NCBI RefSeq assembly: GCF_016785095.1
Contig: NZ_JAEKJB010000002.1
Span: forward strand, 372,001-436,000
Direction of reading: 5' to 3'
Length of the DNA stretch: 64,000 bases
Origin: Alloalcanivorax marinus
GTDB taxonomy: Bacteria; Pseudomonadota; Gammaproteobacteria; Pseudomonadales; Alcanivoracaceae
Part shown: positions 1-64,000 of the stretch, one piece after another
How positions within the stretch are numbered: the stretch's first letter is position 1
How the letters are laid out: each line of letters begins with the position of its first letter
The notes under the pieces: generated by a model
What the model was told of the DNA's origin: nothing
Seen by the model: only the letters and a program-made list of their open reading frames with translations
Database searches by the model: none
Translations under genes and position numbers: made by a program

Positions 1-344
1 AAGGCGTTGGATTGCTGGGCCGGGAACACGCCCACCTCGGGCATCTTGATGCCGGCCTTGTCGGACAGCTCGCGGACCGTGTCCAGCAGCCATTTCTCGG
101 TGCTGTTGGACGGCTGCTTGATGGTCTGGACCCGCGCCGACCATTTCGCCATGGGTTTGGAAATCAGCAGCGACACGAACGAGCCGGCGAAGCCGAACAC
201 GGCGCTGAAGATCAGCAGATTTCCCAGATCCAGGCCGGTGCCGCTTTGCGCCAGGTAGGAATTCACGCCCAGCAGACTGAGAGTGATGCTGGCGACCACG
301 ATGACCGCCAGGTTGGTGAGCAAAAACAGCGCGATGCGCATCAT
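1..344 (-). CDS. htpX: Protease HtpX, N-terminal part (runs off the left edge)
   Basis: Only the first 114 codons are in the window. Translation from the double ATG at 344/341 gives [17 protein letters not shown], a hydrophobic segment (about residues 5-25), then a second membrane segment (about 45-65) that includes [20 protein letters not shown], followed by [21 protein letters not shown]. These are hallmark N-terminal sequences of HtpX, the inner-membrane zinc metalloprotease that degrades misfolded membrane proteins under heat or envelope stress. The catalytic HEXXH motif lies beyond the edge. A GGGAGAA ribosome binding site sits just upstream. The gene is divergent from the methyltransferase at 471. 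The family call is firm; completeness cannot be judged. Confidence 0.93.
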
Positions 345-470
345 GCCGAAGGTTCTCCCACAAATCGAACGAAGGTCTTCAAATTCAGCTTCTCAATGGG
401 GGCGCGGCGGTTGTGTTCAAGCCCGGCGACGGCGATACTCGCCGCCTTTGAACCGTCCCTGATCCGCCCA

Positions 471-1388
471 ATGACCCCACCGAATGTAGACCTATTGACG
501 CCGTTTCTGGTTCCCCCGGACGACGCCCGGCACCGTCTTTTTCACGGCCGTGGCAAGACCGTGCCGGGCTGGGAAGGGCTGACCCTTGACCGGTTCGCCC
601 CGATCCTGGTGGCCACCCTGTTCGACGATTATCCGGAGCCGCTGCGCGCCGCCCTGGAAGCGCGCCTGATCGAGGCGCTGCCGGCCCTCGGTTGCGACAC
701 CCTGGTATGCCAGCACCGCCATTGCCGCCCGGCGCAAACCCGGGTGGCGCACGGCGCGCTCCCCGCCACGCCCTGGGCGGAGGAGGCCGGCCTGCGCTAT
801 CGGCTGGATTTCGAACGCGGCCAGAATCTCGGTTTCTTCGCCGACATGGCCCCGGGCCGTGCCTGGCTGCACGAACGCGCCCGGGGCAAGCGGGTGCTGA
901 ATCTGTTCAGCTTCACCTGCGCCTTTTCCGTGGCGGCCCTGGCCGGCGGCGCCGAGCGGGTGGTCAACATCGATCTGTCGCGGCCGGCCCTGGCCCTGGG
1001 CCAGGCTAACCAGCAAGCCAACGGCTTCGGCGACGCCGAGGCGCACTACCTGCCGCACAATGTGTTCCGCAGCTGGAAGAAACTGCACAGCCTGGGCCGC
1101 TATGACCTGATCGTGGCGGACCCGCCCAGCGCCCAGAGAGGCAGCTTTCAGGTGGAGCGGGACTACGCCAAGGTGCTGCGGCGGCTGCCCAAGCTGCTGG
1201 CGCCGGAGGCGGAGTTGCTGATCTGCCTGAACGCGCCCTGGCTGGACAGGGAGTGGCTGGAGGCCCTGGTGGCGGACAACCTGCCCGGTGCCGCCCTGGA
1301 AGGCATGCTGCCCGGCGCCCCCGGCTTCGACGAAGCCGCCGAGCCGGCGCTCAAGGCGCTGGCCTACGGGTACCGGCGTAGCCGCTGA
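471..1388 (+). CDS. Class I SAM-dependent methyltransferase (RlmI/RlmK C-terminal-like)
   Basis: A 305-residue protein starting at ATG 471 (MTPPNVDLL). The reading frame is open further upstream, but that part overlaps htpX and looks non-coding. A small N-terminal module is followed by a Rossmann methyltransferase domain: the AdoMet-binding motif I is around residues 143-155 (RVLNLFSFTCAFSVAAL), the acidic ribose-binding region ends NIDLS (166-170), and the motif IV tetrapeptide DPPS is at 217-220. NPPY/DPPS motifs of this type occur in methyltransferases acting on RNA or protein nitrogen. The layout resembles the catalytic half of the 23S rRNA methyltransferases RlmI/RlmK without their RNA-binding domains. 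The exact substrate is not evident. Confidence 0.85.
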   Translation: MTPPNVDLLTPFLVPPDDARHRLFHGRGKTVPGWEGLTLDRFAPILVATLFDDYPEPLRAALEARLIEALPALGCDTLVCQHRHCRPAQTRVAHGALPATPWAEEAGLRYRLDFERGQNLGFFADMAPGRAWLHERARGKRVLNLFSFTCAFSVAALAGGAERVVNIDLSRPALALGQANQQANGFGDAEAHYLPHNVFRSWKKLHSLGRYDLIVADPPSAQRGSFQVERDYAKVLRRLPKLLAPEAELLICLNAPWLDREWLEALVADNLPGAALEGMLPGAPGFDEAAEPALKALAYGYRRSR

Positions 1389-1464
1389 ACTGCAAGCGGC
1401 AGGCCGTGCCCGCGTCCCGGATAGAAACCGCCCGCACCGATTTCCCGCCAAAGCGCGATGAACC

Positions 1465-2694
1465 TTATTTCTTGCGGATGCGGTCCAGGTATTCGGCGAT
1501 GCGGCCGATGGAATCCTGCAGGTCGTCCAGGCGCGGCAGGAACACCACCCGGAAGTGGTCCGGGTTGGGCCAGTTGAAGGCGGTGCCCTGAACCACCAGC
1601 ACTTTTTCCTGGCGCAGCAGGTCGAGCACGAACGCCTCGTCGTCCTGGAACGGGAACACCTTGGGGTCGAGCCTCGGGAACAGATACAGCGCCGACTTGG
1701 GTTTCACGCAGCTCACCCCGGGGATGCTGTCGAGCATCTCCCAGGCCATGTCGCGCTGGCGGCCCAGGCGGCCGGTGGGCAGCACCAGGTCACTGATGCT
1801 CTGGTAGCCGCCCAGGGCGGCCTGGATGGCGTGCTGGCTGGGCACGTTGGCGCACAGGCGCATGCTGGCCAGCATGTCCAGACCCTCGATGTAGCTCTCC
1901 GCCCGGTACTTGGCGCCGGAGATCACCATCCAGCCGGCGCGGAAGCCGGCGGCCCGGTAATTCTTGGACAGGCCGTTGAAGGTGATGCACAGCAGATCCT
2001 CGGCCATGGAGGCGATGGAGGTGTGCACCTCGCCGTCGTAGAGGATCTTGTCGTAGATTTCGTCGGCGAAGATGATCAGGTCGTGTTCCCGGGCGATCTT
2101 CACCATTTCCTGAAGCAGGGCGGGGTCGTAGTTGGCGCCGGTGGGATTGTTCGGGTTGATGATCACCAGCGCCTTGGTGCGGTCGGTGATCTTGGCGCGG
2201 ATGTCGTCCAGGGCCGGCTGCCAGTCCTGCTGCTCGTCGCACAGGTAGTGCACCGGGTTGCCGCCGGACAGGCGCACGGCGGCGGTCCACAGCGGGTAGT
2301 CCGGCGCCGGCAGCAGCACCTCGTCGCCGTTGTTGAGCAGCGCCTGCATGGCCATCACGATCAGCTCGGACACGCCGTTGCCGATAATGATGTCGTCCAC
2401 CGTCACGTCCGCGATGCCCTTGGTCTGGGTATACTGCATCACCGCCTTGCGGGCCGGGAACAGACCCTTGGAGTGGCAGTAGCCGGTGGAGTCGGGCAGG
2501 TTGTGAATCACGTCCTGCAGCAGTTCCTCCGGCGCCTCGAAACCGAACGGGGCCGGGTTGCCGATGTTGAGCTTGATTACCCGGTGGCCTTCATCCTCGA
2601 GCCGGTGTGCTTCGCGCAGCACCGGGCCACGAATGTCATAGCAGACATCGTGCAGTTTGTCGGATTTGCTGACCGTGGTTCGATTGCCGCTCAT
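1465..2694 (-). CDS. alaA: Alanine transaminase AlaA (class I/II aminotransferase)
   Basis: A 409-residue fold-type I PLP enzyme that transfers the amino group of glutamate to pyruvate in alanine synthesis. The start chosen is ATG 2694 (MSGNRTTVSK); longer in-frame extensions cross the next gene. Visible landmarks are PNNPTG (181-186), FADEIYDKILY (209-219) holding the PLP-contacting Asp and Tyr, the Schiff-base lysine K244 in NGLSKNYRAAGFRAGW, and a C-terminal FRVVFLP arginine segment. Length and motifs match E. coli AlaA (YfbQ). It is convergent with the methyltransferase and divergent from the Tag-like glycosylase, so it is probably transcribed alone. Confidence 0.93.
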   Translation of the reverse strand: MSGNRTTVSKSDKLHDVCYDIRGPVLREAHRLEDEGHRVIKLNIGNPAPFGFEAPEELLQDVIHNLPDSTGYCHSKGLFPARKAVMQYTQTKGIADVTVDDIIIGNGVSELIVMAMQALLNNGDEVLLPAPDYPLWTAAVRLSGGNPVHYLCDEQQDWQPALDDIRAKITDRTKALVIINPNNPTGANYDPALLQEMVKIAREHDLIIFADEIYDKILYDGEVHTSIASMAEDLLCITFNGLSKNYRAAGFRAGWMVISGAKYRAESYIEGLDMLASMRLCANVPSQHAIQAALGGYQSISDLVLPTGRLGRQRDMAWEMLDSIPGVSCVKPKSALYLFPRLDPKVFPFQDDEAFVLDLLRQEKVLVVQGTAFNWPNPDHFRVVFLPRLDDLQDSIGRIAEYLDRIRKK

Positions 2695-2778
2695 GAAACT
2701 CGTCCTGGTCCGGGTAAAGACCGGAATTCTACAATGGCGCGAAAATACTGTATATGAAGCGGTCATGAGAGGAAGCCG

Positions 2779-3447
2779 ATGATTGAATTCAGGGACCTGA
2801 TGGCGCTGGCGGTGAACCGCAAGGGCGGCGTCAAGCAGGTCGAGGCGCAGCTGCCGGCGGTGAAAACGCCGGCTCAGTTGCGCCAGCCCGACGATGCCTT
2901 CTATTTTTCCGCGCTGACCCGGCGTATTTTCCGCGCCGGTCTCAAGCACTCCCTGGTGGACGCCAAGTGGCCGGCCTTCGAGGAGGCGTTCTTCGGCTTC
3001 GATCCGGACAAGCTGGTGCTGATGCCCGACACCATGCTCGAACAGCGTATGCAGGACACCCGCCTGATCCGCCACTGGGGAAAGATGAAGGCGATCCGCC
3101 ACAACGCCCAGTTGATCCTGGACCTGCGCCAGGAATACGGCTCCGTGGGTGCCTGGCTGGCGGACTGGCCCGGCGACGACACCGTGGGCATGTGGCAGTT
3201 GCTCAAGAAACGCGGCAAGCAGTTGGGGGGTAACTCCGGCGCCGCTTTCCTGCGCATGGTGGGCCGCGACACCTGGTACCCCACTGGCGACGTGGTGGCG
3301 GCGCTGAAAAGCCACAACATCATCGACAAACCGCCGGCCAGCCAGCGCGACCAGCGCGCCGCCCAGGCCGCGTTCAATCAATGGCAGGCGGAATCCGGCC
3401 GGCCCCAGGCGCACATCAGCAAGATTCTTGCCTTCACCGTGGGTTGA
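2779..3447 (+). CDS. DNA-3-methyladenine glycosylase I (Tag) family protein
   Basis: A 222-residue protein with the helical Tag-type segments SALTRRIFRAGL, FDPDKLVLMPDTMLEQRMQDTRLIRHWGKMKAIRHNA and a C-terminal KKRGKQLGG region. Family members flip out and excise 3-methyladenine from alkylated DNA. Unlike E. coli Tag it lacks the N-terminal cysteine/histidine zinc-snap residues. It therefore belongs to the divergent Tag-like subfamily, and activity on 3-methyladenine is inferred, not shown. A GAGAGGAAGCCG ribosome binding site precedes ATG 2779. It is a monocistronic unit divergent from alaA. Confidence 0.8.
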   Translation: MIEFRDLMALAVNRKGGVKQVEAQLPAVKTPAQLRQPDDAFYFSALTRRIFRAGLKHSLVDAKWPAFEEAFFGFDPDKLVLMPDTMLEQRMQDTRLIRHWGKMKAIRHNAQLILDLRQEYGSVGAWLADWPGDDTVGMWQLLKKRGKQLGGNSGAAFLRMVGRDTWYPTGDVVAALKSHNIIDKPPASQRDQRAAQAAFNQWQAESGRPQAHISKILAFTVG

Positions 3448-3514
3448 GCGGGCCGGGCACGGGTCTCGTTACAAACAAAACTTTTTGACAGGAAGTGCCC
3501 AGGGTAGGAACATA

Positions 3515-3528
3515 AATAAGAATTATTC
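3515..3528. promoter_or_regulatory. Possible Fur box upstream of the iron permease
   Basis: An AT-rich dyad (AATAA-GAA-TTATT, centre near 3521) lies 27 bases upstream of ATG 3555 in an otherwise GC-rich gap. It contains the AAT-N-ATT core of Fur operators (GAATTATTC). The outer half-sites match the 7-1-7 consensus only partly (about 9 of 14 positions). Its place before an FTR1 ferrous/ferric iron permease makes Fur control plausible. Confidence 0.42.
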
Positions 3529-3554
3529 ACTTTAAAGCAGTGGAAACCGGTTTC

Positions 3555-5489
3555 ATGACCCATCTCAATCGGCGCCCCCGGGGCGTCTTTTTGTTGTTGT
3601 CCCTGTTCGCGTTGTCCCTTTCCACCCTGACGGTCACGGCCCGGGCCGCGGATCAAACCGCCCTGGTGCAGTTGGTGGAATACGTGGGCGCCGATTACAT
3701 CAACGCCGTGCAGGACGGGGAAATCGTCAGCGACGCGGAATACGCGGAGATGGACGAATTCACCGCGTTGCTCAGCGAGGGCATCGAAGGCCTGCCCGAG
3801 GCCGAGGGCAAGGACGTGCTGCTGGGCCAGGCCCGGGACCTGGAAGCGGCGGTGGACGAGAAAGCCCCGGAAGCGCGTATCCAGAGCCTGGCGCAGAAGA
3901 TCCGCGGCTCCCTGGTGGACGTCTACGGCCTGCCGGTGGTGCCCAAGACGGCGCCGGACATGGCCGCCGCCGAGTCGCTTTACCAGACTCATTGCGCCGC
4001 CTGCCACGGCCCCGAGGGTCTCGGCGACGGCCCCGCCGGCGCGGCCCTGGAGCCGGCCCCCACGGATTTCCATGAGCGTGCCCGCTACATGGGGCGCTCG
4101 GTGCTGGGCCTGTACACCACCATCACCGGCGGCGTGGACGGCACCGGCATGGCCGCCTACCAGGATCAGCTCAGCGACGCCGAACGCTGGGCGCTGGCGT
4201 TCTACGTGGGCGGCAAGGCGGTGTCCGCCGAGGAAGCCGAGGCCGGCAAGCAGGCCCTGGCGGACAATCCGGAACTGAAAACCGACATGAGCCTGGATAC
4301 GGTGATCGCCAAGGCGCCAGCGGATGCCCGCGATGCCTACGGCGATGACGCTCTGGCGGCAATGGGCTACCTGCGCAGCGAGCCGAATGTCCTGTTCAGC
4401 CAGAACCGGTTCGTGGAGATCAGCGCCGCCAAGCTGCGCGAGGCCGATGACGCCTATGCCGCCGGTGATCGGGCCGCCGCCCGCTCGGCGGCGCTGTCCG
4501 CTTACCTGGACGGTTTCGAGATGCTGGAATCGCAGATCGCCGCCCTCGACAGTGGCTTGATGCGCGACACCGAACGGAAGTTCATGGCGGTGCGGGAAGC
4601 GATCCAGGAAGGTGACTCCGCCGACGAGGTTAGCGCCCGCATCGCTGATGCCCTGGAAGGGCTCGGGCAGGCCGCCGATGCTCTGGGCGGCGACGGCCTG
4701 AATGCCGCCGCCACCTTCTCCGCCAGCTTCTTCATCCTGTTCCGCGAGGGGCTGGAAGCGCTGCTGATCGTGGCCGCGCTGCTGACCTTCACCCGCAAGG
4801 CCCGCGCCACCTCCGCTACCCGTCATATCCACTTCGGTTGGGTGGCGGCCATCATTGCCGGCATCGCCACCTGGTTCGCCGCCTCCACGGTGATCAACTT
4901 CACCGGCGCTTCCCGGGAGCTCACCGAAGGCGTCGCCGGTCTGGTGGCCGCGGTGATCCTGTTCTACGTGGGCTTCTGGATGCACAGCAATTCCAGCAGC
5001 CAGAAGTGGCTGGGCTATCTGAAGGGCAAGGTGGACACCGCCCTCGGCAGTGGCACCGTCTGGACCCTCACTTTCGTGGCGTTCATCTCCGTGTACCGGG
5101 AGATGTTCGAGACCATCCTGTTCTATCAGGCGCTCTGGACCCAGGTCACCGAGGCCACCCAGCCGTTCCTGCTGTACGGCATGGGCGCCGCGCTGCTGGG
5201 TCTCGCGGTGGTGTGCGTGCTGATCTTCCGGCTTGGCATGAAGCTGCCCCTGGGGCTGTTCTTCAAGGCCACCAGCCTGGTGCTGCTGGTACTGTCGGTG
5301 ATTCTGCTCGGCAAAGGCATCGCCGCCCTGCAGGAAGCAGGCATGCTCAACTCCAACTATCTGCCGGGCTGGCCGACGCTGTCCTGGATCGGTTTCTTCC
5401 CGACCCTGCAGGGTGCTCTGGCCCAGGCGGTGGCCGTGGTGCTGGCGGTGCTGGCCTGGTGGCGCTCCGGACGCAGCGCCACCGCCTAG
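3555..5489 (+). CDS. Cytochrome c / FTR1-family iron permease
   Basis: A 644-residue fusion protein. A signal sequence (about 1-31, ending TARA) is followed by a periplasmic region with one c-type haem site CAACH (147-151), a helical linker, and a C-terminal FTR1 permease of about seven membrane segments. The permease carries two REXXE iron-binding motifs, REGLE (397-401) and REMFE (515-519). FTR1 proteins import iron coupled to oxidation of Fe(II); a fused cytochrome c could take the electron, replacing a separate oxidase. ATG 3555 is preferred over GTG 3540 because it directly precedes the signal peptide. A candidate Fur box lies upstream. Confidence 0.9.
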   Translation: MTHLNRRPRGVFLLLSLFALSLSTLTVTARAADQTALVQLVEYVGADYINAVQDGEIVSDAEYAEMDEFTALLSEGIEGLPEAEGKDVLLGQARDLEAAVDEKAPEARIQSLAQKIRGSLVDVYGLPVVPKTAPDMAAAESLYQTHCAACHGPEGLGDGPAGAALEPAPTDFHERARYMGRSVLGLYTTITGGVDGTGMAAYQDQLSDAERWALAFYVGGKAVSAEEAEAGKQALADNPELKTDMSLDTVIAKAPADARDAYGDDALAAMGYLRSEPNVLFSQNRFVEISAAKLREADDAYAAGDRAAARSAALSAYLDGFEMLESQIAALDSGLMRDTERKFMAVREAIQEGDSADEVSARIADALEGLGQAADALGGDGLNAAATFSASFFILFREGLEALLIVAALLTFTRKARATSATRHIHFGWVAAIIAGIATWFAASTVINFTGASRELTEGVAGLVAAVILFYVGFWMHSNSSSQKWLGYLKGKVDTALGSGTVWTLTFVAFISVYREMFETILFYQALWTQVTEATQPFLLYGMGAALLGLAVVCVLIFRLGMKLPLGLFFKATSLVLLVLSVILLGKGIAALQEAGMLNSNYLPGWPTLSWIGFFPTLQGALAQAVAVVLAVLAWWRSGRSATA

Positions 5490-5503
5490 CGGCCCGCCGG
5501 GGC

Positions 5504-5576
5504 ATCGCGGCTGAAGCGGAATGCCGCCCGGCTGCTCCCGCGCCTGCTATCGCGTAGGAGCTGCTTTAGCCGCGAT
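5504..5576. repeat. REP-like inverted repeat, copy 1
   Basis: The arms ATCGCGGCTGAAGC (5504-5517) and GCTTTAGCCGCGAT (5563-5576) pair with one mismatch. The middle contains a GTAGGAGCTGC variant of the pseudomonad-type REP core. It lies in the gap between the iron permease and the Hyi-like gene. The left arm is followed by GGAATGCCGCCC, a variant shared almost exactly with copy 3 at 62.1 kb. Confidence 0.75.
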
Positions 5577-5655
5577 CCGGCTCCGGCGCCGCGATAGCGC
5601 TTGTCATTAAGGCCGGGCGCGTTAGGCTGGGGCTCCCCGACTCGGATCGAGCCCC

Positions 5656-6480
5656 ATGCCGCGCATCGCCGCCAACCTGTCCCTGCTGTTCACCGAACGT
5701 CCCTTTCTGGAGCGCTTCGCCGCCGCCGGCGCGGCGGGCTTCCAGGGGGTGGAATTCCTGTTCCCCTATGACTGGCCCATGGCCGCGGTGAAGGCCGCCC
5801 TGGACGACAACGGCCTGGAGCCGGTGCTGTTCAACCTGCCCGCCGGTGACTGGGGCGCCGGCGAGCGTGGCCTGGCCGGGCTGCCGGGCCGGGAGGCGGC
5901 GTTCCGCGATGGTCTGGAGCGGGCCCTGGATTACGCCGAGGCGCTGGACTGCCCGCGCCTGCATGCCATGGCGGGCATTCCCGGCGATGACATGGATCGT
6001 GCCCGCGCCCGGGACACCCTCATCGCCAACCTGGCCTTCGCCGCCGAGCGCTGCGCCGAACGGGGCCGGGTGCTGACCCTGGAACCCATCAACAGCCGTC
6101 TGGACATGCCCGGTTACCTGATCGACACCCCGGCCAGCGCGCTGGCGGTGATCCGCGCGGTGGACCGGCCTTCACTGCGCCTGCAGTACGATCTCTACCA
6201 TGCCCGGGTGATGGGCGAGGACCTGTTCGCGTCCCTGGCCGCCTGCATGCCGTGGATTGAGCATGTGCAGTTCGCCGATTGCCCGGGGCGTCACCAGCCG
6301 GGCACCGGCACGCTGCCTCTGGCGGCGCTGCTGGCGCATCTGGATGCCCTCGGCTATGGCGGCTGGGCCAGTGCCGAATATCGCCCGAGCGGCGCCACCG
6401 AGGAGGGACTCGACTGGCTGGCGAACCTTCGCCAGGATTCGGAGTCCCTTTCTGTCAACGACAAAGGAGAGAGGCGTTAA
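5656..6480 (+). CDS. Hydroxypyruvate isomerase family protein (Hyi/OtnI-like TIM barrel)
   Basis: A 274-residue AP-endonuclease-2 type TIM barrel. Recognisable pieces are MPRIAANLSLLFTERPFLERF at the N terminus, HAMAGIP, the metal-ligand strands LTLEPIN and LQYDLYH, IEHVQFAD, and a C-terminal GWASAEYRP carrying the last metal Glu. Relatives interconvert hydroxypyruvate and tartronate semialdehyde or 2-keto-4-carbon sugar acids. Substrate is not certain here, since no glyoxylate or tetronate genes are adjacent. Its stop codon overlaps the djlA start (TAATG), so the two are translationally coupled. Confidence 0.85.
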   Translation: MPRIAANLSLLFTERPFLERFAAAGAAGFQGVEFLFPYDWPMAAVKAALDDNGLEPVLFNLPAGDWGAGERGLAGLPGREAAFRDGLERALDYAEALDCPRLHAMAGIPGDDMDRARARDTLIANLAFAAERCAERGRVLTLEPINSRLDMPGYLIDTPASALAVIRAVDRPSLRLQYDLYHARVMGEDLFASLAACMPWIEHVQFADCPGRHQPGTGTLPLAALLAHLDALGYGGWASAEYRPSGATEEGLDWLANLRQDSESLSVNDKGERR

Positions 6481-7307
6481 TGAGAAGCTGGGGCGGCAAG
6501 ATCATCGTCGGCCTGCTGGGCATGCTGGTAGGCGGTCCCATCGGCCTGATCGTCGGTTTGCTGATCGGCCATTTTCTGGATCGCGCCGTGGAGCGGGTAC
6601 GCGGCTTCAACCCGTTCCGACCCTACGCGCCGGGCGAGAAGCAGGCGCTGCAGGACGCGTTGTTCTCGGCGGTGTTCTCGATCATGGGCCACCTGGCCAA
6701 GGCGGATGGCCGGGTCAGTGAGCAGGAGATCGGCCAGGCCGAGGCGGTGATGACGCGCATGCGGCTGAACGCCGAGCAGCGGCGCCGGGCCCAGGAGGCA
6801 TTCCGGCGCGGCAAGGCGGATGATTTCCCGCTGGATGGCACGGTGGCGGAGTTTCGCCAGCAGGTGCGTCACCGCCGCCATCTGGTGGTGGTGTTCCTGG
6901 AAATCCTGCTGCAGACCGCCCTCGCGGACGGCGACCTGCATGCCGAGGAAGAGCGCATCCTGTATCGGGTGGCCGCCGGGCTGGGCGTGCCGGAGGCGCA
7001 GTTCCGCCAGATTCTCAATATGATCCTGGCCCAGGCCCGTTTCGGCGGCGCCGGAGCCGGCGCCGGCGGTGGCGCGGCGGATGTGTCGCGGCCTTCGTTG
7101 AGCCAGGCCTACCAGGTGCTGGGCGTGGCCGAATCCGCCTCCGACCAGGAGATCAAGAAGGCCTACCGCAAGCTGATGAGCGAGAACCACCCGGACAAAC
7201 TGGCCGCCCGGGGCGTGCCGGAGGAGATGATCCGCGTGGCCACGGAGAAGACCGCCGAGATCAGCAAGGCCTATGAGATGATCAAGGAATCCCGGGGTTT
7301 CCGCTGA
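6480..7307 (+). CDS. djlA: Membrane-anchored co-chaperone DjlA
   Basis: A 275-residue protein with the three DjlA parts. A single glycine-rich N-terminal membrane segment (about 8-32: IIVGLLGMLVGGPIGLIVGLLIG) is followed by a TerB-like central domain (about 55-190, AKADGRVSEQEI and ALADGDLHAEEE), then a C-terminal J domain with the invariant HPD at 237-239 (SENHPDKLAARG). It stimulates DnaK ATPase at the inner membrane. A low-complexity Gly/Ala linker joins the last two domains. ATG 6480 overlaps the preceding TAA by one base. Confidence 0.95.
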   Translation: MRSWGGKIIVGLLGMLVGGPIGLIVGLLIGHFLDRAVERVRGFNPFRPYAPGEKQALQDALFSAVFSIMGHLAKADGRVSEQEIGQAEAVMTRMRLNAEQRRRAQEAFRRGKADDFPLDGTVAEFRQQVRHRRHLVVVFLEILLQTALADGDLHAEEERILYRVAAGLGVPEAQFRQILNMILAQARFGGAGAGAGGGAADVSRPSLSQAYQVLGVAESASDQEIKKAYRKLMSENHPDKLAARGVPEEMIRVATEKTAEISKAYEMIKESRGFR

Positions 7308-7414
7308 GACGGAGACGGGTGACAAGCCGGCCCCGGCGATAGTAATTTGGACAATCGTGACACTGATCGCGCGGCGCCGCCCGGCGCCGCCCAGACGCGG
7401 AAGGAGTAGCCGCC

Positions 7415-7654
7415 ATGCTCGGAGAGTCGCACAGCATTCACCACGAATTTCCCGAACACCACGAGCGCATCGACGCGCTGATGAAGGAGGAACAGGCGTT
7501 CCGTGACAAGGTGGAGGAGCACGACCGCCTGGACAAGACCATCCGTGGCCTGGAGCTGCGCGAAAACCCCATCGCCGACCGTGACCTGGAGGCCATGAAG
7601 GCCGAGCGCTTGCACCTCAAGGACCAGATTCTGCGCCGTCTTAACGGTGGCTAA
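7415..7654 (+). CDS. YdcH-family (DUF465) small coiled-coil protein
   Basis: 79 residues, highly charged and helical, with the family pattern HEFPEHHERIDALM, F-x-x-x-V-x-x-HDRLDKTI and LRENPIADRDLEAMKAERLHLKDQI. DUF465 proteins are small soluble coiled coils of unknown function, widespread in proteobacteria. A GGAAGGAG-type ribosome binding site precedes ATG 7415. It stands alone between djlA and the luciferase-like gene. Confidence 0.88.
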   Translation: MLGESHSIHHEFPEHHERIDALMKEEQAFRDKVEEHDRLDKTIRGLELRENPIADRDLEAMKAERLHLKDQILRRLNGG

Positions 7655-7715
7655 CCTTTAAAACCGGCTCGTCACCCCCACCTGGGAAGGCATTCATTCC
7701 GGCTCGGGAGGCCCG

Positions 7716-8705
7716 ATGACTGCCTATTCCATTCTTGATCTCGCCCCGATCCTGCGTGGCGGCGACGCCGGCCAGGCGTTGCGCAACTCGCTGGATCTGG
7801 CCCGCCACGCGGAGCAGTGGGGCTACACCCGCTACTGGGTGGCGGAACACCACAACATGCCCGGCGTGGCCAGCGCCGCCACCAGCGTGGTGATCGGCCA
7901 TATCGCCGCCGGCACCCAGCGCATCCGCGTGGGCTCGGGCGGCATCATGTTGCCCAACCACGCGCCCCTGGTGATCGCCGAACAGTTCGGCACCCTGGCG
8001 GCGCTGTTTCCGGGTCGCATCGACCTGGGCCTGGGCCGGGCGCCCGGCACCGACATGGAAACCGCCCGCGCCCTGCGCCGGGATCTGAACAGCAACGCCA
8101 TGGAATTCCCCAACGACGTGGCGGAGCTGCAGGCCTACCTGGACGATCCGACCCCGGAACAGCGGGTACGGGCGGTGCCCGGCATGGGCAGCAAGGTGCC
8201 GTTGTGGCTGCTTGGCTCGAGCCTGTTCAGCGCCCGCCTGGCGGCGCAAATGGGCCTGCCGTTCGCGTTCGCCTCGCACTTCGCCCCGGAAGCCCTGGAA
8301 GAAGCGCTGCATGTCTACCGCACCCACTTCCAGCCCTCCGAACAGCTCGACAAACCCTACGCCGCCGCCGGTATCAGTGTGTTCGCCGCCGACAGTGACG
8401 AGGAGGGCGCCTTCCTGGCCACCTCCATGCAGCAGCAGTTCGTCAATCTGCGCCGGGGGCGGCCAGGACCGTTGCCGCCGCCGGTGGAAAACATGGACGA
8501 GGTATGGTCGCCGATGGAAGCCCACGGCGTGCGTCAGGCGATGAAATACGCCATGATCGGTGCCCCGGAAACGGTGGGCCGGCGGCTGCGCGAATTCCGC
8601 GACCACACCAACGTGGATGAGCTGATCATCACCGCCGGGATTTTCGACCATGAGAAACGGCTGCGCTCGTTCGATATCGCCGCGCGGCTCTGTCGGGACC
8701 TGTAA
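7716..8705 (+). CDS. LLM class flavin-dependent oxidoreductase
   Basis: A 329-residue luciferase-like TIM barrel (MsnO8/YhbW type). Typical pieces are [21 protein letters not shown] at the N terminus, [58 protein letters not shown], and a C-terminal [15 protein letters not shown]. Such proteins use FMNH2 or F420H2; no gamma-proteobacterial F420 pathway is expected, so FMN is inferred. No partner flavin reductase is adjacent, and the substrate is unknown. Confidence 0.88.
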
Positions 8706-8738
8706 GCAAGGCGACGGGTCCCCAGGGGGGAACCGTCC

Positions 8739-10688
8739 TTGAATGTTCCACGCCGGCCCGGGCCGCCACTTTGGTGGCCCGGGCTTTGTCTGATGGTGTG
8801 GCTGGCGTGCTCGATCGGCGCGCCGGCGGCGGCGTCACCGGCCCGCCTGGGGCCGGATCTTCCCTATACCTGGGTGGCCGACCCCGGCGGCGAGGCCGGG
8901 CCGGACGATATGCTGCCAGCGCTGCGCGAGGGCGCCCCACGGCAGGGGATTTTCTCGCGCGGCTACACGCGCACGGTGTTCTGGGTACGGGTTGTCCTGC
9001 CGCCGGAACAGGCCGCCGACGGCGAACGCTGGCTGGAGCTCAAACCCAACTTCGTCGACGATATCCGCCTGTTCCTCCGCCCCCTGGGGAGCGATGGCCC
9101 GTGGCGCCAGCGCCGCGCCGGCGACACCTTCGACGGCCCCATCGGCGACATCGACCACCGTTTCCCGCTGTTCGTTCTGCCGCCGGACGAGCATGGCTAC
9201 GAAATGCTGTTCCGTGTCGCCAGCAGCAGCGCCGTGATGCTGCAGATGAATGTCTGGCAACCCCGGGAATTCCTGCCCGCGGCGGCCCGCGCCACCACTT
9301 TCTGGAGCTTCTACTTCGGGCTCGCCACCCTGTCGGCGTTATTGGCGCTGGTATTGGCGGTGGTGTTGCGCACCCGCTTGCTGTGGTCGGTGACCGGGAT
9401 GTCCGCCGCCTACGTGCTGGTGGCCTGTATCCAGGGCTACGTGGCCTGGCTGATCCCGGATATCGGGTGGCGCCTGCAGCATTACCTCACCGGCGTGCTC
9501 ACCCTGTCGGCCTATGGGTTGTTGCTGTGGATGGCCTCGGAGGCGTTGCAGTTACGCCGACGGCTGCCGTGGGCCCATCGCATGCTGATGCTCGCCTGTG
9601 CGGTGACCGTGGTGTTGTTACTGAGTGTGCCGCTGGACTTCTATGGTGCCGCGATCCGTTTTCAGATGCTGGTTTATCTGAGCACCTGCGCGGTGTTCGT
9701 GACCGCCTGCCTGTACGTGTGGTGGCGGGACCGTTTCCGGTTGTCTTCGGTGCTGTTGGGCCTGAACCCGCTGATCTGCATCCTCGCCAGTTTGTTCGGT
9801 CTGTTCACCACCGTGGGCTGGATCGCCTTTCGTCAGGAGATCTATGTGGTCTGGCAGTACGCCCTGATCGTGAACATGCTGGTGGTCACCGGGCTGGCGG
9901 TATATCAGGTGCGCATCAAGCGTTACCGTGAGCGGGAACGCTTGCAGCTGGCCCGCGCCCTGGAACTGGAGCGCGAGGCGCGTTTCAATCAGCGCCAGTT
10001 CATGGGGCTGGTGGCCCATGAGTTTCGCACGCCGCTGGCGATCATCGCGGCGAGCCTTCAGAATCTGCGTTATCTGGGGGTCTCCGATCCGCGCCAGCTC
10101 AGCCGCTACGACAAGATCGACCGCGCCACCGACCGGTTGGTGCAACTGACCGACAACTGCCTGGCGGACGCGCGGCTGGACGCCGATGATCTGTGGCTCG
10201 ACCGGCGCCGCCTGTGTTTGCTGGAGCTGGTCACCGAAGCGGCCTCCCTGGTGGGCGCGGCGGGCCACCGGTGGCGCTTGACCCTGGACGGGCAGCCGCC
10301 GCCGGCGGGGGAGCGCTGGACCGGAACCGCCTGGCTGGACCCGGCGATGATGCGCATCGCCCTGTCCAATGTGATCGATAACGCGGTGAAATATGGCAAC
10401 GGCGGGCCGCGAGTCGATGTGAGCCGGCATGCCGACCACTGGAGCGTGGCGATCCGCGATCAGGGGTCGGGCATCGCCGAGGACCGGGTACCGGTGATCT
10501 TCGAGCGTTACCGCCGCGCCGCGCCGGCGGAGCACAATCACCGGCGTGGTGTCGGCCTGGGGCTGTATGTCAGCCGCCGCATCGCCCGCGCCCATGGTGG
10601 CGACCTGGTGCTCGCCGACAACGGCGATCACGGTTGCTGTTTTTTGTTCACCCTGCCATTGCCACCGGAGGAGGAGGCATCGCACTGA
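8739..10688 (+). CDS. 7TMR-DISM sensor histidine kinase
   Basis: A 649-residue hybrid sensor. An N-terminal signal/membrane segment is followed by a periplasmic 7TMR-DISM extracellular domain (about 40-175, beta-sandwich with WLELKPNFVDDIRLFL), seven membrane helices (about 190-395), a short coiled coil, a HisKA dimerisation domain with phospho-acceptor H427 (VAHEFRTPL), and a HATPase domain with N box NVIDNAVKYG and G box GVGLGLYVSRR. The reading frame starts at TTG 8739 behind a G-rich ribosome binding site; the next in-frame ATG is 8793 without a good site, so the start is uncertain. Its TGA overlaps the response regulator ATG. DISM domains bind carbohydrate-like or other small ligands; the ligand is unknown. 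Confidence 0.9.
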   Translation: MNVPRRPGPPLWWPGLCLMVWLACSIGAPAAASPARLGPDLPYTWVADPGGEAGPDDMLPALREGAPRQGIFSRGYTRTVFWVRVVLPPEQAADGERWLELKPNFVDDIRLFLRPLGSDGPWRQRRAGDTFDGPIGDIDHRFPLFVLPPDEHGYEMLFRVASSSAVMLQMNVWQPREFLPAAARATTFWSFYFGLATLSALLALVLAVVLRTRLLWSVTGMSAAYVLVACIQGYVAWLIPDIGWRLQHYLTGVLTLSAYGLLLWMASEALQLRRRLPWAHRMLMLACAVTVVLLLSVPLDFYGAAIRFQMLVYLSTCAVFVTACLYVWWRDRFRLSSVLLGLNPLICILASLFGLFTTVGWIAFRQEIYVVWQYALIVNMLVVTGLAVYQVRIKRYRERERLQLARALELEREARFNQRQFMGLVAHEFRTPLAIIAASLQNLRYLGVSDPRQLSRYDKIDRATDRLVQLTDNCLADARLDADDLWLDRRRLCLLELVTEAASLVGAAGHRWRLTLDGQPPPAGERWTGTAWLDPAMMRIALSNVIDNAVKYGNGGPRVDVSRHADHWSVAIRDQGSGIAEDRVPVIFERYRRAAPAEHNHRRGVGLGLYVSRRIARAHGGDLVLADNGDHGCCFLFTLPLPPEEEASH

Positions 10689-11407
10689 TGGACGCGGCCT
10701 TTCCCAGACTCGCCATCGTCGAGGACAACGACGACCTGCGCGAGGAATTGCTGTTTTTTCTACGCCACAACGGCTACGCCGCCTGGGGCGCCGACAGCGC
10801 CGAGGCGTTCTGGAAGCATCTGCACCGCAACCCGGTGGACATCGTGCTGATCGACCTGGGCCTGCCCGGCGAGGACGGTTTCGGCGTGATTGAATATCTG
10901 CATGAACTGGGCGGATACGGGCTGGTGATCATCACCGCCAAGGGCGGACAGCAGGAAAAGCTGCGCGCGCTTAACCTGGGCGCCGATCTGTTCCTGGTCA
11001 AACCATTGAATTTTTCCGAATTGAACCGGGCATTGACCACCCTGGCCCAGCGTTTGCGCGGCGAGGCCGGCGGCGACCCGGCGCGGGTGCGGCATGGCGA
11101 TGGCGCCGGCGGTTGGCGCCTGGATGCCGCCGCCGGCCGCCTGGCCGGCCCCGACGACCGTCAGCTCGCGCTGTCCCAGCAGGAAACCGAGTTGTTGAGG
11201 ATTCTGCTGCGCGGCAGCCATCAGGTATTCAGCAAGGAAGCGCTGCACGATCTGATGTTCTCCCATGCGCCGCACCCGGATACACATCGTATCGATGTGA
11301 TTCTCAGCCGCCTGCGTCGCAAGGCCCGAGAGGGCAATATCGATTTGCCGATCCGCTCCATTTTCGGCCGTGGCGTGGTGTTCACCGGGACCCCGCGCGA
11401 CGGCTGA
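10688..11407 (+). CDS. OmpR/PhoB-family response regulator
   Basis: 239 residues: receiver domain (about 5-120) with acidic pocket IVEDND, phospho-acceptor D56 in VLIDLGLPGEDGFG, conserved Thr (VIITAKG) and Lys (LFLVKPLNF), then a winged-helix DNA-binding domain (about 140-235, ending IRSIFGRGVVFTG). ATG 10688 shares bases with the kinase stop codon (ATGA), so the two genes are one translationally coupled two-component system. No adjacent obvious target operon; the DUF1835 gene downstream is convergent. Confidence 0.92.
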   Translation: MDAAFPRLAIVEDNDDLREELLFFLRHNGYAAWGADSAEAFWKHLHRNPVDIVLIDLGLPGEDGFGVIEYLHELGGYGLVIITAKGGQQEKLRALNLGADLFLVKPLNFSELNRALTTLAQRLRGEAGGDPARVRHGDGAGGWRLDAAAGRLAGPDDRQLALSQQETELLRILLRGSHQVFSKEALHDLMFSHAPHPDTHRIDVILSRLRRKAREGNIDLPIRSIFGRGVVFTGTPRDG

Positions 11408-11639
11408 GAGGTTTGAGAGAAATGAGACTGACATCGCTTCGCCATCATCGGGATACTGGCGTCACGATGTTGGCGTGTGATTGCGCCGTCGATGTCGGTT
11501 GGGAGCGAGGACGTGTCTCAAGGGGGAATACCTCGCCAGGGGTGGTGGCGCTGATGGAAGGCGTCGCCGCCGGGGCCGGTGATATCGCGGGGGGCGGTAT
11601 CACCGGCATTGGATTCTCGAACCACCGTGCCGCCCGGGT

Positions 11640-12932
11640 TCAGAGCGAATTGGCCGGGCGCCGCTGCGGCCTGCCGTTGGCCTTGTTCAAACACCAGCTT
11701 TGCCGGTCGCCGTCGATCGGCACGCCACCCACCCAGCGCCGGGGCGGATGGCTATCCAACCAGTTATTGTGGCCGCTGAGCACGGCATGGCCGTGGTGGG
11801 TGATGGACAACTCCCGTTCCGCCCAGGGCTGATCCGCGTCGCCGTGTTCCTCCAGCACCGGCGTCGGCCCGGACAACAGTGGCCGCAGCATCCAGTGGAA
11901 CAGGGTGTCGCCGAGGTACGGCAGCGGCTCCCGTTCCAGCATCAGGTCGCGAAAGATCTCCCCGGCGGGCTTGGGGCCCCGTTCGGCCACCAGTTGCACG
12001 GTGAGCTGTTCACTCAGGCCCAGACCGGTTTCCTCGTCCGGCAATTCCAGCAGATGGCGGCGCAGGGCCCGCCCCAGCATGGGCAGCGCGGTGGTGTTGC
12101 GCTGGCTGAGCCGGTCCAGGGCGTCCGGGGTATCGGCGCTGATCGCCCGCCAGGCTCGCCGGCCCAGCACCAGCAGCGGCTCGTCCACGGCGCGCCGTTG
12201 TTGCCATAGCCAGCCCAGCACCTCCGGCGCCAGTTGGCCCAGGCCCACGAAGCGCGCCACGCCGGGTATCGCGTCGGTGGCCACCAGTTCCACCCGCACC
12301 CTCGGCCAGCGCCGGCCGAAGTGATCCAGGATGTAGGCCAGGATCAGCTGGTCGTAGCTGTCGTGCTCGAACCACAGCACCACCCGCTGGTTGCCGTCGG
12401 CGTCGTCCAGATCCTGGTATTCGCGCTGCTGGCGGGACAGGGTCCGTTCCGCGTCCAGGGTCAGTGCCTCGGCGAGAAAGTGGGCGCGGGCTTCGATGAA
12501 ACGATCCCGGGGCAGGCGCCGCACCGGCCCGATGCAAAACGGATCGGCGAAGGTGAGGCAGCGGCCATGCAGGCCGCAGAGGGGCAGGGCGTCGCGCAGA
12601 TCGTCCCCGCAGCGGATGTGCACCGTGGTCCGCTCGCCATCCAGTTCATCACCGGCGCGGCGGGCGGCGGCGTCCAGTTCACCGACATGCTGTTCGAAGG
12701 CGTTCCAGTCGGGGAAGCCCATTTCCCGGGACACCGTCTGCAGGGCGTCCCTCATCTCCAGGGGCGCCGCCTCCGGGGTGACCCGGTGCAGGGCCAGGCG
12801 GGCCAGGGAGCGGCTGTCGCCGCCGTGCGCCGCCTCGTACAGACGGCGGGCATCCGCCACCGGATCATCCAGATGGAAGCGGCCGTTGCTCAGCGAGGTG
12901 TCGTCCCGATCGACGGTGGCGGACGGCGTCAT
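11640..12932 (-). CDS. DUF1835 domain-containing protein
   Basis: A 430-residue protein. After an N-terminal region containing ALQTVSREMGFPDWNAFEQHV comes a DUF1835 domain starting TVHIRCGDDLRDALPLCGLHGRCLTFADPFCIGPV and including VVLWFEHDSYDQLILAYIL, then a C-terminal winged-helix-like half. ATG 12932 has a GGAGA ribosome binding site five bases upstream and is preferred to in-frame ATGs at 12971 and 12995. Function of the family is unknown. The 232-base gap on its 3' side (11408-11639) holds no feature I can support. Confidence 0.82.
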   Translation of the reverse strand: MTPSATVDRDDTSLSNGRFHLDDPVADARRLYEAAHGGDSRSLARLALHRVTPEAAPLEMRDALQTVSREMGFPDWNAFEQHVGELDAAARRAGDELDGERTTVHIRCGDDLRDALPLCGLHGRCLTFADPFCIGPVRRLPRDRFIEARAHFLAEALTLDAERTLSRQQREYQDLDDADGNQRVVLWFEHDSYDQLILAYILDHFGRRWPRVRVELVATDAIPGVARFVGLGQLAPEVLGWLWQQRRAVDEPLLVLGRRAWRAISADTPDALDRLSQRNTTALPMLGRALRRHLLELPDEETGLGLSEQLTVQLVAERGPKPAGEIFRDLMLEREPLPYLGDTLFHWMLRPLLSGPTPVLEEHGDADQPWAERELSITHHGHAVLSGHNNWLDSHPPRRWVGGVPIDGDRQSWCLNKANGRPQRRPANSL

Positions 12933-13037
12933 GATGGTCTCCGGTTCAATGCATGAATAACGGTTGACCATCGTGGCGCCCGGGTCAATGAACAAGCCGT
13001 GAGGAAACGGCCCCAGAGCGCTGATTTTATGGAGTTT

Positions 13038-13280
13038 TTACTCGCGGCCCTCGGGGGGCGCGATTTCCAGCAGCCGGTAACCGGCCGCTTCCAGAGCGCG
13101 CAGGCTGGCGTCTTCCTGCCAGCGGTATTCGTCCGGCAGGCTCAGGGGCATGCCCAGTTGCGGCCGGACCAGGCCGGCCGCCAGGTCCTCGGTGGGTTTG
13201 CGCGGGTAGGACACCGCGTACACATTGCACCGTCCGTCGGGGGCCTCCACCGTGACCGCCCAATACCGTCCATTCATCAT
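13038..13280 (-). CDS. Small hypothetical protein (80 aa)
   Basis: An 80-residue ORF (MMNGRYWAVTVEAPDG...) with a well-placed AAGGAG ribosome binding site before ATG 13280/13277. It has mixed alpha/beta character, no cysteines, no membrane segment and no motif I recognise. It lies between the AraC-type regulator and the DUF1835 gene, all leftward, with gaps of more than 100 bases, so it need not belong to either operon. Amino-acid composition and third-position GC look coding. Confidence 0.6.
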   Translation of the reverse strand: MMNGRYWAVTVEAPDGRCNVYAVSYPRKPTEDLAAGLVRPQLGMPLSLPDEYRWQEDASLRALEAAGYRLLEIAPPEGRE

Positions 13281-13420
13281 GTTTGCTCTCCTTGCGCCCC
13301 GCGCGCCGGTTTCCTCACCGGACGCTCATGGGTGCAAGGTGCCATCGGTCCGGCCGCTTGTCTGTCATCCTTCGCTGATCGTTACGTAGGAAATGACGTA
13401 CAGCAGAATCGCAAAAAGGC

Positions 13421-14287
13421 TTACAGCGCGCGCTCAAGGGCGCCGTAGCTGTCGATCACGCGTCGGTACTGGCTGGGCGCGGCGCCGATGTGTTGTTGAA
13501 AAAAGCGGGTGAAATGGCCCTGTTCGGAGAAACCCAGGTCCTCGGCAAGCTGGCCCAGGGTGCCGGTGCGTTCCGTTTCCAGCCAGGTGAAGGCACGCCG
13601 CATGCGGGTGTCGTTGAGCATCAGCATCGGAGACATGCCGGTATCGCGCCGGAACAGGGTGAAGAAGTGAGCCCGCGACAGGTTGGCGGCGCGGGCGGCG
13701 TTGGCCAGGCAGTCCGGGTCGTCCACGTGATTGCGCAGGTAATCGCAGGCGCGGCGGATACGGGTGTCCTGGAAGCCGAGCCGCGACGCGGCGCCCAGCC
13801 GGCGCAGTTGACGCCACTCGGAGTGGTCCTCGATCAGTTCGATCAGAAAATCGAACAGCAGCGATTCGATGCGTTCGCGGGGCACCAGCTCCGGCGAGTA
13901 GGCCTCGGCGATCAGATAGTCCGCCAGCCTTCGGTTCTTGCTGTTCAATTCGATGCCGCACTGGGTGAAAAAGCCCGGGTGGGCGCTCAGCGCCAGGGAA
14001 TGCTGGATCTCCGCCAGCCAGGCGGGCTCGATGTAGAGCGCCAGGATCTGGGTGGGGCCGGCGCCGGGCTGGTGGTCGTAAAAATGTGGCTGCCAGGCGT
14101 TCACCAGCACCGCGTGACGGTCGGTGAGCGGTACCCGCCGTCCATTGACGTTGAAGAAGGTGTCCGCCCCCGCCGCCTTTACCAGTACGTGGCATTCATG
14201 GTGGGAGTGGGTCACCAGGGTATGGTCCATGTCGAGCAGGGCGACGCGCCCGAAGGACCCGTGAAAAACGCGCTGTGCAATGGACAT
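13421..14287 (-). CDS. AraC-family transcriptional regulator
   Basis: 288 residues: an N-terminal cupin-type sensing domain (HHECHVLVKAAGADTFFNVNG..., about 25-110) and a C-terminal double helix-turn-helix (about 185-285) with the family signature LAEDLGFSEQGHFTRFFQQHIGAAPSQYRR. ATG 14287 has a strong GAGGAG site. It is the last gene of the leftward unit headed by UbiD, 11 bases after XdhC, suggesting it senses a metabolite of the island. A cupin sensor next to catabolic genes usually means an acid or aldehyde ligand; this is inference. Confidence 0.88.
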   Translation of the reverse strand: MSIAQRVFHGSFGRVALLDMDHTLVTHSHHECHVLVKAAGADTFFNVNGRRVPLTDRHAVLVNAWQPHFYDHQPGAGPTQILALYIEPAWLAEIQHSLALSAHPGFFTQCGIELNSKNRRLADYLIAEAYSPELVPRERIESLLFDFLIELIEDHSEWRQLRRLGAASRLGFQDTRIRRACDYLRNHVDDPDCLANAARAANLSRAHFFTLFRRDTGMSPMLMLNDTRMRRAFTWLETERTGTLGQLAEDLGFSEQGHFTRFFQQHIGAAPSQYRRVIDSYGALERAL

Positions 14288-14298
14288 CTCACTTCTCC

Positions 14299-15264
14299 TC
14301 AAAGGGCGTCGCGGCGCTTGCCGCGATAGACGCGCAGGATATCGGCCATTACCGCCAGAGCGATTTCCGCCGGCGTCTTGCTGCCCAGGTTCAAGCCGAT
14401 GGGCATGTGGATGCGTTCGATCTGCTCCCGGGTCAGGCCTCCGATCCGGCGCAGCCGCTCGGCGCGCCGTTCCGAGGTACGTTGCGAGCCCATGGCGCCG
14501 ATGTAGAACGCCGGAGTGCGTACCGCCTCCATCAGGGCCAGATCGTCGATGCGTGGATCGTGGGTAAGCGCCACCACCGCGGTGGTTTCGTGGCAGCCGC
14601 CGGCGGCGATGAATTCGGAGGGCATCACCGGGCGCACCGTGATGTCGTCGGTAAGCAGGCCCTGTTTGTCCTCGCGCGGGTCGCAGGCGATTACCTCGCA
14701 GCCCAGTTCCACGGCGAAGCCGGCGCACACTCGTGCCACCGGCGATACCCCGGCGAGCAGCAGGCGCAGCACCGGGCCAATGCGAATTTCCACCCGCTCG
14801 CCGAGCAGTCGCGCCGCCTCGCCGCCCTGATCCGGTGACAGATCCAGGGTGCCCCGGGTCAGATCGATGTGGCGCACCCGCCGGTGCTGGCCGAGCAGGG
14901 TGTAGCGCAGGGTGGTGAGGTGCTCGATCCAGTCCGGCGTGGCCGGACGCCGCTCCACCAGCACCAGCAGGCTGCCGCCGCAGGGCAGTTGCAGCCGTTG
15001 ACGTTCATCCTCGCTTTGACCGTAACGCACCACCTGGGCCGGCGCCGGGAAATCGTTCCGTGCCAGGCCTTCGAGAAATTCCTCTTCCACGCAGCCCCCG
15101 GACAGCGAGCCCACATGGGCGCCGTCGGCGCGGGCCACCAGCATCGCCCCCGGCGAGCGCGGCGCCGATCCATAGGTGGACAGCACCGTGCACAGCCACA
15201 CCGGATGGCCGTCGCCGGCCCAGGCCAGGGCCTGCTCGATCACCTGCAGATCAAGGGGCTGCAT
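14299..15264 (-). CDS. XdhC/CoxI-family molybdenum-cofactor maturation protein
   Basis: 321 residues with the XdhC N-terminal module (VLSTYGSAPRSPGAMLVARADGAHVGSLSGGCVEEEF) and the C-terminal Rossmann module (ARVCAGFAVELGCEVIACDPRE; ALTHDPRIDDLAL; YIGAMGSQRTSERR; HMPIGLNLGSKTPAEIALAVMADIL). XdhC proteins hold molybdenum cofactor while it is sulfurated and load it into xanthine-oxidase-type enzymes. The only such enzyme in the window is encoded at 32.9-37.3 kb, so this gene functionally ties the UbiD unit to the molybdenum hydroxylase unit. Its start overlaps the UbiX 3' end by 14 bases. Confidence 0.93.
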   Translation of the reverse strand: MQPLDLQVIEQALAWAGDGHPVWLCTVLSTYGSAPRSPGAMLVARADGAHVGSLSGGCVEEEFLEGLARNDFPAPAQVVRYGQSEDERQRLQLPCGGSLLVLVERRPATPDWIEHLTTLRYTLLGQHRRVRHIDLTRGTLDLSPDQGGEAARLLGERVEIRIGPVLRLLLAGVSPVARVCAGFAVELGCEVIACDPREDKQGLLTDDITVRPVMPSEFIAAGGCHETTAVVALTHDPRIDDLALMEAVRTPAFYIGAMGSQRTSERRAERLRRIGGLTREQIERIHMPIGLNLGSKTPAEIALAVMADILRVYRGKRRDAL

Positions 15265-15874
15265 GGGTGACCCCGGTGTTTCCCGGGCCGTTGTCGGTGT
15301 CGCGCCAGCGGCGCACGATGCCCAGTTCGATGTCGAACAGATCCAGCACCCGGCCGAGACTGTGATCGACCATGTCGTCCAGGGTTTTCGGCAGGGCGTA
15401 GAAGGCCGGCACCGGCGGCGCGATCACCGCGCCCAGCTCGGCGAGTTCGGTCATGGTGCGCAGGTGATTCCGGTGCAGCGGCGTCTCGCGCACCATCAGC
15501 GCCAGCCGGCGCCGCTCCTTGAGAATCACGTCGGCGGCCCGGGTCAAAAGGGTGGAGGTGACGCCACTGGCGATCTCCGACATCGAGCGCATGGAGCAGG
15601 GCGCCACGATCATGCCCAGGGTTTTGTAGGAACCGCTGGCGATGGCGGCGCCGATGTCCTGGTTGGAATAGCACACCGAGGCCATCGGCTTGAGGTCCGA
15701 CCAGGACAGACCGGTTTCGTGAGAGACGGTGATCAACGCCGACTTGCTGACCACCAGATGGGTCTCGATCGGCGTGTCGCGCAGCAGCTCCAGCAGGCGC
15801 ACGCCGTAGATCGCCCCGGACGCTCCGGAGATGCCGATGATCAGACGTTGCGGGCGGGCTTCAGTCGAGTTCAT
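15251..15874 (-). CDS. UbiX-family flavin prenyltransferase
   Basis: 207 residues with the UbiX signature: IIGISGASGAIYGVRLLELL flavin-binding start, the phosphate/DMAP region ASGSYKTLGMIVAPCSMRSMSEIASG, RAADVILKERRRLALMVRETPLHRNHLRTM, and PPVPAFYALPKTLDDMVDH. It makes prenylated FMN, the cofactor of UbiD decarboxylases. Because it sits in the same unit as a UbiD homologue it is likely the dedicated cofactor supplier rather than the ubiquinone-pathway copy. ATG 15874 lies inside the LysR 3' end (14-base overlap). Confidence 0.94.
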   Translation of the reverse strand: MNSTEARPQRLIIGISGASGAIYGVRLLELLRDTPIETHLVVSKSALITVSHETGLSWSDLKPMASVCYSNQDIGAAIASGSYKTLGMIVAPCSMRSMSEIASGVTSTLLTRAADVILKERRRLALMVRETPLHRNHLRTMTELAELGAVIAPPVPAFYALPKTLDDMVDHSLGRVLDLFDIELGIVRRWRDTDNGPGNTGVTHAAP

Positions 15875-16802
15875 GGTCGGTGGCGCCTTCCTTGTAGAAA
15901 TGAATGGCATCGAGCCCGGTGGCCAGGGTCTTGCCGATGATGTCCACGAACAGGCGGGCCGCCGGCGACAGCGGGCGGCGGCTGTCGTGCACGCACACCA
16001 TGCTGCGGTTGAGGCCGGGGCGCTCCAGCGGGTAGGCGCGCAGAGCGCCTTCCTCCAGGCCCTGGCGCAGCACCGTGGCGGGCAGGATGCTGACGTAGTC
16101 GCCTCGACGCAGAAAGCTCTCGATCACGGTGAGGTCGTCCAGTTCCAGATCCGGGCTTACCTCCAGCCCCAGCGCCGCCAGGGACTGGTCGATGACGATG
16201 CGCAGGCCATGCAGCCGCGAGGGCAGCACCAGCTTCAGTTCGCGCAGCGCCGCCAACGGTACCGGGGTCGGCACCCGCAGCCGGTTGGCGGCGCCGGTGG
16301 CGACCAGCAGTTCCTCGTCCACCAGGTCGATGCGGGTGAGGCGTTCCTGCTGGAAACTCTGGTTGATGACGGCGAAGTCCAGATCCCCGGAGAGCACCCG
16401 GTCGATCAGGTTCTGGCTGTAGCCGTAGCTGACCTGGAGCTCCACGTCCGGGTGGTGTTCGACGAAGTAGGCCAGGGTGCTGGCCAGGGCCTGGTTGGCC
16501 GCCGAGGCGATCAGGCCAGCGTGGATGCGTCCGCTGATCTCGCCGTTGCGGTGGATCAGGGTCTGCCGCGCCTCCAGGAGCTGGCCGAGCAGCGGCATGA
16601 ACAGCCGGTAGGCCTGCTCACCGGTCTCGGTGGGGATCATGCCCTTGGAGGTGCGTTCGAACAGTGGCTGGCCGAGTTCCTCCTCCAGCTTGGAAATCTG
16701 CATCGACAGGGCCGGTTGAACAATGTTGAGCCGCTGGGCGGCCCGGGTCACCGACCCTTCCTCATACAGACAGGTGAAGTACTTTAGCTGGCGTAGCTCC
16801 AT
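15861..16802 (-). CDS. LysR-family transcriptional regulator
   Basis: 313 residues: winged HTH (1-60, MELRQLKYFTCLYEEGSVTRAAQRLNIVQPALSMQISKLEEELGQPLFERTSKG) and a periplasmic-binding-protein-like effector domain (about 92-295). It lies within the leftward unit between aldehyde dehydrogenase and UbiX, overlapping UbiX by 14 bases. It probably controls the divergent UbiD/TRAP promoters at 19.76-20.04 kb, where dyads are visible. Known furan-dicarboxylate clusters also carry a LysR regulator. Confidence 0.93.
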   Translation of the reverse strand: MELRQLKYFTCLYEEGSVTRAAQRLNIVQPALSMQISKLEEELGQPLFERTSKGMIPTETGEQAYRLFMPLLGQLLEARQTLIHRNGEISGRIHAGLIASAANQALASTLAYFVEHHPDVELQVSYGYSQNLIDRVLSGDLDFAVINQSFQQERLTRIDLVDEELLVATGAANRLRVPTPVPLAALRELKLVLPSRLHGLRIVIDQSLAALGLEVSPDLELDDLTVIESFLRRGDYVSILPATVLRQGLEEGALRAYPLERPGLNRSMVCVHDSRRPLSPAARLFVDIIGKTLATGLDAIHFYKEGATDHELD

Positions 16803-16822
16803 GGCGGCCTCGGCGCTTGGAT

Positions 16823-18265
16823 TCAGACCGTTCCGACGTTTTGATAGACGTGCTTGAGCTCGGTGAAATCCATCAGTGCGTCGAAGCCGTGCAGCCGGCC
16901 GAGGCCGCTCTTGCGATAGCCACCGGTCTCCGCCTCGGCGAACAGCTTGTTATGGTCGTTGATCCATATTGTACCATCACGGAGTGCCCGGGCCACGCGA
17001 AGGGCGCGGGCACCGTCCCGCGTCCAGACACTGGCGGAGAGTCCGAACTCGGTGTGATTGGCGCGCGCCACCGCTTCCGCCTCATCCTCGAAGCTCTCCA
17101 ACACCAGTAATGGCCCGAATATTTCCTCCTGGCAGAAAAACGCGCCGCTGTCGCGATGGTGAATCAGGCTGGGGGTCAGAAAGGCACCGTCCCGCAATGT
17201 GGGATCATCCGGTCGGCCGCCGGCCAGGATCACCTGGTCGCAGCTTTGCTGGGCCTGATCCATCCGGCCGGCCACCAGGTCCCGGGCCCGGTGGTCGATC
17301 AGCGGGCCGATGCGGCTGTTCGGGTCCAGGCCGTGGCCCAGGGGGAGGGCGGCCAGGGCCGCGCCAAGCGCCTTTTTCATCGCTTCCAGGCGGCTGGCGT
17401 GCACCAGCACCCGGCGGGCGGCGGTGCATTGCTGCCCGGAGATGATGGTGGCCGCCGCCGCCAGTTGAGGGGCGATGGCCTCCACGTCCGCGTCCTCGAA
17501 CACCAGGCAGCAGGATTTGCCGCCCAGTTCCAGGGACAGTTTCTTCATGGTCGGCGCCGCGTCCTGCATGATGCGGGTGCCGGTGGCGGTGGAGCCGGTG
17601 AAGCTGAGCACGTCCACCCGGGGGCTGGCCACCAGATGGGCGGCGCCGGCGTGGCCGCTCTCGGTGAACAGATTGACCACGCCGGCGGGCAGGGCGTTCT
17701 GGGCCAGCAGCGGTTCCAGGATGGCGGCGTTGAACAGGGCCGTTTGCGCCGCCGGCTTGATCACCGTGGTGCAGCCGGCGGCCAGGGCCGGTGCCAGGGC
17801 GCGAATCAGCAGTACGCCGGGGGCGTTCCAGGGAATGATCAGGCCGGCCACTCCGGCGGGTTCGCGGAACAGGGTGGAGAATTCCCCGGGCGCCACTTCC
17901 ATGGCCGCGCCGGGATTATGCCGGGCCAGGCCGGCGTAATAGAGAATCTCCGAGATGGCGCCGCCGATCTCGCCCTGGGACTGGGCCAGGGGCTTGCCAT
18001 TCTCGCGGGTAAGCAGCTCGGCCAGTGCCTCCCGGCGCGGCTCCAGAGCGGCGGCCCAGGCCAGCAGTACCTGTTGGCGCAGGCGAGGATTCTGGGCCCA
18101 GCCTGGCTGTTCGAAGGCGTTCGCGGCGGCCTCCACCGCCGCCCGGGCCTGGGCTTCACCGCCTTCGGCGAACGCGCCCAGGCGCTCGCCGCTGGCCGGG
18201 TCCAGGCTGTCCACCCAGCCGTCGCCGTCGCGCCATTCGCCGTTGATGTAGTGTCGTGCCTGCAT
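16823..18265 (-). CDS. NAD(P)-dependent aldehyde dehydrogenase
   Basis: 480 residues with all ALDH landmarks: oxyanion N147 (IIPWNAPG), cofactor K170 (TTVIKPA), FTGST (222-226), general base E246 (LELGGKS), nucleophile C280 (SGQQCTAAR) and EEIFGPLL. It oxidises an aldehyde to the acid. In this operon (UbiD upstream, LysR and UbiX downstream) a likely job is oxidation of an aromatic or furanic aldehyde to the carboxylate handled by UbiD or the CoA ligase; the substrate is inferred. A GAGGAGAACAAC site precedes ATG 18265. Confidence 0.93.
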   Translation of the reverse strand: MQARHYINGEWRDGDGWVDSLDPASGERLGAFAEGGEAQARAAVEAAANAFEQPGWAQNPRLRQQVLLAWAAALEPRREALAELLTRENGKPLAQSQGEIGGAISEILYYAGLARHNPGAAMEVAPGEFSTLFREPAGVAGLIIPWNAPGVLLIRALAPALAAGCTTVIKPAAQTALFNAAILEPLLAQNALPAGVVNLFTESGHAGAAHLVASPRVDVLSFTGSTATGTRIMQDAAPTMKKLSLELGGKSCCLVFEDADVEAIAPQLAAAATIISGQQCTAARRVLVHASRLEAMKKALGAALAALPLGHGLDPNSRIGPLIDHRARDLVAGRMDQAQQSCDQVILAGGRPDDPTLRDGAFLTPSLIHHRDSGAFFCQEEIFGPLLVLESFEDEAEAVARANHTEFGLSASVWTRDGARALRVARALRDGTIWINDHNKLFAEAETGGYRKSGLGRLHGFDALMDFTELKHVYQNVGTV

Positions 18266-18331
18266 GTTGTTGTTCTCCTCTGACGGTGCAAAAAAACGGC
18301 CGCCACCCGTAGGCGGCGACCGGCACCGAGG

Positions 18332-19756
18332 TTAACGGGAGGGAATCAGTTGTTGTTGCCAGTCGTCGCCGGCGGCCCGGCTCACCGCGTCCAGATCCAC
18401 GTCTTCCTCGCCGGGTACGCGGATGCGCTTGAAGCGCATGGGCGGTGCGTCCAGGGGCACGGTGGCGTCGAAGCCCATCTTCGAGCCGACGCCGTCGCGG
18501 GTGGAGGGGTCCAGCTTGGAGCCCTGGCTGTCGTGCACCAGCACCAGGTCGCGGTCGGCCTGGAAGCGGGTGGCCACCGCCCATTCCACTTCGTTGGGGT
18601 CGTGAATGTTCACGTCGGTGTCCACCACCACCACATGCTTGATGTCGTAGTGACCGCCGAGGGCGCCGAGAATCACGTTCTTGCCTTCGCCCTCGGAACG
18701 CTTGTCGATCTGTACATAGAGGTGATAACGGCATACGCCGCCACGGGCCAGATGCACGTCGCGCACCGACGGGAAGCTGCGCTGCAAATGCGCCAGCATG
18801 GTCGCCTCGCGGGGAATGCCACCCAGCAGCAGATGCTCCAGGCCGCCGCCGACAATGGTATGGAACATGGGCGCTTCACGGTGGGTGATGGCGTCAACCT
18901 CGATCACGTGACGCTCGGCGCGCTCGCCATAGTACTGCGGGAATTCACCGAACGGGCCTTCCTCCTCCCGGGCGTTGGCCAGCAGTCGTCCCTCGATAAC
19001 GATCTCGGCGTCGGCGGGCACGCGGATGCGGTTGGTGACGCATTGCGCCACCTTAAGCGGTTCGCCATGCAGCGCCCCGGCGATTTCCAGTTCGTCATGG
19101 TCCAGTGGCACGATCGCCTGGGACGCCATCAGGGTGAGGGGGTCGTTGCCCACCACCACCGCCACTTCCAGATCCTCACCGGCGCTCTCCGTCTCCTGGA
19201 AATAGGCCAGAGTGTGGCGCGGCAGCAGCAGAGCGCCGAGCCGGTTGGCGCTGCTCACCTGCAGCCGGTGGATGGACACGTTCTGCACGCCGGTGCGCGG
19301 GTTGCGGCTGATCAACAAACCGGCGGTGATGTAGGCGCCGCTGTCGTGCTCGTTGTGGGTGGGGATCGGTAACAGGCGGTTCAGATCCACGTCCCGGTGC
19401 ACCACCTGCTGGCAGACCGGCGTGCTCACCTCCCGCCAGGGAATCGGGTTGAGGCTGGCCTCCTGGAAGCGCGCCAGCACTTCGGAGGGCGCCACGCCCA
19501 TGGCCTCCGCCATCCAGTCGCGGTGCGACAGCAGCCCGGAGATCACCGGGATGTCGTGGCCGCCGGGGCGGGGAAACAGGGAAGCACTGCGACCGTCGAG
19601 CCGGTTGGCGATGGCCGCCACTTGAAAGCGCAGGTCCGTGCCCGGCTCGATCACGCTGAGCCGCCGGCTCTGCTGCAGATGGTCCAGCCAGCCGCGCAGG
19701 CTGGCGCCCACGGGCGGCGTGGTGGTGTCGACGGTGTTGGAAGGCATGGAGGGCAT
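18332..19756 (-). CDS. UbiD-family prenylated-FMN decarboxylase (candidate furan-dicarboxylate decarboxylase)
   Basis: 474 residues. UbiD landmarks include LRGWLDHLQQSRRL near the start, YITAGLLISRNPRTGVQNVSIHRLQV, the catalytic acidic segment EEEGPFGEFPQYYGE, HREAPMFHTIVGG and RYHLYVQIDKRSEGEGKNVI. These enzymes reversibly decarboxylate aromatic, heteroaromatic or acrylic acids using prenylated FMN from UbiX. ATG 19756 has an AAAGGGA site; upstream in-frame ATGs lack one. First gene of the leftward unit and divergent from the TRAP operon. The companion gene set suggests an HmfF-like role; other carboxylic acids remain possible. Confidence 0.92.
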   Translation of the reverse strand: MPSMPSNTVDTTTPPVGASLRGWLDHLQQSRRLSVIEPGTDLRFQVAAIANRLDGRSASLFPRPGGHDIPVISGLLSHRDWMAEAMGVAPSEVLARFQEASLNPIPWREVSTPVCQQVVHRDVDLNRLLPIPTHNEHDSGAYITAGLLISRNPRTGVQNVSIHRLQVSSANRLGALLLPRHTLAYFQETESAGEDLEVAVVVGNDPLTLMASQAIVPLDHDELEIAGALHGEPLKVAQCVTNRIRVPADAEIVIEGRLLANAREEEGPFGEFPQYYGERAERHVIEVDAITHREAPMFHTIVGGGLEHLLLGGIPREATMLAHLQRSFPSVRDVHLARGGVCRYHLYVQIDKRSEGEGKNVILGALGGHYDIKHVVVVDTDVNIHDPNEVEWAVATRFQADRDLVLVHDSQGSKLDPSTRDGVGSKMGFDATVPLDAPPMRFKRIRVPGEEDVDLDAVSRAAGDDWQQQLIPSR

Positions 19757-19830
19757 GTCGGCGTCCCTTTGTCGGTTTTTGTTTGAACGCCATGCTATAA
19801 GCCGGACCGATGCCTTCCTATTAAGCATTT

Positions 19831-19847
19831 CTGATGCGCTTCATCAG
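19831..19847. promoter_or_regulatory. Perfect dyad CTGATG-N5-CATCAG in the UbiD/TRAP divergent promoter
   Basis: A 17-base inverted repeat about 75 bases upstream of the UbiD start and 190 bases upstream of the TRAP solute-binding gene, within the 281-base divergent gap. Position near the expected promoter of the UbiD unit suggests an operator for the LysR or AraC regulator encoded downstream. No regulator-specific consensus is matched. Confidence 0.4.
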
Positions 19848-19939
19848 CGCGCGAGATACGTCCACGGTGCCATCCTGTGTCCCGTAATGTGGGATGAAAC
19901 CCCGGGGCCGATCCATAATGTTCGGTGATTGGACGGATC

Positions 19940-19952
19940 ATTATAAGTTAAT
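19940..19952. promoter_or_regulatory. ATTA-N5-TAAT dyad upstream of the TRAP operon
   Basis: A short AT-rich inverted repeat in GC-rich surroundings, 85 bases before the solute-binding gene start. It fits the loose T-N11-A form of LysR boxes. Proposed only as a candidate binding site for the island's LysR regulator. Confidence 0.3.
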
Positions 19953-20037
19953 GGGCGGCTTTCAGGGCGCTGTGATAGCGTCCTTTCAGATCAGGAAATA
20001 ACTAAAAACAAATACTTGCAGAAAAAAAGGTAGTGCG

Positions 20038-21015
20038 ATGAATACAACAACCCTTTGCTTTCGAGCCTTGATCTGTGTGGCCGTCCTGGCATTTAGCACG
20101 GTAGTCGGCGCCAAGGAATTGAAACTCGGATTGATCGTGCCCGGCGACCACGCCTGGAGTCAGGCCGCCCGGGAGATGGGCAAGGAACTGGAGCAGCGCA
20201 CCGACGGCCGTTACAGCGTCACCTTGTTCCCCGCCGGCCAGCTCGGCAGCGAAGCGCAAATGCTGCAACAGATGCAGACCGGCGCGCTGGATATGTCGTT
20301 CATGACCGTGGCCCAGGTGGTCAACCGGGTACCGGAATTCGGCGCTCTGTTCGCGCCCTATCTGGTGGAAAACGAAAAGCAGGCGGATCAGCTACTCAAA
20401 GGACCCGCCGCCCAGGGGCTGCTGGAAAAGCTGCCGGTCAAAACCGGCACCGTGGGCCTGGGCTATGGCGTGGCCGGCATGCGCATGATGCTCAACGCCT
20501 TCCCCTCCGATAACGTGGCCGCCCTGGATGGTCGCAAGATTCGCATCACGCCGTTTCCGCCGGTGCAGGATTTCTACCGCTTGCTGGGCGCGGTCTCCAC
20601 GCCCATGCCACTCACCGATGTGTACGATGCCCTGGCCAACGGCCAGGTGGACGGCGTCGACGCGGACCTGGAACTGGTCTGGAAACTGCGTCTCTACGAA
20701 CGCGCCAAAACGCTGCTGCTCAGCGGTCATATGATGTTCCCGGTGGTGGGCTTGGTATCCGGCCGCACCTGGGCCGGCATGAGCGAGGAAGACCGTGATG
20801 TTCTCCGCGAACTGACCCGCAAGCACCTGGGCGGGCTGGCCGCTTACTACATGGCGTTCGGCGAGAAAACCCGCGCCGACATCGAAAGCGAAGGCGTCAA
20901 GGTGGTGGAAGCCGGTCCCGACTACTTCGGCGACAAACTGGATCAGTGGGAAGAGATCTGGACCAAGAAGGCCCCGGTCCTGTCCGAGCTTCGCAAGGAA
21001 GCCGGGCAACTCTGA
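20038..21015 (+). CDS. TRAP transporter solute-binding protein, DctP family
   Basis: 325 residues with an N-terminal signal peptide (cleavage near VVGA-KELK, about residue 25) and DctP features: LGLIVPGDHAWSQAAREMGKELEQRTDGRYSVTLFPAGQLGSEAQMLQQMQTGALDM, the substrate-carboxylate arginine region KIRITPFPPVQDFYR and AVSTPMPLTDVYDALANGQVDGVD. Captures organic acids in the periplasm for the DctQM permease encoded next. First gene of a rightward operon divergent from UbiD, so a carboxylate feeding the UbiD enzyme is the natural guess. Confidence 0.93.
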   Translation: MNTTTLCFRALICVAVLAFSTVVGAKELKLGLIVPGDHAWSQAAREMGKELEQRTDGRYSVTLFPAGQLGSEAQMLQQMQTGALDMSFMTVAQVVNRVPEFGALFAPYLVENEKQADQLLKGPAAQGLLEKLPVKTGTVGLGYGVAGMRMMLNAFPSDNVAALDGRKIRITPFPPVQDFYRLLGAVSTPMPLTDVYDALANGQVDGVDADLELVWKLRLYERAKTLLLSGHMMFPVVGLVSGRTWAGMSEEDRDVLRELTRKHLGGLAAYYMAFGEKTRADIESEGVKVVEAGPDYFGDKLDQWEEIWTKKAPVLSELRKEAGQL

Positions 21016-21021
21016 GCCCGC

Positions 21022-21046
21022 CCGGGCCGTCGCCCCGGCGGCCCGG
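21022..21046 (+). other. Intra-operon hairpin between the dctP- and dctQ-type genes
   Basis: Perfect 8-base arms CCGGGCCG (21022-21029) and CGGCCCGG (21039-21046) with a 9-base loop, followed by TTTCC rather than a long T run. Hairpins directly after solute-binding genes commonly protect the upstream mRNA or attenuate readthrough, giving more binding protein than permease. Function here is inferred from position. Confidence 0.45.
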
Positions 21047-21080
21047 TTTCCGAAAGAATCACCGTCAGGAAACCCCCGTT

Positions 21081-21650
21081 ATGATTCAGGCGTTAAGCAA
21101 CGGGTTCGCCCGTGTGGAACGTGGCGCGGTCCGTCTTCTTGTGGTCGCCCTGCCAATCATGATTCTGGTGAACGTGTTCGGCCGCTTCTTCAAGGCACCG
21201 ATTTTCTGGCTCGATGAGCTGGCCGTGCTGATGATGGTGTGGCTGGCCATGCTGGGTCTGAGCATCACGCTGAAGAGCCGCGATGCGGTGGCGGTGACGC
21301 TGCTCACCGGCGCGGTGCCGCCCACCGCCCGCAAGGTGCTGCAGCTGACCTCCGACGTGGTGGTGCTGGGGTTCTGCGTGGCGCTGATCGTGCTGTGCTA
21401 CCGCTGGTTCAACCCGCTGCTGTTGATCCACAGCGATTTCAATATCGAGACCTTCGCGGCGGACAGTTTCAACTACATCTATCAGGAGCCCACCGAAACC
21501 CTGGGCGTGCCCAAGTTCTGGTTCTGGCTGATCCTGCCGGTGGTGTCGGTGACCAGCAGCGTGCACGCCCTGGCCAACCTGCTGTGCACCTGCCGGACCC
21601 CGCGCTCGGAGTTCGTCGATCCTCCCGAAGCACACCCGGTGGCGGAGTAA
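21081..21650 (+). CDS. TRAP transporter small permease, DctQ family
   Basis: 189 residues with four predicted membrane helices. Characteristic DctQ segments are MILVNVFGRFFKAPIFWLDELAVLMMVWLAMLGLSITLKSRDAV and a C-terminal helix FWFWLILPVVSVTSSVHAL. The start at ATG 21081 lies 65 bases after the solute-binding gene; a longer in-frame extension overlaps it and was rejected. Forms the membrane complex with the following large subunit. Confidence 0.9.
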   Translation: MIQALSNGFARVERGAVRLLVVALPIMILVNVFGRFFKAPIFWLDELAVLMMVWLAMLGLSITLKSRDAVAVTLLTGAVPPTARKVLQLTSDVVVLGFCVALIVLCYRWFNPLLLIHSDFNIETFAADSFNYIYQEPTETLGVPKFWFWLILPVVSVTSSVHALANLLCTCRTPRSEFVDPPEAHPVAE

Positions 21651-21654
21651 CTCC

Positions 21655-22914
21655 ATGGTAGCCGTTATTTTTCTCGTTCTGCTTTTTATCGGCGTGCCCA
21701 TCGCGCTGGTGCTGGCGGTCAGTGCCATGGCCTACATCGTCAGCAGTGACAACGCGGTGCTGTTTCTGTCCTACCCGCAGCAGTTTTTCGGCGGGCTCAG
21801 TCAGTACGGCCTGCTGGCCATTCCGCTGTTCATGCTGGTCGGCGAACTGATGAACGAAGGCGGGCTGACCCGCCGATTGGTGGCCTTCGCCTCGGTCTTT
21901 CTCGGTTCCATCCGCGGCGGGCTCGCCTATATCAATATCCTGGCGAACATGATGTTGGCGTCCATCGTCGGCTCCGCCAACGCCCAGGTGGCGGTGATGT
22001 CCCAGGTGATGGTGCCGGAAATGCACCGCAAGGGGTACGACCGCAGTTTCGCCACCGCCACCACCGCCGCCGGCGCCTTGCTGGCGCCGGTGATTCCGCC
22101 GTCCATGCTGTTCGTGATCTTCGGCGTGCTGGCGCAGATCTCGATCGGCGATCTGTTTATCGCCGGCATCGTCCCCGGTCTGCTGATGGCGGTGGGCTTC
22201 ATTCTGGTCATCGCCGTGCTCGGCTTTATTCATGAGTACCCGAAGAACGAGCGGCTGACCTTGCGCCAGGCGCTGCGCAACGTGGTGGCGAGCATTCCGT
22301 CGCTGAGCGTGCCGGTGGTGATGATCGGCAGCATTGTCGGCGGCCTGGCCACCCCCACCGAGGCGGCCGCCGTGGGCGCCGCCATGGCGGTACTGGTGGG
22401 CCGCTTCGCCCACGGCGAGATGAAGACCGACCGCATGGGCGACATGCTGTTGCGAGTGGCCATCAACAGCGGCGTGGTGCTGGCTCTGGTGGCGGCGGCG
22501 GCGGTGTTCGGCTGGGTGATCATCTACGAACAGCTGCCCCAACGGCTGGGCGAGCTGATGCAAAGCATGACCTCCGACCCGTTCGTTTATTTGCTTTTAT
22601 TGATGGGCCTGTTGCTGATGGTCGGCATGGTGCTGGACGGCATCGCCGCCCTGATCCTGCTGGTGCCCATCGTGCTGCCGGTGGCGCAGTCCGTGTACGG
22701 CATCAATCCCTATCACCTGGGCGTGCTGATGTGCATCAACCTGACCCTGGGGCTGCTGACGCCGCCGGTGGGCGCGGCCCTCTACGTGGCTTCCCGGGTC
22801 ACCGGTTGCAAACCGGGTGACATCATCAAGGCGCTGTTGCCGTTCCTGCTGGTGACGGTGCTGGTGCTGCTGCTGATCACCTGGATGCCCGATCTGGTGA
22901 CCGCCTTCCTATAA
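21655..22914 (+). CDS. TRAP transporter large permease, DctM family
   Basis: 419 residues, about 11-12 membrane segments, with family motifs IPLFMLVGELMNEGGLTRRLV, NMMLASIVGSANAQVAVMSQVMVPEM, GALLAPVIPPSMLFVIFG, PTEAAAVGA and GLLTPPVGAALYVAS. It is the sodium-coupled transport subunit of the carboxylate uptake system. Starts four bases after dctQ ends, so the two are coupled. Confidence 0.93.
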   Translation: MVAVIFLVLLFIGVPIALVLAVSAMAYIVSSDNAVLFLSYPQQFFGGLSQYGLLAIPLFMLVGELMNEGGLTRRLVAFASVFLGSIRGGLAYINILANMMLASIVGSANAQVAVMSQVMVPEMHRKGYDRSFATATTAAGALLAPVIPPSMLFVIFGVLAQISIGDLFIAGIVPGLLMAVGFILVIAVLGFIHEYPKNERLTLRQALRNVVASIPSLSVPVVMIGSIVGGLATPTEAAAVGAAMAVLVGRFAHGEMKTDRMGDMLLRVAINSGVVLALVAAAAVFGWVIIYEQLPQRLGELMQSMTSDPFVYLLLLMGLLLMVGMVLDGIAALILLVPIVLPVAQSVYGINPYHLGVLMCINLTLGLLTPPVGAALYVASRVTGCKPGDIIKALLPFLLVTVLVLLLITWMPDLVTAFL

Positions 22915-22925
22915 GGAGAACTGTT

Positions 22926-23684
22926 ATGAATCGTATGAAAGACAAGGTCGTCATCGTCACCGGTGGCGCTCAGGGTATCGGCGCCACCTACGCCCGGGCA
23001 CTGGCGGCGGAGGGCGCCGACGTGGCCATCGCCGACGTGCTCGACGGCAGTGCCGTGGCCGCCGAGATCGAGGCCGGCGGGCAACGGGCCCTGTACATCA
23101 AGACCGACGTCACCGACCAGGCCCAGGCCCGGGCCATGGCGGAAACCGTCAAGGAACGGTTCGGTCGCATCGACGTGCTGGTCAACAACGCCGCCATCTA
23201 TGCTTCCCTGCAAATGCGGCCCTTCGACGAGATCGACCTGGACGAATGGGACAAGGTGATGGCGGTGAACGTGCGCGGTCCCTTTGTCTGTGCCCGCGCG
23301 GTGGCGCCGATCATGAAGGCGCGGAATTACGGTCGCATCATCAATATTTCTTCCGGCACGCCGTTCAAGGGCACCCCGGGGCTGCTGCATTACGTCACCT
23401 CCAAAGGCGCCATTCTGACCCTGACCCGCGGCCTGGCCCGGGAGCTGGGTGAGTTCGGCATCGCCGTCAATACGCTGGCCCCCGGGCTGGTGCTCAGCGA
23501 GGGCGTGATCGCCAACGAAGCCATGCGCGACACGCTCACCGCGCCGGTACTGGCCAGCCGAGCCCTCAAGCGCGACCAGATGCCCGAGGATCTGATCGGG
23601 CCGCTGCTGTTTCTCGCCTCCGACGACAGCGCCTTCATGACCGGCGAGACCGTGGTGGTGGACGGGGGCTCGGTGATGCACTGA
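22926..23684 (+). CDS. SDR-family NAD(P)-dependent oxidoreductase
   Basis: 252 residues, classical short-chain dehydrogenase: cofactor motif TGGAQGIG (12-19), NNAA (87-90), catalytic N115, S142/S143 (NISSGTP), Y156 and K160 (YVTSK), and the C-terminal GETVVVDGG. AAGGAGAA site just before ATG 22926; 11 bases after dctM, so same operon. It probably interconverts an alcohol and a carbonyl in the pathway, for example a furanic alcohol, but the substrate cannot be read from sequence. Confidence 0.9.
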   Translation: MNRMKDKVVIVTGGAQGIGATYARALAAEGADVAIADVLDGSAVAAEIEAGGQRALYIKTDVTDQAQARAMAETVKERFGRIDVLVNNAAIYASLQMRPFDEIDLDEWDKVMAVNVRGPFVCARAVAPIMKARNYGRIINISSGTPFKGTPGLLHYVTSKGAILTLTRGLARELGEFGIAVNTLAPGLVLSEGVIANEAMRDTLTAPVLASRALKRDQMPEDLIGPLLFLASDDSAFMTGETVVVDGGSVMH

Positions 23685-23761
23685 TCCCCGCCGGGGCCAC
23701 CCGGCACCCCCACGCCTCCGCCATCAATAAGTATTCCAACAAACCACGATTGGAGCGGACC

Positions 23762-24553
23762 ATGAAACCGAGTAGAGAAGAGGTCATTGTCGAGAAGTCC
23801 CACGCTTTCCGTGAGCAGTACCGGGCGGCCACGCCCGCCTGGTACCGGGGCGAAATGCACCTGGCGTTCACCCTGGTCTTTACCTTCGGGGTGATTCTGT
23901 TTTGCGCCACGCGCCTGCACGATACCACCTGGCCGGAATGGCTGTTGGTGGTGGTGCCCATGCTGCTGTTCGGCAACTGGGCGGAATGGGCCGGGCACCG
24001 CTACCTGCTGCACAGCCCGCGCAGCCTGTTGAAATCCGCCTACAAACGCCACGTGGCCACCCACCACCAGTTCTTTTCCCACCGGACCCTGGATTATCAC
24101 GGCCAGCGGGACTGGCGGGCGCTGCTGTTTCCCCCGTTCGCGCCGGTGCTGTTCGTCGGCGCCGCCGTGCCACCGGCGCTGTTGCTCGGCGTGCTGTGGT
24201 CCGCCAACGCGGGGTACATCGCGGTGCTGACCATGGCCGCGTACTTTCTTATGTACGAAGGCCTGCACACCGCTTCCCACCTGGAACATCCGATTCTGGA
24301 TCGCCTGCCACTGGTGAACACGGTGCGGCGCATGCATGTGCTGCACCACAATCCGGACTTCATGCACACCCAGAACTTCAACCTGACGTTTCCACTCTGC
24401 GATGCGTTGTTCGGCACCAGCGACCTGAACAAGGGCGTGATCGGCACGCTCTTCAACGGCATGTCCGATGACGCCCGCAAACCGGAGATTCAGGAAAAGC
24501 TGGATGCGCAGAAGAAGCCCCGACCGGAGCGGGGCGCACCGGCGGGGGAGTGA
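23762..24553 (+). CDS. Fatty acid hydroxylase / sterol desaturase superfamily di-iron protein
   Basis: 263 residues with several hydrophobic segments and the histidine clusters of membrane di-iron oxygenases: HRYLLH, HVATHHQF, HTASHLEH and HVLHHNPDFMHTQNFN. These bind a non-haem di-iron centre for C-H hydroxylation of lipid-like substrates. ATG 23762 has a GGAGCGG site (a TTG 12 bases upstream is less likely). It ends the rightward TRAP operon, next to a REP repeat. Why a membrane hydroxylase belongs with carboxylate uptake is unclear; it may be a passenger. Confidence 0.82.
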   Translation: MKPSREEVIVEKSHAFREQYRAATPAWYRGEMHLAFTLVFTFGVILFCATRLHDTTWPEWLLVVVPMLLFGNWAEWAGHRYLLHSPRSLLKSAYKRHVATHHQFFSHRTLDYHGQRDWRALLFPPFAPVLFVGAAVPPALLLGVLWSANAGYIAVLTMAAYFLMYEGLHTASHLEHPILDRLPLVNTVRRMHVLHHNPDFMHTQNFNLTFPLCDALFGTSDLNKGVIGTLFNGMSDDARKPEIQEKLDAQKKPRPERGAPAGE

Positions 24554-24570
24554 TCCCGGCGCAAGTGGCG

Positions 24571-24634
24571 GATCGCGGCTGAAGCCGCTCCTACGGTGGG
24601 TGCATGCACCGTAGGAGCGGCTTTAGCCGCGATC
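24571..24634. repeat. REP-like inverted repeat, copy 2 (near-perfect)
   Basis: Two 28-base arms (24571-24598 and 24607-24634) pair with a single mismatch around an 8-base loop. The core is GCGGCTGAAGCCGCTCCTAC and its complement. It sits exactly between the convergent hydroxylase and TPP-enzyme genes, where a bidirectional transcription barrier or mRNA-end stabiliser would be expected. Confidence 0.85.
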
Positions 24635-24643
24635 ACCACCGGC

Positions 24644-26284
24644 TCAGGGTTTAAGAATCGACGGATCGATGGGCAGCTCGATCAGAAACGGCCGGTCCGC
24701 CTCCAGGGCCCGTTCAAACACCGCCGGAAAATCCTCGCTGTCTTCCACGCGCTCCGCCTCGGCACCGAAGGAGCGTGCCAGGGTGACCAGATCCGGGTTG
24801 ACCAGATCGGTGCCGTAGCGCCGGCCCGGATACTGCCTTTCCTGGTGCATGCGGATGGACCCATAGGAGCCGTTGTTGACCACGATGACGATGACGTTGG
24901 CGCCGTATTGCACGGCGGTGGCCAGTTCCTGACAGGTCATCAGAAAACAGCCGTCGCCGGCGAAACACACCGCCGGCCGTTGCCGGTCGGCGAGCTTGGC
25001 GGCGATCGCCGCCGGCAGGCCGTAGCCCATGGAGCCGGAGGTGGGCGCCAGGGCGCTGCCCAGGGCGCGGAACGGATAGAAGCGATGCACCCAGAGGGTG
25101 TAGTTGCCGGCGCCGTTGCTGACCACCGCCTCCGGCGGCAGCCGTTGGCCGAGCCATTGCACTACCCGGGCCAGTTGCATGGGGCCGGGGGATTCGGTGG
25201 GCGTTGCCCAGTCCCGGTACACCTGACCGGCCCGTTCCAGCCAGGCGCGGCGTTTGTCGTCCAGCGGCCGGTCGGCGCGCAGGGCGACGGTTTCGGCGAA
25301 GCCGCGCACGCCGGCGCAGATCGCCAGATCGGTGTGATAAACACGTCCCAGCTCTTCCGGCTGCGGGTGCACATGGATCAGTTGCTGGTGGGGGCGGGGC
25401 ACCTCCAGCAGTTGATAGTGGCGGGTGGTGATGTCGCCGAGCCGGGTGCCCACCGCCAGGATCAGATCCGCGTCCTCGATCAGCGCCGCCAGGGCCGGGT
25501 TCATGCCCAGCCCGGCGTCACCTGCGTATAGGGAGTCGCTGTTGTCGAAGCGGTCCTGGCGCCGGAAGCCGGTGACCACCGGCACGCCGTGGGCCTCCGC
25601 GAAGCGGCGCAGTTTGTCGTGGCTTTCGCTGTCCCAGCCGGAGCCGCCGAACACCGCCAGCGGGCGACGCGCCGCCGCCAACCGGCGCTCCAGGGCGCGC
25701 ACGTCGCGCACCGCCGGATAGCTCTGGGTCGGGGTGACGGCGGCGGCGTCCACCACAGCCACCGATTCATAGAGCAGGTCCTCGGCCAGGCCGATCACCA
25801 CCGGCCCCTGTCGGCCGGAACGGGCGGTGGCGAAGGCGCGGCCCAGATACTCCGGCAGCCGCTCACTGTGCTGCAGGTCGACGGCCCACTTCGCCACCGA
25901 ACCGAACAGCGCCTGCACGTCCACTTCCTGCCAGGCCTCGCGCTCCTGGAAGCCGCTCGGCACCTGGCCGACGAACACCAGCAGCGGCGTCGAGTCCTGG
26001 GACGCCACGTGCAGGCCGGCCAGGGCGTTGGCGCTGCCCGGCCCGCGGGTCACGAAGCACACTCCGGGCCGGCCGGTGAGCTTGGCATGGGCCTCGGCCA
26101 TCATGGTGGCGCCGCCTTCCTGACGGCACACCACCAGTTCGATGTCCGGGGCATCATGGAGGGCGTCGAGGACCGGCAGAAAACTTTCCCCCGGCACCGT
26201 GAACACCCGGTCCACGCCGTTGCGGCGCAACAGGTCGACGATCACCTGGCCGCCGGTGCGGCCTTGCGCGCTGGCGGTGGTCAT
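24644..26284 (-). CDS. Thiamine-pyrophosphate-binding enzyme (acetolactate synthase/benzoylformate decarboxylase superfamily)
   Basis: 546 residues in three domains: TPP pyrimidine-binding (catalytic Glu in VCRQEGGATMMAEAHAKLTG), central Rossmann-like domain, and TPP pyrophosphate-binding domain with GDG (CFAGDGCFLMTCQELA) and the following NN (VVNNGSYGS). Acts on 2-oxo acids. There is no acetolactate synthase small subunit nearby and the gene ends a catabolic operon (4-base overlap with the TAXI gene), so a biosynthetic IlvB role is unlikely. Decarboxylation or carboligation of a 2-oxo acid intermediate is inferred. Confidence 0.87.
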   Translation of the reverse strand: MTTASAQGRTGGQVIVDLLRRNGVDRVFTVPGESFLPVLDALHDAPDIELVVCRQEGGATMMAEAHAKLTGRPGVCFVTRGPGSANALAGLHVASQDSTPLLVFVGQVPSGFQEREAWQEVDVQALFGSVAKWAVDLQHSERLPEYLGRAFATARSGRQGPVVIGLAEDLLYESVAVVDAAAVTPTQSYPAVRDVRALERRLAAARRPLAVFGGSGWDSESHDKLRRFAEAHGVPVVTGFRRQDRFDNSDSLYAGDAGLGMNPALAALIEDADLILAVGTRLGDITTRHYQLLEVPRPHQQLIHVHPQPEELGRVYHTDLAICAGVRGFAETVALRADRPLDDKRRAWLERAGQVYRDWATPTESPGPMQLARVVQWLGQRLPPEAVVSNGAGNYTLWVHRFYPFRALGSALAPTSGSMGYGLPAAIAAKLADRQRPAVCFAGDGCFLMTCQELATAVQYGANVIVIVVNNGSYGSIRMHQERQYPGRRYGTDLVNPDLVTLARSFGAEAERVEDSEDFPAVFERALEADRPFLIELPIDPSILKP

Positions 26285-27276
26285 TGTGCTTGCGCCGCTT
26301 CCTGGTAGTACTTTTGGGCGCCCGGGTGCAACGGTACCGCCAGGTTTTCATCGGCGGCGGAACCGTCCACGGTCCAGCCGGACATGGAACCGAACGAGCG
26401 CTGTACACTCTCGCGGCCTTCCATGATCGCCTTGGTGATCTGGTAGGCCTCTTCTTCCGGCATGTCCGCGTTGGCGTAGATGGAGGTGCTGAAACCCACG
26501 CCCTTGACCGGCTCGCTCTGACCCTCGAACAGGTCCGCCGGCATGGTGGCCGGGCTGAAGCCGTATTTTTCCAGGTAGGCGATGGCGTCGTCGCTAAGGC
26601 TCAGGAAGCGCTGTCCGGGGGTGATCGACAGCTGTGAGGTGTTGGGGTGGCCGGCGGTGGTGATGCCGATGATCATGTCCAGTTTACCGTCGCCGAACTG
26701 GTCCTGAAGAATGCTCAGGCTGGAGCGGCTGACGCTGCCGCCGAAGGATTCGATGTCCTGGTAGCTGAGGTCGTTGGCGGCCAGAATCAGCCGCGCGATG
26801 TACTCATTGAGGCTGCCCTGGGGGCCGGTGCCGATGCGCACCGCCAGCTTGTTTTTCTTGATGTCGGCGAGGCTTGTTATGTCGCTGTTCTTCTGCACGG
26901 TGACGCGCTGGTAGTACTGATCCAGACCGCCCACCAGGCCACGGATATTGTCGATTTTCTTGTCGAACGGGCCGAAGCCGCGCTCCGCCCAGGAGGCCAC
27001 CGGCGGGAAGATCAGCGCCACGTCGGTGCGTTTGGCGGTGAGCAGCTTGGTGTTGGCGATCGCCATCGGCGTGCCGAGGATGTCCACCGTGGAGCCCTGC
27101 GGCAGGCCGTTGAGCATTTCCGTGCGCAGGGCGCCGGCGTAGGCGTACCAGGTGGTGCCGGTGGGGCCGGCGGCGAATTTCACCTTGACCGGATCGGCGG
27201 CCTGCGTCGCGCCACTGAGGGCGAGCAGGGCCGCGAACAGGGCGGGAGCGAGAGAGCGGAAGCTGAGATGTCGCAT
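26281..27276 (-). CDS. TAXI-family TRAP transporter solute-binding protein
   Basis: 331 residues with a cleavable signal peptide (ALLALSGATQA-ADPVKV, about residue 26) and the TAXI-family core: KFAAGPTGTTWYAYAGALRTEMLNGLPQGSTVDILGTPMAIANTKLL, IRGLVGGLDQYYQRVTV and LAVRIGTGPQGSLNEYIARLIL. TAXI proteins deliver carboxylates to fused DctQM permeases, one of which is encoded immediately upstream in the operon. It is a second uptake system in the same island. Confidence 0.92.
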   Translation of the reverse strand: MRHLSFRSLAPALFAALLALSGATQAADPVKVKFAAGPTGTTWYAYAGALRTEMLNGLPQGSTVDILGTPMAIANTKLLTAKRTDVALIFPPVASWAERGFGPFDKKIDNIRGLVGGLDQYYQRVTVQKNSDITSLADIKKNKLAVRIGTGPQGSLNEYIARLILAANDLSYQDIESFGGSVSRSSLSILQDQFGDGKLDMIIGITTAGHPNTSQLSITPGQRFLSLSDDAIAYLEKYGFSPATMPADLFEGQSEPVKGVGFSTSIYANADMPEEEAYQITKAIMEGRESVQRSFGSMSGWTVDGSAADENLAVPLHPGAQKYYQEAAQAQ

Positions 27277-27312
27277 TTTTTGTTCTCCTGATAATAAAAG
27301 TTGAGTCGAACG

Positions 27313-29280
27313 TTATTCTTGCCGCGCGGTGGATACGGATGCCGTGTCGGCTGCGCGCCGGCGCCACAGTTGCCCGCCCAGCACCACCGCGAGCAGCACC
27401 AGGCCGACCAGCGAAGCGGTCAGTTTGGGCGTGATCAGCAGCACCGCGGCGGCCAGCAGCAGCACCGATTCAAGCCTGGCATTGCGGGTGCGCAGGAAGC
27501 CCGCCACGCAACCGGCCAGGGCGTAGCAGCCGATGGCGGCGGTGATCGTGGCGGTGGCGATCTTGGTCCATTCGCCTTGCAGCAGCAGCGCCGGGCTGAA
27601 GGCGAACGCGAACGCCACCAGGAAGCCGGCCAGGCTGTAGCGGAACGCGGCCCAGCCGGTTTTCCAGACGTCCGCCTTGGCGATGCCGCCGGCCACGAAG
27701 GCGGCCAGCGCCACCGGCGGCGTCACCATGGACAGGGCGGCGAAGTACAGCACGAAAAAGTGTGAGGACAGCTGCGGCACGCCCAGTTTATCCAGCGCCG
27801 GAATGGCGAGAATGGCGCCCATGATGTACGCGGCGGTGGTGGGCATGCCCATGCCCATGACGATTACCATGATCATCACCAGCAGCAGGGCCGGGATCAT
27901 CATGCCGCCGGACAGGGTGGTTACGAAGGTGCCGAAGGTCAGGCCCAGATTGGTACTGGAGGCGATGCCCACCACGATGCCGGCGCCGGCGCAAGGAATG
28001 GCCACGGCGATGGCGCTGCGCGCGCCGGAGTCCAGCGCCTGTACAGAGTCGCTGACCACCGAGCGGACGGCGCCGACCAGACCGGCGGGGCCGTGCTCGC
28101 GCAAGCCGTCCCAGCAGCGGGTGAACAGTCCCAGGAACACGGTCAGCCAGACCGCTTCCAGGGTGGCGGAACTGAGCGCGCGGCCGGCCATGATCTGGTA
28201 GACCAGCACGCACACCGGAATCAGCAGATAGAGCCGCTTGAGCACGCTGCCCCAGTCCGTTTCCAGCTCCGCCTTGGTCAGGCCGCTGAGATTGTTGCGG
28301 CGGGCCAGCAGATCGACCACGAAGTACAGCGCCAGATAGAACAGCAGCGCCGGAATGATCGCCGCCAGCGCCACCTCGGCATAGGGAATGCCCATGAACT
28401 GGGCGATCAGGAAGGCGGCGGCGCCCATCACCGGCGGCATCAGTTGCCCACCGGTGGAGGAGGTGGCCTCCACCGCGGCGGCCTGCTCGGCGCTCATCCC
28501 GGAGCGCTTCATGGCGGGAATGGTGAACATGCCCATCACCGCCGCGTTGGCGGTGGCGCTGCCGCTGACCGCGCCGAACAGGGTGGAGGAGACGATGGAC
28601 ACCTTGGCCATGCCGCCGCGCAGGCGGCCCACCAGCAGCATGGACAGATCCATGAACAGCTGGCCGCCGCCGAACAGCTGCAGGAAAGCGCCGAACAGCA
28701 GGAAATAGAACACCTGGCCGTAGGAGACGATGCTGGGAATCCCGAACACACCCTCGTTCTGCATGGTCTGCAGATCGATGAAGGTCTCGAAGAACGTCCG
28801 GCTGAGCTGGCCGTCGTGGCCGATGATGCGCAACAGCGGCACCTCGCGCAGCAGCGGGCCGCAGAATTGATAGACCAGGAACACCAGGATCACGGTGGTC
28901 AGGCCCATGCCCAGGGAGCGGCGCACCGCCTCCACCACCAGGGCGATGGTGACCACGCCCACCAGCAGATCGGTGGTGGTGGGCAGATCCACCATGGCGA
29001 TGCGGGTGATCAGGGTTTCGCCGTTCAGGTAGTAATGCACGGCGATGGCGGCGGCCACCGCCACCAGCAGGTAATCACTGGCGCGGCTCACGCCAAACCG
29101 TCGCGGCCCGGTTTCCGGCGGCGCGATCAGCGGATGGGTGATGAAGGTGAGCATGACGCCGAACATCACGTGGATCGGCACCGCCACGATCAACTCCAGC
29201 GGCGAACCGTAGACCATCCAGATCTGGAACAGGGCCCACAGCAGCGCCACCACGCTGGCCGGGTTGGCGTACTTCTTCAT
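27313..29280 (-). CDS. TRAP transporter permease, fused small and large subunits (DctQM, TAXI type)
   Basis: 655 residues, about 17 membrane segments. The N-terminal third corresponds to the small permease and the rest to DctM (ASSTGGQLMPPVMGAAAFLIAQFMGIPYAEVALAAIIPALLFY; GMGMPTTAAYIMGAILAIPAL; MVTPPVALAAFVAGGIAKAD). Fused permeases of this kind pair with TAXI binding proteins. It overlaps the upstream BenE-type gene by 4 bases (ATGA) and precedes the TAXI gene by 36 bases. Confidence 0.92.
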   Translation of the reverse strand: MKKYANPASVVALLWALFQIWMVYGSPLELIVAVPIHVMFGVMLTFITHPLIAPPETGPRRFGVSRASDYLLVAVAAAIAVHYYLNGETLITRIAMVDLPTTTDLLVGVVTIALVVEAVRRSLGMGLTTVILVFLVYQFCGPLLREVPLLRIIGHDGQLSRTFFETFIDLQTMQNEGVFGIPSIVSYGQVFYFLLFGAFLQLFGGGQLFMDLSMLLVGRLRGGMAKVSIVSSTLFGAVSGSATANAAVMGMFTIPAMKRSGMSAEQAAAVEATSSTGGQLMPPVMGAAAFLIAQFMGIPYAEVALAAIIPALLFYLALYFVVDLLARRNNLSGLTKAELETDWGSVLKRLYLLIPVCVLVYQIMAGRALSSATLEAVWLTVFLGLFTRCWDGLREHGPAGLVGAVRSVVSDSVQALDSGARSAIAVAIPCAGAGIVVGIASSTNLGLTFGTFVTTLSGGMMIPALLLVMIMVIVMGMGMPTTAAYIMGAILAIPALDKLGVPQLSSHFFVLYFAALSMVTPPVALAAFVAGGIAKADVWKTGWAAFRYSLAGFLVAFAFAFSPALLLQGEWTKIATATITAAIGCYALAGCVAGFLRTRNARLESVLLLAAAVLLITPKLTASLVGLVLLAVVLGGQLWRRRAADTASVSTARQE

Positions 29281-30497
29281 GCCTGGGCCTCCGCGCGCCG
29301 GGCGGCGCCGATCTCACCGAGCAGAGCGGATACCGCCACGCCCAGCAGCAGCGCCCAGAACGGCGAGCTGATGCCGAGCAGGGAGAACTTGCTCATCGCC
29401 ACGGTCAGCGCCACGAAAGCGCCCACCTGGCAGGGGCCGTTCTTGCGGAAGGCTTGCTGGAAGGCACCGAGCAGCACGCCGATCATGGCGAGCCCGGCGA
29501 TCACCATGATCAACGCCTTGGGCAGGGCCAGGATAAACGGCACCGCCAGGCCGGCGAACAGGCCGAACAGCATGAACAGGATGCCGTTGACCAGGGAGGC
29601 GCCGTAGCGCAGGCGCGGGTCCTCGCCGGCCTGCTCGGAGGAGCAGATGGCGGTCATCGGCCCGGCGATGTTGGCGTTGTGGCCGCCCAGCAGGCCGGCG
29701 AGAATGCCGCCCACGCCGCTGGCGATGGTCATGCGGTTGACCGGCGGTTCATAGCCTTCGGCCATCAGCACGCCAATGGCCTGGGCGTTCTCGGCGCCAA
29801 TCACCAGGGCGGTGAGCGGTACCGCGATGGCGAAGAACGCTTGCCAGGAAAACGCCGGCGCGGTGAAGCCGGGCATCACGAACTCCAGGCTCACCTCGGC
29901 GGGTTTCAACTGGCCCAGCCACAGGGCCATCACCAGGCCGACCACGCCAGCCACCAGCACCGGCGGCACCGAGCGCAGCAGCCGGCCGGTGAGGAAGAAC
30001 GCCAGGGCGGCGATACCGGCCACCCAGGGTGCCGCCACCACCGAGTCCACGGCGCCGGTGGCGAACCGGAACAGGGCGCCGGCGATCATCGCCATGACGA
30101 TGGGCACCGGCAGCCAGTGGGCGAGACGGCCGATCAGGCCGCTGGCGCCCAGAAGCAGCACCATCACGCCGCTGGCGATAAAGGCACCCACCGCCTCGTT
30201 GAAGGGAATCATCTGCAAGGAGGCGGCCAGAATGGCGGCGCCGGGAATGGTGTAGGCGCCGCTGATCGGCAGCCGGTAGCGCAACGAGAAGATCACGCTG
30301 ATCAGACCGCCCAGGACATAGATGGCGAACAACCAGGCCACGGTCTGGGCATTGCTGAGGCTGCCGGCCTCGGCGGCGTTCATGACGATCACCGCCGGGC
30401 CGGTACAACCGAACAGGGCGGCCACCACACCGGTACTGATGGTGCGGGTATTGAGGGCGGCGCGCAGCGGGGCCGCCTCGGACATTTCCTTGGGCAT
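29277..30497 (-). CDS. BenE-family benzoate/H+ symporter
   Basis: 406 residues, about 11-12 hydrophobic helices. BenE landmarks: GVVAALFGCTGPAVIVMNAAEAGSLSNAQTVAWLFAIYVLGGLISVIFSLRYRLPISGAYTIPGAAIL and ASGVGGILAGLLGGHNANIAGPMTAICSSEQAG. Known members import benzoate with protons. In an operon with a CoA ligase and molybdenum hydroxylase it likely imports the aromatic or furan monocarboxylate activated by the ligase. Sits 72 bases after the crotonase gene. Confidence 0.9.
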   Translation of the reverse strand: MPKEMSEAAPLRAALNTRTISTGVVAALFGCTGPAVIVMNAAEAGSLSNAQTVAWLFAIYVLGGLISVIFSLRYRLPISGAYTIPGAAILAASLQMIPFNEAVGAFIASGVMVLLLGASGLIGRLAHWLPVPIVMAMIAGALFRFATGAVDSVVAAPWVAGIAALAFFLTGRLLRSVPPVLVAGVVGLVMALWLGQLKPAEVSLEFVMPGFTAPAFSWQAFFAIAVPLTALVIGAENAQAIGVLMAEGYEPPVNRMTIASGVGGILAGLLGGHNANIAGPMTAICSSEQAGEDPRLRYGASLVNGILFMLFGLFAGLAVPFILALPKALIMVIAGLAMIGVLLGAFQQAFRKNGPCQVGAFVALTVAMSKFSLLGISSPFWALLLGVAVSALLGEIGAARRAEAQA

Positions 30498-30569
30498 GGT
30501 GCTGCCTCCGTTTTTGTTATAGGTCGGGCAGGCCGGGGCAGGGCCCCGGCGGTCGGTGTCGCGACGCGG

Positions 30570-31373
30570 TTATTCGCCTTTGAATACCGCCGGACGTTTG
30601 GCGTGGAATGCCTCCACGCCTTCCTTGAAGTCCGCTGAGCTGCGCAGGCGGCTGTAGCAATGGCCTTCCATCTCGATGGCCACCTTGAGCGGCGAATCCT
30701 CGTTGTCGTTGATCAGCTTCTTGGCGGTGCGCTGGGCCAGCGGCGAGAAGCGGCGCAGTTCCTCCACCAGCGCATCGGTGGCTTTTTCCAGCTCGGCGTC
30801 GGGCACGCATTCGGTGACGAAGCCCCAGGCCAGGGCCTGCTCACCGGATACCCGCTTGGCGCGCATCACCATGTGCTTGGTGCGGGTGATGCCGATCATC
30901 TTCTGCAGCCGCGCGGAGCCGCCGGAACCGGGGATCTGACCCAGGTTCTGTTCCGGCAGGGCGTAGCGGGCGGTGTCCGAGGCGATGCGGAAATCGCAGG
31001 CCAGCGACAGCTCGAAGCCGACGCCGAAGGTGTAACCCCGGTTGGCGGCGATCACCGGCTTGCTGCAGCGCTCGGCGGCGGCCACGTTCCAGGCCAGTTT
31101 GGAAACGTGCTCCGGGGAGGCTTCCAGGAAGCCGCGGATGTCGCCGCCGCTGGAGAAGTGCTGGCCCTCGGCGCGCAGTACGATGACGCGCACGCCCGGG
31201 TGGGCATCCAGGGCTTCGAACACCTGACGCAGGTATTCGCGCTGGCTCATGGCGATCACGTTATAGGGCGGGCGGCCGAGGATAATGTCGCCGCGCTCCT
31301 GGTCGGTGCGCAACTCCACCTTGAAACCGTCGAAGTCGGTGCTGAGAAATTGTTCAATGTCGGACACGTTCAT
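30570..31373 (-). CDS. Enoyl-CoA hydratase/isomerase (crotonase) family protein
   Basis: 267 residues with the crotonase fold: YNVIAMSQREYLRQVFEALDAHPGVRVIVLRAEGQHFSSGGDIRGFLE (oxyanion GGD), VIAANRGYTFGVGFELSLACDFRIAS (second oxyanion glycines and Glu), PEQNLGQIPGSGGSARL. Crotonases hydrate, isomerise or hydrolyse CoA thioesters. In the described 2-furoate pathway the corresponding crotonase (HmfE) hydrolyses the lactone/2-oxoglutaryl-CoA intermediate; that role is inferred from gene context only. It lies 41 bases downstream of the CoA ligase. Confidence 0.9.
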   Translation of the reverse strand: MNVSDIEQFLSTDFDGFKVELRTDQERGDIILGRPPYNVIAMSQREYLRQVFEALDAHPGVRVIVLRAEGQHFSSGGDIRGFLEASPEHVSKLAWNVAAAERCSKPVIAANRGYTFGVGFELSLACDFRIASDTARYALPEQNLGQIPGSGGSARLQKMIGITRTKHMVMRAKRVSGEQALAWGFVTECVPDAELEKATDALVEELRRFSPLAQRTAKKLINDNEDSPLKVAIEMEGHCYSRLRSSADFKEGVEAFHAKRPAVFKGE

Positions 31374-31414
31374 TGTGTGTTTTCCTTTTTTGGATCAATC
31401 GGGTTCTGGATCAA

Positions 31415-32950
31415 TCAGGGCTGTTCGGCGGGTTGCGGGTCGCTGTAATCCGCCACCAGAACGCGGCGCAGGATCTTGCCCACCGGGGACTTGGGAATCT
31501 GGTCGATGAATTCGTAACGGCGCGGGCGCTTGAAGCGTGCCAGGCCGGAGGCCACGCAATGGGCGTCCAGGTCTTCCTCGCTGACCGGGTGGCGGGTCTT
31601 GATGAAGGCGGCCACCAGCTTGCCCCACTGCTCGTCGGGCAGACCCACCACCGCCACTTCCTCCACCGCCGGGTGCAGGGACAGGGCGTTCTCGATCTCC
31701 GCCGGGCTCACGTTCTCGCCGCCGGTGATGATCAGGTCGTCCACGCGGCCGGTGACGAACAGGTCCCCCTCCTCGTCGAAGAAGCCGGTGTCGCCGGTGA
31801 AGTACCAGCCGTCACGGATCGATTTGGCGTCCGCGTCCGGGCGCCGCCAGTAGCCTTCGAAGGCTTCGTCGCTGGCCAGGTCGGCGATGATCTGGCCTTC
31901 CTCGCCGGCGGCCACCTGGTCCGCCGGAGTGTCGGCGTTCAGGCGCACCACGCGGATGCGCTGGTTGAGCGCGCCGCGACCGGAGGAGCCCGGCTTGCGG
32001 CTGGCCGCCTGATCAATGGTGAAGGTGTAGATCTCGGAGCTGCCGTAGTGGTTGACGAACAGTTCCGGCTGGAAGGCTTTTTCCACCCGTTGCATCAGAC
32101 CGTCGCTCATCGGCGCGCCGGCGAAACCGATCTTGCGCACGCTGGCCACCCGTTCGGGGCTGAACGCCGGGTGCTCGATGAGCATGTGATAGAGGGTCGG
32201 CACCAGGTAGAGGTTGCTGATGCGTTCCCGTTCGATGGCGTCCAGGGTGGCTTCCACGTCGAAGCGCGGGATGCACACGAAGTGGCCGTCCAGCAGTGTC
32301 ATGGCCAGCAGCGAGCGCACGCCCATGGTGTGATACAGCGGCATCACCCCCAGGGTGCATTCACCGTGGCCGTACAGGTTCTGGGCCACATGGGCGAGGG
32401 CGGCGGCACGCTCGGCGCGGTGGCGGCGCGGCACGCCCTTGGGCCGGCTGGTGGTGCCGGAGGTGTACAGCATCAGGGAGCCGTCGTCCGGGCCGGCGCG
32501 CAGAATGGTGTCCGCCGGGGCTCGCGCGCACAGGTCGTCGAAGTCCAGGGCGCCGTCGAAGGGCTTGTCGCCGACGCTGATACAGGGGATCGCCGGCTTG
32601 CCCATGGCCGCCACGGCGTCACGCACCGCCTCGTCATGGACCAGGGCGCGGGCGTCCGCGTCGTGCAGGCTCCATTGCAGATCGTCGGCGGTGCAACGCC
32701 AGTTCAGCGGCGTCATCACGATACCGGCGAACTGGCAGGCCCAGTGCAGGGTGGCCATCTGCCAGCGGTTCTGCATCGCGGCGACCAGGCGGTCGCCCTT
32801 GTTCAGGCCCAGATCCTGCAGTCCCAGGGCGGCCCGTTGGATGGTGTCGAACCAGGCTTCGTAGCTCAGGCGTTGCGGGCCGTCGCTGATCGCCGTCGCC
32901 TGGGGGCGGCGTTCCACCGCCGCCAGGAAGCTGCGTCCAAGATCAAACAT
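31415..32950 (-). CDS. AMP-forming acyl-CoA synthetase (aromatic/heteroaromatic acid CoA ligase candidate)
   Basis: 511 residues of the ANL superfamily. P-loop MLYTSGTTSRPKGVPRRH, motif YGSSEIYTF, YFTGDTGFFDEEGDLFVTGRVDDLI and the C-terminal catalytic lysine in IPKSPVGKILRRVL. Activates a carboxylic acid to its CoA thioester via an acyl-AMP. Overlaps the 2Fe-2S subunit gene by 8 bases, tying CoA activation tightly to the molybdenum hydroxylase; this is how 2-furoyl-CoA synthetase and dehydrogenase genes are arranged, but benzoate-type acids are not excluded. Confidence 0.91.
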   Translation of the reverse strand: MFDLGRSFLAAVERRPQATAISDGPQRLSYEAWFDTIQRAALGLQDLGLNKGDRLVAAMQNRWQMATLHWACQFAGIVMTPLNWRCTADDLQWSLHDADARALVHDEAVRDAVAAMGKPAIPCISVGDKPFDGALDFDDLCARAPADTILRAGPDDGSLMLYTSGTTSRPKGVPRRHRAERAAALAHVAQNLYGHGECTLGVMPLYHTMGVRSLLAMTLLDGHFVCIPRFDVEATLDAIERERISNLYLVPTLYHMLIEHPAFSPERVASVRKIGFAGAPMSDGLMQRVEKAFQPELFVNHYGSSEIYTFTIDQAASRKPGSSGRGALNQRIRVVRLNADTPADQVAAGEEGQIIADLASDEAFEGYWRRPDADAKSIRDGWYFTGDTGFFDEEGDLFVTGRVDDLIITGGENVSPAEIENALSLHPAVEEVAVVGLPDEQWGKLVAAFIKTRHPVSEEDLDAHCVASGLARFKRPRRYEFIDQIPKSPVGKILRRVLVADYSDPQPAEQP

Positions 32951-33473
32951 CGTTGCGGTTCTCCAAGGCTTGTTGTTGTGATTCGCCCGTGCGGCGCTGT
33001 CCGGCCACTTCCAGTACCGCGCGCACGATGCCGGTGTAACCGGTGCAGCGGCACAAATGGCCGGACAGCATGTCGCGCACGCCGGCTTCGTCCGGCTCGG
33101 GCACGCGTTCCAGGTACTCCACGCAGGACATCAGGATGCCGCTGGTGCAGAAGCCGCATTGCAGGGCGTGATGGCGGCTGAAAGCCTGCTGCAGATCGTT
33201 CATCACGTCGTCGCGGGCGAGGGATTCCACGGTGTCCACGCGGCGGCCATCGGCCTGCACCGCGAGCATCAGGCACGAGCGCGAGGCGACACCGTCCACC
33301 AGCACCGTGCAGGCGCCGCACACGCCGTGCTCGCAGCCCACGTGCACGCCGGTGGCGCCCAGGTCGTGGCGCAGGAAGTCGCACAGCTGGGTGCGTGGCT
33401 CGGCGCTGCCGTGGCGGGTTTCCCCGTTGAGTTCCAGTTCAATGGCATGACGCTGCTCAGCGGGTGCGCGCAT
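32943..33473 (-). CDS. Xanthine dehydrogenase family 2Fe-2S subunit
   Basis: 176 residues. N-terminal plant-ferredoxin-type cluster ligands C47, C52, C55, C67 (CEHGVCGACTVLVDG...C) and C-terminal helical-domain cluster ligands C106, C109, C141, C143 (CGFCTSG; CRCTGYTGI). It relays electrons from the molybdenum centre to FAD. It overlaps the FAD subunit by 17 bases and the CoA ligase by 8, and so belongs to a tightly packed heterotrimer-plus-ligase set. Confidence 0.96.
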   Translation of the reverse strand: MRAPAEQRHAIELELNGETRHGSAEPRTQLCDFLRHDLGATGVHVGCEHGVCGACTVLVDGVASRSCLMLAVQADGRRVDTVESLARDDVMNDLQQAFSRHHALQCGFCTSGILMSCVEYLERVPEPDEAGVRDMLSGHLCRCTGYTGIVRAVLEVAGQRRTGESQQQALENRNDV

Positions 33474-34284
33474 GGGAAGGCTCCTCGATCAGTCGGCGAC
33501 CCAGCTCGCGCACCAGTTGGCGCCGGTAGGCCGCGGAGGCATGAACGTCGTCCTGGGCGCCCAGCGACCAGGCCAGGGTGTTGAGGGCGTCGGGCAGTTC
33601 GTCGCCCAGGGGCAGCGTTTGCGCCACCGGCCGGTCGGCGACGCCGCCCACGCCCAGGTGGGCGCCGTCGGCGCGCAGGCACAGCGCCAGTGCCACCAGG
33701 GCGAAGTCGCCGTGGCGCATGGCGATTTCCTGGAAGTGGTAGTCGGCGCCGTCCTCGGCGAGGGGAAAACGCACCTCGCTGATCAGTTCCCTGGGCTGGC
33801 GATCGGTGGTCAGCAGTCCCTGGAAGAAGTCCACCGCCTTCACTTCCCGGCGCTTGCCCTTGAGTGATTCCAGCACCACGGTGCCGCCCAGGGTCACCAG
33901 GCACAGCGGAATCTCCGCGCTCGGGTCGGCATGGGCCACGGAGCCGCACACGGTGCCCCGGTTGCGGGTCTGGAAGTGGCCGATCCAAGGCAGCGCCTTG
34001 GCCAGCAGCGGCACTTCCCGGGCCAGCTCGGCGCGGTCGGTGAGCTGCACCTGGCGCACCGCCGCGCCCACCGCCAGGTGGCCGCGTTCGTTGCGGATGC
34101 GGTTGAGTTCCTCCACCCGGTTGATGTCGATCACCAGCTTGGGTTGGGTGAGGCGCATGTTGAGGGTGGCCATCAGCGACTGGCCGCCGGCCAGCACGCG
34201 GGCGTCCTCGCCGTGTTCATGCAGCAGTTGCAGTACTTCGCGCTTGCTCTCGGCGCGCACATAGTCGAACGATGCCGCCTTCAT
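33457..34284 (-). CDS. Xanthine dehydrogenase family FAD-binding subunit
   Basis: 275 residues of the CoxM/CutM type: KAASFDYVRAESKREVLQLLHEHGEDARVLAGGQSLMATLNMRL with the FAD loop AGGQSL, and the second FAD motif IGHFQTRNRGTVCGSVAHADPSAE. At this length it lacks the roughly 40-residue 4Fe-4S insertion that marks 4-hydroxybenzoyl-CoA reductase, so the complex more likely hydroxylates than reduces its substrate. ATGA overlap (4 bases) with the large subunit gene. Confidence 0.95.
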   Translation of the reverse strand: MKAASFDYVRAESKREVLQLLHEHGEDARVLAGGQSLMATLNMRLTQPKLVIDINRVEELNRIRNERGHLAVGAAVRQVQLTDRAELAREVPLLAKALPWIGHFQTRNRGTVCGSVAHADPSAEIPLCLVTLGGTVVLESLKGKRREVKAVDFFQGLLTTDRQPRELISEVRFPLAEDGADYHFQEIAMRHGDFALVALALCLRADGAHLGVGGVADRPVAQTLPLGDELPDALNTLAWSLGAQDDVHASAAYRRQLVRELGRRLIEEPSHARTR

Positions 34285-37268
34285 GACGCGCCTCCTTTTC
34301 CGAACAGCCGCGCCAGCAAGGCGCGCAGGCGTTGCCAGAGCCCGCCGGCGGGCTTGCCGGTGAGACGCTGGGCGAGCCGGTTGAATACCTGGCCGATGAT
34401 GATTTTCGAGGCGCTTTGCAGCATGCGCCCGCCCACCGCCGCGATCTTGCCGCCGACGTCCACCTCGTAGACGTAGTCCAGCCGGGTGTGGCCGTTATCC
34501 AGCTCCACCAGGGTCACGTGGGCGCTGCCGGAGGCGGAGCCCATGGCGCTGTCGCCGGAGCCGGACAGGCGCAGGGAACGGGGTGGGTCCAGGTCGCTGA
34601 GTTGCACCCGGGCGGCGAAGCGCGCCTTGATCATGCCCACCCCCACGGTGACGTCGGCGCGGTACCGGTTTTCGCCTTCCAGCTCCAGGGCGTGGCAGCC
34701 GGGGATAATGGCGCGCAGGGTTTCCGGGTCGAGCACGGTGTCGTAGACGGTTTGCGGCGACGCCGGTACTTCCACGGAATCCCGCGCCTGCAGCGCCGGC
34801 CCGCCGGCCTTGGGCGCCGCCAACGGCTCCAGGCCCTCCGGCGCCGGCGGCTCATCGATGCCGATCAGGCCGCGCACCCGGGATGGGGTCAGTGGCAACC
34901 GGATGTCGTCGCGGCCCAGGGCGTCGGCCACCGCGTTGGCGATGCACACCGGCGTGCTCATGTTGTTGCCTTCGCCGACGCCCTTGGCGCCCAGGGGCGT
35001 GAAGGGGGAGGGCGTTTCGGTATGCAGGATCACCGGCTCCACCGCTTCCGGGGCGGTGGGCAGCAGGTAGTCGGCCAGGGTGCCGGACAGGAAGCTGCCG
35101 TCCTCGCCGTAGGCGAACTCCTCCATCAGCGCCACGCCCAGGGCCTGGGTGAAGCCGCCGCGGATCTGGCCGTCCACCAGCATCGGGTTGAGCAGGCGGC
35201 CGGCGTCATGGCAGGTCACGTAGCGGTCGATATGAATCTCGCCGGTGACCCGGTCGATCTCGATGCCGCAGTAGTCAAAGATGAAGCCATGGCACAGGGA
35301 GCTGTTGATGTGGTCGTCGTCGTCCGGCGCCTCCAACTGCGGCGGCGTCCAGAAGGCGGTCTCGCGCAGGCCGCCGGTTTCGTTCTCCGGCAGCAGGGCG
35401 GGGGACCAGTGGGCGGTGCCGGCGACCCGGTGGAAGCCCAGGCTGGGGCCGTCCTCGATGAACACCTTGCCGCCCTCGAAGCGCACCCGCTCGGCGTCGG
35501 CCTCCCACATGGTCGCGGCGATGTTGGCCAACCGCGCGCGGACCTTGAGCGCCGCTTTGTGCACGGCGCCGGCCACGGCCCCGGCGAAGCGGCTGGAGTA
35601 GTTGCCCGAGGCGATCGACCAGGGGTCCTTGCCGGTATCCAGCTCCACGTTGACCAGAATGCCGGCCGGGTCCACGCCCAGCACCTCGGCCACCACCTGG
35701 GCGGCCACGGTCTGGTGACCCTGGCCCTGGGGCGTGGAGGAGACATGCACGGTGATGCCGCCGAGCGGGTCGATGCTGATGGTGGCGGTGCTCACCGCGC
35801 CGTTCTTGGGGCCGGCCTTGGCCCGTTGTTCCGGGGTCAGCGCGGTGGTGATGTAGCCCATGTTGGAGATCGACGGTTCGACCGCCGCGCACAGGCCCAC
35901 GCCGTACAGTTTGCCTTCGGCCCGGGCCTGGTCACGGCGCCGGATCAGCTCGTCGTAGCCGCCGTCGCGCAGGGCCAGCTCCACGGTATTGGCGTAGTCG
36001 CCGGAATCCAGCAGGGCGCCGGAGGCGGTGCGGTAAGGGAAGGCGTCCGTGGGCACCAGGTTGCGGCGCATCACCTCCAGCGGGTCCAGATTCAGCCGCC
36101 GCGCCACCTGATGCATCAGGCGCTCCAGGGCGAAGTACATCTGGCCGCCGCCAAAACCCCGGTTCAGGCCGCTGGGCATCTTGTTGGTGAGTACCACCCG
36201 GTTGCGTACCGTCAGGTTGCGGATGCCGTAGGCGCCGGTGAGATTGCCGTGCATGCGGTAGAAGGTGGCCGGCTCCGGCGCGCGCAAATAGCCGCCGCAG
36301 TCGTCGATCTGGTCGTAGCGCAGGGCGGTGACGCGGCCGTCGGCGGTCACCGCCGCCTCCATGTCCGCCACCCGGTTGGTGGCGCTGGAGGAGGCCTGCA
36401 GATGCTCCAGTCGGTCCTCCACCCATTTCACCGGGGCGCCGGCCTTGCGTGATGCCAGGCCCATCAGTACCACATAGGTGAGCACGCCCTGCTTGATGCC
36501 GAAGCTGCCACCGGAATCCGGCGGTGTGCGCAGGCGCAGCCGGTTGCTGGTCACGTTCAGGGCCCGCGCCATCACCGAATGCAGCGCGTAGGGGCCCTGG
36601 AAGTTGGAAAGAATGTCGTACACGCCGGTGGCCGGCTGGTAATGACCCAGCACCACGTAGCACTCAATGGGGGTGCAGGAGTTGCGCGGGAAACGTACCT
36701 TGATGGACACCCGGTGATCGGCTTCCTCGAAGGCTTTCTCCGGATCGCCATAGCGGAAGTGGCGCTCGTTGACCACATTGCCGCCCACCGCCTCGTGCAG
36801 CACCGGGGCGTCCTCGGTGGCGGCTTTTTCCGGATCGATCACCGGTTTGAGCGGCTCGTACTCCACCCGCACCGCGTCCAGGGCGTCCTCCGCCCGGTAG
36901 CGGTCCTCGGCGATCACCACACACACCGGCTCGCCCACGTAGCGGACTTTGTCCACCGCCAGACACCAGTGCTCCATGGGCGCGCCGCGCACGCCTACCG
37001 GGAAGGGGTGGGCCCAGCGTTTCACGTCCTCGCCGGTAAGCACCGCGCGCACGCCCTTGATGGCGAGCGCCTCGGAGGCGTCCACGGACAGCACCCGGGC
37101 ATGGGCATGGGGGGAGCGCACGATGGCGGCGTGCAGGGTGCCCGGCGGCGTCGCCAGGTCGTCCGCGTAACGGCCCAGGCCGCGCAGCAGGGCGGCGTCC
37201 TCGACCCGCGTCAGGGAGCGGCCAAGCGGGCCCGCGCCGGCCGGCCCCTCGGAAGCTGGATGATTCAT
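34281..37268 (-). CDS. Xanthine dehydrogenase family molybdopterin subunit fused to a C-terminal CoxG/SRPBCC domain
   Basis: 995 residues. About 1-800 is the molybdenum hydroxylase large subunit: GRSLTRVEDAALLRGLGRYADD start, substrate/MCD regions PPDSGGSFGIKQG, NRGFGGGQMYFALERLM, VSSTPQGQGHQTVAAQ, and the C-terminal catalytic-Glu segment GAKGVGEGNN. About 825-985 is a SRPBCC domain (RDSVEVPASPQTVYDTVLDPETLRAIIPGCHALE...) like CoxG, normally a separate protein. The enzyme hydroxylates a substrate, probably an acyl-CoA given the adjacent ligase. First gene of the nine-gene leftward operon reaching to 24.6 kb. Confidence 0.93.
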   Translation of the reverse strand: MNHPASEGPAGAGPLGRSLTRVEDAALLRGLGRYADDLATPPGTLHAAIVRSPHAHARVLSVDASEALAIKGVRAVLTGEDVKRWAHPFPVGVRGAPMEHWCLAVDKVRYVGEPVCVVIAEDRYRAEDALDAVRVEYEPLKPVIDPEKAATEDAPVLHEAVGGNVVNERHFRYGDPEKAFEEADHRVSIKVRFPRNSCTPIECYVVLGHYQPATGVYDILSNFQGPYALHSVMARALNVTSNRLRLRTPPDSGGSFGIKQGVLTYVVLMGLASRKAGAPVKWVEDRLEHLQASSSATNRVADMEAAVTADGRVTALRYDQIDDCGGYLRAPEPATFYRMHGNLTGAYGIRNLTVRNRVVLTNKMPSGLNRGFGGGQMYFALERLMHQVARRLNLDPLEVMRRNLVPTDAFPYRTASGALLDSGDYANTVELALRDGGYDELIRRRDQARAEGKLYGVGLCAAVEPSISNMGYITTALTPEQRAKAGPKNGAVSTATISIDPLGGITVHVSSTPQGQGHQTVAAQVVAEVLGVDPAGILVNVELDTGKDPWSIASGNYSSRFAGAVAGAVHKAALKVRARLANIAATMWEADAERVRFEGGKVFIEDGPSLGFHRVAGTAHWSPALLPENETGGLRETAFWTPPQLEAPDDDDHINSSLCHGFIFDYCGIEIDRVTGEIHIDRYVTCHDAGRLLNPMLVDGQIRGGFTQALGVALMEEFAYGEDGSFLSGTLADYLLPTAPEAVEPVILHTETPSPFTPLGAKGVGEGNNMSTPVCIANAVADALGRDDIRLPLTPSRVRGLIGIDEPPAPEGLEPLAAPKAGGPALQARDSVEVPASPQTVYDTVLDPETLRAIIPGCHALELEGENRYRADVTVGVGMIKARFAARVQLSDLDPPRSLRLSGSGDSAMGSASGSAHVTLVELDNGHTRLDYVYEVDVGGKIAAVGGRMLQSASKIIIGQVFNRLAQRLTGKPAGGLWQRLRALLARLFGKGGAS

Positions 37269-37352
37269 TCAGGCTCTCTTGTTTTCTTATCCGAGAGCCC
37301 TAGTGTCGGCGCCGGCGCGCCGCGATGCCTTGCCCGGGAAAATGGAAATCTG

Positions 37353-37367
37353 TCCCGGGGTTCGGGA
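37353..37367. promoter_or_regulatory. TCCCG-N5-CGGGA dyad upstream of the molybdenum hydroxylase operon
   Basis: An inverted repeat 85 bases upstream of the operon start, near a further TTGCCCGGGAA palindrome (37329-37339). The whole 37269-37560 gap holds no convincing gene. The dyads are candidate operator sites for the operon; no specific regulator can be assigned. Confidence 0.3.
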
Positions 37368-37560
37368 ATTTACCACTGAGTCTGATGCGAGCCGGGTCGA
37401 AGCCACCGGGTTGCTATTTGATCTGGGTCAGGAAGGTGCTCGCGGGATCGGGCCAGACTGCCCCGGTGAACGGGATTGGGACGAACGTCTATGGACGTGT
37501 TGGCGCATGGGGGTGCCTGGAGGGTGCCGCCCCCCTGACAGGAGAACGTCATGGTGATGC

Positions 37561-37710
37561 GTGAAGGGAACCCATCGCTACCAGAGCCTGGGCGAAGCCA
37601 TGGAGGACGCCATGGCCTGGCGGGACCAGGCCGAGGTATTGATCCTGGCCGACCAGGACGGCGAGTACCGCCTGCACCGGCCGTCGTCGCTCAGCCCCCG
37701 GCCCGGGTAA
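37561..37710 (+). CDS. Candidate small protein (49 aa), start uncertain
   Basis: The frame from GTG 37561 to TAA 37710 encodes KGTHRYQSLGEAMEDAMAW... and ...LILADQDGEYRLHRP, with a protein-like helix/strand pattern. A stop codon lies just upstream (37555-37557), so GTG 37561 is the first possible start. The only good ribosome binding site (GGAG at 37541) instead faces ATG 37551 in a different frame. Either an unusual start is used, or a small indel has separated the start from the body. Its 3' end overlaps the antitoxin-like gene tail-to-tail by 20 bases. No family recognised. Confidence 0.4.
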   Translation: MKGTHRYQSLGEAMEDAMAWRDQAEVLILADQDGEYRLHRPSSLSPRPG

Positions 37711-37993
37711 GATCCTGGAAACGCACGCCGGTGGCGCGCATCACCGCCGCCATGGTCCGCAATGTCGGATTACCCTTTGGAGAAAGCGCGCGATAGAGGC
37801 TTTCCCGGGACAGCCGTGCCCGCTCCGCCACCGTGGCCATGCCGCCGCGTGCCTCCACCACATGACGCAGCGCCAGCAGGAACGCCGGCTCGCCGCCGGG
37901 TTCATCCAGTTCATCCAGTGCCGTACGCAGGTAATCCGTCGCCATGGCGGGATTTTCCCGCAACATGGCCACCACCGCCTCTCCTTTCGACAT
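37691..37993 (-). CDS. Orphan addiction-module antidote-like protein (HTH)
   Basis: 100 residues, resembling the short antidote family that follows RelE/ParE-type killer genes: N-terminal LRTALDELDEPGGEPAFLLALRHVVEARGGMATVAERARLSRESLYRALSPKGNPTLRTMAAVMRATG, i.e. a helix-turn-helix of the Xre/HigA kind. Such genes normally sit directly downstream of a toxin gene of about 100 codons. Here the 90 bases upstream contain only a 16-codon ORF and then a Zur operator, so no toxin is present. No strong ribosome binding site precedes ATG 37993. Confidence 0.75.
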   Translation of the reverse strand: MSKGEAVVAMLRENPAMATDYLRTALDELDEPGGEPAFLLALRHVVEARGGMATVAERARLSRESLYRALSPKGNPTLRTMAAVMRATGVRFQDLTRAGG

Positions 37994-38034
37994 CCGTGTG
38001 CCGATACCGTGCCATGAACCCGGGTAGGGCTCTG

Positions 38035-38085
38035 TCAGCCTGAGCCGGACGTCGCGCCAGCCGCGTGGCGGGTTGAATCGCGCAT
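38035..38085 (-). CDS. 16-codon ORF with very strong ribosome binding site next to the Zur box
   Basis: ATG 38085 follows AAGGAGGAGGTAACG, the strongest Shine-Dalgarno sequence seen in the window, and encodes MRDSTRHAAGATSGSG then a stop. It lies 18 bases past the Zur palindrome on the minus strand. It may be a leader peptide or the stub of a disrupted gene: the antitoxin frame is itself open through this stretch but has no start codon there. Whether it is translated is unknown. Confidence 0.35.
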   Translation of the reverse strand: MRDSTRHAAGATSGSG

Positions 38086-38102
38086 CGTTACCTCCTCCTT
38101 GT

Positions 38103-38123
38103 ATATGTTATAATATAACATAT
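38103..38123. promoter_or_regulatory. Zur operator (zinc uptake regulator box)
   Basis: A perfect 21-base palindrome with 10-base arms and core ATGTTATAATATAACAT, identical to the core of the gammaproteobacterial Zur consensus. It is a striking AT-rich island in GC-rich DNA. On the plus strand it contains TATAAT (38109-38114), usable as a -10 for the carbonic anhydrase gene. On the minus strand TTGTCA-N17-TGTTAT overlaps it. Zinc-bound Zur would therefore block both divergent promoters. Confidence 0.9.
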
Positions 38124-38191
38124 CTATCACGACCCTTTGACAACCCGAGGGCCGTGCCCTGGCTGGCCCCTTCATCGCAAGGATTATTGTC

Positions 38192-38752
38192 ATGATTCGC
38201 CCCAACCCCAACGGTGACCGCCCACGGGTGCATCCCGGCGCCTTCGTTGATCCCACCGCCATTCTGTGCGGGTCGGTGATCGTTCAGGAGAACGTTTTCA
38301 TCGGTCCCTACGCGGTGATCCGCGCCGACGAACTGAACGACACCGGCGGCATGGAGCCGATCGTGATCGGCGCCCATTCGAACATCCAGGACGGAGTGGT
38401 GATTCACTCCAAATCCGGTGCCGCCGTCACCATCGGCGAGCGCACTTCCATCGCCCACCGGGCCATCGTCCACGGTCCTTGCCGGGTCGGAGACGGCGTC
38501 TTCATCGGCTTTAACAGTGTGCTGTTCAACTGCGTCATCGGCGAACGGGCGGTGGTGCGTCACAACGCAGTGGTCGATGGCGTTGAACTGCCGGCGGGCT
38601 TTTACGTGCCCTCCACCGAGCGCATCGGCGCGGCCACCGATCTGGAGGCTCTGGCACGGGTGTCGGTGCAGGACTCCGCCTTTTCCGAGGACGTGGCGCG
38701 CACCAACAACAGCCTGGTGGAAGGCTATAAACGCATTCAAAACGAGTTCTGA
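38192..38752 (+). CDS. Gamma-class carbonic anhydrase-like protein (left-handed beta helix)
   Basis: 186 residues of hexapeptide repeats (GAFVDPTAILCGSVIVQENVFIGPYAVIRAD...) with a candidate metal triad H72, H89 and H94 (VIHSKSG; SIAHRAIVHGP), matching the H-x4-H spacing of gamma-carbonic anhydrases. Interconverts CO2 and bicarbonate if active. AAGGA site before ATG 38192. Gamma enzymes can use iron or cobalt, and a paralogue of this type is Zur-controlled in Pseudomonas, matching the Zur box 69 bases upstream. First gene of a three-gene unit with dihydroorotase and DksA paralogues. Confidence 0.88.
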   Translation: MIRPNPNGDRPRVHPGAFVDPTAILCGSVIVQENVFIGPYAVIRADELNDTGGMEPIVIGAHSNIQDGVVIHSKSGAAVTIGERTSIAHRAIVHGPCRVGDGVFIGFNSVLFNCVIGERAVVRHNAVVDGVELPAGFYVPSTERIGAATDLEALARVSVQDSAFSEDVARTNNSLVEGYKRIQNEF

Positions 38753-38758
38753 GATTCC

Positions 38759-40138
38759 ATGACCATGCAACGGAGCAAACCGAATGATCCCTGGGCTCTG
38801 GCCGGGCGCCAGCGGGCCGATCTGTTGATCACCGCGGGCACCGTGCACACCCCCAACGGCGAGGAACGGCTGGACATTGCCTGCGCCGGCGGACGCATCG
38901 TGGCCCTCGGCGACCTCGGTGGGTGGCACGCCGATACGCGCCTGGACGCCAACGGGCTGCAGGTGCTCCCCGGGGTCATGGACACCCAGGTGCACTTCCG
39001 GGAACCGGGCCTGACCCACAAGGAGACCCTGGAAGCGGGCACCCGGGGCGCGGTGCTCGGCGGTGTCACCGCCGTCTTCGAAATGCCCAACACCGATCCG
39101 CTGACCCTGTGGCGTGACGATCTGCGGGCCAAGCTGGAGCGGGCGGAAGGCCGCGCATGGTGTGATTATGCGTTCTACCTGGGCGGCGCGGCGGTTAACG
39201 CCGATGAGCTCGCCGGGCTGGAGCAACTGCCCGGCTGCGCCGGCGTGAAGGTGTTCATGGGCAGCTCCTTTGGCGACCTGCTGGTGGACGATGACACCGC
39301 CCTGCGCCGTATCCTGGCCGGCGGTCACCGTCGCATGGCGGTGCACGCCGAGGATGAAGCACGGCTACGCGCGCGCCGGCCTCTGGTGGAGGGGAGCGGT
39401 GACGTCACCCGGCACCCCCATTGGCGGGACGTGGACAGTGCCCTGATCGCCACCCGCCGGATCGTCGCCCTGGCCGAAGACACTGGCCGGCGCCTGCACA
39501 TCCTGCATGTCTCCACCGCCGAGGAAATCGCCTGGCTGGCCCGCCATAAGGAACGGGTCACCGTGGAAGTGACGCCCCATCACCTGACCCTGAGCGCGCC
39601 GGACTGCTACCGGCGGCTGGGCAGCCTGGCGCAGATGAATCCGCCGGTGCGCGAGCGTCGTCACCGGGACGCGCTTTGGCGGGCAATCCGTGACGGCGTG
39701 GTGGATGTGATCGGCAGTGACCATGCGCCGCACACCCTGGAAGAAAAGGCCCGTCCCTATCCCGATTCTCCCAGCGGCATGACCGGCGTGCAGACACTGC
39801 TGCCGATCATGCTCGACCATGTGAACCAGGGGCGCCTCACCCTGCGGCGCCTGGTTGATCTGACCAGCGCCGGCCCGGCCCGGGTGTTCGGCATCCAGGG
39901 CAAAGGGCGCATCGCGGTGGGCTACGACGCCGATTTCTCCATCGTCGACACCGCCGCCCGCCGCACCCTCGACAATAGCTGGATCGCCAGCGTCGCGGGT
40001 TGGACGCCCTACCATGGTGAAACGGTCACCGGCTGGCCGATTCATACCGTGGTGCGCGGCAACATCGTGGTCCGTGACGAAGCCCTGGCCCCGGCGGCGC
40101 CCGGCGGGCAACCGGTGACCTTTCTGGAAACGCCTTGA
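38759..40138 (+). CDS. pyrC: Dihydroorotase paralogue (zinc-starvation type)
   Basis: 459 residues, amidohydrolase fold: DTQVHFREPG (75-84), K164 as bridging carboxy-lysine candidate (AGVKVFMGSS), HAEDE (196-200), HILHVST (247-253), and SDHAPH (320-325). Catalyses the carbamoyl-aspartate to dihydroorotate step of pyrimidine synthesis. The first metal histidine of the usual HxH is Q77, so metal use may differ from the housekeeping enzyme. It starts six bases after the carbonic anhydrase gene and is followed by the DksA paralogue, the same grouping as the Zur-regulated back-up genes of Pseudomonas. Confidence 0.87.
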   Translation: MTMQRSKPNDPWALAGRQRADLLITAGTVHTPNGEERLDIACAGGRIVALGDLGGWHADTRLDANGLQVLPGVMDTQVHFREPGLTHKETLEAGTRGAVLGGVTAVFEMPNTDPLTLWRDDLRAKLERAEGRAWCDYAFYLGGAAVNADELAGLEQLPGCAGVKVFMGSSFGDLLVDDDTALRRILAGGHRRMAVHAEDEARLRARRPLVEGSGDVTRHPHWRDVDSALIATRRIVALAEDTGRRLHILHVSTAEEIAWLARHKERVTVEVTPHHLTLSAPDCYRRLGSLAQMNPPVRERRHRDALWRAIRDGVVDVIGSDHAPHTLEEKARPYPDSPSGMTGVQTLLPIMLDHVNQGRLTLRRLVDLTSAGPARVFGIQGKGRIAVGYDADFSIVDTAARRTLDNSWIASVAGWTPYHGETVTGWPIHTVVRGNIVVRDEALAPAAPGGQPVTFLETP

Positions 40139-40145
40139 GACGCCT

Positions 40146-40559
40146 ATGAGACCCCTCACCGAATCGCAGCTCCGGCGCATGGCGAAACGCTCCTACATGA
40201 ACGAACGCCAGCGGGAATTCTTCCATCGCCTGTTGCTCACCCTCCGGCAGGACACCCGGCGCACCATGGATGAGTTGCAAGCCAGCCTGCGCGCCACCGT
40301 GCGCGAACCCGACGAAGCCGATCAGGCCGCCCAGGAAGAGGAGCAGCGTCTGGTGCTGCGCGCCCTCGATCGGGACAGCCAGCTGCTCGACAAGATCGAT
40401 GCCGCCCTGCGCCGTCTGGCCACCGGTGAATACGGCTACTGCCGGGAAACCGGCGAGCCCATCGGTATCGAGCGGCTGCTCGCCCGGCCCACGGCGGAAT
40501 ATGCCATCGACGCCAAAACCCGCCGCGAAAGCGTGGAAAGGCACTATCGGGATGGCTGA
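40146..40559 (+). CDS. dksA2: DksA-family RNA polymerase-binding regulator with degenerate zinc finger (DksA2-like)
   Basis: 137 residues. Coiled-coil domain with the tip acidic residues D56 and D59 (EPDEADQAAQEEE), which act in the RNA polymerase secondary channel with ppGpp. In the globular domain only C99 of the four zinc cysteines remains; the other positions are T102, A120 and A123 (GYCRETGEP...EYAIDAKTR). Such zinc-independent paralogues replace DksA during zinc limitation. Position as third gene behind the Zur box supports this. Seven bases after the dihydroorotase. Confidence 0.9.
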   Translation: MRPLTESQLRRMAKRSYMNERQREFFHRLLLTLRQDTRRTMDELQASLRATVREPDEADQAAQEEEQRLVLRALDRDSQLLDKIDAALRRLATGEYGYCRETGEPIGIERLLARPTAEYAIDAKTRRESVERHYRDG

Positions 40560-40657
40560 CTTTCAGCCTGGATAATGAGCGTACGCGCGGACGACGCCGC
40601 CGCAGCGGGCGGAGGGTTTTTAGCGGGTGGAGGCGGAAGGGGAGGCGGAAGGGAAGA

Positions 40658-40733
<76 letters not shown>

Positions 40734-40804
40734 ACGACCGGCCCTGCTGGGCTGGCGGGCGCTAGTTTAGCAGGAAGCCATGTGGACACAAGCCCGCCGG
40801 GCGT

Positions 40805-41383
40805 TCAGGGCTCGCCAAGCAGGAAGCGGCAGAGCTGCTCGGAAGTGGCTTCGTCGAAGCCCTTGTCCTGGGACAGCCGCCAGTAACTGATGTAGCCGTC
40901 CAGCGCCATGACGAAGAAGTGGTAGAGGCCGTCGGTGTCCACCGCGGCGCGACGTTCCGGGGGCAGGGTGGAGAGAATCATGTCGCGCAGCCGGGCGGTC
41001 ATCCAGTTGATCAGCGTGGGCTGGTAATGGTCCTCCGGCGTGGCGGTGGAGAGCGCCTGCATGATGTTGTTGGCGAAGCCGTTCTGCCGTTCGGGGATTT
41101 CCTTGAACACCACCCGGAACAGGTGCCGGAGTCGTTCTCTTGGTTCCTCGATATTGAGCAGTTCCTGCTCCAACTCGAGAAACTGGCGGCGCAGCCAGGG
41201 CTCGAACACGGTGTACAGGATTTCGAATTTGGATTCGAAATAGACGTACACATTGGGCGGCGAGGTACCGGCCGCCTTGGCGATCTGCGGCAGCGAGGTG
41301 TTGGCGTAGCCTCGGGTGGAGAAAAGGTCGAAGGCGGATCTCAGGATCGCGTCCCGTACCTGGCTTTTTTTGACCTGGGCCAT
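40805..41383 (-). CDS. TetR-family transcriptional regulator
   Basis: 192 residues: N-terminal HTH (about 8-55: AILRSAFDLFSTRGYANTSLPQIAKAAGTSPPNVYVYFESK) and a helical ligand domain (LFRVVFKEIPERQNGFANNIMQAL...). Located 78 bases downstream of the RidA gene in a leftward unit that is divergent from the ABC/oxygenase operon. It is the only specific regulator near that operon and may repress it, or its own unit. Confidence 0.9.
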   Translation of the reverse strand: MAQVKKSQVRDAILRSAFDLFSTRGYANTSLPQIAKAAGTSPPNVYVYFESKFEILYTVFEPWLRRQFLELEQELLNIEEPRERLRHLFRVVFKEIPERQNGFANNIMQALSTATPEDHYQPTLINWMTARLRDMILSTLPPERRAAVDTDGLYHFFVMALDGYISYWRLSQDKGFDEATSEQLCRFLLGEP

Positions 41384-41461
41384 GGTGTTGGTGTCGTCCC
41401 TGGCGTGGTGGTTTAGGGGAGGGCGAAACGGCGGCCATTATATAGGTCGCCGGACAGCGGG

Positions 41462-41860
41462 TCAGGCCGGCTTGAACGCCAGTGCTTCCACCTCAATGCG
41501 CCAGCCCGGGTGGGCCAGGGCATGGACCACCAGCAGGGTGGAGGCGGGGCGGGCATCGCCCAGGTAGCCCATCCGCACTTCATTCATGGCGGCCAGGTCC
41601 TGGTCCGGGACCACGTAGGTGGTGGTCTTCACCAGGTTGGCGGCGCTCATGCCCGCCGCTTCCAGTACCCGGGTCACGTTGGCCCAGGTAAGCGCCACCT
41701 GTTGCTGGAAATCATCCGGATGCCTGCCATCGGCGTCCACGCCCACTTGTCCCGCGATGTGCAGCCACTGGCCTGGTTCCCGGCTCAGGGCGCCCTGACT
41801 GTAGGGGCCGCTCGGGGTGGCCATGCCAGTGGGGTTGAAGGTATGCAGAGCGTTGGTCAT
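41462..41860 (-). CDS. RidA/YjgF-family protein
   Basis: 132 residues with the Rid fold: FNPTGMATPSGPYSQGALSREPGQWLHIAGQVGVDADGRHPDDFQQQVALTWANVTRVLEAAGMSAANLVKTTTYVV. It lacks the Arg of canonical RidA in the usual C-terminal motif, so may be a Rid2-7 type. Family members hydrolyse enamines/imines, and 2-aminomuconate deaminases are relatives. ATG 41860 has a GGAG site; an in-frame upstream extension was rejected. It is divergent from the ABC/oxygenase operon, which suggests a nitrogen-containing substrate. Confidence 0.85.
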   Translation of the reverse strand: MTNALHTFNPTGMATPSGPYSQGALSREPGQWLHIAGQVGVDADGRHPDDFQQQVALTWANVTRVLEAAGMSAANLVKTTTYVVPDQDLAAMNEVRMGYLGDARPASTLLVVHALAHPGWRIEVEALAFKPA

Positions 41861-42081
41861 GGGGGGCTCCTGTATCGGGTCGGTCTGGTATCGGGCGCCG
41901 GTCGGCGCTCGTCGGGAGTATGGCATGTCGTCGTCTCAATACCAAATGGTGTTCGGTAATGGGGCGGTGCAGCGCTACTTTTGCATGCTGAATGTGCACT
42001 CATGCCCCCATTGGAGGCAGGGTCTTGTTGCATGGGGCGTTCTGTCTTGAGCGCTGGCGTGATCCGACCAGGAAAAACAAA

Positions 42082-42095
42082 TTGATGTAAATCAA
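42082..42095. promoter_or_regulatory. TTGAT-N4-ATCAA dyad (enhancer site for a sigma-54 activator, or Anr/FNR box)
   Basis: TTGATGTAAATCAA is a perfect 5-4-5 inverted repeat. It satisfies the FNR/Anr consensus and also resembles upstream activating sequences of XylR/DmpR-type activators. It lies about 92 bases upstream of the start site expected for the sigma-54 promoter, a position suited to an enhancer element. The 352-base gap 41861-42212 otherwise holds only this, the IHF-like site and the promoter. Confidence 0.6.
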
Positions 42096-42102
42096 GGCTT
42101 TG
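42090..42102 (+). promoter_or_regulatory. IHF-binding-site candidate
   Basis: AATCAAGGCTTTG matches WATCAA-N4-TTR exactly and is followed by an AT-rich tract. It lies between the gap's upstream part and the sigma-54 promoter, where DNA bending by IHF would bring an enhancer-bound activator to the polymerase. It overlaps the right half of the dyad at 42082, so both may not be used together. Confidence 0.5.
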
Positions 42103-42153
42103 TAATTATTTTGTTGACAGAGGGAGAGTGGGCGAAGCCGGACGGGCGGCCAC

Positions 42154-42168
42154 TGGCACAATGATTGC
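42154..42168 (+). promoter_or_regulatory. Sigma-54 (-24/-12) promoter of the ABC/oxygenase operon
   Basis: TGGCAC-N5-TTGC, with GG and GC separated by exactly ten bases, matches the RpoN consensus without a mismatch. The predicted start site is near 42180, leaving a leader of about 33 bases before GTG 42213. No enhancer-binding activator gene is in the window. Confidence 0.78.
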
Positions 42169-42212
42169 TTTTAACGAATTGCATTCGGTTTTGAGAATCA
42201 AGGAGCCATGTC

Positions 42213-43385
42213 GTGAAGCTATATCGCTTGATCCAGGTAGTACTTCTGCTTTCCCTGCTGGGGGCGGGGAGCGCTTCGGCGCAACAGGGTGTCACCGAGG
42301 ACACCATTCTGATTGGTGCCCTGGGGCCGCTGACCGGTGGCACCGCCTTTATCGGGGCGCCGGGCCGTGACGGCATGCAACTGGCGGTGGATGCCCTGAA
42401 TGAACAGGGTGGCATCAATGGCCGCAAGCTGGAACTGCGCTTCGAGGCGGCGCTGACGCCGGCGGAAAGCGTGGCGGCGGCGAAGAAGCTGGTGGAGCAG
42501 GACAAGGTGTTCGTGCTGGTGCTGGCGTCCGGTTCCACCGGCGCGGCGGCGGCGGCGGATTATGTGCGCTCGGTGGGTGTGCCCACCTACAACATTTTCG
42601 GTGCCACGCCGGTGATTCGCGAGCCGTTCGCCGACAACGTCTTCCACGGTGCTATCACGGACCCGCGAACCAGCGCGGCGGCGTTGATTGAGCGTTTGAC
42701 CCGTGACGGCGATCCGGAGCGCATCGGCTTGCTGGCCGGTTCCTATGCCTTTCCCCAGGCCAATCTGTCGGTGATTCGCCCGATGCTGGAGGAACGCGGC
42801 TTTGACGTCACCGTGGAGACCTTCGATCAGAACGCCAAGGATTTCACCGCGCAGTTGGTGTCGTTCCTGCGCGCGGACGTGGACGCGGTGCTGGTGCTGG
42901 GCAGCTTCGCGGAGGCCGGGTTCGCCATCAAACAGGCCGGCCAGGTGGGGCTGGGCGGTGTTCACTGGGTCGTGGACGGCTCCGCGGTGAACAACGCCAT
43001 CGTGCCGATCATCGGCAACGCGGACGGCATTCTCGGTTACTACAACGCACCTTTCTATCCGGGCCAGGACGCCGAGCCCATGGAGCGCTATCTGGCGCTG
43101 TGGCGCGCCGCGTACGGCGAACCGCCCCAGGGGCGACCGAACATCTATGACCTCACCGGCTATGGCTCGGTGTATGTGCTCGCCCATGCCATCGACAAGG
43201 CCGACGACGATCTCACCTGGGAAAACCTGATCGCAAGCTGGGAGCGGGTGGAGGGGGCGTTGCCTTCGGACTTCGGCGGTTACGACGTGGTGTTTCCGGA
43301 GAGCTTCTCGGCCACCGATCACCAGGGCAACGACCATCTGGGCACGGCGGTCATCCAGGATGGCGTCTGGACCGTGCTGCCCTGA
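42213..43385 (+). CDS. Branched-chain-amino-acid-type ABC transporter substrate-binding protein
   Basis: 390 residues, signal peptide (about 1-23, GAGSASA-QQG) then a LivJ/LivK-type periplasmic fold: DTILIGALGPLTGGTAFIGAPGRDGMQLAVDALNEQGGINGRKLELRFEAALTPAESVAAAKKLVEQDKVFVLV. GTG 42213 is used, seven bases after AGGAG; an ATG at 42208 in another frame opens only ATG TCG TGA, overlapping the GTG. In catabolic operons such binding proteins capture aromatic acids or amides rather than amino acids. First gene of an operon running to 53.2 kb. Confidence 0.92.
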   Translation: MKLYRLIQVVLLLSLLGAGSASAQQGVTEDTILIGALGPLTGGTAFIGAPGRDGMQLAVDALNEQGGINGRKLELRFEAALTPAESVAAAKKLVEQDKVFVLVLASGSTGAAAAADYVRSVGVPTYNIFGATPVIREPFADNVFHGAITDPRTSAAALIERLTRDGDPERIGLLAGSYAFPQANLSVIRPMLEERGFDVTVETFDQNAKDFTAQLVSFLRADVDAVLVLGSFAEAGFAIKQAGQVGLGGVHWVVDGSAVNNAIVPIIGNADGILGYYNAPFYPGQDAEPMERYLALWRAAYGEPPQGRPNIYDLTGYGSVYVLAHAIDKADDDLTWENLIASWERVEGALPSDFGGYDVVFPESFSATDHQGNDHLGTAVIQDGVWTVLP

Positions 43386-43409
43386 TTCGCGCGTCAAACG
43401 GAGACAGCC

Positions 43410-44285
43410 ATGACGGAGCTCGCATTGGTGTTGCTGGGCGGCCTCAACTTCGGCGCCATCTATGCCCTGGCCGCCCTCGGCATCGTACTGATCCATAAAG
43501 CCACCAAGACGGTGAATTTCGCCCACGGCGCCTTCGTGCTGATCGGGGCGTTAGGCGCCTACATCGTGCAGGTGCAGCTCAGTTGGTCGGCCTGGCTGGC
43601 GTACCTGCTGGTGCCGCCGGCGGTAGGCGCGTTGGCGGCGTTGATCGAGCTGGTGCTGCTGCGGCCGCTGCGCCGCGCGGACGCCTTCTCGGTGGTCATC
43701 GCCACCGTATTCCTGGGCATCGCGCTCTCCGAGGGGGTGCGGTTGATCTACAACGCGGAGCTGCTGACCGTGCCGTCGCCGTTCCAGGGCGCGCCTTTTC
43801 TGATCGGCCCGGTGATCCTGACCCGGGAGGTGCTGTGGACGGTGGCCGGCTCGCTGTTGATCGGCATCGGCACCACCCTGGCGTTCCGCCGTGCCCGCGT
43901 GGCCCGGGGCATGCGCGCCATGGCCGCCAACCATCGCGGCGCCCAGCTATGCGGTTACTCCGTGGATCGCACCTATGCGCTGGCCTGGTTCCTGGGCGGA
44001 GCCCTGGCCGGCGTGGCCGGGGTGTTCGCGGCGCCGGCCAAGGGCATTTCGCCGGATCTTCCCATCGCGGTGATCGCGGCCGCCTTCGTGGCGGCGGTGG
44101 TCGGTGGCTTCGACAGCCTCAAGGGGGCGGTGGCCGGCGGCTTGTTGCTGGGTGTCGTCGAGACCCTGGCGGCCGCCTATGGCGACAGCGCGTTGAAGAA
44201 CGCGATCAGTTTCATGCTGCTGTTCGTGGTCATGCTTTACCGGCCCGAGGGCTTGTTCCCGGAGGTGAAAACCCGACATGTTTAG
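43410..44285 (+). CDS. Branched-chain-type ABC transporter permease (LivH-like)
   Basis: 291 residues, about eight membrane helices, with LivH landmarks LLGGLNFGAIYALAALGIVLIHKATKTVNFAHGAFVLIGALGAYIVQ and the cytoplasmic loop RMRAMAANHRGAQLCGYSVDRTYALAWFLGGALAGVAGVFAAPAKG in its typical permease form. Forms the membrane channel with the following fused permease. Overlaps the next gene by 8 bases. Confidence 0.92.
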   Translation: MTELALVLLGGLNFGAIYALAALGIVLIHKATKTVNFAHGAFVLIGALGAYIVQVQLSWSAWLAYLLVPPAVGALAALIELVLLRPLRRADAFSVVIATVFLGIALSEGVRLIYNAELLTVPSPFQGAPFLIGPVILTREVLWTVAGSLLIGIGTTLAFRRARVARGMRAMAANHRGAQLCGYSVDRTYALAWFLGGALAGVAGVFAAPAKGISPDLPIAVIAAAFVAAVVGGFDSLKGAVAGGLLLGVVETLAAAYGDSALKNAISFMLLFVVMLYRPEGLFPEVKTRHV

Positions 44286-46143
44286 CTTTAAACGTAAATC
44301 CACCCAGCGTGGCAGCCTGGCGCTGCCCTTGACGCGCGAGCGCCGCGTCGATGCCAGGGGATTTTCCCGGTGGGCCTGGTTGGCGCCGTCCATGGTGGTG
44401 CTGGCGGTTCTGCTGGTGACGGCGCGATTGGGAAGCTACCCCCAATACGTGGCGTCGCTGGTGATCAGCGCCATGCTTACCGGCACCGGCCTGACCCTGC
44501 TGGTGGGCTACGCCCGCTGCATCTCCCTGGCCACTGGCGCGGTGCTGGCCCTGGGTGCCTACGGTTCGGTGCTGCTGATCACCGCCGCCGGTGTGCCGTT
44601 GCTTCCGGCGATGCTCGGCGGCGCCTTGCTGGCCGGCCTGGGCGGTTTCGTTCTTGGTGTGCCGGCGGTTCGGTTTCGCGGCCACAACCTGGCGATGATT
44701 ACCCTGGTGTTCCAGTCCGTGGTGATCATTCTGATCCGTGAGTCCACCGGACTCACCGGTGGCGCCGGCGGGTTGACGGTGCCGGCGCCCTCCATCGCTG
44801 GCATTTCGCTGTCCGGTGATCTGGCCTATCTGGTGTTCACCGCCGTGGTGGTGGCGTTGGTGCTGGTGTTGCCCATGGCGCTGTTGCTCGGCCGTTTCGG
44901 CCGCAACCTGCGCGCTGTGTCCGGCAACGAAGTGGCGGCCCAGGCGTTTGGCATTTCCGTGCCTCATCATCTGGTGGCCGCTTTTGTGTGCAGCTCCTTG
45001 ATCATCGGCTTATCCGGTGCTCTTCAGGCGCCGGTGTTCCGGGTTATCGACCCGGACACCTTCGGCATCAATACCTCCATTTCCACTCTTGCCTATCCGA
45101 TTGTCGGTGGCATGGGCAGTGCCTGGGGCGGTCTGGCCGGGGGCGCGGTCATGCGGGCGCTGCCAGAGGTGCTTCGCGGGCTGGCCGATTATCTGGAGCT
45201 GTTCTTCGCTTCCCTGGTTCTGGTCACCGTGCTGTTCTTCCCCGGTGGAATCGCCGGCCAACTGTTCAGGCTTCGCCATCGGCATGGCGGTCAAGTGACG
45301 CGCGAATCGGTGCCGTCGGCGGCGTCCCCGGTGGCGCGGCCGGCGGCTGGCAAGGCGCTGCCCGACACCGCCGGTATCGCCTTGTCCATCGACGGCGTGG
45401 GCAAGCAGTACGGCGCGCTCAAGGCGGTGGATGACGTCAGCTTCCAGGTCCGCGAAGGAGAGATTCGCGGCTTGATGGGCCCCAATGGCGCCGGCAAGAC
45501 CACCCTGTTCAATATCGTCTCGGGCTTCGTGGAGGGGGACCGCGGCGCCATTCGCCTGCACGGCGAGACCCTGCCTTCGGGCAGCCCGGTGACGCGCATG
45601 AGTCACGGACTCACGCGCACCTTTCAGCATGTGGCGGTGTTCGGCGAAATCAGCGTTTACGACAACGTCGCCATCGGCCTGGGTGGTAACGGTATCGCGC
45701 CGGTGCTGCTCGGCAGTTTGCTTGATCCTTTCCCGGGCGGCGACGCCCGGCGCGAGCGGGCACGCATCATGGCCGCGCTCGACAGTGTCGGGCTGGCTCA
45801 CCTGGCCCGCGCCAAGGCCCGTCAGCTTTCCCTGGGCGATCAGCGCCGTTTGGAAATCGCCCGCGCCATCGTGTCGCGGCCGCGCCTGCTGCTGCTCGAT
45901 GAGCCGGTGTCCGGCGTCAGCGAGGAAGAGACCGGGCAACTGGGGCTGCTGTTGCGCCGCATCAATCGGGAGCAGGGCATCACCATGCTTCTGGTGGAAC
46001 ACAACATCGGCTTCCTGGCCGGCATGAGCGATCACATCACGGTGATGGCCGCCGGCCGGGTGGTGTGCGAGGGCGAGCCCGCCTCGGTGATCGACGATCC
46101 GGCGGTTCAGGAAGTGTATTTCGGGAAGGCAGGCGATGCTTGA
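44278..46143 (+). CDS. Fused ABC permease-ATPase (LivM-LivG type)
   Basis: 621 residues. Residues 1-330 are a LivM permease (VASLVISAMLTGTGLTLLVGYARCISLATGAVLALGAYGSVLL; EVAAQAFGISVPHHLVAAFVCSSLIIGLSGALQAP). About 365-621 is a LivG ATPase with Walker A GPNGAGKTT (401-409), signature LSLGDQRRLEIARAI, Walker B LLLLDEPVSG and switch His in LLVEHNIGF. A linker rich in Ala/Pro/Ser (about 335-362) joins them. The fusion is seen in some aromatic-acid ABC importers. Overlaps neighbours by 8 bases on each side. Confidence 0.92.
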   Translation: MFSFKRKSTQRGSLALPLTRERRVDARGFSRWAWLAPSMVVLAVLLVTARLGSYPQYVASLVISAMLTGTGLTLLVGYARCISLATGAVLALGAYGSVLLITAAGVPLLPAMLGGALLAGLGGFVLGVPAVRFRGHNLAMITLVFQSVVIILIRESTGLTGGAGGLTVPAPSIAGISLSGDLAYLVFTAVVVALVLVLPMALLLGRFGRNLRAVSGNEVAAQAFGISVPHHLVAAFVCSSLIIGLSGALQAPVFRVIDPDTFGINTSISTLAYPIVGGMGSAWGGLAGGAVMRALPEVLRGLADYLELFFASLVLVTVLFFPGGIAGQLFRLRHRHGGQVTRESVPSAASPVARPAAGKALPDTAGIALSIDGVGKQYGALKAVDDVSFQVREGEIRGLMGPNGAGKTTLFNIVSGFVEGDRGAIRLHGETLPSGSPVTRMSHGLTRTFQHVAVFGEISVYDNVAIGLGGNGIAPVLLGSLLDPFPGGDARRERARIMAALDSVGLAHLARAKARQLSLGDQRRLEIARAIVSRPRLLLLDEPVSGVSEEETGQLGLLLRRINREQGITMLLVEHNIGFLAGMSDHITVMAAGRVVCEGEPASVIDDPAVQEVYFGKAGDA

Positions 46144-46831
46144 AGTCAATGATCTGACGGTGAAGTACGGCGCCCTCACCGCCGTGCACGGATTATCCCT
46201 GACGGTGGGAGAAGGCGAGGCGGTGGCGTTGCTGGGCGCCAATGGCGCGGGCAAGACCACGGCGGTGGAAGCGATCGCCGGCCTGCATGATCAGCGTGAT
46301 GGCGAAGTGCGTTTCCAGGGCCGGGAAATCAGCCGCTGGCGTGCCTCGCGCATCGCCCGTGCCGGCATGGCCCTGGTGCCGCAATGGCGGGAGCTGTTCG
46401 GCAACTTCACGGTAATGGAAACCCTGGAGATCGGTGGCCATGCCCGCAATGGGCGGGCAGCGCCGGACTATCGGGAAATTTTTGAACTGTTCCCGCGCCT
46501 GGAAGAACGGCGCGACCAGATTGCTTCGTCGTTGTCCGGCGGCGAGCAGCAGATGCTCACCATCGCCCGCGCCCTGATGAGCGCCCCCACCATGATGATC
46601 CTGGATGAACCCTCCGCCGGCCTGGCGGTGGGCGTGGTTCAGGACGTGGTGCGGGCCATTCAGGCGGTGCGGGCCCGTGGCGTGGCGATTCTTCTGGTCG
46701 AACAGAACTTTGAAATCGCCGGAAGCCTGGCGTCGAGAGCGCTGGTGCTCTCCACCGGCCGGGTGGTCTGGCAAGGCGATATGGAGGACGTCCGGGATTC
46801 CGAGGAAGCCCGTCAGGCGTTTTTCCTTTAA
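46136..46831 (+). CDS. ABC transporter ATP-binding protein (LivF-like)
   Basis: 231 residues: Walker A GANGAGKTT (about 35-43), signature LSGGEQQMLTIARALM, Walker B MMILDEPSAGLA and ILLVEQNFEIAGSLASR. Second nucleotide-binding subunit of the importer, paired with the ATPase half of the fused subunit. Overlaps the upstream gene by 8 bases, completing a four-gene importer with five functional modules. Confidence 0.94.
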   Translation: MLEVNDLTVKYGALTAVHGLSLTVGEGEAVALLGANGAGKTTAVEAIAGLHDQRDGEVRFQGREISRWRASRIARAGMALVPQWRELFGNFTVMETLEIGGHARNGRAAPDYREIFELFPRLEERRDQIASSLSGGEQQMLTIARALMSAPTMMILDEPSAGLAVGVVQDVVRAIQAVRARGVAILLVEQNFEIAGSLASRALVLSTGRVVWQGDMEDVRDSEEARQAFFL

Positions 46832-46848
46832 ACGGAGAGGTTGGCAAC

Positions 46849-48207
46849 ATGAGCAAAACATTGATTCGCTGCGGGCGGCTTTTCTCCGGCCACGGCAACC
46901 AGGCGCTTGAGAACCAGACCCTGGTGATCAGCGGTGACAGTATTGAATGGATGGGGCCCACCGGCGAGGCGCCAGCGGCGGGGCAGGGGGATCGGGTCCT
47001 GGACCATGGCGGGCATTTCGTGATGCCGGGGCTGGTGGATTGCCACACGCACATTTCCTACGGCAATGCGCAGGCCCAGGAAGACATCGATCTGCATGCC
47101 CCCATGGAGTTCCGCACCCTGCGCGCGCTGCACGCCGCCCAGGCGGTGTTGCGCGCCGGTGTCACCTCGATCTTCGACCCGGCCTGTTCCGGCTATATCT
47201 CGCCCTCGGTGCGCGAGGCGGTGGCCACCGGCATGTTCGAGGGACCGCGCATTACCTGTGCCGGGCGCTCCCTGACGTCCCAACAGGGGCTGTACGACTG
47301 GTACCCCAGCTGGATCGGCTTTCCCTCCAGCTCCACCGGAGAGCGTGCCTACACGGTGGCGGAGGCGGTGCAGGTGATTCGCGACCAGGCCAAGAACGGC
47401 GTGGATGCGATCAAGCTCACCATGGACGGCATCTCCCGCCGCGAGGGCGACGGCCTGATCGCCGCCTACACCCAGGACGAGACCCTCGCCATGGTGGAGG
47501 AGATCCACCGCCTCGGCCTCAAGGCGGTGGTGCATGCCCGTGGCCGGGAAGGGGCGCTGTACGCCGCCCGCGCCGGTGTCGACATCATTCACCATGCCTC
47601 CTGCATCGACGATGACGGCATTCAGGCGGCCTTGGATAACGGTTGTTACCTTTGTCCTTCCCTGACGTTGCTGGTCAACAACATCGAGTTCAACAGCCCC
47701 ACGGACCCGTCCGCCGCCTGGTGGCCGGACATCCAGAAGCAGGAGCTGATGGATGCCTCGACCAACCTGAAGAAAGCGCGCGCCGCCGGCGTGAAGTTCA
47801 TCTCCGGCTCGGAGACCGGCTTCGCCGTCACGCCCTACGGCGAGTGGAATGCCAAGGAGCTTGAGGCCCATGTGCGCTATCTGGGTTTCACCCCGGCGGA
47901 AGCCTTGCGCTGCGCCACCGTGGACAGCGCCAGGGTGCTGCGTGACGCCGATCGGCTGGGCGGCTTGGCACCGGGCAAGTGGGCGGACCTGCTCATCATC
48001 GAAGGCGATCCGCTGGCCGATATCACGGTGCTCCAGGACGCCGACCGTCTGCGCGCGGTATTCAAGGGCGGCCGTAAGGTGGACCTGACCCCGGCGGTGC
48101 CTCGTGAGCGCCGCGCGTTCGAATTTTCCATGGGCATGTGGAGCCGGCAGTACACCCGCGAAGCGGTGGCCGCGACCGGCGTCGAGCCCTTTCTTATTCC
48201 TTCCTGA
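46849..48207 (+). CDS. Metal-dependent amidohydrolase family protein
   Basis: 452 residues of the imidazolonepropionase-like amidohydrolase group: HxH at H66/H68 (DCHTHIS), bridging K189 candidate (AIKLTMDG), H229 (VVHARG) and H248/H249 (IIHHAS). The last metal ligand, normally Asp in a GTD motif, appears as E322 (SGSETGF). It hydrolyses an amide, lactam or related bond. Sits between the importer and the oxygenase genes in one operon, so likely trims the imported substrate. AGAGG site 17 bases after LivF. Exact substrate unknown. Confidence 0.87.
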   Translation: MSKTLIRCGRLFSGHGNQALENQTLVISGDSIEWMGPTGEAPAAGQGDRVLDHGGHFVMPGLVDCHTHISYGNAQAQEDIDLHAPMEFRTLRALHAAQAVLRAGVTSIFDPACSGYISPSVREAVATGMFEGPRITCAGRSLTSQQGLYDWYPSWIGFPSSSTGERAYTVAEAVQVIRDQAKNGVDAIKLTMDGISRREGDGLIAAYTQDETLAMVEEIHRLGLKAVVHARGREGALYAARAGVDIIHHASCIDDDGIQAALDNGCYLCPSLTLLVNNIEFNSPTDPSAAWWPDIQKQELMDASTNLKKARAAGVKFISGSETGFAVTPYGEWNAKELEAHVRYLGFTPAEALRCATVDSARVLRDADRLGGLAPGKWADLLIIEGDPLADITVLQDADRLRAVFKGGRKVDLTPAVPRERRAFEFSMGMWSRQYTREAVAATGVEPFLIPS

Positions 48208-48223
48208 AGTACAGGAGTCCGCA

Positions 48224-49033
48224 ATGATTCAGTATCCCCTCAAGGTTCAGGGGGTGGGCACCCGCGTGCTGGATGCCGGCGACGGCGAGCGCGTGGTGGT
48301 GTTCATCCATGGTCTTTCCACCCGCGCCGATCGCTGGCGTGAAACGCTGCAACGGTTCGCCGGGCGCGGTTACCGCGCCATCGCGCTGGACCTGCCGGGC
48401 CATGGGCTGGCCGACAAGCCCGCCGACTTCGATTACACCTCGCCGGGCCTGGCCGATTACTGCCTGGCGGCGCTCGCCGAGCTGGGCGTGGAGCGCTTCG
48501 ACCTGGTCGGTACTTCCCTGGGCGGGCACGTGGCCGCGCTGATGACGCTGCGCGCGCCGCGACGGGTACGCTCGCTGCATCTGGTCGGCGCGCTCGGCAT
48601 CGCGCCGATCAGCGATGCCGTGGGCGAGGCGATCCGCGCCAGCGTGCGCACGGTCAGCCCGGAAGGCATCCGCGCCAAGCTGCAGGGTGTGTTTCATGAT
48701 CAGGCATTCGTCACCGAGCAACTGGTCCGCGAGGAGACCCTCGTCAACGGTGCCGATGACACCCTGGCGGCGCTGTGCCGGCTGGCCGACTACGTGGCCA
48801 CCCGCCTCAACCAGGACCTGGTGGCCGAGCCGCTGCTCAAACTGCAAGACCCGCCGCCGCTTCATTTGCTGTGGACCGACCTGGACCGGGTGGTGCCGTT
48901 GGAGGTGGGCGAGCGTGCCTCGCAACTGCTTGATCAGCCGCTGCATGTGATGCGCGGCGTGGGCCACGCTCCCTATGTGGAGCGCCCGGAGGAATTCGTC
49001 ACGACCATCATTGGTTTCATGGACGCGGCCTGA
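48224..49033 (+). CDS. Alpha/beta hydrolase (catabolic type, first copy)
   Basis: 269 residues: oxyanion HG (VVVFIHGLSTRAD), DLPGHGLADKP, nucleophile elbow GTSLGG, acid region DLDRVVP and the His in GVGHAPYVERPEEF. Similar in size to meta-cleavage product hydrolases and to aryl esterases. ATG 48224 has an AGGAG site; it follows the amidohydrolase by 16 bases and precedes the oxygenase alpha gene by 10. Ester, amide or C-C bond cleavage cannot be distinguished. Confidence 0.9.
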   Translation: MIQYPLKVQGVGTRVLDAGDGERVVVFIHGLSTRADRWRETLQRFAGRGYRAIALDLPGHGLADKPADFDYTSPGLADYCLAALAELGVERFDLVGTSLGGHVAALMTLRAPRRVRSLHLVGALGIAPISDAVGEAIRASVRTVSPEGIRAKLQGVFHDQAFVTEQLVREETLVNGADDTLAALCRLADYVATRLNQDLVAEPLLKLQDPPPLHLLWTDLDRVVPLEVGERASQLLDQPLHVMRGVGHAPYVERPEEFVTTIIGFMDAA

Positions 49034-49043
49034 GGAGCGAAAC

Positions 49044-50357
49044 ATGCAAGACAGCGACTATATTTTCCGTGAGCACGATCTCGACCGCTTTCGCTGGCCG
49101 GACGCGGACTACGCGCACACCCCGTATCGGGTGTTCAAGGACAGCGCCATTTATGAGCGCGAAATGGAAAAGGTCTTCCGCGGGCCAACCTGGGGTTACC
49201 TGGCCCTGGAGGCGGAATTGCCGGAAGCCGGCAGCTTCAAAAGCGTGATGCTGGGTAACACGCCGGTGGTGGTAAGCCGTGAGGAAGACGGCTCCTTCTC
49301 CGCGTTCGTCAACCGTTGCGCCCATCGCGGCGCCACCGTGGTGCGCGAGGAGTTCGGCAAGGCCGATACCCATGCCTGCATCTATCACCAGTGGTGCTAC
49401 AGCAGCGCCGGTGACCTGGTGGGCGTGCCGTACCGGCGTGGCGTGTCCGGCAAGGGCGGCTATCCGAAGGATTTCAAACCGGCTCAACACGGTCTGCGCA
49501 AGCTGCACGTGGAAAGCTACAAGGGCCTGATCTTCGGTTCGCTGCAAAACGAGCCCGGGACCTTGATGGCCTATCTCGGGCCGCACATCAAGGAGCACCT
49601 GGATCGTATTCTGGTCAAGCCGCTCAAGGTGCTGGGCTACCACCGGCAACGTATCTCCGCCAACTGGAAGCTCTATTTCGAGAACATCAAGGACCCATAC
49701 CACGCCGGCCTGTTGCATATGTTCGCGGCGACCTTCGGTACCTATCGCTCCACCCAGGAAGGGTACACCCTGGTCAGTGATGGTGGTGGCCACTCCATCG
49801 TCTATTCGGTGATGGGCACCGATGATCACGATAGCGTGTCCGAGCACTACAAGGATGTGAAGGACAAGTACCAAACCGATTTCCAGCTCAACGACGGTAC
49901 CCTGCTGCAATGGACGCCGGATTTCGACGACGGCATCGGCAACCTGATCATTTCCGTGTTTCCCAATCTGGTGGTGCAGCAGATTCTCAATACGCTGGCG
50001 ACCCGCCAGGTCCGCCCGCTGGGGCCGGACGGCATGGAACTGGTATGGACCTTCTTCGGCTTCGAGGACGACGACGACACACTCACCGATGACCGTTTGC
50101 GCCAGCTCAATCTGGTCGGTCCGGCCGGCTACATCTCCATGGAGGACGGCGAGGCGATCCGTCTGGTGCAGCAGGCGATCCAGGGTGAAACCGATGCCAC
50201 CTCCTTCATTCAAATGGGCGGCCTGGGCCCGATTGTCGACGCCGATCATGTGGTGACCGAGGTCTGCACCCGGGGGTTCTGGAAGCAGTACGCGCAAACC
50301 ATGGAGTTCGCGCCCCGCGAAGAGGGCGCCCCGGTACCGGAGAAAGCCCATGACTAG
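49044..50357 (+). CDS. Aromatic ring-hydroxylating dioxygenase, large (alpha) subunit
   Basis: 437 residues. Rieske cluster ligands C92-x-H94 (RCAHRG) and C112-x2-H115 (CIYHQW); mononuclear iron site D217, H220 and H225 (NIKDPYHAGLLH) with the conserved electron-transfer Asp in the same stretch. Incorporates O2 into an aromatic substrate. Located with its beta subunit, ferredoxin and reductase, making a three-component oxygenase. Start ATG 49044 follows TGAGGAGCGA; longer in-frame extension overlaps the hydrolase. Closest described role by eye is benzoate/anthranilate-type, without certainty. Confidence 0.94.
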   Translation: MQDSDYIFREHDLDRFRWPDADYAHTPYRVFKDSAIYEREMEKVFRGPTWGYLALEAELPEAGSFKSVMLGNTPVVVSREEDGSFSAFVNRCAHRGATVVREEFGKADTHACIYHQWCYSSAGDLVGVPYRRGVSGKGGYPKDFKPAQHGLRKLHVESYKGLIFGSLQNEPGTLMAYLGPHIKEHLDRILVKPLKVLGYHRQRISANWKLYFENIKDPYHAGLLHMFAATFGTYRSTQEGYTLVSDGGGHSIVYSVMGTDDHDSVSEHYKDVKDKYQTDFQLNDGTLLQWTPDFDDGIGNLIISVFPNLVVQQILNTLATRQVRPLGPDGMELVWTFFGFEDDDDTLTDDRLRQLNLVGPAGYISMEDGEAIRLVQQAIQGETDATSFIQMGGLGPIVDADHVVTEVCTRGFWKQYAQTMEFAPREEGAPVPEKAHD

Positions 50358-50832
50358 TCCTATCGACGGCGATCTCTATCAGCGCGTTCAGGATCTGTAT
50401 CAGAACTACGGCCACGCCATCGACGTGGATGATCTGGAGGCCTGGCCGGAGTTCTTCACAGCGGACGCCCGCTACTGCGTGATTCCCCGCGAAAACCATG
50501 ACCGGGGTTTGCCGGCGGCGCTGATCGACTGCCGTGGCCGGCCCATGTTGCTGGATCGGGTGGTGGCCTTGCGCACCGCCAATATCTACAACATCCACTT
50601 CGATCGTCACCTGGTGTCGCCGGCGGTGATCACCGGACGCGACGGCGATGTTCTCGAAAGCCGCGTCAATTTCACCGTCATGCAGACCGATCAGAGCGGT
50701 GTCACCCGGCTGTTCGCCGCCGGGGTCTCCTATGATCGTATTCGGGTGGAGGAGCAGCGGCTGCGTTTCCTGGACCGGCGCCTGGTTCTGGATACCTACG
50801 GGGTACCGGAACTGCTGGCGACCCCGTTGTAA
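50350..50832 (+). CDS. Aromatic ring-hydroxylating dioxygenase, small (beta) subunit
   Basis: 160 residues of the NTF2/SnoaL-like beta-subunit fold: LYQRVQDLYQNYGHAIDVDDLEAWPEFFTADARYCVIPRENHDRG, MLLDRVVALRTANIYNIHFDRHLVSPAVI and VNFTVMQTDQSGVTRLFAAGVSYDRI. It stabilises the alpha3beta3 oxygenase. Overlaps the alpha gene by 8 bases. Confidence 0.93.
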   Translation: MTSPIDGDLYQRVQDLYQNYGHAIDVDDLEAWPEFFTADARYCVIPRENHDRGLPAALIDCRGRPMLLDRVVALRTANIYNIHFDRHLVSPAVITGRDGDVLESRVNFTVMQTDQSGVTRLFAAGVSYDRIRVEEQRLRFLDRRLVLDTYGVPELLATPL

Positions 50833-50842
50833 GGAGGTTCAC

Positions 50843-51154
50843 ATGTCCAAGCAATGGCATTCGGTGATGAAAGCCGGCGAACTGGAAGACGGCGAGGTGG
50901 CGGCGGCCCGGATTGGCGACATGCCGCTGGCGGTGTTTCGCCTCGGCGAGCAGGTATTCGCGTTGCATGACCTGTGTTCCCACGGCAACGCCCGGTTGTC
51001 GGAAGGGTTCGTGGAGGACGGGTGCATCGAGTGTCCCCTGCACCAGGGGCTGTTCGACATTCGCAACGGTTGCCCGATGTCGCCGCCGGTGAAGGAGCCG
51101 GTGGCGTCGTTTCCCGCCCGTATCGAGGGCGATGACATCCAGGTGTGCCTGTGA
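50843..51154 (+). CDS. Rieske-type ferredoxin component
   Basis: 103 residues with Rieske ligands C45-x-H47 (CSHGNA) and C64-x2-H67 (CPLHQG). Carries electrons from the reductase to the oxygenase. AAGGAGG site before ATG 50843. Shares its stop with the reductase start (GTGA). Confidence 0.94.
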   Translation: MSKQWHSVMKAGELEDGEVAAARIGDMPLAVFRLGEQVFALHDLCSHGNARLSEGFVEDGCIECPLHQGLFDIRNGCPMSPPVKEPVASFPARIEGDDIQVCL

Positions 51155-52392
51155 GCGCGGATCGCGGGCCGATGGTGATCGTCGGCGCCGGCCAAGCCGG
51201 CTTGTCGGTGGCGCGGGCGCTGCGGGCCGGTGGCTACCAGGGCACGGTGATCATGATCGGCGCGGAGCCGGAGCGACCCTATGAACGGCCGGCGCTGTCC
51301 AAGGCGGCTCTGGCGGGTCCGGCGGCGGAGAGCGACGACCCGGCGCCGGCGCTGGCCGAACCGGCGGAATGGCGGGCGCTGAATCTGGATGCCCGGCTGG
51401 GCCAGCGGGTGCGGGCCATCGACCGGAACCGGCGCCTGCTGCACTGTGACGACCAGACCACGGTGGCGTACGGAACCCTGTTCCTGGCCACCGGCGGTGA
51501 GGCACGCCGCCTGCCCGGCGTGGCCGGTGACCGGGTGCATTATCTGCGCACACTGGGGGACGCGCGCGAGTTGCGGCGTGGTCTGGCGAACGCCCGGCGC
51601 CTGCTGGTGGCCGGTGGCGGCTGGATCGGGCTGGAAGTGGCGGCGGCGGCCCGGCATCAGGGGCTCGAGGTGACGGTGCTGGAAGCGGGTGCGCGCCTGT
51701 GCGAACGGTCGCTGCCGGAGGACGCCGCCGATTATCTGCTTCAACACCATCAGGAGCGGGGCGTGAGGTTCCGGTTCGGCGCCGTGGCCTCGCCCCGTGC
51801 CAGTGCCAACGGCGTGTGCTGCGAAGTGGACGGTACCCGCTTGCGGGCGGACCTTATGCTGGTGGGCATCGGCCTGGTGCCCAACGATCGGCTGGCGGTG
51901 GAGGCGGGGCTGGAGGTGGACGATGGCATCGTGGTGGACGGGCAGGCGCGAACCAGCGATCCATGCATCTTCGCGGTGGGGGACGTGGCCCGTTTTCCGT
52001 CTTCGTTCGCGGGCCGCCGGTTGCGTTTGGAGTCCTGGACCCACGCGCGACTGCAGGCGGAAGCCGCCGCCGCCGCCGCGCTGGGGGGCAGCGCCGGATA
52101 CCGCGATCAACCCTGGTTCTGGTCGGATCAGCATGACCTTAACGTGCAGGTGCTGGGGCTGCCGCGCGGGCGGGGTATATGCCGCGATTACGGCACGGGC
52201 CGCCGCGGCCTGTTTTACTTCCACGAGGGCGCGCTGACCGGTGCGGTAGCGTTCAACGCGGGGCGCGATATCGGGTTCGCCAGGCGCTGGCTGAACGCCG
52301 GCCGCTCGCCCCGGGCCGAGGATCTGGCGGACACTGGTCTGGCTTTGTCCGCATTGCATCGCCATCTTCGCGAGGTCGCCGATGAAGCATGA
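51151..52392 (+). CDS. FAD-dependent ferredoxin reductase component
   Basis: 413 residues: FAD-binding GxGxxG near the N terminus (MVIVGAGQAGLSVARAL), NAD-binding GxGxxG (LLVAGGGWIGLEVA), and FAD motif DPCIFAVGDVARF, with the C-terminal domain of class-III ring-hydroxylase reductases. GTG 51151 overlaps the ferredoxin TGA; GTG 51145 is an alternative. Passes electrons from NADH to the Rieske ferredoxin. Confidence 0.93.
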   Translation: MSADRGPMVIVGAGQAGLSVARALRAGGYQGTVIMIGAEPERPYERPALSKAALAGPAAESDDPAPALAEPAEWRALNLDARLGQRVRAIDRNRRLLHCDDQTTVAYGTLFLATGGEARRLPGVAGDRVHYLRTLGDARELRRGLANARRLLVAGGGWIGLEVAAAARHQGLEVTVLEAGARLCERSLPEDAADYLLQHHQERGVRFRFGAVASPRASANGVCCEVDGTRLRADLMLVGIGLVPNDRLAVEAGLEVDDGIVVDGQARTSDPCIFAVGDVARFPSSFAGRRLRLESWTHARLQAEAAAAAALGGSAGYRDQPWFWSDQHDLNVQVLGLPRGRGICRDYGTGRRGLFYFHEGALTGAVAFNAGRDIGFARRWLNAGRSPRAEDLADTGLALSALHRHLREVADEA

Positions 52393-53206
52393 GGACTGGT
52401 GTTTCGAGGGGCACCGGGTCCGGCTTTATCACCGGGGCCGGGGGCCGACTCTGATTCTGTTGCACGGTATCGGGCCCGGCACCTCGATCCCGGCCAACTT
52501 CGGCGCCGTTATCCCTTTGTTGGCGGAACGTTTCTCCCTGGTCGGCATGGACTGGATCGGGTTCGGTGGCTCGCAGGGCAAGGCGGCGCCCCCTTTTTTC
52601 GATCCAGCGCTGTGGTTGCGTCAGGCACGGGCCCTGGTGCGGCGGCTGGGGCACCCGGAGACGCGGTTATGGGGCCAGTCCATCGGCGGCGCCCTGGCGC
52701 TCGCCGTGGCGGCGGACGAACCCTCGGTGGCGGCGCTGGTGACCACCGGCAGCGGAGGGGGGCGGCATCGGCTCAACGCCGATCTGGATCGCTTCTGGAC
52801 CCTGCCGGACAGCGTCGATGCGATGAGGGCCGCCATGGCCAGCGGCAATCACGATCCGGCTCTGGCCACCGAGGCGCTGGCGAGGGAACGGCTGGCGACG
52901 CTGTCGAAGGGCGGCCTGAGCCGCTATTTTCATACCATGATGGCCACCGACCGGCAGGCACTGCTGGACGCGGTGAGGGTGCCCGACGAACGTTTGCGCG
53001 CGATCAGTGCCCGGGTGCTGATGATCCACGGTCGCGAGGATAAGCCGGTCCCGGCCGGGCAGAACACGCTTTATCTACAGGCGAGGGTGAAGCACTGCGA
53101 TACGCTGTTGTTGAGTGCCTGCGGCCACAATCCCTGCTGGGAGCATCCGCGCCGGGTGGCGGTGGCGGCCACCCGTCATTTGCTGGGCGAGGACGAGCAG
53201 GGCTGA
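52382..53206 (+). CDS. Alpha/beta hydrolase (catabolic type, second copy)
   Basis: 274 residues: LILLHGIGPGT, MDWIGFGGSQG, nucleophile GQSIGG, acid region HGREDKPVP and histidine ACGHNPCWEHP. Last gene of the ABC/oxygenase operon, overlapping the reductase by 11 bases. A different sequence from the hydrolase at 48.2 kb, so not a recent duplicate. Substrate unknown; two hydrolases plus an amidohydrolase suggest a substrate with more than one ester or amide bond, or cleavage of a ring-opened product. Confidence 0.88.
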   Translation: MKHEDWCFEGHRVRLYHRGRGPTLILLHGIGPGTSIPANFGAVIPLLAERFSLVGMDWIGFGGSQGKAAPPFFDPALWLRQARALVRRLGHPETRLWGQSIGGALALAVAADEPSVAALVTTGSGGGRHRLNADLDRFWTLPDSVDAMRAAMASGNHDPALATEALARERLATLSKGGLSRYFHTMMATDRQALLDAVRVPDERLRAISARVLMIHGREDKPVPAGQNTLYLQARVKHCDTLLLSACGHNPCWEHPRRVAVAATRHLLGEDEQG

Positions 53207-53217
53207 ATGCCGACGGT

Positions 53218-53640
53218 TCAGTCCGGTTCAAAGACCAGGGAGGCGGAGTTCAGGCAGTAGCGCTGGCCGGTGGGCGGCGGGCCGTCCGGGAACACATGGC
53301 CCAGGTGGCCATCGCAGCGGGCGCAACGGATCTCGGTGCGTACCATACCGTGGCTGGTGTCCTGGAGCTCGCGCACGTGTTGCGGGTCGGCGGGGCGGAA
53401 GAAGCTGGGCCAGCCGGTGCCGGATTCGAACTTGTCGTCGGAGCGGAACAGCGGTAGCTGGCACAGCTTGCAGGCGTAGGTGCCGGCCTGTTTGTTGTCC
53501 AGCAGGCCGCCGCAGAACGGCGGCTCGGTGCCCTGGTTGAGCAGGATGCGGCGCTCCTCGGCGGTGAGGTGGGCGGCGCGTTGTTGTTTTTCAGCGTCGG
53601 TGAGCGGCGTCAGATCGTGGCCGCTGGCGGACGTGGTCAT
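53218..53640 (-). CDS. msrB: Peptide methionine-(R)-S-oxide reductase MsrB
   Basis: 140 residues: zinc CxxC pairs (CKLCQLP and CARCDGHLGHVFPDG), substrate strand FESGTGWPSF and catalytic Cys in RYCLNSASLVF. Repairs methionine R-sulfoxide with thioredoxin. Follows msrA by 11 bases in the same leftward unit and converges on the hydrolase. Confidence 0.96.
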   Translation of the reverse strand: MTTSASGHDLTPLTDAEKQQRAAHLTAEERRILLNQGTEPPFCGGLLDNKQAGTYACKLCQLPLFRSDDKFESGTGWPSFFRPADPQHVRELQDTSHGMVRTEIRCARCDGHLGHVFPDGPPPTGQRYCLNSASLVFEPD

Positions 53641-53651
53641 GGCATGGCCTC

Positions 53652-54272
53652 TTAGTCTTTCAGCAGGTCCGGGAAGGCGGCGTGCAACTTCTCCAGCTTG
53701 GGTTGCGCCACATGCTGGATGTAGGGCTGGCGGGGGTTACGCCGCGCGAAGTCCTGATGGTAGTCCTCCGCCGGGAAGAATTCGTGACCGCTTTCCACGG
53801 TGGTGACGATGGGCGCGGTGAAGGCGCCGGCGTTGCCGAGCTGTTCGATGTAGGCCCGCGCCACCCGTTCCTGGTCGGCGTTGAGGGGGAAGATCGCGGA
53901 GCGGTACTGGGGGCCCCGGTCGTTGCCCTGGCGATCCTTCTGGGTGGGATCGTGGGCGATGGCGAAGAACAGCTTGAGCAATTCTCCGAAGCGCACCTTG
54001 CGCGGATCGTAGCGCACCTCGACGGCTTCGGCGTGGCCGGTGTTGCCACCGCAGACCGCTTCGTAATGGGCGCTGTCGGCGCTGCCGCCAATGTAGCCGG
54101 AGACCACGCTTTCCACCCCGTTCAGGGCGGTATACACCGCCTCCACGCACCAGAAGCAGCCACCGGCCAGGATGGCGCGGCCGGGGTCCCGATCCGCGGG
54201 CAGGTCCTCGACGGGGTCGGGGAACCGGTCCGGATGCACGGCCAGTGACGTGCCAGGAATGACGGCGCTCAT
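53652..54272 (-). CDS. msrA: Peptide methionine-(S)-S-oxide reductase MsrA
   Basis: 206 residues: catalytic [47 protein letters not shown] and [13 protein letters not shown]. Repairs methionine S-sulfoxide. ATG 54272 has a GGAGA site; a longer in-frame extension lacks one. First gene of the msrA-msrB unit. Confidence 0.96.
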
Positions 54273-54394
54273 GACAATCTCCTTGTTGCTGATCCGAGTT
54301 GCTGATCCGACGATGGTGAAGCTACTCCCGGGCAGATGGGGGCGGCCGGCGCCGGAGTCAATGGTCCCCGGCGACGAGCGCCCCAGGGGCCGGA

Positions 54395-54979
54395 TCAGAG
54401 CACGCCGTGCTGGCGCAGGGCGTCGCGCAGGGCGCGGCACTGGCTCTGGGCGATGGCGGCCTGGTCGTTGGCTTCGTGGGTGCGCGCTTCACCGTACCAC
54501 AGGGACTTGCCGGCGCCGTCGGTGAGATAGGCGGGGAAACGCTGCTCGGTGTCGGCGGGGCGCTCCCGGTCGATGCGTTCGCCGTCCAGGCCCAGGCGCC
54601 AGGTGGGCTGCACCTCGGTGTCCTGGCCGAGCGGGTTGAGGTCCCGGCCGGCGGGCAGGTTGGGGGCGGACATCATCAGCCGGGTCAGGTCCACCAGCAG
54701 AACGCGGTCCACGCCGTGCTGGCCGGCCCAGCGGGTCAGGGCGTCACGGTCGCGCCACAGAGGGGTTTCCTGATGGGCCAGGTGGACGGTGAGACCGGCG
54801 CGGGCGAACACCGGCCGGCAGGTCAGTTCCCAGGTTTCGCGAACCTCGCCCTCCGGGCTCTGGGCGGCCAGCAGGATCGCCTCGCCGGTGGCCGGCGGCG
54901 TATCGGTGACGGTGCGCGTGGTGATTTGGGTGGTGCTGGCACAGCCGGTCAGCACGAGCGTGAGCAACAGGGCCCTCAT
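54395..54979 (-). CDS. Predicted lipoprotein of unknown function
   Basis: 194 residues with a short signal peptide ending in a lipobox LTGC (lipidated Cys about residue 13), a Thr-rich linker and a compact domain ([57 protein letters not shown]). AGGAGG site before ATG 54979. No family recognised. Lies between msrA and the ceramidase-like gene, all leftward, without overlaps. Confidence 0.75.
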
Positions 54980-55044
54980 GGCACTACCTCCTGTATTCGA
55001 AGGCGTAGTGTAGCAGGGCCCGCCGGTGGAAAAACCGACCCGTG

Positions 55045-57063
55045 TCAGGGAAATACCGGTGAGGTGAGCGACGGCGCCCGCTCGCTGGCCTGTATTTCCA
55101 GTTCCAGGCTGCCCGGTGGCGCCGGCGGTGGCCGGTACCAACGCACTTCATAGAGCGCGCCCTGATCGTCCTGCTTGATCAGCCGCAGTGCCAGATCACC
55201 GCCCTGATCATCGGCGACCAGGGTTCGGTCGCCGCTGTCGCGCACACTGAGCAGCGGGGCGCTCGGCTCCAGCGCGCCGGGCGGCTCCCCCTGGAACCGC
55301 CAGGACCAGTAGGCTTCCTTCTCGCCTTCGCCGGCATGGAAACGGGCGCTCTGGCGCCAGCGCCGGGCCCAGGTGCCGTCGCCGTCCGCCTCGGGCCAGT
55401 AGCGGTGTCGAAGCAGGCTGAAGTGGGCGGCGGCGGGCACGTCGTCCACCTCGCCGAGCCGCCACAGGTCGCCGGCCAGGGCGGCGCTTTGCTCGGCCAG
55501 GAAATCGACGGTATGGGGGCCATACAGGGTGTGCCCACCCTCGTAATACTGGACGTCATATTCTTCCGGGGTCACCGCGTAACCCAGGAAACCGTTGGCC
55601 AGGCTGGAGATTTCCACCCTCCAGTCGTGGCCGGCGGGCAGGGTGTCGAGGACCGCGCCGCGAATGCGGTTGCCGCTTTCCAGGGTGACTTCCCAGGGCA
55701 GCGGCACCATCACCAGGTCGTTCACCCGAATCACCTGAAACAACGCCCGGTGGGGGAAGGCCTGCGGCGACAGCAGCAGCTGCGCCTTGGACAGCATCCA
55801 TTGTTTGACGCCCTGGCAGCCATCGGTGAACCAGCGCCTTGGCCAGCCCTCCTGGAGATAGGGCAGGTAGGACACCGGGAACACCTCATCGCCGTTGGCG
55901 GCGCCGGCGGTAGCGGCGCCCACCACGGCCCGTTCGCACAGGCCGTGGCGCTCGCTGGCGGGCAGATCCAGCAGGTCCAGTTGGCGGCTGGCGGTGGCGG
56001 TCACCAGCCGTGGCGCCAGCGTACCCTCCAGGGATTGGAACAGGTCCGCCGCCTGGGTGCCCAGGGCGGTACCAATGCGCCGTGCTTCCCGGTCACCCCG
56101 GTGATCCGGGTGCCAGGCCGGATTGTTGTCGGCGTGGGTGGCCTGTGCAGCGCCATGCACGAATGGCCAGGGCAACGATCGCCCGATGGTTTCACCGGGG
56201 CCGCGCGCCAGCCAGTGCCAGACGTCGGCGTGGTAGGGGCCGGTGAAGGCGGGGATGGCGGTGCCGTGGATGGAGAACAGCGTCAGGGCGCCGGCCGGGT
56301 AGTAACGGCCGTCGTCGGCCTGCAGGTCGAGGCGCAGCATGGTCATGCGCGGGTTCACCGCGCGCTTGGCCAGGTTGCCGTCAATGCGGTCCTCGGCGAT
56401 GCCGTGGTTGCGCGCCCAGGCCTGGGGAGAGCGGTTGCGGGTCAGACCCCAGACGTCCCGTTCACCCACCGCCAGCCGTGCCGGGCGCCGCGCCCGGTAG
56501 GCCTCGGTGACCGCCGTGCTGATGCGCGTGGCGAGAAAGTCGAACAGCGCCGGGTCAAAACCGGGCCGGTTGCCGCCAAACACATTATAGAAGTCGCTGC
56601 CCAGGTACTGGCCGGGGCCGGAGTGCGTGTGCGTGACCAGCAGGCTCAGGCCATGGGCGGGCACGTCGGTGGTGGCGGCGATGCGCTCGGCCACCGCGTA
56701 ATGCAGTGGCAGGGAACCGGCGCCCAGGTCCAGTTGCACCAGAGCCAGGGGCGTGCCGCCCGGCCCGTGCAGATAAAAGGCGCGCGCCTTGAGTCGGGTA
56801 CGGAAACCGTCGCCATCGGCGGCCCAGGCGGAGTAGCCGAACTTGGGCAGGCCAATGGCCGGGGTAATGTCCACCTCCGCCACGCCGGCCATGGGTTGGG
56901 TCAGGGGTTCCGGCGGGCGCGGTCGGGGGACCTGGAAGTCGAGGGCGGCTCGGGGATAGGTCAGAAACGGCCAAGCGGTATGCAACAGGGCGCCGCCGAT
57001 GATCACCAGCAGCACCAGCGCCGCCCACAACCCATGGCGCCGGAATCGTCGTCGGGAGGGCAT
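55045..57063 (-). CDS. Neutral/alkaline ceramidase-like hydrolase, membrane-anchored
   Basis: 672 residues. An N-terminal hydrophobic anchor (about 11-30: WAALVLLVIIGGALLHTAW) is followed by the neutral-ceramidase catalytic fold: GVAEVDITPAIGLPKFGYSAW, GLSLLVTHTHSGPGQYLGSDFYN (zinc histidines), LFSIHGTAIPAFTGPYHADVWHWLA and NGFLGYAVTPEEYDVQYYEGGHTLYGPH. Such enzymes hydrolyse N-acyl sphingosines. Start ATG 57063 chosen because the upstream extension is non-coding in character. Bacterial members can also act on related lipids; the substrate is not known. Confidence 0.85.
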   Translation of the reverse strand: MPSRRRFRRHGLWAALVLLVIIGGALLHTAWPFLTYPRAALDFQVPRPRPPEPLTQPMAGVAEVDITPAIGLPKFGYSAWAADGDGFRTRLKARAFYLHGPGGTPLALVQLDLGAGSLPLHYAVAERIAATTDVPAHGLSLLVTHTHSGPGQYLGSDFYNVFGGNRPGFDPALFDFLATRISTAVTEAYRARRPARLAVGERDVWGLTRNRSPQAWARNHGIAEDRIDGNLAKRAVNPRMTMLRLDLQADDGRYYPAGALTLFSIHGTAIPAFTGPYHADVWHWLARGPGETIGRSLPWPFVHGAAQATHADNNPAWHPDHRGDREARRIGTALGTQAADLFQSLEGTLAPRLVTATASRQLDLLDLPASERHGLCERAVVGAATAGAANGDEVFPVSYLPYLQEGWPRRWFTDGCQGVKQWMLSKAQLLLSPQAFPHRALFQVIRVNDLVMVPLPWEVTLESGNRIRGAVLDTLPAGHDWRVEISSLANGFLGYAVTPEEYDVQYYEGGHTLYGPHTVDFLAEQSAALAGDLWRLGEVDDVPAAAHFSLLRHRYWPEADGDGTWARRWRQSARFHAGEGEKEAYWSWRFQGEPPGALEPSAPLLSVRDSGDRTLVADDQGGDLALRLIKQDDQGALYEVRWYRPPPAPPGSLELEIQASERAPSLTSPVFP

Positions 57064-57087
57064 GAAGTCCGGGGTCCTTTTATTTTT

Positions 57088-57099
57088 GTACGGTCGTAC
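57088..57099. promoter_or_regulatory. GTACGGTCGTAC dyad upstream of the ceramidase-like gene
   Basis: GTACG-GT-CGTAC inverted repeat flanked on both sides by T runs, 24 bases before the ceramidase-like start, in the 249-base gap shared with the OmpA-family gene. Its size suits a TetR-type operator. No regulator is adjacent, so this is a candidate only. Confidence 0.3.
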
Positions 57100-57312
57100 T
57101 ATTTTTCTCACATGAAACCTTAAATCACGGGCTGGCGCCAGGGCCGAATACAGAGGGGATACAAAACGATACCGCTTGTACAAGTTGTGCAAAAGCGTGG
57201 AGAAGTTCTCAACACTATTCCTACCCGACGTCACCGGAAGCCTGTTTTTTTCCGGCCCCCCGGCTATTCCAATGATTGCACTGTAATCCGTTGATACCCG
57301 AGGGGGGTACAG

Positions 57313-58404
57313 ATGAACGCAAGCCTGAAAGTTTCTTCGCTTGTAATGGCCGTCGGGCTGGTGATCCAGCCGGCTCTGGCGGACGAGAAGTACGAGGAAA
57401 CCCTCAACACCCGCCAGTACGTTGGTGGTTTCGGTTCCTACCTGGATCTGGACGACGAGCGCGGCTTCGATGACAGCGGCGCTGGCTACAGCGTGTTCTA
57501 CGGTCGCCAGTTGTCCGATCGCTGGTGGTGGGAAACCGAAGGCGGTTTCTATGAGATGGACCCGAACCTGCCCAACACCCAGGACTTCTATCAATACCAC
57601 CTTACCACCGGCCTTGCCTACGCCTTTGGCGACCGCACCGGTTTCACCCCGTACTTCGTGGTGGCCGCAGGCATCATCGATCAGGAAGTGCTGCCCGATG
57701 AGGACGAGGAGAACAGCTTCACCGCCAACGCCGGTCTCGGCGCGGTAACCGGCCCGATCTTCAACAATGGCCTGAAGCTGCGCGGCGAGGCCCGCTACGT
57801 CTACGACGACTTCGACGGCTCCGGCGCCGCGCGCGGCAACGGCGGGTTCGGCGACGTGCGCCTGTCACTGGGCGTGGAGATTCCGCTCGGTTACACCAAG
57901 GTGATCACCAAGGAGAAAGTGGTGGTCGAGACCCGCGAAGTGCAGGCCCCGCCCAAGCCGATGATCGATTCCGACGGCGACGGCGTGCCGGACGATCGCG
58001 ACCAGTGCCCGAACACCCTGGAAGGTGGTCAGGTGGACGCCAAGGGCTGCCTGATCGCCAATCAGACGGTGACCCTGAGCAACATCAACTTCGAGTTCGA
58101 TTCCGCCCGTCTCGCCCGTTCCTCGGAATCGACCCTGGACCGCATCGCGGAATCCCTGAAATCACAGACCGATTTCCGCGTGGAAGTGGCTGGCCATACC
58201 GACAGCGTCGGCAACGCCGACTACAACGAAGAACTTTCCCGTCAACGCGCCGAGTCCGTGCGCCAGTACCTGCTGGACCGTGGCGTCGCCGCCGATCGCG
58301 TGACCGCGCGCGGCTACGGCGAGCTGGACCCCATTGCCAGCAACGAAACCGAGTCCGGTCGGGCCATGAACCGGCGCGTTGAGTTCCGGGTTACCGAGAA
58401 GTGA
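57313..58404 (+). CDS. OmpA-family outer-membrane protein
   Basis: 363 residues: signal peptide (about 1-23), eight-stranded beta-barrel (about 30-200, e.g. [49 protein letters not shown]), a single calcium-binding thrombospondin-3-like repeat ([17 protein letters not shown], about 220-236) and a C-terminal OmpA peptidoglycan-binding domain ([60 protein letters not shown]). Anchors the outer membrane to peptidoglycan. Followed after 11 bases by the TSP3-repeat lipoprotein, so likely one operon. Confidence 0.93.
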
Positions 58405-58415
58405 GGAGAACGACG

Positions 58416-59840
58416 ATGATGAGTATGAAGAACGTAATGATGCTGGTCCTGCTCGCCGTTCTCGGCGCCGGGATCTACGGCTGCGAAGCGAGTAGCAGCG
58501 ACGGCGGCGGTGGCGATCCCACCCCCAACGAGCCCAACCCGAACACGCCGGACGACCAGGACAACGACGGCATTCCGGACGACGAGGACAATTGCCCGGC
58601 GTTCGCCAATAACGACCAGGCGGACCAGGACAACGACGGCATCGGCGACGCCTGCGACGAAGACATCGATGACGATGGCGTCGACAACGACGATGACAAC
58701 TGTCCGCGCGTGTCCAACCCGGACCAGACCGATACCGACGGTGACGGCATCGGCGATGCCTGCGACAACAACACCGACCAGGACGGTGACGGCATCGAGG
58801 ACAACAAGGACAACTGTCCGATGGTGGCCAACCCGGACCAGTCCGACATCGATAACGACGGCGTGGGCGATGTCTGCGACAACGACCGCGACGGCGACGG
58901 CGTGCAGAACGTCAACGATAACTGCCCCTACGTGGCCAATGCCGACCAGCTCGACACCGACCAGGATGGCGTGGGCGATGCCTGCGAATCCGACACCGAC
59001 GGCGACGGCGTACCGGACGAGGACGATAACTGCCTGTTCATCCCCAACCCGGATCAGGCCGACCTGGACGGTGACAACGTGGGCGACATCTGCGACAACG
59101 ACGACGACGGCGATGGCACCAACGACCAGGACGATCAGTGCCCGACCGAAGCGGGCCCGCCGGAAAACGACGGCTGCCCGGTGGATGACGACACCGACAC
59201 CGATGGCGACGGCGTGCCGGACGACCTGGATAACTGCCCGAACACCGCCAACGCCGACCAGGCGGACGCGGACGGTGACGGCGTCGGCGACGTGTGCGAC
59301 ACCGACGGCTTCACCTGCAACGCCGGCACCACCTACCAGCCGCTGCTGAGCCCGGACTACGAAGCCAGTGGTAACTCCCTGGCGGTGTCCATCGCCACCG
59401 TGGAGAACCCGGAGAACATGCTCGACGGTATCGATGCCAGCTACGCCGAGATCAACGTTTCCCTGGCTCTGCTTTACGGCGGCGCCGAAATCCGCGCCTC
59501 CGCGGTGGATCAGTCCAACGACTTCACCGGTATCAACCGCATTGGCTTCGTGATCTCCGATCCGGCCTCGGCGCTGCTCAACCTGAGTCTGCTGGGTGAT
59601 TTCCTGACCGTGCGCTTCTTCAACGACGGCGAGGAAGTGGACAGCGCCGTGGTAGGCGGCCAGGGCCTGGATCTGGAGCTGCTGGGCCTGGGTATCAACA
59701 GCGATCAACGCTTCCTGGTCACCGAGGTCGATACCAACGACCTGACCTTCGACGAAGTGCAACTCGACTACGCCGGCTTCCTGAACGCCAACGACACCCT
59801 GCGTATTCACCGTGTCTGCACGGGGAACATCGCACCCTGA
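58416..59840 (+). CDS. Lipoprotein with tandem thrombospondin type 3 (calcium-binding) repeats
   Basis: 474 residues: signal peptide with lipobox-like IYGC (lipid Cys about 26), then a Gly/Pro-rich linker and tandem TSP3 repeats from about residue 45 to 290, six long and one short. The consensus is DNCP-x3-N-x-DQ-x-D-x-DGDGxGDxC. Each supplies Asp-rich calcium loops and paired cysteines. A C-terminal beta-rich domain (about 300-474) follows. GAGGAG site before ATG 58416. Likely an extended calcium-stabilised stalk at the cell surface, working with the OmpA-family protein; no enzymatic motif seen. Confidence 0.88.
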
Positions 59841-59865
59841 TACAACAACGATCAGGCAATCCCTC

Positions 59866-59893
59866 AAGGGGCGCTTCGGCGCCCCTTTTTTTT
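59866..59893 (+). terminator. Rho-independent terminator
   Basis: Nine-base arms AAGGGGCGC (59866-59874) and GCGCCCCTT (59879-59887) close a TTCG tetraloop, with a run of eight T (59886-59893) overlapping the stem end. It lies 26 bases after the TSP3-lipoprotein stop and ends the OmpA/lipoprotein operon. Confidence 0.93.
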
Positions 59894-59987
59894 GCTTCCG
59901 AGCCGCGCTGTCGGCCACCGTTTTTCATGGGGGTTCGCCGTCGGTCAGTCTTTTCGGTTAGATTGAGAGGCAGGAGGGATCGACGTT

Positions 59988-62066
59988 ATGACACGACACC
60001 GAGTGCTGGCGGCTCTGCTGGCTGGCCTGACGTTGCTGCTGGGGGCCTGTGGGCCGCAATCCAAGGACTACATCGAGACCGGTGACCTGGACGCCCTGCG
60101 CGAACGGGGCGAGTTGCGCCTGGTGGCGCCACGCTTCGATGAGGAGCAGGCCCTGGTGCGCGAGGGCGTGCCGCTGCAGGAGTTCCGCGAGCAGGCGGAG
60201 GCGGCGGCCCTGTCCCTGGGCCTGGAGCCGCGCTGGGTGTACGCCGATGGTACCGGCGGCCTGGACGACATGATCAATGACGGTCGCGCGGACATGATCG
60301 TCAGCAATTATTCGGTCACCGACGATCGCCGCGAGCGGGTGGCGTTCTGTACGCCGGTGGCGGTGATCGACGAGTATCTGGTGGTGGCCAAGGACCGCGA
60401 GGGGGGCAGCCTGGCGGAGCTGGGCGAGATCACCGTGGCGGTGCCGGAAGACACCGCCTACGCGGAAACCGCCGCTGAACTGGCGGAGCGCCACGACAAC
60501 CTGACCGTGGAAACGCTGCCCCCGGGCACCTCTGATTCCGGTCTGCTGGATGCGGTGGCGGCGGGCAGCTATGACGCCGCCATTGTCGACGGCAACATGC
60601 TCGACAGCCTGCTGATGGACTACGACGGCCTGCGCAAGGGCCCGGTGGTCACCGAGCGCCGCCGTATCGCCTGGGCGGTGCGACCGGACAACACCGCGCT
60701 GCGCGCGGCGATCAACGAATTCATCGTCAGCCATCATGTGAGCGCCTCGGTGCGGGCCCGGGCCCAACGGGACTGGGCGGCGATCAAGAAGGAAGGCGTG
60801 CTGCGGGTGATCACCTCCAACAATCCGGCCAGCTATTTCCTCTGGCGGGGGGAGTTGATGGGGTTTGATTACGACCTCACGCGCCACTTCGCCAAGCAGC
60901 ACGGACTGCGCGTGCGCATGGTGGTGCGCGACAGCGCCTCGGCTATGTTCCAGGCCCTGCAGGACGGGGCCGGCGACGTCATCGCCGCTTCCATGACCGA
61001 CACCGAGGAACGCCGGCGGGCCGGCTGGCGGTTCAGTAAGCGCTACCTCGAGGTGCACGAGCAGATTATCGGCCGCGCCGACGAGGAGCCGTTTGAATCG
61101 GTTCAGGCGCTGGCCGGGCGCACCGTGGCGGTGGCGCCGGACAGCGCCTTCGTGGATAGCCTGGAGGCATTGCGTGAGCAGGGCATCGCCGTGGAAACCC
61201 GTCTGGTGCCGGACGCCACCTCGGAGATGCTGATCCAGCAGGTGGCCGATGGTGACGCCGACCTGACCCTGGTGGACAGCCATCTGGCGGCGCTGGAAAG
61301 CACCTACCGTGACGACATCCAGCCGCTGTGGACCCTGGAAGGCAGCCGTGATATCGCCTGGGGCCTGCGCGAGAATCAGCCAGGCCTCAAGAAGCAGCTT
61401 GATGCCTACATTACCCGCAACTACAAGGGGCTGTTCTACAACGTCACCTTCAACCGCTATTTCAAGGAAACCAAGACCATCCGCATTCACGAGCAATACC
61501 GGGTGGAGGCGGGCAAGGAAATCTCTTCCTACGACGACCTGGCCAAGGAATACGCGCTTGAATACGGCTTCGACTGGCGGCTGGTGATCTCGCAGATGTA
61601 CCAGGAAAGTCAGTTCGACCCGGATGCGCGCTCGTTCGCTGGCGCCCGGGGGTTGATGCAGGTGATGCCGCGCACCGGCCGCCAGTTCGGTTTCACCGAT
61701 CTGCATGATCCGGAGCAGGGCATCGCCGCCGGGCTGGCCTACCTGGAATGGCTCGAGGACCGTTTCCCGCAGCGCCTGGAGCTGGCGCAGAAGCTCTATT
61801 TCGGGCTCGCCGCCTACAACGCCGGCGCCGGTCACGTGGAAGATGCCCGGGTACTGGCCCAGCGGTTGGGCAAGGACCCGGATCAGTGGTTTGGCAACGT
61901 GGAAACCGCCATGTTGCTGTTGTCGCGGCCGCAATACGCGCGCCAGGCACGCTTCGGATACGTGCGTGGTTCCGAGCCGGTGAAGTACGTGCGCGAGATC
62001 CGTAACCGCTACCTGGGTTACGTGGATTTCACCGAGGAGAACAACATCTCCGCCGAGCCGGATTAA
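59988..62066 (+). CDS. mltF: MltF-like membrane-bound lytic transglycosylase with two solute-binding modules
   Basis: 692 residues. Lipoprotein signal with lipobox LLGAC (C21). Two consecutive family-3 solute-binding domains: about 35-265 (LRLVAPRFDEEQALVREG...) and about 275-490 (LRVITSNNPASYFLWRGELMGFDYDLTRHFAKQHGLRV...). Then an SLT domain with catalytic E540 (SQMYQESQFDPDARSFAGARGLMQVMPRT) and GLAAYNAGAGHV. The usual MltF carries one binding domain and is about 480-520 residues, so this is an enlarged variant. Cleaves peptidoglycan at the outer membrane; the binding modules may sense muropeptides. Confidence 0.88.
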   Translation: MTRHRVLAALLAGLTLLLGACGPQSKDYIETGDLDALRERGELRLVAPRFDEEQALVREGVPLQEFREQAEAAALSLGLEPRWVYADGTGGLDDMINDGRADMIVSNYSVTDDRRERVAFCTPVAVIDEYLVVAKDREGGSLAELGEITVAVPEDTAYAETAAELAERHDNLTVETLPPGTSDSGLLDAVAAGSYDAAIVDGNMLDSLLMDYDGLRKGPVVTERRRIAWAVRPDNTALRAAINEFIVSHHVSASVRARAQRDWAAIKKEGVLRVITSNNPASYFLWRGELMGFDYDLTRHFAKQHGLRVRMVVRDSASAMFQALQDGAGDVIAASMTDTEERRRAGWRFSKRYLEVHEQIIGRADEEPFESVQALAGRTVAVAPDSAFVDSLEALREQGIAVETRLVPDATSEMLIQQVADGDADLTLVDSHLAALESTYRDDIQPLWTLEGSRDIAWGLRENQPGLKKQLDAYITRNYKGLFYNVTFNRYFKETKTIRIHEQYRVEAGKEISSYDDLAKEYALEYGFDWRLVISQMYQESQFDPDARSFAGARGLMQVMPRTGRQFGFTDLHDPEQGIAAGLAYLEWLEDRFPQRLELAQKLYFGLAAYNAGAGHVEDARVLAQRLGKDPDQWFGNVETAMLLLSRPQYARQARFGYVRGSEPVKYVREIRNRYLGYVDFTEENNISAEPD

Positions 62067-62077
62067 AGTTCGGCGCA

Positions 62078-62154
62078 ATCGCGGCTGAAGCGGAGTGCCG
62101 CCCAGCCGCTCCTACGGGGCTTTAGAATGCGGTAGGAGCGGCTTCGGCCGCGAT
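62078..62154. repeat. REP-like inverted repeat, copy 3
   Basis: Starts ATCGCGGCTGAAGCGG and ends GGAGCGGCTTCGGCCGCGAT. The left arm carries the same GGAGTGCCGCCC-type interruption as copy 1. It lies between the convergent MltF-like and monoacylglycerol-lipase-like genes and may act as a bidirectional barrier or mRNA-end stabiliser. Confidence 0.8.
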
Positions 62155-62166
62155 CCGGCGCTGGCG

Positions 62167-63081
62167 TCACAAACGCCGGTTCAGCCACTCCAACAGTGTC
62201 TGGCGGACCTCCGGGGCGCAGTAATCATTGAGGATTTCATGGCGGCCCTTGGGGCAATCCAGACGCTGCAGCGGCAGCCCGCGGCGGCGCAGTGCCTTTT
62301 CCAGACGATCCATGCCCTTGCCGCCGCCGCTCATGGGGTCCTCGCGACCGCCCAGCAACAGCACTGGCAAGTTCGCCGGCAGCGCCGCCAGGCCCTTGCC
62401 GGACTGAATGCGCGCCAGCGCCGACACCAGCGCCACCCAGGTGGCGTTGGTGCACTGAAAACCGCACTTCGGGTCCTCGATGTAGGCGGCCACCTGGGCC
62501 GGGTCGGCGCTCAACCAGTCGAAGTCGGTGCGCGCGTCGGGCACGCTGCGCGCCCAGGCACGGAAGGTGAGGGTGTCGATCAGGTTGCTCTGGCCGCGCG
62601 CGCCCTGGCGCCGTTGCTGCCAGCGCAGCACCGGCAGCAGGGTGCGATAGTAGGCGCTGGCGTGGTAGTCGCTGCCGCACAGTACCAGGCCGTCCAGCCG
62701 GTCGCCGAATCGCTCGGCCCCGGCCAGGGCCAGAAACGAACCCATGCTGTGGCCGCCCAGCACCAACGGGCCGGGGTGGCGCTCGGCCACGGTATCGATG
62801 ACGCGCTCGATATCGCTCATCACCTTTTGCCAGCCGTCGTCGTCGGCGAAATGGCCGGGCGGGTCGGCGCCGTCCATGCTGATGCCATGGCCGCGATGGT
62901 CCGGGCAATACAGGTTCCAGCCGTGCTCGGCGAGAATTTCGCCCAGGGCCTGATAGCGGGCGCCGTGCTCGGCCATGCCATGCAGCCAGATCAAGGTGCC
63001 CAGCGATTCGCTGGCACGCCATTCATGCACGCCGATGGTGTGGCCGTCGACGGCGCCAATAACGAAGCAGTCCGAAGTCAT
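62167..63081 (-). CDS. Monoacylglycerol lipase-like alpha/beta hydrolase
   Basis: 304 residues with the monoglyceride-lipase/lysophospholipase pattern: TLIWLHGMAEHGARYQALGEILAEHGWNLYCPDHRGHG, nucleophile S112 in GGHSMGSFLALA, acid in LLGGREDPMS and a C-terminal His in KGRHEILND. Hydrolyses monoacylglycerols or lysolipids. Divergent from the M61 peptidase gene across a 74-base gap. Confidence 0.9.
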   Translation of the reverse strand: MTSDCFVIGAVDGHTIGVHEWRASESLGTLIWLHGMAEHGARYQALGEILAEHGWNLYCPDHRGHGISMDGADPPGHFADDDGWQKVMSDIERVIDTVAERHPGPLVLGGHSMGSFLALAGAERFGDRLDGLVLCGSDYHASAYYRTLLPVLRWQQRRQGARGQSNLIDTLTFRAWARSVPDARTDFDWLSADPAQVAAYIEDPKCGFQCTNATWVALVSALARIQSGKGLAALPANLPVLLLGGREDPMSGGGKGMDRLEKALRRRGLPLQRLDCPKGRHEILNDYCAPEVRQTLLEWLNRRL

Positions 63082-63155
63082 GGTAGAGGGGTTCCCCAGA
63101 AACAGTGCTGAACATGTATCATGACGGGCCCCTCGTCGCCAGTTAAGGAGTCGGT

Positions 63156-64000
63156 GTGATTCATTACCGGATTCGTCCGCTCAGACCGGAAGCCCATCTG
63201 TTCCAGATCACCCTGACCGTGGCCGCGCCCACCCCGGAAGGCCAGGGGCTGACGCTGCCGGCCTGGATTCCGGGCAGCTACATGATCCGCGATTTCGCCC
63301 GCCATATCGTCAGCCTGGAAGCCCGCGCCGGCGACCAGGTGCTGGACGTGGCCAAGATCGACAAGCAAACCTGGCAGCTGCCGCCGGTGGACGGGCCGGT
63401 GACCGTGGATTACCAGGTCTACGCCTGGGATTTGTCGGTACGCGGTGCCCATCTGGATACCACCCACGGCTATTTCAACGGTCCCTGCGTGTTCCTCGCC
63501 GCCATGGGGTTCGAGGACCAGCCCTGCGAAGTGGACATCGAGGCCCCGGACGGCGCCGCCTACGGCACCTGGAAACTGGCCACCGGCCTGGAGCGGGTAA
63601 GCGGGCCGGAGCTGGGCTTCGGTCGCTTCCGCGCCGACGACTACGACGCGCTGCTTGATCATCCGGTGGAGATGGGTGATTTCGACCACGCCGAATTCGA
63701 GGCTTGTGGCGTTCCCCACCAGGTGGTGCTCAGCGGTCGCCACCGGGCGGACATGGCGCGGCTGTGTCGGGACCTGCGACCGATCTGCGAGCATCATATC
63801 AAGCTGTTCGGCGAGCCGGCGCCGATGAAGCGCTATGTGTTCATGACCCTGGTCACCAACGGCTACGGCGGCCTGGAGCACCGCAACTCCACCAGTCTGA
63901 TGAGCCCGCGCACCGATCTGCCCCTGCGCACCGACGCCCCGGACCAGGTCCGCGACGGCTATCGCAGCTACCTGGGCCTGTGCAGCCACGAATATCTCCA
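63156..64000 (+). CDS. M61-family (glycyl aminopeptidase-type) metallopeptidase, N-terminal part
   Basis: 281 codons to the right edge. GTG 63156 has an AAGGAG site five bases upstream. N-terminal beta domain: PEAHLFQITLTVAAPTPEGQGLTLPAWIPGSYMIRDFARHIV, WDLSVRGAHLDTTHGYFNGPCVFLA; then KRYVFMTLVTNGYGGLEHRNSTSLMSPR and YLGLCSHEYL, the beginning of the HExxH zinc motif, at the very end. M61 enzymes are aminopeptidases, often Gly-specific. The catalytic half lies outside the window. Confidence 0.92.
   Translation, partial: MIHYRIRPLRPEAHLFQITLTVAAPTPEGQGLTLPAWIPGSYMIRDFARHIVSLEARAGDQVLDVAKIDKQTWQLPPVDGPVTVDYQVYAWDLSVRGAHLDTTHGYFNGPCVFLAAMGFEDQPCEVDIEAPDGAAYGTWKLATGLERVSGPELGFGRFRADDYDALLDHPVEMGDFDHAEFEACGVPHQVVLSGRHRADMARLCRDLRPICEHHIKLFGEPAPMKRYVFMTLVTNGYGGLEHRNSTSLMSPRTDLPLRTDAPDQVRDGYRSYLGLCSHEYL

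What the first reader, a model, noticed from the sequence alone, without database searches (positions are those of the whole stretch)
38103..40559. Zur-controlled zinc-sparing module: gamma-carbonic anhydrase, dihydroorotase and DksA paralogues behind a near-perfect Zur box
The 21-base palindrome at 38103-38123 matches the gammaproteobacterial Zur core exactly. The three genes downstream are back-up versions of zinc proteins: the DksA copy keeps only C99 of four zinc cysteines, and the dihydroorotase has Q77 in place of the first metal histidine. A similar Zur-regulated set is known in Pseudomonas aeruginosa. Here the three are contiguous (gaps of 6 and 7 bases) under one operator.
Basis: partly seen in the sequence, partly recalled or inferred. 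Interest (0 to 1): 0.72.

Follow-up and report, generated by a model that had tools for sequence, protein, structure and literature searches.

The report
Zinc-shortage back-up enzyme operon
This is a set of three spare-part genes behind a zinc-sensor switch that a relative of Alloalcanivorax most likely turns on when zinc runs short; the kind is well known, while this compact arrangement and its decay in sister species are small new details.

Summary
A Zur-type operator (38105-38121; 1 of 20 bases off the published E. coli Zur motif) lies 70 bases before gamma-carbonic anhydrase, dihydroorotase (PyrQ) and DksA2 genes, with gaps of 6 and 7 bases. In the 4.18-Mb genome similar sites precede a zigA-zur pair and a MepM/Shy-type endopeptidase. 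Zinc-type counterparts of all three are encoded elsewhere. Zur control of these three paralogue families is published for Pseudomonas: a new member of a known kind.

Correction: 'zinc-free' is supported by sequence only for DksA2 (C-T-A-A in place of C4). PyrQ keeps five of six metal ligands; its Gln is fixed in 89 of 89 PyrQ rows (85 distinct loci) and occurs in a Porphyromonas enzyme. The carbonic anhydrase keeps all three His.

New details: pyrQ-dksA2 in tandem was seen in 1 of 80 named loci, the trio in none. Sister species carry relics: the last codons of the carbonic anhydrase in one, a dksA2 scrap without operator in another. The operon thus seems older than these species and is being lost around this genome.

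The parts
38105..38121 (.). Zur-type operator core ATGTTATAATATAACAT (extended palindrome 38103-38123)
   Evidence: the same 17-mer stands before COG0523 genes in G024, G025 and G027
38109..38114 (+). TATAAT inside the operator, possible -10 element (inferred; the promoter scan found none)
   Evidence: sequence; scan 0 promoters
38192..38752 (+). gamma-class carbonic anhydrase, metal ligands H72, H89, H94 intact
38759..40138 (+). PyrQ/PyrC2-type dihydroorotase, ligand positions Q77 H79 K164 H196 H250 D321
40146..40559 (+). DksA2, zinc-finger positions C99 T102 A120 A123; D56, D59, A61 aligned with the coiled-coil tip of E. coli DksA
40597..40622 (+). possible intrinsic terminator (stem 40597-40612 and T-rich tail)
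   Evidence: weak: 2 found in the region against 1.5 expected in shuffles

Best explanation
A three-gene zinc-sparing operon repressed by Zn-Zur. With enough zinc, Zur sits on the palindrome at 38103-38123, which overlaps a possible -10 element, and blocks transcription. When zinc falls, Zur lets go and one mRNA makes a gamma-carbonic anhydrase, a PyrQ dihydroorotase with an altered first metal ligand, and a DksA2 without a zinc finger. They stand in for the beta-carbonic anhydrase, the class II PyrC and the four-Cys DksA encoded elsewhere. Bicarbonate and dihydroorotase both feed pyrimidine synthesis; DksA2 would keep ppGpp control of transcription going. Shown here: operator, gene order, counterparts, a zur-like gene, shared operators in the family, low dN/dS of pyrQ and dksA2. 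Inferred: Zur binding, one transcript, zinc response, stand-in role. The stated confidence covers Zur control and stand-in role; that PyrQ and the carbonic anhydrase use a metal other than zinc is a separate step that I put near 0.5.
For: Operator rare and well formed. Two of the other three genome sites precede a ZigA-type COG0523 GTPase (697.5 bits, cut-off 600) followed by a gene whose only NCBIfam match is Zur (121.4 bits, under the cut-off of 167), and an M23 endopeptidase. Of 29 other-genome family loci (one best site per genome, L117-L145), 18 stand with COG0523, zur, dksA2, gamma-CA, pyrQ or Znu-like genes (one of them, L135, only by a 32% ABC match), 7 hold the 17-mer that lies in lpxD in our genome, 4 were unassigned. 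In 80 named pyrQ loci, 24 sites with up to 2 mismatches against 0 in one Markov resample; 12 of the 24 lie before one of four gene types. Counterparts: DksA with C-C-C-C, PyrC TIGR00856 437.2 bits, pyrB-linked PyrC', beta-CA 269.6 bits (cut-off 251). dN/dS against A. profundimaris 0.051/0.358 (pyrQ) and 0.068/0.324 (dksA2). Precedent: PA5536, PA5540, PA5541 up 134.6-, 37.6- and 37.9-fold on zinc depletion (PMC4542158, passages); Zur-regulated Cam, PyrC, DksA paralogues (PMC2770081, passages); pyrimidine link proposed for PA5540 (PMC13261364, passages).
Against: No expression or binding data. No sigma-70 promoter scored. 12 of 24 operator-like sites in the named loci were not next to the four gene types tested. 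The zur-like gene and the gamma-CA stay under their NCBIfam cut-offs. PyrQ and gamma-CA retain metal ligands and may still use zinc. The set is rare and so dispensable: pyrQ in 7 of 46 family genomes at E 1e-120 and 2 of 13 of the genus, gamma-CA in 13 of 45 at E 1e-20 and 1 of 13 of the genus. The znu genes of this genome have no site within 3 mismatches.
Confidence: 0.88

Rival explanations
1. The genes are Zur-regulated (so this rival shares most of the best explanation), but gamma-CA and PyrQ are zinc enzymes; extra copies or higher metal affinity, not a change of metal, is what helps at low zinc.
For: All three His of gamma-CA and five of six PyrQ ligands are kept. The Q is also in P. gingivalis dihydroorotase 2gwn (organism by recall), so it need not reflect zinc sparing. 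Haas 2009 offers the copy-number idea for paralogues that keep their sites, and the 2025 paper on PaCA-gamma-1 says Zur control may reflect Zn dependence of that enzyme.
Against: Gamma-class Cam of M. thermophila was most active with Fe (as cited in PMC2770081); a Gln in place of the first metal His is expected to weaken one of two metal sites (inference). DksA2 has lost three of four Cys.
Confidence: 0.35
2. The palindrome serves the divergent antitoxin gene (37691-37993, -) or another Fur-family regulator, and the operon does not answer to zinc.
For: The region is divergent and two more Fur-family genes are in the genome.
Against: The identical 17-mer stands between COG0523 and SDR genes in three congeners; in A. 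profundimaris a toxin gene lies between antitoxin and box while the box stays next to pyrQ.
Confidence: 0.05
3. A decaying operon without function in this genome, as in its sister species.
For: Relics in G023 (gamma-CA tail) and G020 (dksA2 scrap) show that loss happens.
Against: All three frames, operator and spacing are intact here; pyrQ and dksA2 show low dN/dS (gamma-CA was not tested).
Confidence: 0.05

Closest known systems
Pseudomonas aeruginosa Zur cluster PA5532-PA5541 (dksA2 PA5536, folE2 PA5539, gamma-CA PA5540, pyrC2/pyrQ PA5541)
   Same: Same three paralogue families in a Zur-regulated cluster; gamma-CA and pyrQ are neighbours in a predicted operon (passages of PMC4542158 and PMC13261364).
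   Different: By locus numbers dksA2 stands apart from gamma-CA and pyrQ, and folE2 and amiA lie between; here all three are in one row behind one operator, and zigA-zur is on another contig. 4ijj (P. aeruginosa DksA2 by recall) keeps the third Cys.
Zur-regulated paralogues of zinc enzymes in gamma- and betaproteobacteria (Haas et al. 2009, PMC2770081)
   Same: Cam, PyrC and DksA paralogues predicted under Zur; Alcanivorax borkumensis is named in the legend of their alignment file (passages).
   Different: The arrangement of the window is not in the passages read; their figures and supplements were not seen.
Divergent dksA2-COG0523 / gamma-CA-pyrQ loci of family genomes G001 and G010
   Same: Same genes and operator type in the same family.
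   Different: dksA2 faces away from pyrQ and its protein is only about 45% identical to the window's.
Zur-regulated endopeptidase ShyB of Vibrio cholerae (PMC6381278; abstract and section list seen)
   Same: Another Zur-type site of the genome precedes an M23 endopeptidase of the MepM/Shy kind.
   Different: Scores stay under the cut-offs of MepM, ShyA and ShyC; not tested further.

Membership tests
Zur regulon member | Zur-type operator before the first gene | tested here: met
   38105-38121
Zur regulon member | a zur gene in the genome | tested here: inconclusive
   L010 4302-4757 (-): only NCBIfam match is Zur, 121.4 bits, under the cut-off of 167; Pfam FUR over its cut-off; it follows the COG0523 gene behind a Zur-type site, and relatives do so in L160, L165 and L167. 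I take it for zur.
Zur regulon member | zinc-dependent repression by Zur | not testable with these tools
   needs RNA-seq, reporter or gel shift
DksA2 (DksA paralogue without the C4 site) | DksA family protein with incomplete C4 site beside a four-Cys DksA in the genome | tested here: met
   C-T-A-A against C-C-C-C in L014; TIGR02420 just over its cut-off
PyrQ/PyrC2 dihydroorotase | equivalog PRK09060 above cut-off | tested here: met
   726.9 bits, cut-off 482
zinc-independent dihydroorotase (as claimed for the Zur type) | loss of the zinc ligands | tested here: not met
   only the first His is replaced (Q77); H79, K164, H196, H250, D321 kept, 89 of 89 PyrQ rows alike; ligand roles from the alignment to 3e74 and recall
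gamma-class carbonic anhydrase | hexapeptide repeats and three metal His | tested here: met
   Hexapep 70.7 bits; H72, H89, H94 in 56 of 56 rows (54 distinct); aligned to carbonic anhydrase 3otz and carbon-concentrating protein 3kwc
gamma-class carbonic anhydrase | a named NCBIfam gamma-CA model above its cut-off | tested here: not met
   best models (CcmM, carbonic anhydrase, PaaY) all below their cut-offs; these are narrower subgroups and not defining for the class, so I keep the class name
gamma-class carbonic anhydrase | CO2 hydration, and which metal | not testable with these tools
   needs purified enzyme

The most novel reading that the evidence does not exclude
The operon is a self-contained 'pyrimidine and ribosome' zinc-sparing cassette. 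PyrQ, with its fixed Q-H-K-H-H-D set, is a dihydroorotase that runs on one metal (or on Fe/Mn) because Gln in the first ligand position removes the second zinc. The cassette reached this lineage by transfer and is now being dismantled gene by gene in sister species that no longer meet zinc shortage.
Probability: 0.35. Interest if true: 0.45.

Novelty: new member of a known kind. Interest (0 to 1): 0.3.

Why it matters
It gives a compact natural construct with one operator and three zinc-sparing proteins, plus sister genomes with partial losses, so that the worth of each protein could be tested. It also sharpens a loose statement: PyrQ of this type, as aligned here, has not lost its metal site, only one ligand, and that change is shared with an enzyme of Porphyromonas.

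Tried and rejected
Genome hit C5:322375 (3 mismatches): rejected as a Zur site; it lies in an ORF that I read by eye as lpxD and spells V-T-I-Y-H, and the same 17-mer or a one-base variant recurs in many family genomes. Idea that gamma-CA was a recent insertion before pyrQ: rejected, because A. profundimaris keeps its last codons (E-R-L-Q-N-Q-F against K-R-I-Q-N-E-F-stop; 27 of 32 bases alike). Idea that the single-Cys DksA2 is special to this pair of species: rejected; C-T-S-A (2 rows) and C-S-S-V (2 congeners) also keep only the first Cys. Simple vertical descent of pyrQ in the family: doubtful; window and A. profundimaris PyrQ group with Methylophaga (SH-aLRT 95; the next fork has 23; quick tree of 86 rows with one very long paralogue row), and gamma-CA groups with Ralstonia and Oceanospirillaceae rows (97/83, 54 rows, window row on a long branch). 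Empty-site search in the genus: upstream flank in 8 of 13 genomes, long matches in 7; no relic found in the stretches held of G021, G026 and G019. Structure prediction and fold searches were not run.

Limits of the counts: named loci hold at most 6 kb of flank; 6 of 80 hold under 3.5 kb upstream of pyrQ and L078 only 80 bases downstream. Only complete ORFs of 60 or more residues were seen. The match list was cut by the tool. Searches drew 45 of 46 family genomes. Names of 'Znu-like' genes rest on BLAST to this genome's proteins.

The PyrQ tree left out those four repeats and L013; the gamma-CA tree left out L147 and L114.

Full report
What is there. The palindrome at 38103-38123 is real; its 17-base core ends 70 bases before the first of three genes on the + strand: gamma-class carbonic anhydrase 38192-38752, dihydroorotase 38759-40138 and DksA2 40146-40559, with gaps of 6 and 7 bases. 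The 13-base core, with up to 2 mismatches, occurs at one place in the window against 0.03 expected. A TATAAT lies inside the operator, so bound repressor would cover a possible -10 element; this is inference, since the promoter scan returned nothing. A weak terminator candidate follows dksA2 at 40597-40622 (2 found in the region, 1.5 expected).

Is it a Zur site? The E. coli Zur motif given in PMC6103462 (passages) fits 38106-38125 with 1 mismatch. With the window's own 17-mer as pattern, four places in the genome match within 3 mismatches and none in the reversed control: this one; one before a ZigA-type COG0523 GTPase followed by a zur-like gene that scores under the Zur cut-off; one before a MepM/Shy-type M23 endopeptidase; and one in an ORF read by eye as lpxD, taken as chance. 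The exact 17-mer stands before COG0523 genes in three congeners. Of 29 other-genome family loci, one best site per genome, 18 stand with recognised zinc-response genes (one only by a 32% ABC match), 7 hold the 17-mer of the lpxD place, 4 were unassigned. In 80 named pyrQ loci (988,494 bases) there are 24 sites with up to 2 mismatches; 12 lie just before gamma-CA, pyrQ, dksA2 or COG0523 genes, 12 do not; one Markov resample had none.

Counterparts. The same genome encodes a four-Cys DksA (L014), a PyrC of the dimeric type with HxH (L015 1025-2065, TIGR00856 437.2 bits), a pyrB-linked PyrC' with broken ligands (L013 1333-2613) and a beta-carbonic anhydrase (L103 1677-2315).

How zinc-free are the products? 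DksA2 positions are C-T-A-A in the window and in A. profundimaris. The other 13 DksA2 rows and 8 rows have C, then S or T, then C or S, then V, A or I. Forms with the first Cys alone also occur elsewhere (C-T-S-A in L073 and L084; C-S-S-V in congeners, L133 and L163); 4ijj keeps the third Cys. PyrQ keeps H79, K164, H196, H250 and D321 and has Q77; the set is the same in 89 of 89 PyrQ rows, 85 distinct loci. The Q is also in dihydroorotase 2gwn, which is from P. gingivalis by recall. [quoted passage not shown] The carbonic anhydrase keeps all three His in 56 of 56 rows (54 distinct), although no NCBIfam gamma-CA model reaches its cut-off.

Distribution and history. PyrQ is in 7 of 46 family genomes (E 1e-120) and in 2 of 13 of the genus; gamma-CA in 13 of 45 (E 1e-20) and 1 of 13. 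Gamma-CA stands directly before pyrQ in 20 of 80 named loci and elsewhere in the locus in 21; pyrQ-dksA2 in tandem only in A. profundimaris; the trio in none of the 80 nor in the six family loci, two of which repeat named ones. Congener G020 has, after the shared flank, an in-frame dksA2 scrap without start, without the zinc-finger segment and without an operator (best match within the tested 700 bases 8 mismatches, one strand read). So the operon seems older than these species and is being lost. PyrQ of this pair groups with Methylophaga rather than with family members (SH-aLRT 95), which points to transfer. pyrQ and dksA2 show low dN/dS; gamma-CA was not tested.

What is known. Haas 2009 (PMC2770081; passages) predicted Zur control of Cam, PyrC and DksA paralogues; Pederick 2015 (PMC4542158; passages) showed induction of PA5536, PA5540 and PA5541 under zinc depletion; the 2025 paper on PaCA-gamma-1 (PMC13261364; passages) places PA5540 in a predicted operon with folE2 and pyrQ, and I saw no metal analysis in those passages. 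A search for Alcanivorax with Zur and 'zinc uptake regulator' gave only Haas 2009; of the papers listed by the searches with DksA2, pyrQ, COG0523 and endopeptidase words, I opened only those named in this report. The arrangement of the window is not in the passages read; figures and supplements were not seen.

Verdict. Observation confirmed, interpretation supported with the metal caveat. New member of a known kind, modest interest.

Noticed in passing
37691-37993 (-) and L021 5406-5735 (-): An HI1420-type antitoxin gene in the window without its partner; A. profundimaris has the matching HI1419/RelE-ParE toxin gene directly upstream of it, in about 370 bases that are missing in the window.
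   Followed up: partly
L186/L170 (G020), near L186 7895-8081: In-frame dksA2 scrap, without operator, start or zinc-finger segment, at the same chromosomal place in a congener.
   Followed up: yes
40735-53217: About 12.5 kb next to tRNA-Thr (40658-40733) not found in the A. profundimaris stretch held, which has about 1.7 kb there.
   Followed up: no
L011 5076-6356 (-), G000:C6:247403: M23 endopeptidase of MepM/Shy type behind a Zur-type site; a 95% relative with a site lies in G023 (L161).
   Followed up: partly
L015 2062-3162 (+): An ORF that looks by eye like a second COG0523/CobW-type GTPase overlaps the end of the pyrC gene, a possible metal chaperone for PyrC (no family search run).
   Followed up: no
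L159 2636, L162 2132, L166 1907: Zur-type sites near an ABC transporter gene (30-32% to ZnuC) in G023, G020 and G021; no such site among the four of the window's genome.
   Followed up: no
L134, L143, L144: A site TTGTTATGATATAACAT in three congeners with none of the reference zinc genes within 1.5 kb.
   Followed up: no
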